Shown in pieces: positions 1-44,855 of a stretch of DNA of 44,855 bases. Source of the DNA: a virus; IMG/VR virus record IMGVR_UViG_3300033144_001638, positions 1 to 44,855 of that record. The stretch is one strand, 5' to 3'. The position numbers and the translations under genes were made by a program. The notes beneath the pieces were generated by a model, which was not told the DNA's origin, did no database searches, and saw only the letters and a program-made list of their open reading frames with translations. Within the stretch, counting starts at the first letter, position 1. Every line of letters starts with the position of its first letter.

Positions 1-633
1 AGTGAAGTTATTATCTATATCTTTGACATCAAAGTATACATTCTCAAAGTAACACAGCTGCTCTTTGATCTTACGTCTGAAGTCATACTCATCATAAGAT
101 TTAACAGGTATGATTACCTTAACACCATTACGTTCGTTAGTAGGCTTAGAGTATAAGAGATCAATTGTGTTTACATCTTCACCCTCATACATCATATACT
201 TACGCTCCATTCCATGCTTTCTAGCTATGAAATAGAAACTAGAACAATAAGCTAGTGGTGCTTTGAATCCTAGGCCCATCATACCAAGCTCGTTTTCACT
301 ATCACGCTTGGTTGATTTACCATACTTACTAATGATGTTCTCAACATCTTGATGGTTCAGACCTATACCGAAATCCTCAACGCTAAACTCCCATCCTGTA
401 TCTACTACACGTAGAGATACTATGATAGGATCTGTTACACCAGCTCTTCTGTGGCTGTCTAGTGCATTACTTGCACATTCTCTAACGGCAGAACCCACCT
501 CATCAGAATACAGATTCTTACTCAACATCTGCATTAAGACTTGAGCTGATTCCATGTCTAATGACATCTTGGTGCTGCCTTGCGTTTCTCCACTTTGGAG
601 AACTTTTGCTTCTTTCTGTTTTTTAATTATCAT
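1..633 (-). CDS. rIIA-like GHKL ATPase, partial (3' end outside window)
   Basis: The first 211 residues of a GHKL (Hsp90/MutL/histidine kinase-fold) ATPase run off base 1. The N-box ECASNALDSH lies at residues 52-61, the G1 box DFGIG at 87-91 and the glycine lid GMMGLGFKAP at 117-126, so the ATP site looks intact. The start is the ATG at 633, preceded by the A-rich leader AATTAATAAATATG. In T4 the same fold is rIIA, a membrane-associated protein acting in lysis inhibition and superinfection exclusion. MutL-like repair proteins share the fold, and the missing C-terminus prevents a choice. It is the last visible gene of the leftward replication operon. Fold assignment is strong; the rIIA label is an inference. 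Confidence 0.8.
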   Translation of the reverse strand, partial: MIIKKQKEAKVLQSGETQGSTKMSLDMESAQVLMQMLSKNLYSDEVGSAVRECASNALDSHRRAGVTDPIIVSLRVVDTGWEFSVEDFGIGLNHQDVENIISKYGKSTKRDSENELGMMGLGFKAPLAYCSSFYFIARKHGMERKYMMYEGEDVNTIDLLYSKPTNERNGVKVIIPVKSYDEYDFRRKIKEQLCYFENVYFDVKDIDNNFT

Positions 634-650
634 ATTTATTAATTTAATTG

Positions 651-1037
651 TTAATCGCAGTTAAAGTAGTCATCATCTACCTTAGTGTTGTCTACTACAG
701 CTGCTTGTTTAATCCTGTAGATATTCTTGAAATTAAAGTCAAACTTCTCTATCGGATCGTTTTCATTAGGCATTCTAAATTCAATTTCCTTGTAGGTATA
801 TTGTTTATTGTTATATGTATTTGTAGAAGTTCTAGTATTTACAGGTCTTCTACACTTCACTGCAATATATCTAACCCTACCTTTACTCCAGTGACTACTA
901 TACTGGTGTCTCTGTGCACTAGGGCGTGGGTCTTCTACCAGCTGAAATATACACTGGTCTGCTCCTGAGTTTGTAAGTACAACATCACCCTTCTTGAGGA
1001 GCCCAAGGTCGGTGATGAGGTTCTGTTCTATATTCAT
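651..1037 (-). CDS. Hypothetical protein, 128 aa
   Basis: The ORF begins at an ATG with an A/T-rich leader and lies 11 bases after the UDG gene and 17 before the rIIA-like gene, on the same strand. The sequence is mixed polar with a basic middle (residues about 40-80) and an acidic C-terminus ending DDDYFNCD. I recognise no domain, signal peptide or membrane helix. The GDVVLTNSG stretch near residues 17-25 looks like a small beta-barrel start, but this is too little for a function. Operon position suggests a replication or host-takeover accessory role. Confidence 0.7.
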   Translation of the reverse strand: MNIEQNLITDLGLLKKGDVVLTNSGADQCIFQLVEDPRPSAQRHQYSSHWSKGRVRYIAVKCRRPVNTRTSTNTYNNKQYTYKEIEFRMPNENDPIEKFDFNFKNIYRIKQAAVVDNTKVDDDYFNCD

Positions 1038-1048
1038 AATTTTAATTG

Positions 1049-1771
1049 TTAAAAAGGAGCTTCAGCATCTTTAAGCCATTCGATACTAAAGCCATTGTTT
1101 TGTAGTAATAATTGATCTATTTTACTGAATACTCCTTCAGAGTCCCAGTCTATACCTTTGTATGATGCACTGGCTGGGTGCGATACAACAAAGGAGTGTG
1201 AGAATATTCCCATATACTTTTGGTATTTACCTGCATCTTTACCTAGAAAGACTACAGGTACACCTAGTGGTACAAGTATATTCTCAAACAAGTATTTAAT
1301 AAATGGTTCCCACATCTCAAGGTGAGAACCAGCTTTATTCTTCTCAACCGTGAGAGAAGCATTAAGTAAAAGTACACCTTGTTTAGCTAGATAAGCTAGA
1401 TCAGGTGTAGCGTCATAACTAAGGTTAAGACCTCTATGAAACTCAGTTTCAAATGCTTTGTATAATTGCTTCAACGATGGTTGAATGTATCCTGTAACTG
1501 AACAGCTCATCATAAGACCGTCCGCTACAGGTAGGTTGTTCTTAAATGTATGATATGGACACATGCCCATCATCACAAACTTAAGTTCATCCATAGGTGT
1601 GAGCTTGAATGCTCTCCACACATCACTAGAGAGAGGAGCAATCAGCTTCCCTCTCTTGCTTTCCTTCTTTAGATATGCATAGATTGCTTGACATTCGTCT
1701 GTCTCAACGAATGGTTTCATCTTAGCATGCCAAGAAGGATGAAAGTTATCTTTAAATTTATCCCAATTCAT
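1049..1771 (-). CDS. Family 1 uracil-DNA glycosylase homologue with altered active site
   Basis: This 240-aa protein has the framework of family 1 UDG, which cuts uracil from DNA: water-activating loop GMCPYH at residues 69-74 (family consensus GQDPYH), PSLKQLY at 98-104, LLLNASLTV at 134-142 (consensus LLLNTVLTV) and the intercalation loop HPASAS at 198-203 (consensus HPSPLS). Length is normal for the family. The catalytic Asp of GQDPYH is Cys71 here (codon TGT on the coding strand), while the active-site His of the HP loop is kept. The protein may have weak activity, bind without cutting, or serve as a replisome subunit. Its start overlaps the end of the epimerase gene by 14 bases. UDG is a recurrent crAss-like replication-module gene. 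Confidence 0.9.
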   Translation of the reverse strand: MNWDKFKDNFHPSWHAKMKPFVETDECQAIYAYLKKESKRGKLIAPLSSDVWRAFKLTPMDELKFVMMGMCPYHTFKNNLPVADGLMMSCSVTGYIQPSLKQLYKAFETEFHRGLNLSYDATPDLAYLAKQGVLLLNASLTVEKNKAGSHLEMWEPFIKYLFENILVPLGVPVVFLGKDAGKYQKYMGIFSHSFVVSHPASASYKGIDWDSEGVFSKIDQLLLQNNGFSIEWLKDAEAPF

Positions 1772-2630
1772 CTTTTATTGATTTTATCCAGGTTCCTAAT
1801 TGTGTTCGTGGTTTCCAGTTAAGCCAGTACTTTGCAGACTCTATCTGTCCTACCGATCTTTTGACTTCTCTTCTAGCTTTGATAAATTTTATGTCATCAC
1901 TAAAAGCTTTTGCAATATTTAATATTTGAACTTCTATACCTGATGCTATGTTCCAGGTACCATTGCTACCAATAGCTGCATATACTGCTGATACTACATC
2001 ACCAACATAAACAAAGTCTCTAGTCTGTAGACCATCTCCTGTAACAGTTAATGGTTTCTTATTTTCATATTGCTTTTTAAAGATAGGTATGGCTGATAAG
2101 TAACCACCGGTATCTCTTTGTCCTTCCCCATATACATTGAAGAATCTAAGTATGGATACATCCACATCCTTATATCTCCTGACCATAAACTCCATCAATG
2201 CTTTAGATGATGCATATGGTGACTCAGGATATATATTAGCTTCTTCTGTAATAGGCATCTCGATTGCACTACCATACACTGCAGCTGTAGATGCTACAAC
2301 AAAGTTGCTACATCCACACCCTATGGCCCATTTAAAGAGTTTATCTGTACCATATGCTATCTCGTTATAATACTTGATAGGTTCTTTGATACTCTCTTCA
2401 ACGGACACAGGGGCTGCTAAGTGTATAAGTGCATCGAATTCTATACAATCAGGGAATGATTCCTCACCCCCTATTGTACAGACATGTAAAGACTCTATAC
2501 CGGTAGCTATATTATCTACAGTACCAGTGGAGAAGTTGTCTAAAACAACAACAGTATGACCTTTGTCTAATAGATCTTTTACTACATGACTTCCTATGAA
2601 GCCTGCTCCTCCTGTGACTACTATTCTCAT
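1758..2630 (-). CDS. NAD-dependent sugar epimerase/dehydratase (extended SDR family)
   Basis: This is a 290-aa extended short-chain dehydrogenase. The Rossmann motif GGAGFIGSH is at residues 7-15, an acidic residue (Asp31) ends beta-2 as expected for NAD binding, and the catalytic set is visible as ASTAAVYG (113-120) and Tyr139/Lys143 in YASSK. The closest well-known relatives are UDP-glucose 4-epimerases and related nucleotide-sugar epimerases or dehydratases, somewhat longer at about 310-340 aa. All active-site residues are present, so it is probably active in the cytoplasm on a nucleotide sugar; the substrate cannot be read from sequence. It sits among replication genes, overlapping UDG by 14 bases and the upstream 74-aa gene by one base. 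Possible roles are host surface sugar change, virion glycosylation or DNA modification precursors. Confidence 0.9.
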   Translation of the reverse strand: MRIVVTGGAGFIGSHVVKDLLDKGHTVVVLDNFSTGTVDNIATGIESLHVCTIGGEESFPDCIEFDALIHLAAPVSVEESIKEPIKYYNEIAYGTDKLFKWAIGCGCSNFVVASTAAVYGSAIEMPITEEANIYPESPYASSKALMEFMVRRYKDVDVSILRFFNVYGEGQRDTGGYLSAIPIFKKQYENKKPLTVTGDGLQTRDFVYVGDVVSAVYAAIGSNGTWNIASGIEVQILNIAKAFSDDIKFIKARREVKRSVGQIESAKYWLNWKPRTQLGTWIKSIKDELG

Positions 2631-2854
2631 TAGTTAATACAAACTACATCACCTTCGTCTGGCTTGATATCAGCTGATTCAATAACTATGTAGTTATTAT
2701 CCAGCCCCTCACTAAGCATTATACTAGGTGTGAAATTTACTTTCTGGTAACTATTACCTTCGTCATCAGATGAATAGATTACTGTGTAGTGTTCTATCTC
2801 TGGATTACGTTTTAACATGTCCACTAATGTTTGGACGTACACTCTTAAAGTCAT
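2630..2854 (-). CDS. Hypothetical protein, 74 aa
   Basis: A small, acidic ORF starting at ATG 2854 and sharing one base with the epimerase start (TAATG type coupling). The N-terminus MTLRVYVQTLVDMLKRNPEIEHYTVIYSSDDEGNSY looks like a compact alpha/beta protein (shown in part only as description of its composition). No membrane segment, zinc motif or family that I recognise. Its tight packing between the DUF932-like gene and the epimerase supports it being a real gene. Confidence 0.7.
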   Translation of the reverse strand: MTLRVYVQTLVDMLKRNPEIEHYTVIYSSDDEGNSYQKVNFTPSIMLSEGLDNNYIVIESADIKPDEGDVVCIN

Positions 2855-2856
2855 AA

Positions 2857-3651
2857 TTATATATTTTCGTTAAACATATCTAGTTGCTGCATCTGATTAG
2901 ATTGCACCTCTAGAACCATTTTCTCATGTTCCAACTCAGCTTGTTCTGCAAAGAAGTTATGACACTTGATATGATCTCTCATCCATCTGTCTGGATGTAT
3001 CTCCTTCATTGCAAAAGTTGTATAGTTATACAGCTCCCATAATGTATTAGGTGCACCATAGTCATGTGTAGGATTATTAAACTCTCTTTGAATAATATTC
3101 AACTGAGTAGATTGTAAGAACTTCTCATGTGCAAACATGCGTCCTAACAATTCAGACCTACGCTCTTTAGATATCTCATGAGCTCTAAATGCCTCACGAT
3201 CTTGTTGCATCTTTGTAAATGCACTACCTGCTGACTTAATGTACTCTGTAATAGCTGCAGGTGCAAAGTCCTGAATAGTACCTTTATGCATACGCTTGAA
3301 TGAACCGTGATCTCCTGATACCATACCATTGCTACATACAAATACTTGTACACCTATAGCAAACTTCAGTGATGTACTCTTATCATAACTGTTCTGCCAA
3401 ACAACTTGTAGTTGCATGTCATCATCTTTTACATTTTTAATAGTGTATCTACCTGTAGCTACGTCACCATTTCTACCGGTTAGATAGTTCTCCTTATCAA
3501 TGTCAAATCCTGATTGATAAACACTTTCTAGTGTTAGATCCACCAGCTGTCTATGACTGATTGGTTTATAAGTTGTAGTCTGTGGAGGCACTTGTGCTGT
3601 TAGCATAATGTCCTTTGCTGACTTACTTGTTTTTACTGTTTCTGTATTCAT
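2857..3651 (-). CDS. DUF932-like protein with C-terminal clamp-binding motif
   Basis: The 264-aa sequence shows the general pattern of DUF932 / phage-plasmid-like proteins: a mixed alpha/beta N-terminal half with the characteristic CSNGM at residues 106-110, followed by a long helical region (about 130-250). The molecular function of DUF932 is not known; members sit in phage and plasmid replication or anti-defence neighbourhoods. At the extreme C-terminus, after a Gln-rich stretch, lies QLDMF (residues 256-260), close to the QL(S/D)LF peptide that docks on the bacterial beta sliding clamp. The gene overlaps the primase by 4 bases (ATGA), which fits a replisome-linked role. Family call is from motif recognition, not a search. 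Confidence 0.65.
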   Translation of the reverse strand: MNTETVKTSKSAKDIMLTAQVPPQTTTYKPISHRQLVDLTLESVYQSGFDIDKENYLTGRNGDVATGRYTIKNVKDDDMQLQVVWQNSYDKSTSLKFAIGVQVFVCSNGMVSGDHGSFKRMHKGTIQDFAPAAITEYIKSAGSAFTKMQQDREAFRAHEISKERRSELLGRMFAHEKFLQSTQLNIIQREFNNPTHDYGAPNTLWELYNYTTFAMKEIHPDRWMRDHIKCHNFFAEQAELEHEKMVLEVQSNQMQQLDMFNENI

Positions 3652-4655
3652 TTTATTATTGATTTATTTATTAAGTATTCTTCTATGACTTTTAATCCGT
3701 AATGTTTAGCCAAGTCTGCCCAGTCATTTATTCCTTCTTCTAGGTATTTCTTTGGTACATTACAGTAGTCAAATCCAAACTTCTCTGTAATTACTTTTGA
3801 ATTCTCTACACCAGTAGAATCTGAATCAAAAGACAAGATCTGTCTGTCTGAGTTAGCCTTGATGTATTCTACATTATCTTCATCAAAGCATCCTATCCCT
3901 TCGTTCTGCACTGCACAACATGTAGGGAAAACCTTCTTCATCACCATATAATCTTTCTTGCTCTTAGTTATAAATGCTGTATGACAATCTTTAATATCGT
4001 CTTTACCATCCATAGCTGTGATAGGAACATTATTTGGTACCCATTTGAATCTCTTCTCTGCATACGGTTTGTATATCTTCCAGTGGCCATCATATAGATA
4101 ACCAAAGGTCAACACTTTAGGATCCACTACCCATCTCTTCTTATTAAGAAATAGTTCTTGAATCGAGTATATATTGTTTGCTCTGAGATCCTCCTCATCT
4201 TGATAGTATTGATTCCAGTAAGCTAACTCCTCATGTGTAAACGGTTTAGTCTTCACTTGTATAAAGGAGTATGACTTCACAACCTTCTCAGGCTGTTTGT
4301 ATTGGGCAACCACTCTCTTATAGTCTTTAACTTTACTACCGGATATACCCAGTCCGAAATCATTATCTATTTTCTTTAGTACATCATCATAGTTACTGCA
4401 TAGATATAGCATCTTAACAAATGCAAAGCAGTCACCTTTCTTACTAGTATCACCAAAGTCATAGAATGTTACTCCTCTATGTCCCTGGCTAATAATAAAT
4501 GATGGTGTACGTTCTTCTCTAAATGGTGAATAGGTTTTGACATTCAGTTTCCAATTACTGTCTGGCATATAATACCTGAATATATCATACTCAGATATCT
4601 TATCTAGTATTGCTTGTTTATTAAGCGTTTCTTTTTTTATTCCTCCTATTGCCAT
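3648..4655 (-). CDS. DnaG-like primase (zinc-less CHC2-like domain plus Toprim)
   Basis: The N-terminal part reads YSPFREERTPSF followed by FYDFGDTSKKGD, which aligns with the CHC2 primase zinc domain (CPFHxEKTPSF ... HCFGCGxGGD), but all four zinc ligands are replaced (Ser, Arg, Asp, Asp). The C-terminal half has a Toprim-like DxD (LSFDSDSTG) and ITKSKKD where the family normally has EGxxD, so the conserved Glu appears to be Lys. The protein presumably lays RNA primers for phage replication with the DnaB-like helicase encoded upstream. I chose the ATG at 4655 (335 aa), preceded by ATAATAAAT; an 8-residue longer reading needs a GTG at 4679 inside the terminator hairpin. It overlaps the DUF932-like gene by 4 bases. 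Confidence 0.8.
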   Translation of the reverse strand: MAIGGIKKETLNKQAILDKISEYDIFRYYMPDSNWKLNVKTYSPFREERTPSFIISQGHRGVTFYDFGDTSKKGDCFAFVKMLYLCSNYDDVLKKIDNDFGLGISGSKVKDYKRVVAQYKQPEKVVKSYSFIQVKTKPFTHEELAYWNQYYQDEEDLRANNIYSIQELFLNKKRWVVDPKVLTFGYLYDGHWKIYKPYAEKRFKWVPNNVPITAMDGKDDIKDCHTAFITKSKKDYMVMKKVFPTCCAVQNEGIGCFDEDNVEYIKANSDRQILSFDSDSTGVENSKVITEKFGFDYCNVPKKYLEEGINDWADLAKHYGLKVIEEYLINKSIIK

Positions 4656-4665
4656 ATTTATTATA

Positions 4666-4694
4666 TTAAAAAGCCCCACATTTCTGCAGGGCTT
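4666..4694 (-). terminator. Intrinsic terminator between ssDNA-binding gene and primase
   Basis: On the minus strand the sequence AAGCCCTGCA, a GAAA tetraloop and TGTGGGGCTT form a 10-bp stem (two G-U pairs), followed directly by TTTTT. The T tract ends about 11 bases before the primase ATG at 4655, so the terminator lies in the primase leader. Confidence 0.8.
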
Positions 4695-4696
4695 GT

Positions 4697-4757
4697 TGTA
4701 AACTAGGGGTTGGGACTCGGTAACCCTGCACGCTTCTTTTCCACGCTTGACCCCTTA
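4697..4757 (-). other. Structured intergenic RNA segment upstream of the terminator
   Basis: Between the stop at 4761 and the terminator, the minus-strand RNA has self-complementary pieces: AGGGGT (4755-4750) with ACCCCT (4710-4705), and GGGTT with AACCC around the loop ACCGAGTCCC, plus a direct repeat AAGCGTG. The pairings are partly exclusive. It may be an attenuator leader or a small RNA; I do not recognise a riboswitch or tRNA. Confidence 0.4.
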
Positions 4758-4760
4758 TCT

Positions 4761-5636
4761 TTAATAATCGTCCCCATCCTCAGATATATAATTATCTGAA
4801 GCTACGAGATTATTTTCTGGATTGTAGTCTTCTACTTCTTTAAGTTGATAGTAGTCTTTACACCCGTACTCTCCAGTCACCTTAACCACAAATCTTTCGT
4901 GTGGTCTCAGCTCTCTAGGCTTACGTGCTTTAAGTTGGTTAACTATCTTTGGATCCGTATAGTCTACTAGTCTAAACTGACGCATAGTGTAACCAGATAA
5001 GAATGCTTTATTATATACACCCTGATACTCAACAGTTTCACCATCACGTTCTTTAGTAACAACAGTAGCTAGTGCTACGATGCTATTACACCACTCACCA
5101 TCTACCTGGTCCTTAAGATCTTTTACGTTACCACGCATAAGCTTTGTCCAATCAAGGGTTAGTGTAGTCTCTGCACTTCTATAGTCTAGTTGTCCCAGCC
5201 ATGTGCGTAAGAAATCATACAAGTCTTCCTCACCAATAAATGCAACTCTATACTCACGGTTCTCTTTGAACCAGTCAAATAGATTATTCTCATCATCAGC
5301 CCAAGAGGTCATACCTACACTGTTAAGGTATTGTTTCTTTGTACCATCTCTGTTCTCTCTTTCTCTATCTTCCAAGAAGAAAGATACTTTGAAGTTTTCT
5401 TGATTCTTTACTTCCTGCAGCCAAACATCTACACGCAAGTATGTATTACCATCTCTTGTCTCTCCTAGATAATTAGTTGCTTTGCTATCTTCACCTAGTT
5501 CTATTCCAAGTACATCCTTGTACTCTTCATTTGTAGGATTGATAGCTATTACGTTAGCCTCAAATAGACCAACTTTCTTATTGAATTTACTCTCTGTGTT
5601 TGTGGATTCTCTTTTGACTCCGCCAATTGTACTCAT
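4761..5636 (-). CDS. Putative single-stranded DNA-binding protein
   Basis: A 291-aa protein with a beta-rich core and many Tyr/Trp/Phe residues, ending in a short acidic tail (SEDGDDY). Acidic C-terminal tails are typical of bacterial and phage ssDNA-binding proteins (SSB, T4 gp32, T7 gp2.5), where they contact replication partners. The stretch around residues 45-100 (LRVDVWLQEVKNQENFKVSFF) could be an OB-type beta pattern. Its position between the Sak4-like ATPase and primase matches the ssb locus of crAss-like phages. The call rests on context, tail and composition rather than a diagnostic motif. A terminator follows its stop codon, so it may be made at a higher level than the genes after it. 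The leader AATTAATAAATATG supports the start. Confidence 0.6.
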   Translation of the reverse strand: MSTIGGVKRESTNTESKFNKKVGLFEANVIAINPTNEEYKDVLGIELGEDSKATNYLGETRDGNTYLRVDVWLQEVKNQENFKVSFFLEDRERENRDGTKKQYLNSVGMTSWADDENNLFDWFKENREYRVAFIGEEDLYDFLRTWLGQLDYRSAETTLTLDWTKLMRGNVKDLKDQVDGEWCNSIVALATVVTKERDGETVEYQGVYNKAFLSGYTMRQFRLVDYTDPKIVNQLKARKPRELRPHERFVVKVTGEYGCKDYYQLKEVEDYNPENNLVASDNYISEDGDDY

Positions 5637-5650
5637 ATTTATTAATTTAT

Positions 5651-6322
5651 TTAGTTATAATATTCGATTACTTTTTCTTTTACTAGCTGTAAGTTGTTAG
5701 GAACCTTTGTTGTATCAAACATTCCGTCTGGACTCTTCGCTGGTTTCTTCCTGTATCTGTTAGTAAGAAAGCTGTATTCAACATTACCATCCTTACCTTC
5801 TTCAACATGGGTGTACAAACATACGGTTAATAATCCTTCCAGCAAAACCTGGTTGTCAATTAATTTACCTGCTGTTTTAATTTTGTATCCAACTATCTCA
5901 CCTGCGTCTTCTATAGTCTCAGGGTGTGAGTAGTAAAATACACATAAGTCATCACGTAGACCTCTAGCTGTTCTAAACATGTCCACCATATCTTTAGCCA
6001 TTACGCTAAACTTAGTGAACCCTGTTTCAGTGGCCTTCTCTACCATTCTGAATCCCATAAGATAATTACTATCTTCAATCACAATGTTCTTTATGTGTGG
6101 GGCTTTATCAGAGATGACTTTCAAGAGTCTGGTAACTTCTACCGGATCATCTATCTCTTTGTAGTTTTTATTATCTGAGTTGTAAAGTTTACCACTACCC
6201 TTGAATGGTAGCTCTTTCTTTGCAACATTTATAATATATGTTTCTTTGGGATCTAAGTACTTTATTGCTGTTGATTTTCCTGTCCCTGTTTCACCAACAA
6301 CTCCTATTAATTTTGAACTCAT
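5651..6322 (-). CDS. RecA-fold AAA ATPase (Sak4-like phage NTP-binding protein)
   Basis: This 223-aa protein begins MSSKLIGVVGETGTGKST, a clean Walker A motif at residues 10-18, with a Walker B-like hydrophobic strand ending in acid (NIVIEDSNYL, about residues 79-88). Size and pattern match phage nucleotide-binding proteins of the AAA_24/Sak4 group, single-domain RecA-like ATPases that work with phage SSB in single-strand annealing or recombination. The neighbouring downstream gene is the candidate SSB, which fits that partnership. ATPase fold is well supported; the recombination role is inferred from the family and neighbour. The start has the usual A/T-only leader. Confidence 0.8.
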   Translation of the reverse strand: MSSKLIGVVGETGTGKSTAIKYLDPKETYIINVAKKELPFKGSGKLYNSDNKNYKEIDDPVEVTRLLKVISDKAPHIKNIVIEDSNYLMGFRMVEKATETGFTKFSVMAKDMVDMFRTARGLRDDLCVFYYSHPETIEDAGEIVGYKIKTAGKLIDNQVLLEGLLTVCLYTHVEEGKDGNVEYSFLTNRYRKKPAKSPDGMFDTTKVPNNLQLVKEKVIEYYN

Positions 6323-6344
6323 TTTTTAAAATATTTATTATTAT

Positions 6345-7448
6345 TTAGTTATTACAAATATACGAATTTTCTACGTATTTTATCTTAGTTTTGTCAAAGA
6401 ACTCTAGTGCTTTTTGCAACCATTTTAACTCAACGTCTTGATCAGATGATATGATATATATGTGTGATTTCTTATCAGGAGTATTGTACTCCATGGCCAT
6501 ACATCTATTAATCTTTTGAGCCAAGTTCTCTGCATTACTATCAAAGTAATTTATTATTACTCTGTTCAGCGGTTTATAGGTTACACCTGTGTTACCAATC
6601 TTGACAACAGCCATGTGATTACCTTCACCTTCAGCAAAACGCTGTAATGCATCCTTATCTTTTGATTTACTATGATAGGATGGGATTCCTAATGCGTCAG
6701 CTATTTTAGTTATACCACAGAATACCAGTATACGTTCCTCAGGATTGTTCCTTAGTATCTCCTTGGTCCTGTTGAGCTTAGCCACACTGTTCTGTATGAT
6801 TCTCATACGTGCTAGTCTATGAAACATAGTGTTAGCCCCGGTGTACATTATCTTATTAATCTGGCCACTCAAGAACTTGAACTGTTGTAGCTCCGTCTTC
6901 TTGATATTCTTCTTGGTATATGTTTGTATCACCTGATTATCTAGTGGTACTTGTAGCACTGTTATCTCATAGTCTGCTATAACTCCTTCTTCAATAGCTT
7001 TCTGTATTGGATAAGAAGCTATAACCTCTATGCCCAGTTCATCTCTAAGATCTCTCCTGGTCCACTTAGATAGTGTACCTGTTAGACCTAGAACATACAC
7101 GTTAACATCAAACAGCTCACTACATACATCTCGCTGTGCAGGTGATAGTAAATGTATCTCATCAATAATTACTATATCAAATACATCTATGTGCTTGCTT
7201 AACGATCTGTGTGTAGTGTATGTAATGTTATCGTTCTTGTATCCCATCAACTCAAACTCATCCATCCAAGACTGTTTTATCTTGTTATCTGGATAGGCTA
7301 TCAGTATATGTGGATTATCAAACTTATTAAGTATGTTGATAGTGGTTCTAATCTTACCAAACCTAGGGCATAGATTTAGAATCCCAAACCTACCGTGGTT
7401 TAGCCATACATCAGCAAACTCTTGTTGTCTTTTATCTCTTAGTGTCAT
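6345..7448 (-). CDS. SF2 (DEAD/SNF2-like) helicase, compact
   Basis: The 367-aa protein carries superfamily 2 motifs: a P-loop region LNLCPRFGKIRTT (residues about 24-36) with the Lys but without the usual GK(S/T), motif II DEIH (VIIDEIHLL), motif III-like GLTGT, and motif VI-like QKINRCMAME near residue 312. These are two RecA-like lobes without extra domains, as in small phage helicases such as T4 UvsW and the SNF2-type helicases of crAss-like phages. Likely roles are branch migration, fork remodelling or recombination-dependent replication. It overlaps the DnaB gene by 4 bases (ATGA). The P-loop Ile in place of Ser/Thr is odd and could lower activity. Confidence 0.85.
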   Translation of the reverse strand: MTLRDKRQQEFADVWLNHGRFGILNLCPRFGKIRTTINILNKFDNPHILIAYPDNKIKQSWMDEFELMGYKNDNITYTTHRSLSKHIDVFDIVIIDEIHLLSPAQRDVCSELFDVNVYVLGLTGTLSKWTRRDLRDELGIEVIASYPIQKAIEEGVIADYEITVLQVPLDNQVIQTYTKKNIKKTELQQFKFLSGQINKIMYTGANTMFHRLARMRIIQNSVAKLNRTKEILRNNPEERILVFCGITKIADALGIPSYHSKSKDKDALQRFAEGEGNHMAVVKIGNTGVTYKPLNRVIINYFDSNAENLAQKINRCMAMEYNTPDKKSHIYIISSDQDVELKWLQKALEFFDKTKIKYVENSYICNN

Positions 7449-8509
7449 GATAGAAAAAATGATTTATTAATTACAGACTGATAGTCTGCCTCTGTTATAT
7501 CCATACGTCTGGGTAGTTCCTTGAACATACCAATCTGGCCTAGGAAACCAAGACCAATCCTGATATCATCCTCACCATAGCTGTTCTTAATTACACGCAG
7601 GCTTCTGAAGTACTTACCACCAAAGTCATCCTTTAGTTTATTAAGGTCATAACCTGATGGATCTGCAACCTTGTATCTCATAGGGTCAAACAGGGCCATG
7701 CATATATCTGAGTCATTCTGTGTAGTAGAACTATCAGCAAAGTCTTCCATCTGTGGCTCAACATCACCATTCTTTATCCTGATAGGATTAGATATGGACC
7801 GGTTGAACTGACTAACAACAACTGGTGAGTACCCATAGAAGTCACGAGCGTATCTAAGCTCATCACTCATCTTGTCAATAGCCTCTTTCTTAGTGGGCTG
7901 TGCACTTGTAGTCTTAAGTAAGCCTATATGATCCAACACAACAAGTGTTATCTCATTAGGATTCTTAGGTATGTATCTCTTGTTATACTGGTCCACCTGT
8001 ATTATCTCACCACGTTCAAGTGCATAAGCCTTGAGATCTTTAGCAATACCTACTGGGTTCTCAGGCCCATCTATAATGGTGACTATCTCCATAAGTTTAT
8101 TCATGTAGTCTTCGTACATAAGAAACAAGTCATGCTCATCCTTAGTCATCTTACTAGTCCAACCTAGTAGTTTGTTGACTGGAATGATTACACCCTGGTC
8201 TATGAATATCTTTCTACATGTCCACTTGGCTAGCTTGTAAGTCTGACTACGCTCCATAGATCTATACCATACCTTCACCTTGATACCAGACTGTCGTCCT
8301 TCTTGTGATAGAGCCCAGTCTACTGGGTTAAGCACGAACGCATCATCAATGAAGCTAGTCTTACCTGAACCAGTTAGGCCACCAATTAAATAGTACATAG
8401 ACCTACGAATACCAACATACCTATTTAGTCTGTCAAATCCCATAGGTATACCACCATTTCTACCAGCTAGACCTTTGTCTACCTCTTCTTTCAATAGTTT
8501 AAATCCCAT
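7445..8509 (-). CDS. DnaB-like replicative DNA helicase
   Basis: A 354-aa hexameric-helicase-type RecA domain. Walker A GGLTGSGKTS is at residues 43-52, the Walker B strand reads LVVLDHIGLL, and the helicase motif around SQFNRS follows, as in DnaB and T7 gp4 C-terminal domains. The family's N-terminal primase-binding domain is absent or reduced to about 30 residues, so this is a core helicase, with the primase on a separate gene. It should unwind the fork 5' to 3' around the lagging strand. The start at 8509 is overlapped by the end of a 47-aa ORF, and the stop overlaps the SF2 helicase start, so expression is probably translationally coupled. Confidence 0.9.
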   Translation of the reverse strand: MGFKLLKEEVDKGLAGRNGGIPMGFDRLNRYVGIRRSMYYLIGGLTGSGKTSFIDDAFVLNPVDWALSQEGRQSGIKVKVWYRSMERSQTYKLAKWTCRKIFIDQGVIIPVNKLLGWTSKMTKDEHDLFLMYEDYMNKLMEIVTIIDGPENPVGIAKDLKAYALERGEIIQVDQYNKRYIPKNPNEITLVVLDHIGLLKTTSAQPTKKEAIDKMSDELRYARDFYGYSPVVVSQFNRSISNPIRIKNGDVEPQMEDFADSSTTQNDSDICMALFDPMRYKVADPSGYDLNKLKDDFGGKYFRSLRVIKNSYGEDDIRIGLGFLGQIGMFKELPRRMDITEADYQSVINKSFFLS

Positions 8510-8642
8510 TTCTTTTCTTATTTATTTCTTTCTTTATCTCCAGTTTGTTATACATCTTCTTCCAATATATATGTCTTACGGCTTCTCCCAACTCAAAGTT
8601 GTTAGGATACTTTTTTACTAATTTCTTTAATGGTATTTTCAT
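8499..8642 (-). CDS. Small basic protein, 47 aa
   Basis: An ATG at 8642 opens 47 codons ending TAA at 8499, inside the first codons of the DnaB gene in another frame (11-base overlap). The product starts MKIPLKKLVKKYPNNFELG and is rich in Lys, with a predicted helical C-terminal half. It fills the gap between two coupled genes exactly, which is why I accept it. No family recognised; a nucleic acid or helicase-loading accessory role is only a guess from charge and place. Confidence 0.6.
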   Translation of the reverse strand: MKIPLKKLVKKYPNNFELGEAVRHIYWKKMYNKLEIKKEINKKRNGI

Positions 8643-8644
8643 AA

Positions 8645-9274
8645 TTATATATCTGTTGACCCAGTTGGTTCTGCAGGTCCAGCATTGTCACCCTCTTGCT
8701 CTATCAACTCTATAAATGCTTCATAGGTGCGTTGATTCAAGTAGGTTAGGCTGTTCTGCATATACGTGAGTCTGTTAGTACCTCTTCTCATTGACTCGAG
8801 TACCTTCTGTTCTATCTCAAACTTCAGTGCTCCAATCAGTTGCTGTGCAGTGTAATCTCCTTCGTTGAGTATTGCATCAAACTTGATCTTACATGCTTGC
8901 TTGTCTTTACGTAATGCTCTAGTACCACGAAACTTCTTACCGTTGTAAGAGAATGTATCAGTACCAGGGTATGTCTTCCACCATTCTTCGAACAGTGTAG
9001 CATGGGGCTTTCGTTTTACAAATTTCTTCTGAGTTTTATCCTCACCTACAAATGCTAGTAGGTCTTTTCCTGTAGTAGTTAATCGGTTTTCATCTTCAGC
9101 TATTAGGCCCTTTCTTCTCAGTGACTGATAGATGGCAGAGATACGCATACTATTCTCATAGAGAGGTTCTACGTCATACTCTGCCTCAATCAACTTAAGT
9201 AAATAGATTATATCTAAGCTATAGCTTTTCTTGATGAGCTCTTCGAACTGCTGTGGAGTTATGTGTAGCTTCAT
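8645..9274 (-). CDS. Putative winged-helix replication accessory protein
   Basis: The 209-aa product has an N-terminal region (residues about 12-75) that reads like a winged helix: several helices, then RISAIYQSLRRKGLIAEDE and the wing NRLTTTGKDLLAF. The middle part (FEEWWKTYPGTDTF ... ALRKDKQACKIKFDAI) resembles the C-terminal domains of phage replisome organiser or helicase-loader-like proteins, with a WWKTYP motif seen in such proteins. The last 20 residues are acidic and Gly/Pro-rich. It lies directly upstream of the 47-aa ORF and DnaB, so an origin-binding or helicase-loading job is plausible but not shown by a diagnostic motif. Confidence 0.55.
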   Translation of the reverse strand: MKLHITPQQFEELIKKSYSLDIIYLLKLIEAEYDVEPLYENSMRISAIYQSLRRKGLIAEDENRLTTTGKDLLAFVGEDKTQKKFVKRKPHATLFEEWWKTYPGTDTFSYNGKKFRGTRALRKDKQACKIKFDAILNEGDYTAQQLIGALKFEIEQKVLESMRRGTNRLTYMQNSLTYLNQRTYEAFIELIEQEGDNAGPAEPTGSTDI

Positions 9275-9431
9275 CTTTTTTCTGTTTTATAACTTTAATA
9301 GTTGCAGGCTTCTGTGCCTGTTCTCTTTCCCACTCTTCCCATTCTAGTTTCATTAAGTGGTCTCTCTCGGCAGCATAGAGCTGGTCATTAGCCAGCTCAT
9401 GATGCTCCCAATCCTGTTCAACAAAGCTCAT
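9219..9431 (-). CDS. Small charged protein, 70 aa
   Basis: An ORF from ATG 9431 whose start shares one base with the end of the AT-hook gene and whose last 56 bases overlap the start of the 209-aa gene. The product is Glu/Trp/Gln-rich in its first half and Lys/Arg-rich in its second half, likely helical. Nothing in it identifies a function. The contiguous packing supports it; the sizeable overlap lowers confidence that the whole frame is used, although the alternative is a shorter downstream protein start. Confidence 0.55.
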   Translation of the reverse strand: MSFVEQDWEHHELANDQLYAAERDHLMKLEWEEWEREQAQKPATIKVIKQKKDEATHNSTAVRRAHQEKL

Positions 9432-9745
9432 TACTTTACTTTGTTCTTGGATCCTTTAGGTCTACCTCTACCACGCTTTGGTTTACTAACCGTTATTGTG
9501 GCCTTTGGTTTATTCTTAGAACCCTTGGGTCTACCTCTTTTCTTAGGTGCTTTACCACCCACCCATGCTTCATTTACATTAGGTGTAGACTTATCATCAG
9601 CCATGAGTTGCCCTTTTTTATTACGTGCTCTCTTAGGCTTTGATTCAGATTCTTCAAACTTATTAGCTGGTACTCTCCATACCGCTAGAAAGAAGATAGT
9701 TGCTACTGCAATTACTATAATTGCTTGTGTCATTGTAATGTCCAT
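9431..9745 (-). CDS. Membrane-anchored protein with two AT-hook motifs
   Basis: The 104-aa protein has an N-terminal hydrophobic helix (residues about 6-24, ending before W23-R24) and then a strongly basic tail. The tail contains two AT-hooks: KKRGRPKGSKNK at 68-79 and RGRGRPKGSKNK at 91-102. AT-hooks bind the minor groove of AT-rich DNA. The positive tail predicts it faces the cytoplasm (positive-inside rule), so the protein could tether the phage's AT-rich DNA to the inner membrane. It sits between PolB and DnaB, suggesting a role in organising replication, similar in concept to phi29 p16.7. The start has the leader CAATAAATATG. Confidence 0.8.
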   Translation of the reverse strand: MDITMTQAIIVIAVATIFFLAVWRVPANKFEESESKPKRARNKKGQLMADDKSTPNVNEAWVGGKAPKKRGRPKGSKNKPKATITVSKPKRGRGRPKGSKNKVK

Positions 9746-9771
9746 ATTTATTGATTTTAATTGATTAATAT

Positions 9772-10035
9772 TTAATTTTTAATTCTAAGTCCGAACTGTT
9801 CATTGAACCATTCAAGACATGATTTGGCCTTCGTGGTGTTAAACTTGAAGACTTTCTTCATTGTCCTGATAGCATATCGATTGAACTCAATACGCTGTTC
9901 ACTTGTCATAGTCCAGTTGAAGTACCACTTGTCATCATCAAGAGTATCAACCAATCGTTTACCGACCATATCTAGTTGATACTCAATAAGATGCCTCATG
10001 ATATTTCCTCTATTTACTGGTGCTTTCTTTTTCAT
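9772..10035 (-). CDS. Hypothetical protein, 87 aa
   Basis: It starts by ATGA overlap with the PolB stop, so it is translationally coupled to the polymerase. The product is basic and looks mainly helical, rich in aromatic residues, with the segment WYFNWTMTSEQRIEFNRYA in the middle and a C-terminal FNEQFGLRIKN. I recognise no family. Coupling to polymerase suggests a replication accessory protein, with no direct evidence for it. Confidence 0.65.
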   Translation of the reverse strand: MKKKAPVNRGNIMRHLIEYQLDMVGKRLVDTLDDDKWYFNWTMTSEQRIEFNRYAIRTMKKVFKFNTTKAKSCLEWFNEQFGLRIKN

Positions 10036-11951
10036 GAAAATAAATCTAATTGATTAGGAGATACTTTTGTTTTTATTCTTTTCCCTCCGCTTTGTATTTT
10101 ACTTATCATTCTTTCAGCTTTGTGTATGTAGTATGTATAGTTTACATTACCTAGATCTGTATTATCAGGTAGATAATTACAAACCGTACACACCCAATCA
10201 CCAGCTTCTGCTTGAGAACGCTTAACAGCCTTACTTGTTGACTCTTGCTTACGTACCTTGAATATCTTTTCACCAGTCTTAGACACATAATATCTAATCA
10301 GCTTATTATACTCAGTACGTTCAGATGAAGTAGTGTGAATTCCCTCAAAGTAGAAGTCTTTAGAAGCCTTCTTTCTGATACAAAAGTCAAACAAGTTAGT
10401 GTGTTGTTTGATAGTTTCTCTTACAGGTATACCATTTACATAGTATTGTTCAAGAGCAAGAGGTACTATCCTAGCAGATTTGTTCTTGTGCAGTTCAAAG
10501 TCTGTTAGGAAGTCCCCCTTCTTCTTGATATAGCCATCTGGTGTGATAGCTATGTAATCATTAACTGTGGAGAATATGATCTTTTGATAGTCCGTACGCT
10601 CCAGGATGTATTGTGTAGTTTCTTCCCACTGCTTATTAATATCATGCATCAAAGATATCAGGTCTTGTATGCCATTAAGTTCGTACTGTTCTATAAGCAT
10701 CATCAAGCTCAACTCACCAGTTATGGTGGTGAACATAGTCAGTTGCCTATCGTAGATCCATGATAGCATGTCAGATGACTTACCGTATACAGAGTTAACT
10801 GCAAGTTTAAGTGCACCAATAATACCCTTAGTTTTAGCATCCTTTGCCCCACTCTGTTTAAGCTGTAATCTTTTCTCGTACATCTCTCGATATCCGTGTA
10901 AGAATTGCCTCCCCAAATGTGCAGGATACTGTGCATTGTTAATAATAATAGCAGGATAGTAACTAGCTACATCCCAATCAATGATTTCAAACTCCTCGTT
11001 GGCCTCAAAGACAGTTGGTTTATTCTCGGTGTGCAAGCCACCACGCATGAAGCTATACCTCATGCCATAGAAATCTATGTGTTCTTTGAAGTCATCTTGG
11101 AGTCCAAGTGTTAGTCCTCTAATATTGCTGAGGAACGATTGCAACTGTTCTGTTTCGAACTTCACGTAATGTGCAATACAGTTCTTTAGTGCGATACTCT
11201 TTCTGAAGTAGCCCTTACGTGGGAGCTCTTTAATGTCAATATTCTTTTCATGACAATAATACTTCTTAATTATCTCATCCCCAATCTTACTATCTGAATA
11301 GTTCAGACACGGTATGCCAAACTCATCTTGTATGTCAAGTCTTAGCTGTATCTGATCATTCCCTTTGTAAAGAGGATGTTCTGTATCACCTATTGTAACC
11401 TTGTAGAACTCGTAGGTTGCATCCACATCATTAAAACAGTACTGCAAGGTCTGAAATACTTCATCTCTTGTCATACCAGTCTTACTGTGATGTATAGGCA
11501 TCTCTTCAATGTTCTCAAGATCCATCTCAAACTCTAGTCTTTTCAGACTAACACGCCTGTTCTTGTTATCATAATTATGTATCTTAAACAGGTCTAGCTG
11601 CTGTAATGACAGTTCCCACTCACGATACTCCGGAAACACGTCATAATTTGCATCATGTATTACATCAGCAGCTTTTTGTGCAATCTTAGCACAGATCTCT
11701 AGTCCAGTTAGGTCATGCCAGTATTCGTAGTTTCTGAGTATCCATTCTACTACCTGAGCATCGAAACGTAAGTTATTATAGCCTACCCAATGAGCATTCT
11801 TATGTATATCTGTGTACTTGACAAAAGCATCTAGTTGGTTCTGCCATTTACTAATGGTAAAACTTTTAGGTGTTTTGTTGGGTTCCATGCACACAACTAT
11901 GAAACACTCCTGCATAGTTTCTATATCGTATATAATTACGTTCTCAATCAT
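10032..11951 (-). CDS. Family B DNA polymerase with 3'-5' exonuclease and clamp-binding tail
   Basis: The 639-aa protein has exonuclease motifs ExoI YDIET (residues 8-12), ExoII GYNNLRFDAQ (about 57-66) and ExoIII YCFNDVDATYEFY (about 176). Polymerase motifs are A: DWDVASYYP with catalytic Asp327; B: AVNSVYGKSSD; and C: STVNDYIAI with Asp465. Motif C lacks the first Asp of the usual DTDS but keeps the one that binds metal. The last residues are NQLDLFS, with QLDLF (634-638) matching the beta-clamp docking peptide, so the host clamp is probably recruited for processivity. It overlaps the upstream 65-aa gene by 8 bases and the 87-aa gene by 4. A consensus promoter lies at 12163-12194. Confidence 0.92.
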   Translation of the reverse strand: MIENVIIYDIETMQECFIVVCMEPNKTPKSFTISKWQNQLDAFVKYTDIHKNAHWVGYNNLRFDAQVVEWILRNYEYWHDLTGLEICAKIAQKAADVIHDANYDVFPEYREWELSLQQLDLFKIHNYDNKNRRVSLKRLEFEMDLENIEEMPIHHSKTGMTRDEVFQTLQYCFNDVDATYEFYKVTIGDTEHPLYKGNDQIQLRLDIQDEFGIPCLNYSDSKIGDEIIKKYYCHEKNIDIKELPRKGYFRKSIALKNCIAHYVKFETEQLQSFLSNIRGLTLGLQDDFKEHIDFYGMRYSFMRGGLHTENKPTVFEANEEFEIIDWDVASYYPAIIINNAQYPAHLGRQFLHGYREMYEKRLQLKQSGAKDAKTKGIIGALKLAVNSVYGKSSDMLSWIYDRQLTMFTTITGELSLMMLIEQYELNGIQDLISLMHDINKQWEETTQYILERTDYQKIIFSTVNDYIAITPDGYIKKKGDFLTDFELHKNKSARIVPLALEQYYVNGIPVRETIKQHTNLFDFCIRKKASKDFYFEGIHTTSSERTEYNKLIRYYVSKTGEKIFKVRKQESTSKAVKRSQAEAGDWVCTVCNYLPDNTDLGNVNYTYYIHKAERMISKIQSGGKRIKTKVSPNQLDLFS

Positions 11952-12141
11952 CCTTAACTTTTTTATAATCTAAATAATCTAAATAAAATCCAATACCTAC
12001 TACTACATGTAGACCTACACTAGCTAATATCTCGTATAGGTCATGCCATGTATGTATAGATAAATGTATATGGCCTACTATCCAAAAAGGGATAGCAAGC
12101 TGTTGACTAATCCATCTAATTAGAAAGGTTATGAATTTCAT
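11944..12141 (-). CDS. Small membrane protein, 65 aa
   Basis: The product MKFITFLIRWISQQLAIPF... has two hydrophobic segments (residues about 3-22 and 40-56) separated by a His-rich loop and ends in a charged tail KKVKDD. I start it at the ATG at 12141; a longer frame would need TTG at 12165, which falls within the promoter's -7 element. It is the first gene after the minus-strand promoter and overlaps the PolB start by 8 bases. Function unknown; a membrane link for the replisome is possible given the other membrane protein in the same operon. Confidence 0.65.
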   Translation of the reverse strand: MKFITFLIRWISQQLAIPFWIVGHIHLSIHTWHDLYEILASVGLHVVVGIGFYLDYLDYKKVKDD

Positions 12142-12162
12142 AAAATACTTGTGATTGCACAA

Positions 12163-12194
12163 CAAAAATAATGAATTTAATTACTATTACCAAA
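12163..12194 (-). promoter_or_regulatory. Bacteroidetes-type promoter for the PolB operon
   Basis: Read on the minus strand: TTTG (12194-12191), a 20-base spacer, TATTTTTG (12170-12163). This matches the Bacteroidetes sigma factor consensus TTTG / TAnnTTTG. Transcription would begin around 12156, giving a leader of about 15 bases before the ATG at 12141. The -33 box overlaps the end of the 191-aa gene. Confidence 0.75.
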
Positions 12195-12762
12195 TAGTAA
12201 AACCACCACAATCGTATAAAAAGTCTATAAAATTATCTACATGTCTTTTGCTACAGCTGTGTGATGGATAATATCTTGTAGTTCCTTGGTCTGCAAGCAT
12301 TATACCTGTGAATGTAACTTTACCTAGTGGTAACTCTTCATTCAATTTATCTCGTAGGTCCTCGGGTATAAACTCTCCTGCTTGGTTAGTCCATGAGCCC
12401 ATGTTAACGTAAAGTTCATCATCATCATCTTCAAACCCACCATCTGTTTGCAGTATATCTTTGAGTGCTTCTGCTAGTGCAGTGCATTGTTCTTGATCAT
12501 CTAAGCCTTTACCATCATTAGAGCCCCAATACTTGAAGTCTATGTCTAAGTCATGCTTCTCAGCTGCTATCTCACATAGCATTTGTATTGGTCTCCAACC
12601 CCACCAGTTACTTCTGAAATAGTAACCAGGATTAGTTTGCTCAAACTCATCTAGTAGTTTGAAGAATTCATCTCTTGCTTCTTCTGAATGCTTTATGCTC
12701 CAGTCTATCTCAGGCTTTACGCCTATCCACTTATCTTTTTTACCGTATATATCTACTCCCAT
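12187..12762 (-). CDS. Conserved phage protein of unknown function, 191 aa
   Basis: The protein opens MGVDIYGKK and has YYFRSNWWGWRPIQML near residues 47-62, a pattern I recognise from a widespread phage protein family of unknown function (M-G-D-YG ... FRxNxWxWRPL). The middle is acidic (FEDDDDELY) and the end has a Cys/His-bearing stretch (SHSCSKRH). No catalytic site can be assigned. Leader AATTAAATAGATATG supports the start. A promoter for the next operon lies over its 3' end, so it is the last gene of the small-gene unit. Confidence 0.75.
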   Translation of the reverse strand: MGVDIYGKKDKWIGVKPEIDWSIKHSEEARDEFFKLLDEFEQTNPGYYFRSNWWGWRPIQMLCEIAAEKHDLDIDFKYWGSNDGKGLDDQEQCTALAEALKDILQTDGGFEDDDDELYVNMGSWTNQAGEFIPEDLRDKLNEELPLGKVTFTGIMLADQGTTRYYPSHSCSKRHVDNFIDFLYDCGGFTIW

Positions 12763-12764
12763 AT

Positions 12765-12917
12765 CTATTTAATTTTAGCAAACAGAGAGACAAACTTGTA
12801 GACTTCATAACTTAGAAGAAGTTCTCCTGTTTTTTGGTCTTCCCATTGACCACCTGCTACCTTCTTCACATGATTACCAGTCCATCTGCTTCTCATCTGT
12901 GTATTTGTTAATTCCAT
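12765..12917 (-). CDS. Small hypothetical protein, 50 aa
   Basis: An ATG at 12917 with an AAATTAAATAAAATG leader opens 50 codons ending TAG at 12765, two bases before the next gene's start. The product contains SRWTGNHVKKVAGGQWED and a Leu/Phe/Lys C-terminus. It has the look of a short beta-hairpin protein. No family recognised. Spacing, start context and strand make it a likely gene. Confidence 0.6.
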   Translation of the reverse strand: MELTNTQMRSRWTGNHVKKVAGGQWEDQKTGELLLSYEVYKFVSLFAKIK

Positions 12918-12918
12918 T

Positions 12919-13038
12919 TTATTTAATTTTCTTGTATGCAGCTAACATTTGCTCTTTATCATATACATGCTTGTTTTGAATCTTAAGCATCCATTTCAAA
13001 AAAGCAAATTGTCTGTCTGCTTGATTTAACTTTCTCAT
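12919..13038 (-). CDS. Small basic protein, 39 aa
   Basis: The ORF starts by ATGA overlap with the zinc-ribbon gene stop and ends one base before the 50-aa gene. The product (MRKLNQADRQFAFLKWMLK...) is helical and Lys-rich. No function can be assigned; packing between coupled genes is the evidence. Confidence 0.55.
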   Translation of the reverse strand: MRKLNQADRQFAFLKWMLKIQNKHVYDKEQMLAAYKKIK

Positions 13039-13271
13039 CTTTTTCTTGATATTTCAAAATCCCAGTCATAATCAGGTTCAGACATAGCATCAAGAGTTTC
13101 ATTCATCTCTTGTTGTTGTGTCTTTTTCCTGACTCTAACTATATTTGGTCTCTTTATCTGAATTACTAGTGTCTTCTGTCCACAATAAAAGCATTCAGTC
13201 TCTTCTTCGTTACTTGTGTAAGTTGCGTCACACGAGTTACAAAGATAGTCGTAAAATGTTTCTTCACTCAT
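13035..13271 (-). CDS. Zinc-ribbon protein, 78 aa
   Basis: Two Cys pairs, CNSC at residues 11-14 and CFYC at 27-30, form a classic zinc ribbon in the N-terminal 35 residues. A basic segment (KRPNIVRVRKK) and an acidic C-terminus follow. Such small ribbons often bind nucleic acid or RNA polymerase; no specific family is evident. It is followed by an ATGA-coupled 39-aa gene. Confidence 0.7.
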   Translation of the reverse strand: MSEETFYDYLCNSCDATYTSNEEETECFYCGQKTLVIQIKRPNIVRVRKKTQQQEMNETLDAMSEPDYDWDFEISRKR

Positions 13272-13282
13272 AGTTTTTAGTT

Positions 13283-13738
13283 TTACTCTAGCTCATCATC
13301 ATCCTCATCTGGTGATAAGCCTCTAATTACAACCTTCTCATCAACATAGTCTGGTTGTATAAAATTCTCTTCTTCATACTCTTCTGGATCGATTAGTATC
13401 TCACAGAGCCCATCAAAGTCTCGCATGATAATATTCATCTCCTTGTAAGTAAAAGGTTGATATTCGTCTTCATAATGAGGATGGTCAAACTGACCAATCT
13501 CCTCTGGAAAAGCTATGATATGACCTTCATCATCTAAAATGTGTGGTTGAACCGGATAGCCAAAGCTTTCTGGTATAATCATTTTCTTCTCCCATAGTTC
13601 TAGTGCTACAGATCCTAAGGGAAACACTTCAACGTGTTCTTTATCTGTACCACCATAGTGTACATTCATAAATAGTGTATCCTTGGTGAACGTATCAGGT
13701 TCATAGTGATGGAACACTAGTTCAACTGCTAACCACAT
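13283..13738 (-). CDS. Acidic hypothetical protein, 151 aa
   Basis: The product is strongly acidic throughout, especially its last 40 residues (DPEEYEEENF ... SPDEDDDELE). It starts at an ATG lying 10 bases inside the end of the 63-aa zinc-ribbon gene. No membrane segment or motif was seen. Acidic phage early proteins sometimes act as DNA mimics that block host nucleases or restriction; here that is only a composition-based possibility. Confidence 0.65.
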   Translation of the reverse strand: MWLAVELVFHHYEPDTFTKDTLFMNVHYGGTDKEHVEVFPLGSVALELWEKKMIIPESFGYPVQPHILDDEGHIIAFPEEIGQFDHPHYEDEYQPFTYKEMNIIMRDFDGLCEILIDPEEYEEENFIQPDYVDEKVVIRGLSPDEDDDELE

Positions 13739-13920
13739 GATTCCTGTGGTGGTTGATAAGGCTTGTATGTTACTGTCATACCATTTACAGTGAATTCTTC
13801 ACTACAATGGTTGCACTTGCCTTCTCTTGTACCATAATCTACCAGTATTGCTCCCTTAAAGCAAGCTGGACACATGATGTATGGTTGTTTGTTACTTGTC
13901 ATTTGTGTATTGTAATCCAT
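13729..13920 (-). CDS. Zinc-ribbon protein, 63 aa
   Basis: Cys pairs CPAC (residues 17-20) and CNHC (36-39) frame a short rubredoxin-like zinc ribbon, followed by a Pro/Tyr-rich tail ending PPQESCG. Start ATG 13920 has an A/T-rich leader (ACTAAATATTATG). It overlaps the next gene by 10 bases. It is the second zinc ribbon in this unit; function unknown. Confidence 0.65.
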   Translation of the reverse strand: MDYNTQMTSNKQPYIMCPACFKGAILVDYGTREGKCNHCSEEFTVNGMTVTYKPYQPPQESCG

Positions 13921-13944
13921 AATATTTAGTTTTAGTTAGAGTTA

Positions 13945-13977
13945 GAGGGTATCCGAGTCCTGAATTCTTCAACCCTC
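13945..13977. other. Inverted repeat in the gap between 14001 and 13920
   Basis: GAGGGT (13945-13950) and ACCCTC (13972-13977) can pair around a 21-base loop that contains CCGAGTCC. There is no T tract, so it is not a typical terminator. The CCGAGTCC core also occurs, on the opposite strand, in the 4697-4757 element. Confidence 0.35.
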
Positions 13978-14000
13978 CTCCTCACTGATTAAACTACTAA

Positions 14001-14237
14001 TCAAAACTCTTTCGAGTGGTGTGCATCATCTAAGTACTCCAAAGATAATAATTCTAAATCTTCTATTTGATCTTCTGATAGTAGTTCCACTATATCTATA
14101 GTCTCAACAAATACCTTGTCTATTTCAAATTGTGATGGTGAACCTGGATAGTCATATGTTTGTGCTTCCGCTGGTTCGTATGTTCCTTCACAGTCTACAT
14201 AGATTCCACAGTATTTGACTTGTATTGTCTTTTTCAT
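14001..14237 (-). CDS. Acidic hypothetical protein, 78 aa
   Basis: I start it at the ATG at 14237, which overlaps the upstream stop as ATGA; the nine residues upstream belong to the other gene's 3' end. The product (MKKTIQVKYCGIYVDCEGTYE...) has a beta-rich N-terminus with two Cys and a Glu/Asp/Leu-rich C-terminus. No family recognised. Confidence 0.6.
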   Translation of the reverse strand: MKKTIQVKYCGIYVDCEGTYEPAEAQTYDYPGSPSQFEIDKVFVETIDIVELLSEDQIEDLELLSLEYLDDAHHSKEF

Positions 14238-14581
14238 TCTAGGTATATTATTACATTTTCCCATTTACCACCACGTCTAGACTCATTTACTAAGAAGTCT
14301 ATCCTGTGTGTCCATCTCTTGTTCATTCTGTCTTGCACTGTCCAATAACCATTCATTGGTCCTGCATTCTCTACACATACTCGTGCACCAAATACAAATC
14401 CCAACTCTTCTAAGTCTCTTGACACTGCAATCCATCTATGTCCACCAGGATTATCTTTATCGATAACTCTGTTAGATGCTGTGATGAATGGTGTGCTATC
14501 TGTCTGTGCTGGCACTGCATGATAAATCGTAGCTGTAACCGACACTCTAGCTGCTAGTAGTATTGTTAATATTAATTTCAT
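14234..14581 (-). CDS. Secreted 3D / double-psi-beta-barrel protein, 115 aa
   Basis: The ATG at 14581 gives a short signal peptide (MKLILTILLAARVSVTA) and a mature domain of about 95 residues. The domain shows the 3D pattern: an early Tyr/Ala strand, GARVCVE (65-71), then GYWTVQDRMNKRW with DRM at 84-86 and RIDF at 93-96, as in MltA/RlpA/YabE-type double-psi barrels where conserved Asp residues act in cell-wall cleavage or binding. Export to the periplasm and peptidoglycan action are likely, so this is a candidate lysis or entry-exclusion protein. There are small membrane-protein genes just upstream. An upstream frame to 14695 is open but has no good start context. Confidence 0.7.
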   Translation of the reverse strand: MKLILTILLAARVSVTATIYHAVPAQTDSTPFITASNRVIDKDNPGGHRWIAVSRDLEELGFVFGARVCVENAGPMNGYWTVQDRMNKRWTHRIDFLVNESRRGGKWENVIIYLE

Positions 14582-14697
14582 ATTCCGATTTTTTTTGTGT
14601 GATAAGCCAAGAATGCAAGAGCAATGTCTTAAGCTTCTCTTGCACTCTTCCAGCGAGTAAGGGATTCTAGTTACCCTAAGTTTATGTATACCCAAAC
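14582..14697 (-). other. Structured leader of the 3D-domain gene
   Basis: This 116-base gap has no gene. On the minus strand it holds three hairpins in a row: AAGTTT/AAACTT at about 14697-14676, AGGG/CCCT around 14673-14656, and TGCAAGAG/CTCTTGCA (14642-14611) with an 8-bp perfect stem. No T tract follows. It may control translation or RNA stability of the secreted protein. Confidence 0.4.
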
Positions 14698-14826
14698 TTA
14701 ACTGGTAGTTTTCTTGTTTTGTTTTTTACTCTTTTGTTTGCTTACCTCACGTGATTGTTTCCTGGCCTTGCGTAATACTCTATAAGCACTGAGTATCTGC
14801 TTGCCTTCATTAAGCCAATGTTTCAT
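14698..14826 (-). CDS. Small highly basic protein, 42 aa
   Basis: ATG at 14826 opens 42 codons ending TAA. The product starts MKHWLNEGKQILSAYRVLRK and its last 25 residues are almost all Lys, Arg, Gln and Ser. It could bind nucleic acid or the inner face of the membrane. Two bases separate it from the preceding gene's stop, supporting a real operon member. Confidence 0.55.
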   Translation of the reverse strand: MKHWLNEGKQILSAYRVLRKARKQSREVSKQKSKKQNKKTTS

Positions 14827-14828
14827 AA

Positions 14829-14978
14829 TCAATAGCCTAATTGTTCTAGTTCATCAGAGTCTGCTTCAACAGTGTACTCTGTATTCTGTATACTGCACAT
14901 AAAGAACATACCAGCTGCTAATGCTGCTAGTCTGAACTTATAAAATGCTGTAGGTAGTAGTTTAATCTTGCGTTTCAT
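14829..14978 (-). CDS. Small single-pass membrane or secreted protein, 49 aa
   Basis: The product has a basic N-terminus (MKRKIK), a hydrophobic segment at residues about 12-29 (AFYKFRLAALAAGMFFMC) and an acidic C-terminus (EADSDELEQLGY). That is a signal-anchor layout with the acidic tail outside. It starts by ATGA overlap with the 46-aa membrane gene. A lysis accessory role (antiholin or spanin-like) is possible; nothing confirms it. Confidence 0.6.
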   Translation of the reverse strand: MKRKIKLLPTAFYKFRLAALAAGMFFMCSIQNTEYTVEADSDELEQLGY

Positions 14979-15115
14979 AATGTTATCATATTTGTTATTA
15001 GTATAAAGAGGAAAGTAACTATCAAACCTATATAAGAGATAGTAAGACAGATCATAGTAGACTTGTACTGTGCTTCTGACCTTCCTTGCCTGTATTGTTC
15101 ATCTTGTGGTGTCAT
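14975..15115 (-). CDS. Small membrane protein, 46 aa (holin candidate)
   Basis: The first 19 residues are polar and charged (MTPQDEQYRQGRSEAQYKS) and the rest (20-46) is one long hydrophobic helix with the C-terminus NMITL. Single-helix phage proteins of this size include holins and antiholins. It is the first gene of a coupled run of small genes leading to the secreted 3D-domain protein. Start ATG 15115 has A/T-rich upstream sequence. Confidence 0.6.
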   Translation of the reverse strand: MTPQDEQYRQGRSEAQYKSTMICLTISYIGLIVTFLFILITNMITL

Positions 15116-15350
15116 AATGCTATATATATTTATTTATGATGTCTAATATATAAAGTGGGAAAAAGTGGGAGAAACCGTACACTGTGCACACTACTGTTTT
15201 CGTTTACACGTAAAACATGTAGAACTTTGCAGTTATCTGTGCTATTCTAGTCCATTCTGTTCTTTTAAGGCCCAACCCTAACTCTTCCCACCCTATATAT
15301 AAAGAACTAAGAGCAGGATTGCTCCCACTCGTAGTCCTTAGTAGTTGCTA
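15116..15350 (-). other. Gene-free gap with terminator-like hairpin
   Basis: These 235 bases contain no credible ORF. At 15306-15342 the minus strand can form a nested hairpin: ACTAAG/CTTAGT outside and GAGCA/TGCTC inside, followed by TTCTTTATATATA, a plausible terminator for the 132-aa gene. The rest has a tandem AAAGTGGGA repeat near 15155-15175 and a GTGCAC palindrome, but no TTTG/TAnnTTTG promoter that I can see. Confidence 0.5.
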
Positions 15351-15749
15351 TTAGAAAGCAACTAACTCATCAGTGTTGATTACTGCTGGCTGATACTCAG
15401 TAGCACCTTCATTAGCAAAGGTGATAAGAGTTCCTTGACCGGCTGGCATTCCTATCATAGGATATTCTTCGCCTGTTGTTGAATTGATTTGCTTGTAGAC
15501 TGTGAAGCCAAACAAGTTACTAACAGTAATGTCTTTGGCTCTAACGCCTTCACTAACTCGTGATGAACAAGTGATGGCTGTTGAGGTACCGTCTTCTCTT
15601 TTAAGAACAACGACAACTCTTTTATCACTATTAGTTAAGTTAGATGGAATTAGACTAAGACTACCATTAGGGCCACACAATTCTGCAACCATTCCGATTT
15701 CTTCTCTTTCTGCTGGAACAAAAGTGTTCCAATTTAGTAATGCACTCAT
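15351..15749 (-). CDS. Hypothetical protein, first gene of the leftward region, 132 aa
   Basis: The product is beta-rich with few charged clusters: MSALLNWNTFVPAERE, then VVVVLKREDGTSTAITCSS and a final TDELVAF. No signal peptide, membrane helix or recognised domain. The leader GTCAAATAAAATG fits the start pattern of this genome. It faces the control region and is followed by a terminator-like hairpin, so it could be a strongly expressed early protein, possibly an independent transcript. Function unknown. Confidence 0.7.
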   Translation of the reverse strand: MSALLNWNTFVPAEREEIGMVAELCGPNGSLSLIPSNLTNSDKRVVVVLKREDGTSTAITCSSRVSEGVRAKDITVSNLFGFTVYKQINSTTGEEYPMIGMPAGQGTLITFANEGATEYQPAVINTDELVAF

Positions 15750-15789
15750 TTTATTTGACGCTCCTAACGCCTTGTATTAATTATTAGAA

Positions 15790-15821
15790 TTTGCTATTAT
15801 AGGTTAGCACTTATACCTTTG
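15790..15821 (+). promoter_or_regulatory. Promoter P1 (Bacteroidetes consensus)
   Basis: TTTG at 15790-15793, 20-base spacer, TACCTTTG at 15814-15821. It matches TTTG / TAnnTTTG and points to the rightward genes, about 310 bases upstream of the first ATG. The context TTATACCTTTG is repeated in P2. Confidence 0.65.
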
Positions 15822-15938
15822 CAAAGCACGGGGGTATCCCGGACAATGCTTTTTCTCGGTGGGGTCTCGAGGGGAAGGGGTCTCCTATGCTACACACACG
15901 ATGGGGGGAGGGTGTTTTGGAAAAAGGGTGGTTAAAAA

Positions 15939-15971
15939 TTTGGAACTTTGGGGTAGAATGTTATACCTTTG
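15939..15971 (+). promoter_or_regulatory. Promoter P2 (Bacteroidetes consensus)
   Basis: TTTG at 15939-15942, 21-base spacer, TACCTTTG at 15964-15971. The 11-base TTATACCTTTG is identical to P1 and exactly 150 bp away. The last G of the -7 box begins a G-quadruplex motif, placing the G tracts over the expected start site. Confidence 0.65.
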
Positions 15972-15984
15972 GTGGGTGGGTGGG
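15971..15984 (+). other. G-quadruplex motif
   Basis: GGTGGGTGGGTGGG has four G runs with one-base loops, able to form a two-layer quadruplex, or three layers using the GGGG at 15949-15952 across a longer loop. It is unusual in this AT-rich genome and sits on the P2 start site. Confidence 0.55.
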
Positions 15985-16077
15985 ATATTAGATCTTAAGA
16001 TATCTTCTTATTTAGGTTCCTTGTAACCAGTAAAACAATGAATGTTCAGACATAATATAGCTTTTCTAAAAAGATTG

Positions 16078-16111
16078 TTTGGTAATGTCAAATAATTTTT
16101 TTATATATTTG
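16078..16111 (+). promoter_or_regulatory. Promoter P3, proximal
   Basis: TTTG at 16078-16081, 22-base spacer, TATATTTG at 16104-16111. The spacer is slightly longer than in P1 and P2. Transcripts would start near 16118, about 19 bases before the first ATG. Confidence 0.65.
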
Positions 16112-16136
16112 CATATAGTAAAGCCAATACAACTAA

Positions 16137-16568
16137 ATGATGGAAGCACAGAAACCAAAAGTAGTCCAACAACTGGCAAAAGAACACACTGACAAGTATG
16201 AACTTGCTCAGAAGTACTATTCGTTGCTGTCTGCACTTAATAATCTTAAGCTGACAGAACGAGAGATACAGTTGGTAGCTTATACAGCAATCAAAGGCAC
16301 TATTACATACGCAAATGCTAGAACAGAGTTTTGTGAGAAGTATAACACCACAACAGCTACAATCAATAACATAGTGAGTAAGCTGAAGAAGGTGGGCATC
16401 TTTATCAAAGAGGATAGCAAGGTGAAGGTTAATCCTGTAATAGTATTGGACTTTGATAAGCATATTAATCTGTTTATACAATTACAGCATGGAGAAGATA
16501 GACAAGAGTCTAACGACACTCAGGGATCACATAGTGAAAAAGATGTCGATAGGGATGGTGGTGAGTGA
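16137..16568 (+). CDS. Helix-turn-helix DNA-binding protein, 143 aa
   Basis: First gene of the rightward block. Residues about 25-100 form a helical DNA-binding-type domain: LKLTEREIQLVAYTAIKG, then YNTTTATINNIVSKLKKVGIFIKED, which reads as a recognition helix followed by a wing. The last 25 residues are polar and acidic. Position directly after three promoters suggests a regulator of the late genes or an early-to-late switch; a small terminase-like DNA-binding role cannot be excluded. Two ATG codons in tandem (16137, 16140) can serve as start. Its 3' end overlaps the HU/IHF-like start by 80 bases. Confidence 0.7.
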   Translation: MMEAQKPKVVQQLAKEHTDKYELAQKYYSLLSALNNLKLTEREIQLVAYTAIKGTITYANARTEFCEKYNTTTATINNIVSKLKKVGIFIKEDSKVKVNPVIVLDFDKHINLFIQLQHGEDRQESNDTQGSHSEKDVDRDGGE

Positions 16569-16848
16569 GAGAGTGATTGATCAAGTGATTACACACCAGT
16601 TTAATTCTGCTGATGATGCCACTAAAACCAACAACAGTATCGAACTCTCTGGATTTGGAAAATTTGTTTTTAACAAACCAAAAGCAGAGAAAAAAATAGA
16701 AAAGCTAGAAAAAATAAAAAAAGCCTATGAACAACAACTAGCCGAGAATACATTGCCAACAAAGAAACTAGATGTAATCAAGAGCAAGTTGAGTAATTTA
16801 AACCTAACCCTGAACTCAATAAAACCAAAACTAAATGTCGAAGAATAG
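16489..16848 (+). CDS. HU/IHF-like DNA-binding protein with coiled-coil tail
   Basis: Starting at ATG 16489 (119 aa), the N-terminal half is HU/IHF-like: two helices (SERVIDQVITHQFNSADDA) and then the signature beta strand IELSGFGKFVF at residues about 51-61. HU and IHF normally continue into a DNA-embracing arm with RNPxTG; here it is absent and replaced by a 55-residue Lys/Glu-rich helical tail. HU/IHF-like proteins are common in crAss-like phages. It probably bends or packs phage DNA or acts at the packaging start, being upstream of TerL. The start lies inside the HTH gene in another frame. Confidence 0.8.
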   Translation: MEKIDKSLTTLRDHIVKKMSIGMVVSERVIDQVITHQFNSADDATKTNNSIELSGFGKFVFNKPKAEKKIEKLEKIKKAYEQQLAENTLPTKKLDVIKSKLSNLNLTLNSIKPKLNVEE

Positions 16849-16957
16849 TCCAAAGCAGAACATAGCACAAGTCAAAGCTTGGATGAAGACGCTAAAGAGT
16901 CATGTACAAAAATCTAAAGATAAACGTAGGTCAAATCTACGAAGGATGGAAAAATAA
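16835..16957 (+). CDS. Small basic protein, 40 aa
   Basis: An ATG at 16835 opens 40 codons to TAA at 16957, overlapping the end of the HU/IHF-like gene by 14 bases and the start of the zinc-ribbon gene by 56. The product starts MSKNSPKQNIAQVKAWMKTL and is rich in Lys, Arg and Ser, helical. The overlap with a conserved-looking N-terminus in another frame makes this less certain than its neighbours. Confidence 0.45.
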   Translation: MSKNSPKQNIAQVKAWMKTLKSHVQKSKDKRRSNLRRMEK

Positions 16958-17204
16958 GTTACTGCCTGATGCCGATATGGTGGAGCAGATAGACTTGGTA
17001 GGGGCAGAACGTATGACTATATGTGATGCATGTCCCAATCATTCAAAGAACCACAAGACCGTTAGACCGGATGCACATTGTGTTAGTTGTGGTTGCACTT
17101 TGTCAGCTAAAACAAAATGCTTATCTTGCAGTTGTCCAATAAACAAGTGGACAGCTGTATTAACCGATGAACAACAAGATATAATTGAAGAACACGAGCT
17201 ATGA
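16902..17204 (+). CDS. Zinc-ribbon protein, 100 aa
   Basis: After an N-terminal region with Trp16 (QIYEGWKNKLLPDADMVEQ), eight Cys residues follow: CDAC (about 45-48), HCVSCGC (63-69) and CLSCSC (77-82), arranged as two zinc-binding ribbons, ending WTAVLTDEQQDIIEEHEL. The function is not known; ribbons of this kind bind DNA, RNA polymerase or other proteins. It overlaps the next gene by 4 bases (ATGA). Position in the pre-terminase operon is typical of late-gene regulators or packaging factors. Confidence 0.75.
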   Translation: MYKNLKINVGQIYEGWKNKLLPDADMVEQIDLVGAERMTICDACPNHSKNHKTVRPDAHCVSCGCTLSAKTKCLSCSCPINKWTAVLTDEQQDIIEEHEL

Positions 17205-17485
17205 GTGGATTTAGAAAGTTAAGAAAGGTATCTATAATAGGATTAATAGATATGCTAAAAAAGATTTACGATGATGGTGCAGACTTCATTGATATTGAAG
17301 GGGAAGCAACAGATGGTAGTCAAGACATGATTAAGATTACAGTCAAACCGGAGTATTATACTGATTCAGAACAAGGAGAAGAGAAAGAGTATGATGCAGA
17401 TCCAGAATATATGGTAACCGAACAAGACTATGAGGAAGAGTTTCCTCCTATATCTGACGAGGATATAAACGATTTAATCAAGTAA
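17201..17485 (+). CDS. Acidic hypothetical protein, 94 aa
   Basis: Starts by ATGA overlap with the zinc-ribbon gene. Residues 1-60 look alpha/beta (RKVSIIGLIDMLKKIYDDGADFIDIEG...), the last 35 are Asp/Glu-rich. No recognised family. Same tight operon as the terminase genes. Confidence 0.65.
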   Translation: MSGFRKLRKVSIIGLIDMLKKIYDDGADFIDIEGEATDGSQDMIKITVKPEYYTDSEQGEEKEYDADPEYMVTEQDYEEEFPPISDEDINDLIK

Positions 17486-17489
17486 ACCA

Positions 17490-17726
17490 ATGTACGTAAG
17501 TAAAATTTTAGATACTATAAGTCTTCTAAAGAAGAATCATCCTAAAGTTAACATAGGCAAACATATTGCTACAGCTTTAGATGGTCATGATGTATGGTCC
17601 ATTACAGATAAGAAGTTTTATGAACTACTTAGTGACTATCAAGCTCAATTAGATGCAGTAGAAGTTGTTGATGATAACTTTGATGTGGATAAGATAATAG
17701 AAGACGGATTATCAATAGGTAAATAG
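17490..17726 (+). CDS. Hypothetical protein, 78 aa
   Basis: A mostly helical small protein (MYVSKILDTISLLKKNHPKVNIGKHIATALDG...) with an acidic C-terminus. HDVWSITDKKFYELLSDYQ in the middle resembles a DNA-binding or dimer helix but is not diagnostic. It starts 4 bases after the previous stop and ends 6 before the next gene. Confidence 0.65.
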   Translation: MYVSKILDTISLLKKNHPKVNIGKHIATALDGHDVWSITDKKFYELLSDYQAQLDAVEVVDDNFDVDKIIEDGLSIGK

Positions 17727-17732
17727 AACTGC

Positions 17733-18065
17733 ATGGCAGTAAAGAAAACTACATACATAAATGCAGAATTAGACTGGGCTGAAGAACAATTAGTCCAATG
17801 GAAGGCGTATGTAGATGCTAATCCTCTCCCATCATTAAAAGATAGAATAGAGTATAAGCAAACTGCAAACGGTGGATCCATACCTATGGTTGTAGCATCT
17901 ATTGAGTCCCAAGGAAAGTTTGTTCAAGATACAATGAAAAACTACTTGGCTCTTCTAGCTACAGTAGATAACTTACGTGAAAGAGAAGAAAAGAAGAAAA
18001 TAGAAACCAGAGGTGGAGCAGCACTTGGTAGCATGGCTGAAGACTTTCTAAAAAGTAGAGGCTAA
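17733..18065 (+). CDS. Hypothetical protein before TerL, 110 aa (small terminase candidate)
   Basis: The gene shares its last base with the TerL ATG (TAATG), so the two are translationally coupled. The product is alpha-helical with a Lys/Glu-rich coiled coil near residues 75-95 and ends GGAALGSMAEDFLKSRG. Position directly before TerL is where phages place the small terminase subunit, which recognises DNA ends for packaging. No HTH is obvious, so this assignment rests on position only. Confidence 0.5.
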   Translation: MAVKKTTYINAELDWAEEQLVQWKAYVDANPLPSLKDRIEYKQTANGGSIPMVVASIESQGKFVQDTMKNYLALLATVDNLREREEKKKIETRGGAALGSMAEDFLKSRG

Positions 18066-20086
18066 TGAATTATCAAAATCTCCAATACTCTGAATGGTTT
18101 ATAAATCAAAAACGCATACCAGATAAAGAGTCAGAAGAACACAAAGAGTTCTTTGATTTCCACAAAGAAGTGTGTATGAACGGATGTACACTAGATGGTG
18201 TATACATAAATCCATTTCTATACTGGCATTTAAACTTCTGGCACACAGAAGTAGATGTTATAGATGAGTATGGTAGAATCAACCAGAAATATGCTAACCC
18301 ACTACTACGTGATAATGAATGGTTAGTAACCAACGAGATAGACAGAGCACACAAAGAAAAGAAAGGCCTAGTTATACTAGGTATTAGACGTTTTGCTAAG
18401 TCTGTACTGGAAGCTAGCTACATAGGCCATGGTGCTACGTTCGATGAAAACTCACAAAATATTATTGCAGGTCTAAACGCACCTGATATAAAACTGATTA
18501 CAGATAAAATAGACAAGGGTCTAAACTTTTTACCACCAGAATGGAGATGGCAAAGAGTAGAAGACAACTGGAAAAACCAAGTAACATTAGGTATCAAAAC
18601 TAAATCAGGTACAAGGATACCATTCTCACAGATCCTCATTCGTAACTTAGATGGAGGTAATAATGAAGAAGCTATTGCAGGTACAAAACCTCGTAGACTT
18701 ATTATTGATGAGATAGGTAAAGGTAACTTTCTACGTGTATTACAGGCTGCAATACCAGGATTCACCACACCTTTTGGATGGGGCTGTAGTCCTATACTTA
18801 CAGGTACAGGTGGTGATATGAAAATGTTTATGGATGCTAAGTCTTTAATGTTTGATGTAGATAATTTTAATTTTCTAACATATAATAATGCTAAAGACGA
18901 AAAAAGAATCCACGGATTATTCATTTCTCATAAGTATAGAATGGAGGCAAAAGAAGAGTCCACGTTGGGTTCTTTTTTACACCAGAGAAAAGCTTCCCCA
19001 CTTCACCAGATACCTATGTTAGTATCTAATGAAGAGAAAGCAACTGAGATTACTAATGATATCCTGGAACGATTAAAGAAAGCTGGTGATAGAGTTGCAT
19101 ATCTAAAAGAAAAGATGTACTATCCTCAAGATGTAGATGATATATTCTTGAATGAAGATACAAACATCTTTGATATAGAAGCAGCTAAACGTCAGAAGTA
19201 TAGAATATCAGAACAAGAAAAAACAGGAACACCTGTTATACTGTATGATGATGGAGATGGGGTAAAGCATGACTTTACAGATAAACTACCCATAACTAAT
19301 TTTCCACTCAAACAAACAGATGTAAAGGATGCACCTGTTGTTATATACGAGTTTCCTATAGAAAACCCTCCATATGGCCTATATGTTGCAGGTATTGACC
19401 CTTATAGACAAGGTAAATCCGCATATAGCTCATCATTAGGATCTGTGTACATATATAAGCGTATGCATGCAATATCTGGTGAAAAATACCAAGATATGTT
19501 TGTTGCAAGCTATTGTGCACGTCCTGACAAGAAAGAAACATGGGAAGAACAGGCTAGATACCTGATTAAGTACTACAATGCTAGAGCATTGTGTGAAAAT
19601 GATGAGATATCCTTTATAGATTACATGATAAATAAAGGTGATGCTCACTATTTAGAAAGACAACCACAATGGTTGAAAGAAATAGTCCCAAATACCACGG
19701 TGAGACGTGACTATGGTATACATAGATCATCAGAAAAGATTAGAGACTTCTTACATAGCTGTTTAAAGAAGTATACTGAAGAAGTGGTACATGAAGAAAC
19801 TAATGAAGAAGGAGAAATAATATCTCAAACCAAAGGTATGGCTAAGATATTAGATCCTGTACTCTTGGAAGAAATGATACAATATAATGAGTCAGGTAAC
19901 TTTGACCGTATCATTGCAGCAGAGTTAGCTATTGGGTTAGCAATGAAACTAGATCCACTAATTGGAAAAGTGGGTGCTAAAGAAGATGTGAGAACAGCAT
20001 CACTCTTCCGTAAAAATAAAAAAAATATTCTCTTCACAGAGTCAAGGGGACTTTTTGAGAGAAAGAAAAATAAACTTTTTTCATAA
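18065..20086 (+). CDS. Large terminase subunit
   Basis: The 673-aa protein has an N-terminal packaging ATPase and a C-terminal RNase H-like nuclease. The Walker A variant GIRRFAKS is near residues 106-113, the Walker B strand LIIDE ends in Asp215-Glu216, and GAGxAx-type coupling follows. In the nuclease part, GIDPYRQGKS carries Asp445, and a second acid lies in ALCENDEISF about 70 residues later. TerL pumps DNA into the prohead through the portal and cuts concatemers. It shares one base with both the upstream and the portal gene. The A in place of G in the P-loop (AKS for GKS) is a known variant type in phage terminases. Confidence 0.93.
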   Translation: MNYQNLQYSEWFINQKRIPDKESEEHKEFFDFHKEVCMNGCTLDGVYINPFLYWHLNFWHTEVDVIDEYGRINQKYANPLLRDNEWLVTNEIDRAHKEKKGLVILGIRRFAKSVLEASYIGHGATFDENSQNIIAGLNAPDIKLITDKIDKGLNFLPPEWRWQRVEDNWKNQVTLGIKTKSGTRIPFSQILIRNLDGGNNEEAIAGTKPRRLIIDEIGKGNFLRVLQAAIPGFTTPFGWGCSPILTGTGGDMKMFMDAKSLMFDVDNFNFLTYNNAKDEKRIHGLFISHKYRMEAKEESTLGSFLHQRKASPLHQIPMLVSNEEKATEITNDILERLKKAGDRVAYLKEKMYYPQDVDDIFLNEDTNIFDIEAAKRQKYRISEQEKTGTPVILYDDGDGVKHDFTDKLPITNFPLKQTDVKDAPVVIYEFPIENPPYGLYVAGIDPYRQGKSAYSSSLGSVYIYKRMHAISGEKYQDMFVASYCARPDKKETWEEQARYLIKYYNARALCENDEISFIDYMINKGDAHYLERQPQWLKEIVPNTTVRRDYGIHRSSEKIRDFLHSCLKKYTEEVVHEETNEEGEIISQTKGMAKILDPVLLEEMIQYNESGNFDRIIAAELAIGLAMKLDPLIGKVGAKEDVRTASLFRKNKKNILFTESRGLFERKKNKLFS

Positions 20087-22665
20087 TGGCAATTATAAGA
20101 TATACCAAAGATTCAACAGCACAATATGCATATCTGAATGTCTTTCCTGATCAGTTTAAAACTGAGAAGCAAAAGAAGGATGATAGTTGGATAAAAAATA
20201 CAATGGATTACTTTGCAAATCAATCATATGCAATGTATGTAAGAAACAGAGAAACATTTGCAAAGAACTATGATTTGATGAAGGGAATCTTACGTAGAGA
20301 AGACTTCTATCAAGAACCAGAAGTAAGAAGCTTTACCGATCAATTAGTATCAGATGCAGATCTACCTGCATATGTAAAGATGTACTCAATTATTACAACT
20401 CCTGTTAACGAGTTAGTGGGTGAGATATCTAAACGTCCTGATTCATTTAGAGTAAAAGCATTTGATGATGACAGTCAGGCTCAGGAATTACAATTTAAAA
20501 CAGACACACTCCAAAGTTACGTAGTTGGAAAAGTAAAACAACAAGTAGTTCAGAAAGCAGCAATAGCTGGTGAAGATATAAATCAAGAACAGTTAGAGCA
20601 GTTAACGTTTGATCAAGTAAAAGATCAACTAGATAGTTATACATCTGTAGCAGAGAAGTGGGCCAATCATGTTCTTACAGCACAAAAAGCAGATTTTAAC
20701 TTGAAAGAAAAGTCAGAAGAAGCATTTAGAGATCTTCTTATATCTGCACGTCAGTTCTATCACATCTATGAAGATAACTCAAAACTAGGGTATAACATAG
20801 AAGTTACCAATCCTAGAAACACTTGGTATCTAACTACGCCTAACAAAAAGTATATATCTGATCCTACAGGTAGAAAACAAGGAGCGTATGCTGCTGGTAC
20901 TGTGGAAGTTATGGAATTATCAGAGATTATTGAGGCAGTTCCAGAACTTACCAAAGAAGAAATAGATCACCTAAGAACTTCATTAAACGATTATGGACTG
21001 ATAGATGTTAGAGAATCTAACCTAACTAATCCAAACGTCACACCAGGTATTGATTCTATTACATATGATACATACGATCCCCTTGTGTTACAAACACGTA
21101 TGATCATAGAGTCTGAAATGAAGGAGAATGATGATGGTTTAAGAGACTTTCTTGGACTAACTAATAATGTATCAGCATTTGGATATAAATACGTTGTTGT
21201 AAGAGCTTATTGGATATCTAAGAAAAAGATAGGTAGACTGGTATACTTAGATGAACTAGGTAATGAGCAGTCTACACTTGTAGATGAGAACTACAAAAAT
21301 GGTATGATGCCTACACAAATCTCACTTGAGTGGGGTTGGGTTAACCAATGGTATCAAGGAATTAAGATTGGTGCAGATATTTATCATGTCAAACCTTACA
21401 CATTGCTAGATTACTGTCCTATCATAGGTACAGTGTATGAGCAAAAGAATACCGAAGCTAAATCTTTGGTAGATTTGATGAAACCTTTCCAAGTAATCTA
21501 CAATGTTTGTATGAATCAATTGTATAAACTATTAGAGAAAGAAGTTGGTAAGGTACAACTCATGTCATTACGACATATTCCAATACCTAAAGATGGAGAT
21601 GCACAAGATGCACTCGATGTATGGGAGATGGAAGCACGAAACAGAGGTGTGGTGTTTGTAGATGATAGCCCAGAGAATTTAAAAGCTCCAAGCTCATTTA
21701 ATCAGTTTACATCACTAGATCTTACACGTACACAGGAGATACAGGCAAGATATACCCTAGCACAACAAATGAAGATAGAATGTTGGGAACTTATTGGTAT
21801 GTCTAAACAACGTATGGGATCAGTAGCTGCATCAGAAACAGCTACAGGTACCAGAACAGCAATGGCACAGAGTTACTCTCAGACAGAGCCTCTATTTGTT
21901 GCACATGAGTATGTAATGGGGCAGTTATATCAAGCAATTGTAGATGCTGCACTATATACTGAAAGTAAAAAGCCACAATCTACCCTGTCATACATAACTA
22001 ACGAAGGTGAATCTGCATTTGTACAAGTAAATGGTACAGATCTAACTCTACGTGATATTCAAGTATTCTTAACTAATAGACCTGAGGATACTCAAATGTT
22101 TAACGAACTTAGACAATTGTCTCAAGCTGTTATCCAGAACGGTGGTACACTTTATGATGTAATTGAGTTATACAGTACCAAGTCAATGAGAGAGATGAAG
22201 AAAACATTCAAGGAACTCAGAGATAAGATGGATGCTCAACAGCAGAAACAAATGCAACTACAAGAGCAAGCTCAGCAACAACAAGCTCAACAAGCTCAAG
22301 CAGCACTAGAGCAAGCTAAGCAAATGAAAGCGGAGGATCAAGCTAATCAAGATAGACAAAACGAACTTGATAGAGTTAACAAGAAAGAGATAGCTCTAAT
22401 CAATGCAATGGCTAAAGGACCTCAAGTTGTAGGTGCTGATCTTGATAATTCAGGTGCTCCTGATATTGTAGAACTGTCTAAACTGTCAGCTGAAACAAAT
22501 AAAGCAAATAAAGAGTTTCAAGGAAAAATGGCAGAGATTAATAATAGGAACTCTTTAGCACAACAAAAGCTACAACTTGAACGAGATAAAATAAAATTAG
22601 CTCGTGACAATCAAGCAAATGATTTAGCTGTAGCAAAAGAGAATGCAAAAGGTAGAAATAAGTAG
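20086..22665 (+). CDS. Portal protein
   Basis: An 859-aa protein directly after TerL. The size, the N-terminal MAIIRYTKDSTAQYAYLNVFPDQF segment described in part, and a central region with repeated Trp/Tyr-rich strands fit the crAss-like portal family. The stretch IGMSKQRMGSVAASETATGTRTAMAQS (around residues 575-600) is a helix region typical of portal stems and crowns. The C-terminal 180 residues are Gln/Ala/Lys-rich coiled coil, as in long portal barrels. It forms the dodecameric DNA channel at one vertex. The stop TAG is followed in frame by TAA TAA TAA. Confidence 0.88.
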   Translation: MAIIRYTKDSTAQYAYLNVFPDQFKTEKQKKDDSWIKNTMDYFANQSYAMYVRNRETFAKNYDLMKGILRREDFYQEPEVRSFTDQLVSDADLPAYVKMYSIITTPVNELVGEISKRPDSFRVKAFDDDSQAQELQFKTDTLQSYVVGKVKQQVVQKAAIAGEDINQEQLEQLTFDQVKDQLDSYTSVAEKWANHVLTAQKADFNLKEKSEEAFRDLLISARQFYHIYEDNSKLGYNIEVTNPRNTWYLTTPNKKYISDPTGRKQGAYAAGTVEVMELSEIIEAVPELTKEEIDHLRTSLNDYGLIDVRESNLTNPNVTPGIDSITYDTYDPLVLQTRMIIESEMKENDDGLRDFLGLTNNVSAFGYKYVVVRAYWISKKKIGRLVYLDELGNEQSTLVDENYKNGMMPTQISLEWGWVNQWYQGIKIGADIYHVKPYTLLDYCPIIGTVYEQKNTEAKSLVDLMKPFQVIYNVCMNQLYKLLEKEVGKVQLMSLRHIPIPKDGDAQDALDVWEMEARNRGVVFVDDSPENLKAPSSFNQFTSLDLTRTQEIQARYTLAQQMKIECWELIGMSKQRMGSVAASETATGTRTAMAQSYSQTEPLFVAHEYVMGQLYQAIVDAALYTESKKPQSTLSYITNEGESAFVQVNGTDLTLRDIQVFLTNRPEDTQMFNELRQLSQAVIQNGGTLYDVIELYSTKSMREMKKTFKELRDKMDAQQQKQMQLQEQAQQQQAQQAQAALEQAKQMKAEDQANQDRQNELDRVNKKEIALINAMAKGPQVVGADLDNSGAPDIVELSKLSAETNKANKEFQGKMAEINNRNSLAQQKLQLERDKIKLARDNQANDLAVAKENAKGRNK

Positions 22666-22823
22666 TAATAATAATCTTCATTATAGAGAAGAAAATATTA
22701 ATGCTATATTATCTCAATAATTTGTAAAAATAAACAAATAAAGTTTTGTAATTCAAAATGACTGATTTAACTTTACAGTCATATAAGGTATAAAACCAAG
22801 TTTTTAACAAAAAATAACTACAT
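22666..22823 (+). other. Gap between portal and scaffold-like gene
   Basis: 158 A/T-rich bases with no ORF. I see no clear terminator and only weak promoter resemblance (TTTG at 22717-22720 without a matching TAnnTTTG at the right distance). It may simply be the leader of the next gene. Confidence 0.4.
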
Positions 22824-24104
22824 ATGTCTGATAATTTACAGCCACAAGGTAACTTTGGCATACTAGATACCCAAGATACAGGTGCTGGTGATGCTCAATT
22901 ACTGAACGATTTAATGGCTCCAGAAACTGCAACTGCTGATTCTGAAGCTGTAGAACCTATAGTAAAGGAAACAGAGGACAAAGCTCCTGAACCTACCACT
23001 CCAAAAGGTAAAGAGATTACTGCTCCTGCAAGTCCAGATGGTAAAACTGAAGAAGAGAAAGCAGATGGAGAATCTTTAATTAATGATTTTCTAAGTAATA
23101 ACCCTGACGAGGAGGAAGAAGAAACAGAAGAGCAACCACAAGTTGAAGAAACTAAAGATGTTCTAGATGAAGTTGTAGAAGAAGAAACTGCGGAAGGTGA
23201 AGGTGAAGCTGCTAACTTCGAAGCTCTTGCTAAAGACCTATTTAACCTAGGTGTATTTAACAAGGAGGAAGATGAAGAAGTAAATATCCAAACACCGGAA
23301 GATTTTCTAGCTCGTTTTGAATCTGAAAAGAAAAAAGGAGCACAAGAATTAGTTCAACAATTCATTGGTCAGTTTGGTGAAGATTATCAAAAAGCATTTG
23401 AATCTATCTTTGTAAAGGGTGTTGACCCAAAAGAGTATTTCGGAACTTACAATAATATTGTCAACTTTTCCGATATGGACTTAACAAAGGAGAATAGTCA
23501 GAAACAAGTGATGAAACAAGCACTTACTGATCAAGGATTTGAAGCAGAGGACATAGATAAAGAAATTGAAAGATTACAAAACTATGGTGATCTGGAAGCA
23601 GTAGCTACTAGACATCATAAAGTTCTAGTTAAGAAAGAAGCTAAAAAGCTTCAACAACTAGAAGCACAGTCTCAACAGGAGCAACAACAAAAGCAAGCTA
23701 TTAAGCAGCAATATGTTACGAATGTTCAGACTATACTTACAGATAAAGTAAAAGAAAAAGAGTTCGATGGTATTCCTATCAGCTCTAATTTAGCAAACGA
23801 ACTACAAGACTTCTTATTAGTAGATAAGTGGAAAACACCTACTGGAGAAACGCTCACTGATTTCGATCGTTCTATTTTAGACTTGAAAAGACCAGAGAAT
23901 CATGAATTAAAAGTTAAAGTGGGATTGCTCCTTAAGTTGTTAGAAAAAGATCCAACTCTATCTAGTATACAACGAGCAGGTGTGACCAAAAAATCTAATC
24001 AGCTATTTGGAGAAGTTGCAAGACAGGTATCGAAAGCTAAAACAACAGTTGCTTCTAAAAGGAAAACAACTAACTCAACGAAACCTAATTCATGGTTCTT
24101 GTAA
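22824..24104 (+). CDS. Acidic capsid scaffold-like protein
   Basis: This 426-aa protein lies between portal and major capsid protein, the usual scaffold or protease-scaffold slot. Residues 20-130 are extremely acidic and low-complexity (runs of EEEEET, EEETAEGEGE). The middle and C-terminus are helical with a Gln/Lys-rich coiled coil (about 270-300), and the end is basic (KRKTTNSTKPNSWFL). Acid N-terminus, coiled coil and basic C-terminus match phage scaffolding proteins, which guide capsid assembly and then leave. I see no protease motif. A resident head protein is the alternative. Confidence 0.65.
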   Translation: MSDNLQPQGNFGILDTQDTGAGDAQLLNDLMAPETATADSEAVEPIVKETEDKAPEPTTPKGKEITAPASPDGKTEEEKADGESLINDFLSNNPDEEEEETEEQPQVEETKDVLDEVVEEETAEGEGEAANFEALAKDLFNLGVFNKEEDEEVNIQTPEDFLARFESEKKKGAQELVQQFIGQFGEDYQKAFESIFVKGVDPKEYFGTYNNIVNFSDMDLTKENSQKQVMKQALTDQGFEAEDIDKEIERLQNYGDLEAVATRHHKVLVKKEAKKLQQLEAQSQQEQQQKQAIKQQYVTNVQTILTDKVKEKEFDGIPISSNLANELQDFLLVDKWKTPTGETLTDFDRSILDLKRPENHELKVKVGLLLKLLEKDPTLSSIQRAGVTKKSNQLFGEVARQVSKAKTTVASKRKTTNSTKPNSWFL

Positions 24105-24133
24105 ATAATTATTAATAACATAAAACGAATAAA

Positions 24134-25699
24134 ATGGCAATTCAAACAATCCCAGGTTTAACTGGCTTTACTTATGCACGTGTAGCGTCTATGGATGCAC
24201 GAGCTGTAGGTAAGCTGACTGATGCAAACCACTTAGAGTCTTTTCACTCTACCGAGCCTGCAGACTATGATAAAAAGATTATTAGTCTGTATACTCAATC
24301 TTCGCTGTATAGCAATGACTTCCTAGACATGATTAACAAAAGTACCCCTTATTTCATTGACACAAACAGTGATGCGTGGAAATGGAATATTGCCGTACCT
24401 TACAAATTCCCTAAAATTATTGACATTCCTAAATCTACCCAAGACATCATTGATGCTGGTGGAAAAGTTGGTATTGATGGTCAAGAGTTTGAGCTTATCT
24501 TAAGTTCTAACGAGTTCTCTAAGAACGCTATCATTTCTGTAGGAACACGTCAGTATGGACCACGTTTCTACGTGATTAAAGATCCACAACCATGGAACAT
24601 GGGATGGATTTACAAATTCACGTTAATTAGTGATAATCCAATCGTAGACTTCGTTAACCCTACATTCCTTGCACAAGGTAATGAACTAGAGTTGATTGAT
24701 GCTGCTATCGGTGAATTTGATCAAGACTTATTAGGCCTTCCTAAATTAGGTGAAGAAATCACTATGTTCGAATCATTAGGTTCTGCATATGGATATGAGC
24801 ACAAAATTACAGAATGGGCTGATGACAAAATGTTACGTGATGCTTCTGGTAAGCCACTAGATATCTTAGTATATGCTCCACAAAGACGTAATCAACTTCC
24901 TTTAAGAAGAGAAGATGTTAAGTGGGAGCCATTTATTGAGTTCTGGATGCGTAAGTCAATGTTAGAGCTAAAAGTTAAAAGAATGATCTGGGCTTCTCCA
25001 GGTACTGTTAAGACTAATGGTTCACAACAAAACTTAAAAAGAACTTCTGCTGGTGTATACCACAGAATGAGAAATAACGGAAACTTAGTACAGTATAACA
25101 GAGGTGAATTCTCTGCTAACTTAATACGTGCGGTTTTCGGTGATCTATTCTATCGTAGAGTCGATGTTAAAGATCGTAGAGTTAAGATGTATACTAATGA
25201 GGCTGGATTCGATGTATTCCAACAAGCTCTTAAAGATGATGCACTTAATTCAGGTCTTACTTTCGTTGCAGATTCTGGAAACAGATATCTACAAGGTGAA
25301 GGACAAAACATCACTTATAACTTTGCATTTGATGCAATGGTTACGAGAGAAACAGGTCGTGTTGAATTAATTCACTTAAAAGAACTTGATTTACCACAAA
25401 CTAATTTAGAGTTTGGACAAAACATGAAGTCTACACCTGTATTTATGGTGTTTGATGTTTCTCCACAGTCTGATGGTTCATTGGTAAACAACATCCGTGA
25501 AGTTCGTATGCAAGGTGCTCCTTCTATGACTTGGGGTTATATTGACGGAACTCGTTCTCACTTAGGCTTTGCTAAGTCTCAGGGAATGCAGTCTGCTAAT
25601 AAGTTCCCAGGATACGAAATCTGGATGAAAGATCGTTGTGATGTATTCATCGAGGATTTATCAAGAACTGTACTTATTGAGGAAATTCCACAGTTCTAA
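24134..25699 (+). CDS. Major capsid protein (HK97 fold expected)
   Basis: A 521-aa protein after portal and scaffold. Sequence features are those of crAss-like capsid proteins: N-terminal TYARVASMDARAVG, a region DFLDMINKSTPYFIDTNSDAW, and aromatic-rich strands toward the C-terminus (PSMTWGYIDGT, KFPGYEIWMKDRCDVFI). Length and place fit the HK97-like capsid protein of this group. It should build the icosahedral shell. Codon choice here leans toward C-ending codons (CGT, TTC, AAC) more than its neighbours, as expected for a very abundant protein. A long structured untranslated region follows. Confidence 0.88.
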   Translation: MAIQTIPGLTGFTYARVASMDARAVGKLTDANHLESFHSTEPADYDKKIISLYTQSSLYSNDFLDMINKSTPYFIDTNSDAWKWNIAVPYKFPKIIDIPKSTQDIIDAGGKVGIDGQEFELILSSNEFSKNAIISVGTRQYGPRFYVIKDPQPWNMGWIYKFTLISDNPIVDFVNPTFLAQGNELELIDAAIGEFDQDLLGLPKLGEEITMFESLGSAYGYEHKITEWADDKMLRDASGKPLDILVYAPQRRNQLPLRREDVKWEPFIEFWMRKSMLELKVKRMIWASPGTVKTNGSQQNLKRTSAGVYHRMRNNGNLVQYNRGEFSANLIRAVFGDLFYRRVDVKDRRVKMYTNEAGFDVFQQALKDDALNSGLTFVADSGNRYLQGEGQNITYNFAFDAMVTRETGRVELIHLKELDLPQTNLEFGQNMKSTPVFMVFDVSPQSDGSLVNNIREVRMQGAPSMTWGYIDGTRSHLGFAKSQGMQSANKFPGYEIWMKDRCDVFIEDLSRTVLIEEIPQF

Positions 25700-25708
25700 A
25701 AAGAAGAA

Positions 25709-25848
25709 CAAGGTGATTTATTGCTAGCGTAATATTCACCCTTCTCAGAGAAGTAGTCCCCTCACCCACACTGTCCCTCCTCAAGAGGGGACAACCTTCT
25801 CAACCAGAGTGAAGAATTAAGTTTCTGCCCATTCAATTGGATCACTCT
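25709..25848 (+). other. Structured RNA after the capsid gene
   Basis: The 191-base gap after the capsid stop contains several stems: GGTGA/TCACC (25712-25740), CTTCTC/GAGAAG (25741-25753), GTCCCCTC/GAGGGGAC (25756-25763 with 25785-25792, perfect 8 bp) and AGAGTGA/TCACTCT (25806-25812 with 25842-25848, perfect 7 bp). There is no terminal T tract. It could be a 3' stabiliser or processing element for capsid mRNA, or a small RNA. No ORF is present. Confidence 0.5.
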
Positions 25849-25890
25849 ACTAGATTATAAACCAAAGAATAAATTTAATTAAACTACATT

Positions 25891-26859
25891 ATGGGTAAAG
25901 TCGGAAAAATCTCTACGATTAAGAGAGAATACAATAGCAGTCAGTTGCAAACACTACAAAGTGGATTAGCATCTAAGGGTATGACAAGAATTCCTGGTAC
26001 AGGAGTATTTAAGTATCCTTACAAAGAACTAGACGGTAAATACAGAACAGGACTAGATCCTGAAGCTGGTTACATTAAAAGAATTCAAGATCCTACAGAG
26101 AAAGAACTTGAGATTGAAAGAGTTACGAAACTTAGAGACAAGCTTCAAGCTGCTCTTGGTGATGTAGACTTAGGTCCAAGATCAAAGTTCTGGAATTATG
26201 GATTATCAACAGGATTAAATGACAGCTTACATGTTAAAGCAGTAAAACTTTTAGATGGAGATAATTTATATGATTTAACTGTGCCTATTCAAGAGCTATC
26301 TTTTGCATGGTTAAGAGTACATCCAACTATTGCTTCATCTTATCAAGCATGGGAAAGAGGTGAATATCCAGCGGATACACAATTCTATGTTGTAAATGAT
26401 GAGATTGAAAGTCAAATAGTTTACAAGAAGAAACAATCTATAAACAAGGCGATCATCAAGTTTGATCAAATGAGTATGGAGAAGAAAAGAAAAGTTGCAA
26501 GACTTTTAGGATTACCAGTAACATCAGACTCAAAAGAAGAAGTTGTTTATAACTTAGTTGATAACATGTTAAAACAATCTGAAGTTAAGAGTGGAAGCTT
26601 TAAAGGATTAAATCCTGTAGAAGTTTTCAGTAGATTTGCTGATATGAAAGACAATTTACTCCATATAAAAGATTTAATTAAACAAGCTATCCAACATTCT
26701 ATCTATAGAGTCAAACCTAGTGGCAAGATTTATGAAGGAGAATATGAAGTAGCGATGGATGAGGATGAACTAGTTAAGTATTTAGTTGATGAAGATCATC
26801 AAGATGACTTAATAGTCCTAGAAAAGAAATTGAAATCTAAAAAACTAGCTGCGGTATAA
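25891..26859 (+). CDS. Structural protein after capsid gene, 322 aa
   Basis: The gene follows the capsid gene and its structured spacer. N-terminal residues are basic (MGKVGKISTIKREY), followed by alpha/beta sequence (IPGTGVFKYPYKELDGKYRTG) and a Lys/Glu-rich helical C-terminal third. Position suggests a head-completion or auxiliary virion protein. I recognise no specific family. Its stop codon lies inside the loop of a terminator-like hairpin. Leader TTAATTAAACTACATTATG fits the start rule of this genome. Confidence 0.65.
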   Translation: MGKVGKISTIKREYNSSQLQTLQSGLASKGMTRIPGTGVFKYPYKELDGKYRTGLDPEAGYIKRIQDPTEKELEIERVTKLRDKLQAALGDVDLGPRSKFWNYGLSTGLNDSLHVKAVKLLDGDNLYDLTVPIQELSFAWLRVHPTIASSYQAWERGEYPADTQFYVVNDEIESQIVYKKKQSINKAIIKFDQMSMEKKRKVARLLGLPVTSDSKEEVVYNLVDNMLKQSEVKSGSFKGLNPVEVFSRFADMKDNLLHIKDLIKQAIQHSIYRVKPSGKIYEGEYEVAMDEDELVKYLVDEDHQDDLIVLEKKLKSKKLAAV

Positions 26860-26885
26860 GTGGCTAGTTTTTATAAAACTAGTTA
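26840..26885 (+). terminator. Terminator-like hairpin with a third complementary arm
   Basis: Arm 1 AAAACTAGC (26841-26849) pairs with arm 2 GCTAGTTTT (26863-26871), a perfect 9-bp stem ending in T5. The loop carries the stop codon of the 322-aa gene. Arm 3 AAAACTAG (26875-26882) can instead pair with arm 2 around a 3-base loop, ending 6 bases before the next ATG. Confidence 0.65.
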
Positions 26886-26888
26886 AAT

Positions 26889-27620
26889 ATGATACCAGTC
26901 GATAGTTTATTATACAAAATTGACCAAAAACTAAATAAACTATCAACTAACGAGCATCAACAAATTGCACTAGAGGACAAAATCTTGAGTTTGAATGAGG
27001 CTCAGATTAAGTTGATAAAACAAAAAGTTGATGGTTTTGCAATTCCTAACAAATTAGGTTTTGATGCTTTTAAAAAAAGGTATGAGGATTTACAAAATTT
27101 AGTTATAGATTTTGCCCACCAACCACTTTCGTTAGTGGAATCAAATAAAGAATTACATCAGTGGGATGCTGACCTGACTTCCCTAGAACCTAAATACATG
27201 TTTTATGTAGATAGTTATGTTCTAGCTAATAAAGGTAGATGCAAAGACCGTAAGATTTGGATTAATCAAGATCTTAGTAAACATGGAGACTTATCTCTTT
27301 TACTAAATAATGATCATTACAAACCTAGCTTTGAGTATCAAGAGACGCTAAATGCTATATCTTCGAATACTATAAGTATATATACGGATGGTACGTTTAC
27401 CCCCACAACTATAAATATTATGTACATGAGATACCCTGTATACATAAATAAAGCAGGATATATCATGTTGGATGGTACACCATCTACAGACGTAAATTGT
27501 GAACTTGAAGAATATCTAGAAGATGAACTAGTTGATCTGACAGTTCAGAATCTAGCGATGTACACAGAGAATGCTGCTGCTGTACAAAGTGCACAGTTTA
27601 GAATACAAACAAATGAATAA
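26889..27620 (+). CDS. Putative neck/ring virion protein, 243 aa
   Basis: The N-terminal 60 residues are a helical segment rich in Lys, Gln and Leu (SLLYKIDQKLNKLSTNEHQQ...). The rest is alpha/beta with Trp, Tyr and Cys, and it ends in an acidic helix ELEEYLEDELVDLTVQNLAMY. That ending resembles head-tail connector or ring proteins of crAss-like phages, where the last helix packs around the portal. The position after capsid supports this. The exact ring number cannot be assigned without structural comparison. It starts just 7 bases after the alternative hairpin. Confidence 0.55.
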   Translation: MIPVDSLLYKIDQKLNKLSTNEHQQIALEDKILSLNEAQIKLIKQKVDGFAIPNKLGFDAFKKRYEDLQNLVIDFAHQPLSLVESNKELHQWDADLTSLEPKYMFYVDSYVLANKGRCKDRKIWINQDLSKHGDLSLLLNNDHYKPSFEYQETLNAISSNTISIYTDGTFTPTTINIMYMRYPVYINKAGYIMLDGTPSTDVNCELEEYLEDELVDLTVQNLAMYTENAAAVQSAQFRIQTNE

Positions 27621-27644
27621 TATAACCCTTAAATACAATAAATT

Positions 27645-28793
27645 ATGAGTACGTATGCTTTAACCACGTTATTCGTGGTGCCAGTGGGGTCTACAATCCC
27701 TAGCTCTGGTTCAGGATCTACCCAAGATTTGACAGCTGGTCAAGTTGGTTTTTACAGTAGTGCTTACGCTGCTGTTGATGCAACAGACATTGCTGCTTCG
27801 CCATATTTCTATGTGGCACAAGGTAGAGAAAATACCTATTTGCAGGGATCGAAAAGATCTGACAAAATTAAAGGATGTCCAGGTGAGGGCTCCGCAGTGA
27901 AAACCTGTAATTCTAATGTAACAGAATGGTACAAAGTTTCTGGTTGTGGCACAGCTGCAAACCAAATTACTGACATCACAGACTTTAAAGTTCAATGTGG
28001 TGAGATCGTGACTGTAACACTTAGAGCTTTTTCTAACTATATTAATACATTATACTTCAACGGATTCACACGTTCAGTAACTGTACAAGCTCCATGCTGC
28101 GAGTGTGGTGGTGATGTATGTACTGATGTTGACGTAAATGCATTAATCAATTCACTTATCGTTGCTTTCAATAAAAAAGCTCCAGGAAACAATCCTGATA
28201 ATGTCTCTTTTGACAGCTTCTTTACTTTTGAGAACGTAGGTGGAACTAAATTAAGAATTCACGGTAAACCATTAACTAAATATGGTCAGCCTTGTGATAT
28301 AGCTGCATTCCCATTTGAGTATGACAGAATGTATTTCAATACATTTGTATACGAAGGACCAGCTACAACTGCTGACTTTATTGTTGCTGATGCATGTAAC
28401 ATTGTTGCTACATCTTCTGTAATCCAAAATTCTAGCTACCCTTCAGGATTATCTGCTGAGTGGAAGCAAGCTGAAATCAATTACTATAGCTACCAAGCTG
28501 GGTACTTGAAGTCTCTATATAGAATGGGTGGTTACAATGAGAACTTTGAGTCTTATGTAACAGATAACATCGTATATGATAGCTACTATATCAGATTCAA
28601 CGAATATGATAAAGCAGCTTACCAATGGGGTGATTATGTACACATGGATAACATCGTTATCATTGCAGTACCTAATGAAGATGCTTCTGCTGGATTATCC
28701 ACAGCTGTATCCAATATTTTAGTTGCTGCTCTTGGAGCTGTAGTAGATAACAATGAGTGTATCACTACAACTACAACAACAACTGCTCCCTAA
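27645..28793 (+). CDS. Abundant virion protein with C-terminal Thr tail, 382 aa
   Basis: The 382-aa product is beta-rich with Tyr and Gly and a Cys cluster in the middle (CCECGGDVCTDVDV, about residues 168-181). It ends ITTTTTTTAP. C-ending codons are frequent, as in the capsid gene, which suggests high expression. It may be an auxiliary capsid or tail-barrel protein. The Thr tail matches the linkers of the later adhesin-like genes, so it may be exposed on the virion surface. A very strong terminator follows. Confidence 0.6.
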   Translation: MSTYALTTLFVVPVGSTIPSSGSGSTQDLTAGQVGFYSSAYAAVDATDIAASPYFYVAQGRENTYLQGSKRSDKIKGCPGEGSAVKTCNSNVTEWYKVSGCGTAANQITDITDFKVQCGEIVTVTLRAFSNYINTLYFNGFTRSVTVQAPCCECGGDVCTDVDVNALINSLIVAFNKKAPGNNPDNVSFDSFFTFENVGGTKLRIHGKPLTKYGQPCDIAAFPFEYDRMYFNTFVYEGPATTADFIVADACNIVATSSVIQNSSYPSGLSAEWKQAEINYYSYQAGYLKSLYRMGGYNENFESYVTDNIVYDSYYIRFNEYDKAAYQWGDYVHMDNIVIIAVPNEDASAGLSTAVSNILVAALGAVVDNNECITTTTTTTAP

Positions 28794-28827
28794 TTAGGCA
28801 GAGTTACATAAAACAATACTAACCTAT

Positions 28828-28875
28828 AATACCAGAGGTGAGAGGATTAAACTCAATCCTCTGGTATTTTTTTTT
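28828..28875 (+). terminator. Strong intrinsic terminator
   Basis: AATACCAGAGG (28828-28838) and CCTCTGGTATT (28858-28868) form a perfect 11-bp stem, followed by an uninterrupted run of T to 28875. The next gene's ATG is at 28887, only 12 bases later and with no visible promoter between, so expression of later genes depends on read-through. Confidence 0.85.
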
Positions 28876-28886
28876 AAAGAATTCTT

Positions 28887-29453
28887 ATGGCAGCCATTTT
28901 ACAGTTAGATCTTATTGTACCTCCTAGTTATAGTGTGAACTTACTTGCTGTTACAGATGCGTCAGTCTATCCAGATGACCCACCAATAGTATCAGCACCA
29001 AGTATCGAAATAGTGATACCTGGGTTTGGGACAAAAATCTTACCTTTTAAACCCTTAGAGACAAACATTTTTGCATCAGATACTTTAGGTATTACTGAAG
29101 CTGGATGTAAACAGCCTCTTCCAGATGGTATATATCATCTGAAGTACTCTGTTGCACCTGCATATAAGAACTATGTAGAGAAGACAATTATGCGTGTAGA
29201 TAAGCTTCAAGAGAAGTTTGATAATGCATTTTTAAAACTCAACATGATGGAGTGTGACAGTGAGATTAAAACACAATCAAGTGTAACCCTTAATACAATT
29301 AATTTCTTTATTCAAGGCTCATTAGCTGCTGCTAATAATTGTGCTGAGAAAGAAGCAAATAAACTATACAATCAAGCAGATCACATGCTTGATACATTTA
29401 TAAAATCAAATTGTGGTTGTACAGGAAACAACTACCAAGTAAACTTTAGATAG
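28887..29453 (+). CDS. Hypothetical virion protein, 188 aa
   Basis: The first half is beta-rich (LDLIVPPSYSVNLLAV, PSIEIVIPGFGTKILPF), the second half helical with Lys/Glu and several Cys, ending KSNCGCTGNNYQVNFR. It begins immediately after a strong terminator. Context within the tail/host-contact block suggests a virion component, perhaps an adaptor that fixes the fibres. I recognise no family. Confidence 0.6.
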   Translation: MAAILQLDLIVPPSYSVNLLAVTDASVYPDDPPIVSAPSIEIVIPGFGTKILPFKPLETNIFASDTLGITEAGCKQPLPDGIYHLKYSVAPAYKNYVEKTIMRVDKLQEKFDNAFLKLNMMECDSEIKTQSSVTLNTINFFIQGSLAAANNCAEKEANKLYNQADHMLDTFIKSNCGCTGNNYQVNFR

Positions 29454-29454
29454 T

Positions 29455-29565
29455 ATGGCACAGTGTGCAGGATGTGGAGCAAAGGTGGGATGTGGATGTA
29501 GATTAAAAAATGGTCTATGTTCTGCTTGCCAAGCTAAATTAGAAGCCAAAAAAGGTAAAAAGTAA
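29455..29565 (+). CDS. Cys-rich mini-protein, 36 aa
   Basis: ATG at 29455 overlaps nothing but lies one base after the previous stop. The 36 residues read MAQCAGCGAKVGCGCRLK, then NGLCSACQAKLEAKK and GKK. Six Cys (CAGC, CGC, CSAC) form a mini zinc finger or ribbon, with a Lys tail. The next gene starts 6 bases on. It is too regular in Cys spacing to be noncoding. Partner and function unknown; I suspect a zinc-binding adaptor or a chaperone for the fibre genes. Confidence 0.75.
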   Translation: MAQCAGCGAKVGCGCRLKNGLCSACQAKLEAKKGKK

Positions 29566-29570
29566 GATAA

Positions 29571-32500
29571 ATGATATCACCTAAACTAACCAATTGTAAG
29601 GAGTGTGCAAACATTCCTGATTTATTGAGAAGAATAGACTGCAAGATAGCAGAGCTAGGTAACAACTTATACAACAATGTTGTATTTATGTTGAATAGAC
29701 CTATTGCTACTAGCGAGATCTCTCAATTGTTAGTATATAAACGTGTATTACGAAATAGATTCTGTGATACACATTATGCACATGGGTGTCCAGATGTTAG
29801 TACAGAGGATATTGCTAGCAAGGTTATCAGATTAACAGCTGGGTGTGTACCACATTGTGGTGAACCAACGGTATGTGAAATAACTACATGTCCAATAACT
29901 CCTGTTCCTAATCCTACTACAACTAGTACAAGTACATCAAGTACAAGTACAACTAGTACAACTTCAACAAGTAGTACAAGTACAACAACAACAACTCTTA
30001 ACTGTAACTTTAGTGGTGTAATTGTATGTAATCCTTCAACTACTACTACTACTACACTTGCTCCAACCACTACAACAAGTACAACATATTTCCCAGATCC
30101 ATTTGGTGTACCATGTTTATGGTCTACTAATGGTGGAGATTCAGGTTTACTTGCTGTGTATGACTTTGATACAAACACAGCTACGGATGTATTAGTTCCT
30201 AATGACTTTACTGAAACATATGGTATTGAAAGACCTATTTGTGCTACAGAAGACAAACTGTGGTTAGCTAGTGTAGTTGATAAAGGATCTAATCCAGATA
30301 ATGATGCTGATGATGTTGTTTACATTAGAGAGTGGGATATAGATGCTACTGGTGCAGTTCCTGTGCTAATTTATGTAAGAGAGATAACACTTTATTCAGG
30401 TGGATTCTCTGCTTCTAATCTTGGAGGTAGTTCCGTTTGGGCTATGACTGCTATAGATAATAACACACTTATTGTTGGAACAGGTAATCAATATGGAGCA
30501 CCAACAGGAACAGGTGGAAGTGGTAGTCTTTATGCTTACGAGTTTGATATATCAACTGCAGGAGATATTGCAATAAGTAATAGTGATGTAAGTACAGGAC
30601 ATTTAGCTTCTGCAGGAACTGGTACAACTAAATTAAGTAATCTTACTTACGCAAACTCAGGACAACTGATAGTAGGATATAGATATGATCTACAACCTGA
30701 TGGTTCAGGACTTATTACTGAAGTAGGTAACTTCATAAAAGTATTTAATACAACTCCATCTAATCCTCAGTTTACTGTAAATGATATAGCTATTGAAGTA
30801 TTTAAACTTCAAGATAAAGGATATCCAGAATTTACAAATACTTATACAGGAGTAAAAGATGCACCTTTCTGGGGTGTGAATGGACTAGCACAAGTGTTAC
30901 AACCAGAAACTTTACAAGTATATACATTAGATCAAGGACCTAATTACGATATAACATTAACCACTAGTGTAAATAGTTCTAATGATTGGTTAAGTTCAGC
31001 TACACATTGTTCTAATATTAACTTTGAATTATCGGATAATATTGATTGTGGAATTACTTACTTCCCTGCTATGTTTGATGCAGATGATAATTATCTAGGA
31101 CCTCAGACATTTGAATATAATGGAATGACAGTTGAAGCAAGTCTAGCAAGTAATATAAATGCATTTGATAATGTTGGACCTGCCTTCTTTAAATTCTTAG
31201 GATGTAGTGGACTTGCAATACCTGCAACTACATATAACGTAACTAGATCAGTAAGCGGTAATAACTTCCAGATTCAACTTACATTCCCTCAACCAGTTAA
31301 TAACATTACAATTAGAGCTGCTATTTTAAATAGTAATGCTGATCTTACAAGTGGAGATGTGTATCAAGTCAGCACTAATACTGGAGCTCCAACACTTTCT
31401 ATAGTTCAAGGATGTAAGGTTCAAGTAATAGGTAATAAATTTGGTGGTGGTATAGGTAATGATGGACAACCTTCTTCCGACTTAACAGATGGAAATGATA
31501 GTGGAGGAGAGTTTTTAGTTACTGCTCCTTCTGACTTTACCAGTATGGTTATATTTGGTAATGCACCAACAGGTGGACCATTATTATTAGGATGTCCTCC
31601 TGTCAATTGTAAGAACATGGTGTATATACAACAAGGATCAACTTTTTGTGATGATCCTGAAAGTGCAGGACGTTGTGTGAGTCCTCCTGATGTTCCAGTA
31701 GAGCAGCCTACTTGGACTCCAATTCTAGTTTGGAATAAAGATACCGGTGTATGTACAGAAGTAGGACCTCCACCAGGTACAGCTTTCAGCTCAGGTGATG
31801 TTTCTATAGGAGATAATATAGTTGTAACATCATCTAATTTTAGCCCTACCTCCTCTACTAGAGATCAGTGCTTTGTTAAATACGACTGTACTGTTACAGA
31901 CGGAGTTCCTTCAAATCTACAATGGGATGAGAAGAAATACGTGCTACCTCCTTTCTGGGATGACTTTAATGGTGATACATTTATTCCAAACATTGAAGTA
32001 ATTAACGATAATCAAATAGGTGTAACAGTAAGTAAATTTAGCTTAGGAGCACCATGTTGGTATGATGTAAGATTTTTAATCTGTACCTTCCCTGAAAGCG
32101 GTGAGGAAATGATAGTGGAGGATAAGTTCCAATTTGTATGTGCAAGTACAAACACTGGAGACATAGTAGTAACATATAAACCAGACGGTGTAACACCTAA
32201 TAAATTAATAGCATTACAAGGTGTAGAAGCGTATGTTGATGGTGGTGTATTACAAAATAAACTTGCAGTTACTCAATATGATATTAACTCAGGAGCTTTA
32301 GAGGTAGTTACTAAAGCAGAAGATTGGATAGATCCTAGTGGTATTGGTGCATCTCTTGCTATAGTGGACGGAGAACTTTATGCAGGTTCAGCAGTTTGGG
32401 CTAAAGTAGACTTTAACTATCCATATGCATGGACTCTACTTGATAATAATGAAAAACCATGTCCAGCTGGAGGAGCTGGTACAGTACCTGCTTGTAGAAT

Positions 32501-32639
32501 AACGGATGGTTTTGAACCTAACCCAGTAAGCACAACCAGTACTACTACAGATCCTAATACTACAACTACAACAAGTACTACTAATATACCTGGAGTAAGA
32601 ACAATATTTACTAAATTTAGTGGACCTATAGAAAATTAA
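29571..32639 (+). CDS. Large fibre/adhesin-like virion protein with Ser/Thr linkers, 1022 aa
   Basis: Residues 1-110 form a Cys-containing domain (LTNCKECANIPDLLRRIDCKIAELG) that may anchor the protein to the virion. Ser/Thr linkers follow at about 116-142 and 156-174, then a large beta-rich part with repeated strands (SLYAYEFDISTAG, LWLASVV, and similar) that looks like beta-propeller or beta-sandwich sequence, and a last Thr linker (SSTTSTTTDPNTTTTTSTT) near residue 990. These features fit an elongated, domain-on-a-string adhesin, for example a receptor-binding or surface fibre. No enzyme motif was found. It is followed after one base by the protease-bearing gene. Confidence 0.65.
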   Translation: MISPKLTNCKECANIPDLLRRIDCKIAELGNNLYNNVVFMLNRPIATSEISQLLVYKRVLRNRFCDTHYAHGCPDVSTEDIASKVIRLTAGCVPHCGEPTVCEITTCPITPVPNPTTTSTSTSSTSTTSTTSTSSTSTTTTTLNCNFSGVIVCNPSTTTTTTLAPTTTTSTTYFPDPFGVPCLWSTNGGDSGLLAVYDFDTNTATDVLVPNDFTETYGIERPICATEDKLWLASVVDKGSNPDNDADDVVYIREWDIDATGAVPVLIYVREITLYSGGFSASNLGGSSVWAMTAIDNNTLIVGTGNQYGAPTGTGGSGSLYAYEFDISTAGDIAISNSDVSTGHLASAGTGTTKLSNLTYANSGQLIVGYRYDLQPDGSGLITEVGNFIKVFNTTPSNPQFTVNDIAIEVFKLQDKGYPEFTNTYTGVKDAPFWGVNGLAQVLQPETLQVYTLDQGPNYDITLTTSVNSSNDWLSSATHCSNINFELSDNIDCGITYFPAMFDADDNYLGPQTFEYNGMTVEASLASNINAFDNVGPAFFKFLGCSGLAIPATTYNVTRSVSGNNFQIQLTFPQPVNNITIRAAILNSNADLTSGDVYQVSTNTGAPTLSIVQGCKVQVIGNKFGGGIGNDGQPSSDLTDGNDSGGEFLVTAPSDFTSMVIFGNAPTGGPLLLGCPPVNCKNMVYIQQGSTFCDDPESAGRCVSPPDVPVEQPTWTPILVWNKDTGVCTEVGPPPGTAFSSGDVSIGDNIVVTSSNFSPTSSTRDQCFVKYDCTVTDGVPSNLQWDEKKYVLPPFWDDFNGDTFIPNIEVINDNQIGVTVSKFSLGAPCWYDVRFLICTFPESGEEMIVEDKFQFVCASTNTGDIVVTYKPDGVTPNKLIALQGVEAYVDGGVLQNKLAVTQYDINSGALEVVTKAEDWIDPSGIGASLAIVDGELYAGSAVWAKVDFNYPYAWTLLDNNEKPCPAGGAGTVPACRITDGFEPNPVSTTSTTTDPNTTTTTSTTNIPGVRTIFTKFSGPIEN

Positions 32640-32640
32640 T

Positions 32641-35600
32641 ATGAAGTTAACAAAAGACATATTAGCTAAGATTGACGAGCTTCATAAGAAGTATCCGAAT
32701 ATAACATCTGTTTCCTTTGGTAAGAAAACAAAGGATGGTGTTGCTACTGGTGAATACTCAATTAATGTTACAGTTGAGAAGAAGAAACCATTATCGGAAT
32801 TGAAGAGTAGTGAGGTGATAGAGTCTACAGTTCAAGTAGGTGATACAATTCTAAAGACAGATGTTTCTGAGATGTCTCAACCTATCACTCTTAATTGTGG
32901 GGATAACTTGTCTTCTGGAGGTTGTGGATTTTTTCCACCAGGTCCTAATAATCAAGAAAACAGAGCTACACAACAAGTAATAAAAGGTGGATTATCAATG
33001 TCTACAGAAAACAATGACTGTACTGTAGGAACACTTGGTGGTATTGTAAGTCACCCAGCTAGTGGATGTGTAGTAGGATTAACTAACAATCACGTAAGTA
33101 TAGGAGATGCTTTCTATACAGCTTACAGAAATGTAAATGGTATTAAAGAAAATGAATATGATCCTGTAAACAGATCATTTCAAACAGGTGAAGGTAATTG
33201 GAATTCAGCAACTAATCTAGGCGTAAGTTTAAGATATGTTCCTATACATCCTACATCTTCTGGTATAGCTAATCAAGTGGATGCAGCACTTACATCTTTA
33301 GATGCAAGTAGATTTGACCCAAACGAATCTTGGTCACAGGAAGGCTTAGAATCTATACTAGGTACTAATCCACCACCATTTGCCTCATCAATTGAGATAG
33401 ATAATTTAGTGAACACAAACCCTCGTGTATATACCACTGGAAGAACTCTTGGACCTAAAGGACTCATGCCTAATTGTCCTGTAGTTATTACAGATATAGG
33501 AGTATCCTTTAATATAGGATATCAGTTACAAAAGCCAGGTGGTTTATGTCCAGGTAATCAATATCAGGAGCTTTGTTTCTTTAATAATATTATAAAGTAT
33601 GCAAAACCTCTTCCTTCAAATCCTAACAATCAGAATATAACTATTTTTGATGGCACTGGAACTAATGGTTGCTGGAATCCAGTATATAGTGGTGATTCAG
33701 GCTCCATGCTTCTTGCAGACATAAACGGAACTATTAAAATTATAGGACTGGTATTTGCAGGATCGGTAGGTGGTTATACTAATACTAATCAACCTTTATT
33801 TACATATGGATTTGCATGTAGAATAGATTTTGTAGCAGAACAGTTAGGTATTTCTCAGTACACTAGTGGTAATCTTATGGTAGACACCTCAACCATAGAG
33901 TTTATAACTGTTCCTGGTGTAAGTACTGAAAAGATAGTATATTGTGACGGAGAGGAGTATTGGCAGATGGGATTAACAGATTCATTAGCTAATGATTGTG
34001 GTAGTGTACCACCAACTACAACAACCACTACTACAAATGTATCTGTTATTGGATGTAGTCAACCTTTTGACTTTGATGCTCCGGAAGGATTCCCAGGAAT
34101 AAGCACTGGAAATGGAGTCAAGACACTAAGTAATGGATTTGTATTAACTACAAGCACAGAAGGATCAAATTGTAATCCTACATATGTACCACTTGAACCT
34201 GGATTAGTTCCTAATGCTAATTCTATGTGTCCAGATTTCCCTGGTTTTAGAAATAGACAATGGAATAATCAAGGACCACAAGGTATAGGAAATAGTAGTC
34301 AATGTACTAAGTTCACAATGGACTTTGATTATGGAGTTTCTGCAATAGCATTTACATGTGTAGGGATAGGATATGTTACTCCACCTCTTCAATACGAAGT
34401 GGTAGAAGTTTCATCCACTGTGCCTCTTGGAATAGAATTAATCTACGCATGTAATGATTTTGTAGTTGAAAATATGGGAGATGGAACAGTTAGATTTAAA
34501 GGTAGACCAGGACAACCTCTTAAAAGTGCTAGCGGATTATTTAGCATTTATCCTACCAATCCTGCTGACAAAATAGATACATTGGTTTTCCAACATATAG
34601 GGGATAGCTTAGCTGGTTGTAGTATTGATTTCTATCTATGTCCAGATGATCAATTACCTACTACAACAACAACAAGTAGTAGTTCTACAAGTACTAGTAC
34701 ATCAACTAGCACTAGCACTTCTACTAGTACAAGTACAAGTACCAGTACAAGTACCAGTACGTCTACTAGCACCTCTACTAGCACCTCTACTAGTACTTCT
34801 ACCAGTACAACAACAAGTACACCTCCTTCACAATTTAGTGTGACGTGTAATGATTATAGTTTACTTGGTACTCCAACAGGAGCAGGAGGTAGTTTTAGAT
34901 TCCCTGGTCATTCTGGTACTGTTCCTGTAATAGGTTTCGGTATTGGTGGTGCAGGAGGAAGTGGCTTTAGTGGAACTTATAGTTCAATACCTCAAGATGG
35001 AGATATATTAAGATGGGAACTAGAAGCTTTTAATAATGCAGGTGACCCTGTTACTGAACCACTCTTGATGGGATTTGAAGTTGAGAAAGATGGTGTTAAT
35101 ATTTACACACAAGCACTTACATTTGTAGCAATCAACTCGTCAATTAGTACAGGATTCCAAGACATTACTTATTCTAGAGATTCACAGTATGACTTTATAG
35201 TAAATATTGAACAAACAACAACAACAACTACTACAACAGTTGCTCCTGCCACTTATATTCTAACAAGTAACACTCCAAGTTTACTAGATAGTACACAAGG
35301 TGCTGAAGTAATTTTAACTCTTGATGGAACCCCTTCGTTTACTGAAACTATTACATCTGGAACTCCTACGGTTTCAGGTTCTTTTGATAGTAGTGCTGTT
35401 GATGGACTTACTATGTTATATAACATGACAGGATATAATAATACAAGTAATGCCCAAAACTTTACCTTTCAAATGTTTGTAGATAATGTTCTGAAATTTA
35501 CAGATGGACCTACCTTAATTTTTGGAGGTAGTCAAGATTCAACAGGATTCCAATTTATCCCTAACCCTCCAGCTTATCAGCGTGGTTCAGAATATAAATT

Positions 35601-36441
35601 TGTAGTAGACATAGCTCAGACAACCACTACTACAACCACTGTTCCACCTACCACTACAACCACTACAACTGAACCAACAATTACATGGACATGGGAGTTT
35701 GAAGGTGTAGAACCTAGTACTACTAAAGCATGGAGAAATTCAACACTTGAGATATTTGTAGATAATGTTTCAGTAGTAGGTCCTTTAACATTTACTTCAG
35801 GTAGTCCTACTGGTACAGGAACATTTACAGCACCTATAGGAGGTAAAATAGAACAAACTATTACTACAAGTAATAATCCTGCAACATATCCTGTATATAT
35901 AGAAACAGAAAAATACAAAGGAACTGTGTCTGGAGGAGTAACTCTTGAAACTAGTGATGAAGAATTTATAGTACCTAACGGAAGTGGTTCAAGTACATTA
36001 ACTTCAACAATCGTATCCGCTAGCCCAACAGATCCAAAACTAAAATATAAACTTAATTGTAGTGCTGCTCAAACTTCTAGTATACTAGTTTCTATAGAAG
36101 ATTCTGAAGATAGTTCATCGCCACAACTAATAAATATATCAGATAATACAACAGCACTCACTTTCTTTGAAAAGTCTGCTGATCCTTCAGACAATGGTTT
36201 ATATACCAATGAGTATTTTATTGAAGGTCATCAATATTTAGCTGAAATGACTTACAAGAAAGGATCTCCTGGAGACAACGATACAATTAATCTAAGCACT
36301 AGTGGAGGAGGTTCTACTGCTCAATCAGATACAGACACTGGTGTTGCTGAAACACTAATAGGACCTGTTAGCTCAACATTTACAGTATCAAATGTAGCGT
36401 CTGGTCCAGTATCAATATCATTCGAACAAACCTCACCATAA
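32641..36441 (+). CDS. Trypsin-like serine protease fused to Thr-linked beta-sandwich repeats, 1266 aa
   Basis: Residues about 1-95 look like a propeptide or inhibitor-like alpha/beta domain. Residues about 120-420 form a chymotrypsin-fold protease: GLTNNHVS with His151, NQVDAALTSLD with Asp214 and YSGDSGSML with Ser353, in the correct order H-D-S. Thr linkers then separate repeat modules: about 457-468 (T7), 672-730 (mainly ST repeats), 858-869, and 992-1013. The modules around 734-857 and 870-991 end alike (QYDFIVNIEQ and EYKFVVDIAQ). The layout suggests a long surface appendage carrying a protease. It may cut host surface proteins or process the virion. Enzyme fold and triad are clearly visible; substrate is unknown. 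Confidence 0.8.
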   Translation: MKLTKDILAKIDELHKKYPNITSVSFGKKTKDGVATGEYSINVTVEKKKPLSELKSSEVIESTVQVGDTILKTDVSEMSQPITLNCGDNLSSGGCGFFPPGPNNQENRATQQVIKGGLSMSTENNDCTVGTLGGIVSHPASGCVVGLTNNHVSIGDAFYTAYRNVNGIKENEYDPVNRSFQTGEGNWNSATNLGVSLRYVPIHPTSSGIANQVDAALTSLDASRFDPNESWSQEGLESILGTNPPPFASSIEIDNLVNTNPRVYTTGRTLGPKGLMPNCPVVITDIGVSFNIGYQLQKPGGLCPGNQYQELCFFNNIIKYAKPLPSNPNNQNITIFDGTGTNGCWNPVYSGDSGSMLLADINGTIKIIGLVFAGSVGGYTNTNQPLFTYGFACRIDFVAEQLGISQYTSGNLMVDTSTIEFITVPGVSTEKIVYCDGEEYWQMGLTDSLANDCGSVPPTTTTTTTNVSVIGCSQPFDFDAPEGFPGISTGNGVKTLSNGFVLTTSTEGSNCNPTYVPLEPGLVPNANSMCPDFPGFRNRQWNNQGPQGIGNSSQCTKFTMDFDYGVSAIAFTCVGIGYVTPPLQYEVVEVSSTVPLGIELIYACNDFVVENMGDGTVRFKGRPGQPLKSASGLFSIYPTNPADKIDTLVFQHIGDSLAGCSIDFYLCPDDQLPTTTTTSSSSTSTSTSTSTSTSTSTSTSTSTSTSTSTSTSTSTSTSTSTSTTTSTPPSQFSVTCNDYSLLGTPTGAGGSFRFPGHSGTVPVIGFGIGGAGGSGFSGTYSSIPQDGDILRWELEAFNNAGDPVTEPLLMGFEVEKDGVNIYTQALTFVAINSSISTGFQDITYSRDSQYDFIVNIEQTTTTTTTTVAPATYILTSNTPSLLDSTQGAEVILTLDGTPSFTETITSGTPTVSGSFDSSAVDGLTMLYNMTGYNNTSNAQNFTFQMFVDNVLKFTDGPTLIFGGSQDSTGFQFIPNPPAYQRGSEYKFVVDIAQTTTTTTTVPPTTTTTTTEPTITWTWEFEGVEPSTTKAWRNSTLEIFVDNVSVVGPLTFTSGSPTGTGTFTAPIGGKIEQTITTSNNPATYPVYIETEKYKGTVSGGVTLETSDEEFIVPNGSGSSTLTSTIVSASPTDPKLKYKLNCSAAQTSSILVSIEDSEDSSSPQLINISDNTTALTFFEKSADPSDNGLYTNEYFIEGHQYLAEMTYKKGSPGDNDTINLSTSGGGSTAQSDTDTGVAETLIGPVSSTFTVSNVASGPVSISFEQTSP
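34660..34820 (+). repeat. Degenerate tandem repeat coding for (Ser-Thr)n
   Basis: About 160 bases of short repeats such as ACTAGTACAAGTACC encode a long Ser-Thr run. Synonymous codons vary (AGT, AGC, TCT; ACA, ACT, ACC), which implies selection at the protein level. Similar repeats occur at 29917-30090, 38404-38490 and 38868-39060. Confidence 0.8.
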
Positions 36442-36466
36442 GGTGAACAAATAAAATTATAAAATT

Positions 36467-37618
36467 ATGTCAACACAAAATTGCTCAAACTGTTACAACG
36501 GCTGCACTGAGATCACCTCAGACAAGTGCGTTAAATATACAGGTGTAGACGTTCCTATATTAGGGATAAAAAATGGAGACTCTCTATCTTATGTAGAGCA
36601 GGCTTTGATTACCTTTTTAGGTTCTGCACTTGATGGCACAGGTATACAACCTGTTGTCCCTTCCTCAGATATATGTCCTGTAGTACAGGGTTATCTGGAT
36701 GATTGTAGTCCATTATCTTTGAATAACTACCTTACAGGTATTATTAAAACTATATGTGACTTAAATGAACAAATAGTAAATCTTGAATCTGCTTCCGGTA
36801 TTTCAGGAACTGGACAGTCTACTCCCTACAACACTCAATGTTTGACAGGAGTCTCAGATAATACTAGCACTAGAAATGTACTAGAAAGAACGATAGTAAA
36901 GTTATGTGATGTTGAGCAGTCATTAAATACTTTTATTACAGATGTTACCACTAACTATGTAAAAATTGTTGACATAGATACATACATAGCTAACTTTTTA
37001 AATAATAATCCACAACAACAACTTATCAGTAATAGGATGGTTCCTTTTGCTGCTGTTCCTTATTTCGGATCATTAAATGTATTTGATTCATCTGGAGCTG
37101 GTATAGGTGTATGGGAGAGAATCTTTCTATGTAATGGACAAAATGGAACACCAGATCTAAGAGGTAGAGTTGTTGTAGGAGCTACATCGATGGGTAGTAC
37201 TGTCATGGCTTCAGAGGTTGATCCTGCTGTAACAGGCAACCCTGCGTATGACTTAAATACAACTCATGGTGTAAATACTATTACACTAACAGCTGCTCAA
37301 ATACCAACTCACACTCACAATGATGTAGTAACTGCTGTGTTAAATCCTGCAAGTCACGAACATCAAGTAGCAACTTTAAATGATACTGCTACCGTAGTTC
37401 CTCCTACAAGTAGTACAGCTGTTCAAGCTTTATATTCTACTACTGTAAATGGAAGTTACACTTTAGCAGGTGCTACAGATGCTGCAACAGTTGGAAAAAG
37501 TAGTACTGTAACTCAAAGTGTAGATGTAACAGTAGTACCTGGTGCAACTGGAGGTGGAGGAGAACATAATAACTATCAACCTGGAGTTGGATCATATTAC
37601 ATAATATTCATACCTTAA
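36467..37618 (+). CDS. Tail-collar / short tail fibre-type protein, 383 aa
   Basis: The C-terminal half has the phage tail-collar pattern seen in T4 gp12 and related receptor-binding proteins: FLCNGQNGTPDLRGRVVVG (residues about 221-239), the metal-binding-like IPTHTHND (about 281-288), a variable region, then GGGEHNNYQPGVGSYY at the end. The N-terminal part begins with a Cys-rich sequence (NCSNCYNGC) and helical stretches that could mediate attachment to the tail. The protein likely contacts the host surface as a trimer. The variable part between the His motif and the end (residues about 290-360) is Ala/Thr-rich. The start has a long A/T leader with ATAAAATTATAAAATT. Confidence 0.8.
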   Translation: MSTQNCSNCYNGCTEITSDKCVKYTGVDVPILGIKNGDSLSYVEQALITFLGSALDGTGIQPVVPSSDICPVVQGYLDDCSPLSLNNYLTGIIKTICDLNEQIVNLESASGISGTGQSTPYNTQCLTGVSDNTSTRNVLERTIVKLCDVEQSLNTFITDVTTNYVKIVDIDTYIANFLNNNPQQQLISNRMVPFAAVPYFGSLNVFDSSGAGIGVWERIFLCNGQNGTPDLRGRVVVGATSMGSTVMASEVDPAVTGNPAYDLNTTHGVNTITLTAAQIPTHTHNDVVTAVLNPASHEHQVATLNDTATVVPPTSSTAVQALYSTTVNGSYTLAGATDAATVGKSSTVTQSVDVTVVPGATGGGGEHNNYQPGVGSYYIIFIP

Positions 37619-37629
37619 TACTATAAACA

Positions 37630-37935
37630 ATGGCATACTTACCTACAAATCCTTGTTGCACAGAAGTGGTGGTGAATAGTCCATGTGGATGTACTAGTAC
37701 ACACACTAATGAGTGTGGAACCACAGGACATTTATCTAAATCTATTGTATACAATGGACCAACATTACCTTGTTCTAATGCAGAACCATGTGATGATTTA
37801 AACGTTGTTTTGTCTAAAATTGACGAACTTCTTTGTGTGTTGAAGAATCAACAAACATCAAATACATCAGATATTGCTGCTATGAAACAACAAATAATAG
37901 ATATAAATAATACATTAACTAGTTGTTGCCCATAA
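37630..37935 (+). CDS. Cys-rich small virion-associated protein, 101 aa
   Basis: The first 60 residues contain many Cys (PCCTEVVVNSPCGCTSTHTNECG), the last 40 form a helical coiled coil (LSKIDELLCVLKNQQ ... MKQQIIDINNTLTSCCP). This combination suggests a trimerising adaptor or fibre-attachment peptide. The stop overlaps the next ATG (TAATG). No family recognised. Confidence 0.65.
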   Translation: MAYLPTNPCCTEVVVNSPCGCTSTHTNECGTTGHLSKSIVYNGPTLPCSNAEPCDDLNVVLSKIDELLCVLKNQQTSNTSDIAAMKQQIIDINNTLTSCCP

Positions 37936-38192
37936 TGGAAGCATTACTAACATTAACTGTCGCAGGAAATAATACCGGACCTTTCAAACTCTATTCAGAT
38001 GTTGATGGGTTTGCAAATCCTTTTGAGACTGGTGTTTTAAAGTCAGATCTAGTATCTGGGTATCTAACTGCAACTATTCCTGACTACACTAGAGTGGTAA
38101 GAGTAGAGAATGACACTACTGTTAGTATATGTACTAATTCTACAGACATTGTGTTGCAAGAAACAACCACAACAACCACAACAGCACCATAA
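37935..38192 (+). CDS. GPF-module paralogue 1, Thr tail, 85 aa
   Basis: Starts at ATG 37935 in TAATG overlap. It contains one copy of a module also found in the next three genes: GPFKLYSDVDGFANPF, TGV, SGYL and a DY/DGT strand. It then ends QETTTTTTTAP. It may be a small beta-sandwich virion protein whose C-terminal domain has been lost, or a decoration protein. The module is described under the findings. Confidence 0.7.
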   Translation: MEALLTLTVAGNNTGPFKLYSDVDGFANPFETGVLKSDLVSGYLTATIPDYTRVVRVENDTTVSICTNSTDIVLQETTTTTTTAP

Positions 38193-38194
38193 CT

Positions 38195-39334
38195 ATGGCA
38201 CTAATAGAAATAACATTAACGATAGACGGACAAGCAGGACCATTTGATTTATTTTCAGATGTAGATAACTATGTATCAGCTTTTGATACTCAAGTTCCAG
38301 CTACTGCTATGGAGGCAGGATACTTAGTGGAAGCTCCAGATGGGACAACTAATGTCAAGGTGTGCTCTACCGGTGTTTGTGAAAACTGTATTATATTACC
38401 AACAAACTGTCCTACTACAAGTACTACGACTAGTACTTCAACTAGTACGACATCAACTTCAACTAGTACTACTAGTTCAACAACAACAATTAAAGAAGTT
38501 AAACTTAACTGGGAGCTTATAACAAATACTCCAAGTTCGTTAACTGCTATTGAACCACAATCATCACAACTTAAAATTGATGTTAATGGAAACAATGTAG
38601 TAGATGCAACAATTACAGGTAATGCTAATTCACAAAGTGGACAAATAACTGTAGCTGTAGGAGATGTAGTATCTGCGTCACTAGAAACAGATAGAACTGG
38701 TACTTATAACTTTATACATAGTATTGCTAAAAATGGTGTATTATATCAAGCACAAGACACTTGTTTCTTCTGTGTTGATAATTTTGTTACACTAATGTCT
38801 CCTGATTATACTGAAAGTGGTTCGGTAGATCCTGTAGCTTTCTCATTTGTAGCTGATACTTATAAAGAAGAAACAACAACTACCACTACAAGTAGTAGCA
38901 CTTCTACCAGTACTTCAACAAGTACTTCTACTAGTTCTACAACTACAAGCACTACAACATGTGACTGTAGTCTAGGTACAGGAACAGCTATTGTAACTCA
39001 AGGTACAACAACAACAAGTACTAGTAAAATTCCAACCACTTCAACCACTACAACTATTAGTATGAACCTATATGCTGGAATTAGAACTCAAACTGGTCGA
39101 GTAGCAACAGGTTGTAATGATTTCTTATCTAATTTTGTATGGAAAAGTGGAGTGTCAGAAGTTCCTGCAATAGGAGATTTCATATTCACGAACTCAGGTG
39201 GAGGTAGTACATTTAATGGACAAAACTTATTCTATGGATATCAAGCAGCAGTTTCAACACCAGATCCTATCACTTACAATATTAAAATAGATCAATTTGG
39301 AGAAATAATAGAATCCACTCCTTGTAACGCATAA
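38195..39334 (+). CDS. GPF-module paralogue 2 with Ser/Thr linkers, 379 aa
   Basis: Residues 1-68 are a GPF module (AGPFDLFSDVDNYVSAF, then GYL and DGTTNVKV). A Ser/Thr linker follows (about 70-98), then a beta-sandwich domain (VKLNWELITNTPSS ... SFVADTYKEE, 102-224) similar to the repeats in the 1266-aa protein, a second linker (about 225-256), a short CDCSLGTG segment, a third linker (about 269-288) and a final 90-aa domain. It looks like a modular surface fibre. No enzyme motif is visible. Confidence 0.7.
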   Translation: MALIEITLTIDGQAGPFDLFSDVDNYVSAFDTQVPATAMEAGYLVEAPDGTTNVKVCSTGVCENCIILPTNCPTTSTTTSTSTSTTSTSTSTTSSTTTIKEVKLNWELITNTPSSLTAIEPQSSQLKIDVNGNNVVDATITGNANSQSGQITVAVGDVVSASLETDRTGTYNFIHSIAKNGVLYQAQDTCFFCVDNFVTLMSPDYTESGSVDPVAFSFVADTYKEETTTTTTSSSTSTSTSTSTSTSSTTTSTTTCDCSLGTGTAIVTQGTTTTSTSKIPTTSTTTTISMNLYAGIRTQTGRVATGCNDFLSNFVWKSGVSEVPAIGDFIFTNSGGGSTFNGQNLFYGYQAAVSTPDPITYNIKIDQFGEIIESTPCNA

Positions 39335-39349
39335 AAAAAATAGATAATT

Positions 39350-39607
39350 ATGGCTATAGGTACATTAACAATAAACGTAAAATTAAACAATCCAGGAGCT
39401 TGTGCAGGTCCTTGTAGTTTATATAGTAATGCAGATAGTTACACTGTTCCTCTTGCAACAGGTATATCAATTACTGTGTTAACTAGTCCTGTAGGATATA
39501 ATATTGATGTTCCAGACGGTGGACTTCTTTCACCTACAGTATTGAGAGTTGTAAACGACCATGTTAGTTGTAATCAAAATTATATAGATATTCCAATTCA
39601 GTTTTAA
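39350..39607 (+). CDS. GPF-module paralogue 3, 85 aa
   Basis: A stand-alone, diverged module: CAGPCSLYSNADSYTVPL, ATGI, VGYNIDVPDGG and a final CNQNYIDIPI. The Phe of GPF is Cys here. It has no linker or tail. It lies two bases before paralogue 4. The family resemblance is clear from the order of motifs. Confidence 0.65.
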   Translation: MAIGTLTINVKLNNPGACAGPCSLYSNADSYTVPLATGISITVLTSPVGYNIDVPDGGLLSPTVLRVVNDHVSCNQNYIDIPIQF

Positions 39608-39609
39608 TT

Positions 39610-40281
39610 ATGAAGACAATAGTAATACAGGCTAGTCATGTAGGAGATGATGCTGGACCTTTTAACTTGTTTTCTCAAGTGACTGGTTTTACAGAAGCAT
39701 TTGAAACCGGTGTTTCAAAAAGTCAACTACTTGCTGGATTTGTATCTTATAACGTTCCTGATGGAACAACAGTTGTTAGAGTTAGATCTGCTAGTCCTGA
39801 GTGTACAAACTATAAAGATGTGGATATTGATACTCCACCAGAGTGTCCAGATCAAACATTAGTGTTTCAGATATGTAACTCTAATGCTGAGAAAGATGAT
39901 AACTTTGCTATAAAGTTGAATGGAATAACAATAGGAGCTGTTAATTTGAATGCATTCGCACAAATAGGATCTGTATTTATAGCCAGTACTACACCTAAAA
40001 TAATTACACAACCAGACTTTCCATGCCCCTTAGGTAACATGCAGATATACACCTTTAATCCTGATCTTCTATCTCAAAGAAATACGATAGAGATGAAGAA
40101 TATAGGAAACAATGGAAATGGAAACTATGGAACATTACAGATTAGAAATTATGAAAACGTTACCCCAGGCAATGCATTGATAAACCCTTGCTTTGTTAAG
40201 AACTTTGTTTTTAGTGGAGGTAGTGGAGAAGACTTTGAGTTTGAGTTCATTTATAATAGTTGCTGTGGTGGTACACCGTAA
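39610..40281 (+). CDS. GPF-module paralogue 4 with C-terminal domain, 223 aa
   Basis: Residues 1-73 are the module (DDAGPFNLFSQVTGFTEAF, TGV, AGFV, DGTTVVRV, CTNYKDVDI). Residues about 80-223 form a beta-rich domain (DQTLVFQICNSNAEKDDNF ... SGGSGEDFEFEFIYNSCCGG) with no linker. A double hairpin terminator follows the stop, so this is the last gene of the host-contact unit. Confidence 0.7.
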   Translation: MKTIVIQASHVGDDAGPFNLFSQVTGFTEAFETGVSKSQLLAGFVSYNVPDGTTVVRVRSASPECTNYKDVDIDTPPECPDQTLVFQICNSNAEKDDNFAIKLNGITIGAVNLNAFAQIGSVFIASTTPKIITQPDFPCPLGNMQIYTFNPDLLSQRNTIEMKNIGNNGNGNYGTLQIRNYENVTPGNALINPCFVKNFVFSGGSGEDFEFEFIYNSCCGGTP

Positions 40282-40283
40282 TA

Positions 40284-40350
40284 AAAAAGTCCTTTTTTGT
40301 TGGTTTTAAAGGACTTCTCCCAGGGGCTTTTTGCCCCTAGGGAGTTTTTA
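40284..40350 (+). terminator. Double hairpin terminator
   Basis: AAGTCCTTT/AAAGGACTT (40287-40316) is followed directly by CTCCC-A-GGGGC / GCCCC-TA-GGGAG (40317-40344, T5 loop) and then TTTTTATTT. The second stem is about 10 bp with a small bulge; the T run makes a strong intrinsic terminator. Confidence 0.88.
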
Positions 40351-40396
40351 TTTATAACCAAACTAATTATAAAGAATAACTTCGGTAGTTAAGTTT

Positions 40397-40429
40397 TTTA
40401 TGTAAAATGAAATAATTTATCTATCTTTG
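40397..40429 (+). promoter_or_regulatory. Promoter for the phosphoesterase/tail unit
   Basis: TTTA (40397-40400), 21-base spacer, TATCTTTG (40422-40429). The -7 box is an exact TAnnTTTG; the -33 box differs by one base. It lies between the terminator and ATG 40458, as expected for a fresh transcription unit. Confidence 0.6.
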
Positions 40430-40457
40430 AGATATTTTCTAATTAAATACGATATAT

Positions 40458-41702
40458 ATGTCTGAGAATCAGAGTCTTCTTGACCAACTAAAAGAGTTGT
40501 TGAGAAGAAAAAGAAGCGAACAGTGGTATGCTGATAAACTAGGTATCACAATCGAAGAAGTAAAAGAACTAAAAAAGGAACTTAAGGGTAAGAAGTATGA
40601 AGAGGGAGATAAGTTTCTAGACAGTGCAACCAACAGTAAACAATTTGAAGAAGCAGTAAGAAAGGTTAGCAACGAACAAGGAACAATAGAAAGCACAATA
40701 ACTCTAGACTTTGAACCCAAAAGTGATATAGAGTTAGCTGAATTACACAAGATAGATCTAGATAGGTATGTTATTACAAACTATTGGTCTAAGGTTCTTC
40801 CCAGTGGGAAGTTCACATCTTCAGTCTTTTCTAGAAGAAAAGGCCCAAAAGATTATACAGCTGATGATTTCAGCAAGTTCTTAGAGAACTATAAATCAAA
40901 CTACATTCCAATCCCTTCACCAGTCAAAGATGAATCAAAACTCTGGGCAGATGTTGAGTTATCCATTTCGGATTACCACTTAGCCAAGAGACATGTAGAT
41001 GGAGATAATGATCCAGTTACAAGAGTGATGAGATTCTTTGATGTTGCGGAGAACCTAACAGAAAAGGTTAGATCAGTTTATGATATAAATAAGATAGTCT
41101 TTCCTATATCGAATGACTTCTTTCACACAGATAACTATCATAAGTCTACTACCAATGGTACTCCTCAGGATATAATGATGGACTATGCTACAGAGTATGA
41201 ACAAGGATTTAATGTTCTAGTTGATACAATCAAAATGCTAAAAGCAAACTGTGAGCATGTAGAAGTTATACTTGTACAGGGTAATCATGACAGAACAAAA
41301 GGTTTTTATTTGGCTCACGCTTTGGATATATATTTTAAAGCTGATGATAATATAACTTTTGTAAGAGAAGACGGTCTGGTAAAAGCTACTGTAGTGGGTA
41401 ATACATTTATTGGTTTCCATCATGGTAACTGTAAAATTGATGCTCTACCTCTATTGTTTGCAACACATCCAACCTATAGTAAATGGTTTGGAGATGCTAC
41501 ATATAGAGAAGTACATACAGGTGATAAACATCACTACATGGCTAAGGAGATAAAAGGGGTTAGAATACAACAGATGCCTAGTTTATCTGGAGCAGATAGA
41601 TGGCATAAAGATAATAACTTTGTACATAGTGTACGAGCTGCTCTAGCTTTAGTCTATGATAAGAAGGTAGGTAAAGTAGCTGAATTTGAAGAAAGAATAT
41701 AA
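40458..41702 (+). CDS. Metallophosphoesterase (calcineurin-like), 414 aa
   Basis: The N-terminal 60 residues are basic and helical, with DKLGITIEEVKELKKEL resembling an HTH. The catalytic part has the five metal motifs in order: ISDYHLAKR, SNDFFHTDN (GDxxD/H type), QGNHDR (GNHD), FHHGN and HTGDKHH (GHxH-like). Members act as nucleases (SbcD/Mre11), phosphodiesterases or phosphatases. Location inside the tail-gene cluster, in its own transcription unit, is characteristic of crAss-like genomes. DNA-related activity is possible because of the HTH-like N-terminus; the real substrate is unknown. The stop overlaps the next ATG (TAATG). Confidence 0.85.
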   Translation: MSENQSLLDQLKELLRRKRSEQWYADKLGITIEEVKELKKELKGKKYEEGDKFLDSATNSKQFEEAVRKVSNEQGTIESTITLDFEPKSDIELAELHKIDLDRYVITNYWSKVLPSGKFTSSVFSRRKGPKDYTADDFSKFLENYKSNYIPIPSPVKDESKLWADVELSISDYHLAKRHVDGDNDPVTRVMRFFDVAENLTEKVRSVYDINKIVFPISNDFFHTDNYHKSTTNGTPQDIMMDYATEYEQGFNVLVDTIKMLKANCEHVEVILVQGNHDRTKGFYLAHALDIYFKADDNITFVREDGLVKATVVGNTFIGFHHGNCKIDALPLLFATHPTYSKWFGDATYREVHTGDKHHYMAKEIKGVRIQQMPSLSGADRWHKDNNFVHSVRAALALVYDKKVGKVAEFEERI

Positions 41703-41905
41703 TGGCACCAAAATTAAAACCAAGCACAAAAGAATACGAAAGAGATTCAAGAGGTAGAATGACACAAAGGTGGAAATGGAAACATTACACAGTTTCAAGT
41801 ACTTCTACTGCTGAACTCGAAAAACTATTAGTTAGTCCCTCTATGACAAGAAAAAAGAATGTCATTCAAAGGGAGCTTGAAAAACGAAAATTATGGCAAC
41901 ATTAA
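41702..41905 (+). CDS. Small basic hypothetical protein, 67 aa
   Basis: A Lys/Arg-rich protein (MAPKLKPSTKEYERDSRGRMTQRWKWKHY...) ending RELEKRKLWQH. It is coupled to the phosphoesterase (one-base overlap) and overlaps the next gene by 13 bases. It may bind nucleic acid or be a small virion cargo. No family recognised. Confidence 0.6.
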   Translation: MAPKLKPSTKEYERDSRGRMTQRWKWKHYTVSSTSTAELEKLLVSPSMTRKKNVIQRELEKRKLWQH

Positions 41906-42618
41906 GAAAATTAGTATCTGATGTGCGAGCTACGCACAAAATTTTATCGACTGATGCACTTATCACAGATAGAGCTATTGCTTCTGAGATAAGAAATCAA
42001 TCTCAAATGTTGATAAAAAGAGAAACTAATTTAAGAAAGTTATGGGCTAGTGATACATTATACACTACCATTCCTTGCTTAGAGATGAAGGAAGTTCCGA
42101 TCTCTGAGTGTTGTGACTATGCAGATGATTGCACAGTATCAAGAACTATTAATAAGTTACCAAGAATAGCAGAAGGTAACTATCAATATGTAATACAGGG
42201 TGTTTATTCCATAGATGCTATGGGAGGACAAGGCACCAAACTAAAAGAAATAACAATTAATAGATACTTAAATCTATTGAAACTACCTGTAGTAAAGAAT
42301 GATTATTACTTCTGGATCTCTAACGGATATCTATATGTAAACAATCCTTTACTAAAGGCAATTAGAATGGCTGCATTTTTTGAAGAAGATGTGCCAAGTG
42401 AAGTATTGTATCCAGAATGTGGATGCGGTGGTGATGTATCAGATGAGGAGTTTTGCATAAATCCTTTAGACAAAGAGTATGCATTACCTGGTTATCTAGA
42501 GTCTTCGACTTTAGGACTAGTATCTCAGAAGCTACTAGCTACATACTTCCAAATTAAAACCGACATGACTCAAGAGGGTATAGATGGACAATCTCCAAAT
42601 GCCCAACCGACTCAATAA
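41893..42618 (+). CDS. Putative ring/neck virion protein, 241 aa
   Basis: The first 45 residues are helical (ATLRKLVSDVRATHKILSTDALITDRA). The middle has Cys pairs (ECCDYADDC) and beta strands (YYFWISNGYLYVNNPLLKAIRMAAFFEEDVPS). The C-terminus is an amphipathic helix plus Gln-rich tail. The arrangement and the neighbours (ring-type gene and muzzle-type gene) suggest a head-to-tail ring or tube protein. I cannot tell which ring it forms. Confidence 0.6.
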   Translation: MATLRKLVSDVRATHKILSTDALITDRAIASEIRNQSQMLIKRETNLRKLWASDTLYTTIPCLEMKEVPISECCDYADDCTVSRTINKLPRIAEGNYQYVIQGVYSIDAMGGQGTKLKEITINRYLNLLKLPVVKNDYYFWISNGYLYVNNPLLKAIRMAAFFEEDVPSEVLYPECGCGGDVSDEEFCINPLDKEYALPGYLESSTLGLVSQKLLATYFQIKTDMTQEGIDGQSPNAQPTQ

Positions 42619-42627
42619 CAATTATAT

Positions 42628-43107
42628 ATGTCAAGAGTAGCAGTTGACTGGCGAAGTGCAAGTAAAAAGAATTACGAGGACTTCTGTAAGAAGCACCCTT
42701 TAATATCTCTAACTTTCGATGAGTGGAGAAATATTATCTATGGCTTCAATGAATCATTCAAATACTACATACTTGAGACAGGAGAGAAAGAAAAACTACC
42801 CACAGGATTTGGAGAGTTTTCAATAAATAAAAAGAAAAGAAGAAGAACTAAAGGTGTCAACGGAAAAGAGTTTGTAAACCTACCTATTGATTGGCAGAAA
42901 ACTAGAGAAAAAGGAAAAGTTATATACAACTTCAATTACCATACTGAAGGATACTTTTTTGGATGGATGTGGTTTAAGTCAACCGCTAGATTTAGAAACT
43001 CAGATCTATGGTACTTTAAACCTTCAAGAAGAACGTCAAGAGACCTTTCTCACTATTTAAAAGCAGACCCTAAATATCAACACATCTATCATGAATGGAA
43101 AAAATAA
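42628..43107 (+). CDS. Conserved virion-cluster protein, 159 aa
   Basis: A basic, aromatic-rich protein (NYEDFCKKHPLISLTFDEWRNII ... FGWMWFKSTARFRNSDLWYF). It shows a compact alpha/beta fold with many Trp/Tyr, typical of small head-tail connection proteins in crAss-like gene clusters. No enzyme motif. It is 3 bases upstream of the next gene. Confidence 0.6.
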   Translation: MSRVAVDWRSASKKNYEDFCKKHPLISLTFDEWRNIIYGFNESFKYYILETGEKEKLPTGFGEFSINKKKRRRTKGVNGKEFVNLPIDWQKTREKGKVIYNFNYHTEGYFFGWMWFKSTARFRNSDLWYFKPSRRTSRDLSHYLKADPKYQHIYHEWKK

Positions 43108-43110
43108 GTT

Positions 43111-44118
43111 ATGTCATACTACTATAAATACGATTTTGTATCCCCAGAGCCTCTATATGCTACAGTAAAAGAAGAGCTTAAAAGTTATTTTGATACTGGT
43201 GCTGTAGATGATTTATTATTTCCTACCTATCTAGACAAGTGTCTAAGAAAGATGGGCAGAACAACCTATAAAATTACTACAGAAGTATTGTTTGTCGAAG
43301 ACTTTGAGGCAAGACTTCCTGATAACTTTCATGCTGTTAGAGAAGCATGGATGTGTGCTGTAATTCCAGGGAACCCTTATCCAGCAGCTTCATCATTCTA
43401 CAGTCAAGCTGCTAATGCTACTACTATTCAAGTTGCACCTCTAACCATAGGTGGTACACCATGTACTAATCCTGAGTGCCAACATCCTAGTTGTGATGGT
43501 ACATGTATGCCTGAAATAGTACAAGCTGTGTACAAAACAAACAGTGAAATACCTAGAGCATATAGAAGAACTTACTTGTTAAAACCAGGTAATATATCAG
43601 CACGTAAAAGTTGTGATGTGTCATACACAAACTCTTGGAATGACTATAATCAACTAGCTTTATCTGGACGTGACTTTACACCAGGATCTTCTTCCTATGA
43701 CTCATTTGATGTAAGAGATAACAAGTTCGTTACAAACTTTAGAAAAGGTGTAGTGCACTTAGTATTCTATTCTACTGATTATGATAAGATAGGTAATCAA
43801 TTAGTCCCAGACAATTATCGTGTAAGAGAGTATATTGAATCCTATATAAAATTTAAAGTATTTGAAACATTAACAAACCAAACCAATGATGAAACTTTTA
43901 ATCAGCTACAAACTAAATTAGCTTACCATAAGCAAGTGATGGACGAAGCGTGGATACTTGCAGAAACAGAACTTAAAAAACAAACAGCTTATCAGAAACA
44001 AAGAAGAGTTGTTACAGATCTTAATCGAAACAATATGTATGAATTACCTGATGCAAAATCTCAAGCCTCAGGAAGATATTCAAATCTATATTGGTGGAGA
44101 CGTAATGGATGGAGTTAA
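43111..44118 (+). CDS. Putative ring/tail stabilisation protein (P22 gp4-like position), 335 aa
   Basis: The N-terminus (YYKYDFVSPEPLYATVKEELKSYFDTGAVDDLLFPTYLDKCLRKMG) resembles the helical N-terminal domain of portal-attached ring proteins. Residues about 90-170 contain a Cys-rich insert (CTNPECQHPSCDGTCM) that could bind zinc. The C-terminal helices (EYIESYIKFKVFETL ... DEAWILAETELKKQ) complete the fold. It lies next to the muzzle-like gene, as the portal-proximal ring does in the known crAss-like virion. The assignment is by position and pattern. Confidence 0.65.
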   Translation: MSYYYKYDFVSPEPLYATVKEELKSYFDTGAVDDLLFPTYLDKCLRKMGRTTYKITTEVLFVEDFEARLPDNFHAVREAWMCAVIPGNPYPAASSFYSQAANATTIQVAPLTIGGTPCTNPECQHPSCDGTCMPEIVQAVYKTNSEIPRAYRRTYLLKPGNISARKSCDVSYTNSWNDYNQLALSGRDFTPGSSSYDSFDVRDNKFVTNFRKGVVHLVFYSTDYDKIGNQLVPDNYRVREYIESYIKFKVFETLTNQTNDETFNQLQTKLAYHKQVMDEAWILAETELKKQTAYQKQRRVVTDLNRNNMYELPDAKSQASGRYSNLYWWRRNGWS

Positions 44119-44128
44119 TTAATAGTAT

Positions 44129-44855
44129 ATGGCTACTAGAAAAGAAATAGAAGACGCAAAAAAGAAAAAAGCTGCTGCGGCTAAAAAGGATGATAAGGCT
44201 CAGAAAGGTCAGGTAAGACTTGAGTTTAATCAAGCTATGACTGGTCTGAATATGGACAGCACTGTCAATCAAGTAAAGACAGGTAGTCTTACTTATGCCT
44301 TAAATGCCACTGTAGAAAACTTTGATTCTAGTTCTGTTAACTATCAGAACGAACCTGGTAATGAACCATGTTTGACTTTTCCTGATGGTTATGAGTTGAT
44401 TGGAAAGTATACTATTCCTGAGAAAAAGAAAAACATATTCTTCTTAGTAAACCCCTCAACTGGTGATAGTGAGATTGGCTTCATGTTTAATAATGATTGT
44501 CAATATCAAACATTAGTAAATGCTCCATGTCTGAGATTTACTATTAACAATCCTATTCATAAAGTGGTACATAGGATAACCAACTGTACTACTGAGATAT
44601 ACTGGACTGATGGAATAAATCCAAGAAGATATCTAGATATAGATAACATTCCTTATATCATTGATCCTAATTCAGATCCTGGATGTGATCCGGTATACAC
44701 TGATCAGTTAGATTGTAATCAACTTAAAATACAACCTGATTTTGATATTCCTTTCGTAGAGGTACATAAGGTAGTAAATGCAGGAAGTTTAGTTGCTGGA
44801 ACATATCAGTTTGCTGTTCAATACGCTGATGCAGCTGGTAGTGATTTAACGTCTT
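44129..44855 (+). CDS. Tail hub/muzzle-like protein (P22 gp10-like), partial 5' part
   Basis: 242 codons run off the right edge. After a Lys/Ala/Asp-rich start (MATRKEIEDAKKKKAAAAKK), the sequence LEFNQAMTGLNMDSTVNQV and NATVENFDSSSVNYQNEPGN is followed by repeated strands with Trp/Tyr and Asp, typical of the beta-propeller tail-tube protein of P22 gp10 and the crAss-like muzzle. The place after the ring gene supports it. Completion beyond the window should show several more propeller blades. Confidence 0.75.
   Translation, partial: MATRKEIEDAKKKKAAAAKKDDKAQKGQVRLEFNQAMTGLNMDSTVNQVKTGSLTYALNATVENFDSSSVNYQNEPGNEPCLTFPDGYELIGKYTIPEKKKNIFFLVNPSTGDSEIGFMFNNDCQYQTLVNAPCLRFTINNPIHKVVHRITNCTTEIYWTDGINPRRYLDIDNIPYIIDPNSDPGCDPVYTDQLDCNQLKIQPDFDIPFVEVHKVVNAGSLVAGTYQFAVQYADAAGSDLTS

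Follow-up and report, generated by a model that had tools for sequence, protein, structure and literature searches.

A candidate membrane-anchored AT-hook protein encoded next to the DNA polymerase of a crAss-like phage

The window, by which we mean the whole 44,855-nucleotide stretch of viral DNA analysed here, has a G+C content of 36% and carries primase-like and DnaB-like genes. Strand usage and GC skew switch at approximately 15.8-16.1 kb, dividing a minus-strand replication arm (1-15749) from a plus-strand structural arm (16137-44855). Terminase, portal and major head protein genes follow one another in order on the plus-strand arm, and TerL matches those of crAss-like phages, the nearest being that of Leptolyngbya phage Lbo-JY46 (39.8%). 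Given that this gene content, namely the crAss-like order of terminase, portal and capsid genes, fits Crassvirales, we accepted the phage as crAss-like. By eye, uracil-DNA-glycosylase-like and NAD-dependent epimerase-like proteins were also recognised on the minus strand, at 1049-1771 and 1758-2630, respectively.

The gene under study belongs to a tightly packed minus-strand cluster in which a family B-type DNA polymerase (PolB) gene is followed by an 87-aa gene, the AT-hook gene, a 70-aa gene, a 209-aa gene and a DnaB-like helicase gene (Table 1). The PolB and 87-aa genes overlap in the sequence ATGA, and the stop codon of the AT-hook gene overlaps the next start codon in TAATG; these overlaps make co-translation likely. 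Beside the AT-hook gene, a lysis gene was not recognised.

Table 1. Positions of the AT-hook gene, its parts and the neighbouring genes in the window
Feature	Position	Strand	Evidence or remark
Family B-type phage DNA polymerase (PolB), upstream in the cluster	10032..11951	-	phrog_1252, E 1.7e-125
87-aa protein, adjoins PolB in most relatives	9772..10035	-	ATG overlaps the PolB stop
Putative membrane-anchored AT-hook protein, whole gene	9431..9745	-	Purifying selection in orthologues; syntenic in 57/79 PolB relatives
Predicted N-terminal membrane helix, residues 5-23	9677..9733	-	AlphaFold; hydrophobic stretch position-conserved in the alignment
NEAW peptide, K38-W61, KRARNKKGQLMADDKSTPNVNEAW	9563..9634	-	14/57 syntenic orthologues and many unrelated phage proteins
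AT-hook 1, RGRPKGSKNK, residues 70-79	9509..9538	-	GRP 71-73 invariant in 40/40 aligned orthologues
AT-hook 2, RGRPKGSKNK, residues 93-102	9440..9469	-	Aligned to the second hook of HMG-I/Y, PDB 2ezd/2eze
70-aa 'DWEH' protein	9219..9431	-	Its start codon shares TAATG with the stop of the AT-hook gene
209-aa protein, weakly matching replication initiation proteins	8645..9274	-	phrog_270, E 0.015, not significant
DnaB-like replicative helicase	7445..8509	-	PF03796, E 6.4e-14; phrog_19, E 2e-15

The AT-hook ORF starts with ATG and encodes a product of 104 aa, for which no family was found in Pfam, PHROGs or NCBIfam. The dN/dS ratio was approximately 0.1-0.2 in close orthologue pairs (for example, 0.05/0.56 for L003-L214 and 0.05/0.28 for L210-L211), indicating that the ORF is a real gene. 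Note that distant pairs were excluded from this calculation because of their high level of synonymous change. AlphaFold, run with an alignment of 40 sequences, returned one helix at residues 5-23 (block pLDDT 81 and 90) and modelled all other residues as coil; with a mean pLDDT of 66 and a pTM of 0.22, the fold is readable for the helix alone. The predicted layout is thus a hydrophobic N-terminal helix, a disordered basic tail and two AT-hooks. The original prediction, made from the letters of the sequence, had described one N-terminal membrane helix, with which the modelled helix agrees, and two hooks, which are present, but it had overlooked the segment at residues 38-61 that is described below.

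The two hooks are identical RGRPKGSKNK decamers, and their GRP cores lie exactly where they had been placed, at residues 71-73 and 94-96. Their codons are identical at 25 of 30 bases and differ at five, indicating that the decamers are not a fresh exact duplication. RGRP occurs in one of the 134 reading frames of at least 60 aa in the window, which is the 104-aa ORF itself, and shuffling of the tail residues produced one RGRP in 0.6% of cases and two in none of 200,000. The basic-flanked RGRP/GRP core typical of AT-hook proteins (Pfam PF02178), which read short AT tracts, is found twice in the protein. The Pfam AT_hook model gave no match to the window protein up to an E-value of 1, below its gathering threshold, and weak matches in 7 of 40 relatives (best E 0.042). 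The best sequence match in PDB was to the second hook of HMG-I/Y (2ezd/2eze), aligning PKRPRGRPKGSKNK with the hook decamer included. Its E-value of 0.078 is weak because the match is short, and the match draws its weight from its identical core and not from the E-value. Across the 40 aligned orthologues the GRP was constant in every one, and the spacer and adjacent basic residues varied. Although both of the hooks first noted are present in the window protein, most relatives have one; the constant part of the family is the helix plus one C-terminal hook, and the second hook is not universal.

The orientation of the protein was predicted from charge. In 60 syntenic relatives, the net charge ranged from -2 to +1 in the N-terminal flank and from +5 to +23 over the whole tail, and by the positive-inside rule the tail is predicted to be cytoplasmic, on the inner side where it had originally been expected. 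In many of these relatives, the 15-residue stretch that follows the helix is acidic, which weakens the charge argument, so that a C-in topology is suggested with moderate strength.

We next describe how widely the gene is conserved. All of the following frequencies refer to the 80 best viral contigs in IMG/VR obtained with PolB as the query (PolB 66-91% identical), of which one was too short, leaving 79 assessable. Downstream of PolB, the contigs were filtered for ORFs of 50-130 aa whose N-terminus includes a hydrophobic stretch and whose tail is basic. Among these best PolB relatives, a gene encoding a helix with at least one GRP hook lay by PolB in 57 of 79, that is, in the place where the original prediction had proposed looking for it, and three further relatives had a helix and basic tail without GRP. 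No helix-plus-basic-tail gene was found by the filter in the other 19 of the 79, a number that is an upper limit for absence because two filter-negative contigs (L252 and L271) still gave a weak whole-contig match. Given these 19 relatives lacking the gene by the filter, the helix-and-hook protein is not essential for the replication system. The gene usually starts 264-304 bases past the PolB stop, after the 87-aa gene; the distance from this stop is approximately 1,056 bases in L256 and L257, about 800 bases further downstream than usual. In L222, L223, L233, L237, L238 and L240-L243, no helix-and-hook gene separates the 87-aa and DWEH genes, and other small ORFs occupy the site in L240 and L241.

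The order of helix and C-terminal hook was unchanged even in a distant clade, whose spacer is rich in KYYKKRNKKKK and whose hook reads KRPVGRPRK. In addition, 20 relative contigs, between 17 and 117 kb long and mostly 70-117 kb, were searched as a whole; a match was found in 15, single in 14, and one contig had a second helix-and-hook match (E 0.6). A tblastn search of cultured phages with a relative lacking the NEAW peptide gave no match, a result to be read with the note that low-complexity masking could hide hook-only relatives. Likewise, no convincing hook or NEAW protein was found by regular expression in Lbo-JY46, the closest phage by terminase.

The overlooked segment at residues 38-61 lies between the helix and the hooks, and follows the pattern [KVE]RAR[ND]xxGx[YFL]xxDD[PK]STPxxNEA[WYF], referred to here as the NEAW peptide. 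It is present in 14 of the 57 helix-and-hook orthologues among the best 80 PolB relatives and missing from the other 43. The first matches outside the family were in Roseobacter phage CRP-603, and further matches were found in other Roseobacter phages, in Synechococcus phages S-CBWM1 and Syn5, in Vibrio Schitoviridae and in many viral contigs; the phages bearing it are unrelated and mostly marine. The NEAW loci include that of the window (9563-9634), L001, L084-L203 and L204-L207. From 130 distinct NEAW proteins, 124 ungapped cores were obtained, in which one G position was conserved in 124 of 124, and DD and R in 122 each. The columns D, TP, NEA and the aromatic residue were partly imposed by the search pattern, and thus prove nothing alone.

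The N-terminal parts of the NEAW carriers are mutually unrelated, and the carriers include membrane helices with AT-hooks, short helices with a basic tail and small beta-type domains. When the gene upstream of the carrier was assigned with PHROGs in 10 cases selected for their length, it encoded the major head protein in eight, and thymidylate synthase and Hsp20 in the other two. Other carriers adjoin DNA polymerase, primase-helicase or endonuclease genes, and in Syn5 (EF372997.1; L204:4953-5198) an unannotated 81-aa NEAW ORF lies between the portal and scaffold genes. Exactly one NEAW copy each was detected at E 0.1 in 20 of 20 phage contigs with different carrier types, which had been picked for having the peptide, and among the 20 relative contigs three had it, again one each. 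An exception to the single copy is a 106-aa protein (L090:5069-5389) in which a complete NEAW peptide precedes a second, degenerate one, with an AT-hook at the C-terminus.

In L010, L013, L015, L016, L021, L029 and L044, a short W/F-rich N-terminus is followed by the NEAW peptide and an RGRGRPKGSKNK hook; in L016 an Hsp20 gene precedes the gene of this carrier. Such N-termini are a possible second solution for membrane attachment. We do not claim them as amphipathic membrane helices, given that single-sequence shuffles were mostly non-significant (median p 0.20) and that relatedness among the sequences invalidates a pooled p-value.

In 84,980 prokaryote genomes, 11 NEAW loci were found, all on uncultured or metagenome-binned contigs and plausibly of phage origin, making host mimicry an unlikely source of the peptide. 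Pfam and PHROGs had no model for the NEAW carriers tested, and a literature search with the letters of the peptide yielded nothing relevant (unrelated work on cancer immunotherapy was set aside). The NEAW peptide is an apparently undescribed signature common to many phages of different groups, which matters separately from the function of the 104-aa protein. The single copy per genome in varied carriers leads to a testable prediction, a specific binding partner. A tentative extension, which we ourselves rate as rather doubtful, is that the peptide is a phage-specific, once-per-genome docking module that moves among unrelated small carriers and binds one conserved host or phage target, here giving a DNA tether extra grip. 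Since most helix-and-hook relatives are without it, NEAW is not needed for tethering, and it may add a partner to the tether.

The analysis establishes the ORF and its conservation, the prediction of a single helix and a disordered tail, the sequences of the hooks and the cluster in which the gene lies; we infer membrane insertion, the topology, DNA binding and a role in replication. The protein is best read as a small membrane-anchored tether that would hold replicating phage DNA at the inner membrane, the most parsimonious reading and one to which we assign an about even chance of being right. The N-terminal helix would cross the inner membrane with the N-terminus outside, and the disordered basic tail would face the cytoplasm, where one or two HMGA-type AT-hooks would enter the minor groove at short AT tracts, with no strict sequence requirement. 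Produced together with PolB and DnaB, the tether would keep replicating phage DNA bound to the membrane, many copies allowing many weak DNA contacts to sum, and in this lineage a further partner may dock on the NEAW peptide that lies between helix and hooks. Joining membrane to DNA would be the constant function, given that helix and hook are kept as the spacer and NEAW come and go. In terms of sequence evidence, the family probably provides a DNA-to-membrane tie during infection in crAss-like aquatic phages. The membrane tether originally proposed thus fits the architecture, the charge topology, the PolB-DnaB cluster and the wide conservation; however, this does not point to the phage's own DNA rather than the host nucleoid, because AT tracts are everywhere in a genome of 36% G+C and would be so in a similar host.

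Which DNA is held bears on a different reading, in which the anchor and hooks grab the host nucleoid, so that it is pulled to the membrane and loosened or silenced, or division is blocked in a Noc-like manner, the phage benefiting indirectly. There are precedents for its parts: Noc influences division through membrane attachment of chromosomal DNA (PMC4331003), and T4 MotB binds both host and phage DNA without sequence specificity, is toxic on expression and raises burst size (PMC6070864). AT-hooks cannot tell phage from host DNA if both are AT-rich, and some relatives lack the gene, as would be expected of an accessory takeover gene; these two points make host DNA a possible tethered DNA. On the other hand, takeover genes usually sit in variable early regions, whereas this gene occupies a nearly constant position inside the PolB-DnaB cluster, a location that favours phage DNA, and we consider host takeover unlikely.

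The hooks might also be hooks in appearance, reflecting a basic composition rich in proline and glycine, and the ligand might be RNA, ribosomes, an acidic lipid or a protein partner. The product would then be a small regulator in the membrane, acting for instance on lysis timing or superinfection exclusion. Among phage lysis and exclusion proteins, short products with one helix and a basic tail are common, the Pfam AT_hook score is sub-threshold, and the three relatives with helix and basic tail without GRP would suit such a role. Against this, the GRP core is exact in all 40 relatives while the basic residues beside it vary, it occurs far above shuffled expectation, and a lysis gene was not recognised alongside; a non-DNA ligand is, in our estimate, distinctly unlikely. 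The placement of NEAW carriers suggests yet another role, in which DNA held at the membrane and a capsid or packaging partner docked on NEAW would let DNA and proheads meet. In other phages the carrier gene often comes directly after the major capsid gene, and that of Syn5 lies between portal and scaffold, but carriers elsewhere also adjoin DNA polymerase, primase-helicase and endonuclease genes, the gene here is in the replication arm and not in the structural arm, and 43 of the 57 helix-and-hook relatives do without NEAW. A role in assembly or packaging is highly improbable.

The idea that replicating phage DNA is attached to the membrane is long-standing, and to our knowledge few protein tethers have been defined, of which p16.7 and p1 of phi29 are best known. 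If the tether reading of the 104-aa protein is true, it would describe a minimal tether of about 60-110 residues, a helix plus an AT-hook, conserved over many crAss-like aquatic phages. No paper on an AT-hook membrane tether of phages was found in the open-access literature, in line with the earlier statement that none had been described in crAss-like phages.

Known systems offer several comparisons. The predicted N-terminal helix (residues 5-23) resembles p16.7 of phi29, which has an N-terminal membrane helix; p16.7 however continues into a folded dimeric DNA-binding domain with solved structures and binds terminal protein and single-stranded DNA in a protein-primed system. In contrast, the tail of the 104-aa protein is predicted to be disordered and carries AT-hooks, and its phage has a primase and a DnaB helicase; the primase-like and DnaB-like genes argue against protein-primed replication. 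A p16.7-like folded domain was not seen, the tail being modelled as coil, with no p16.7 chain matching in PDB and no Pfam or PHROG family. With HMGA1 (HMG-I/Y), the protein shares the RGRPKGSKNK decamer of the DNA-bound second-hook structures 2ezd/2eze, but HMGA proteins are soluble eukaryotic chromatin proteins without a membrane helix, and the resemblance is most likely convergent and limited to the short hook. T4 MotB, which is likewise small and encoded by a phage, binds DNA without sequence specificity and improves phage yield; it is not reported to be a membrane protein, and the abstract on it mentions no AT-hooks (PMC6070864). Noc of Bacillus subtilis combines an N-terminal membrane-binding element with a DNA-binding part and brings DNA to the membrane (PMC4331003). 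Unlike the 104-aa protein, it uses a weak amphipathic helix and a CTP-controlled ParB-type specific DNA-binding domain; no ParB/Noc domain was found in the 104-aa protein with Pfam and NCBIfam, and homology to Noc was not seen. The p16.7 and p1 proteins are small phage membrane proteins proposed as anchors of replicating phage DNA (PMC4974454). Thus, p16.7, p1 and Noc are functional parallels of the 104-aa protein and not its relatives, and they show that small or helix-tipped proteins do attach DNA to the membrane.
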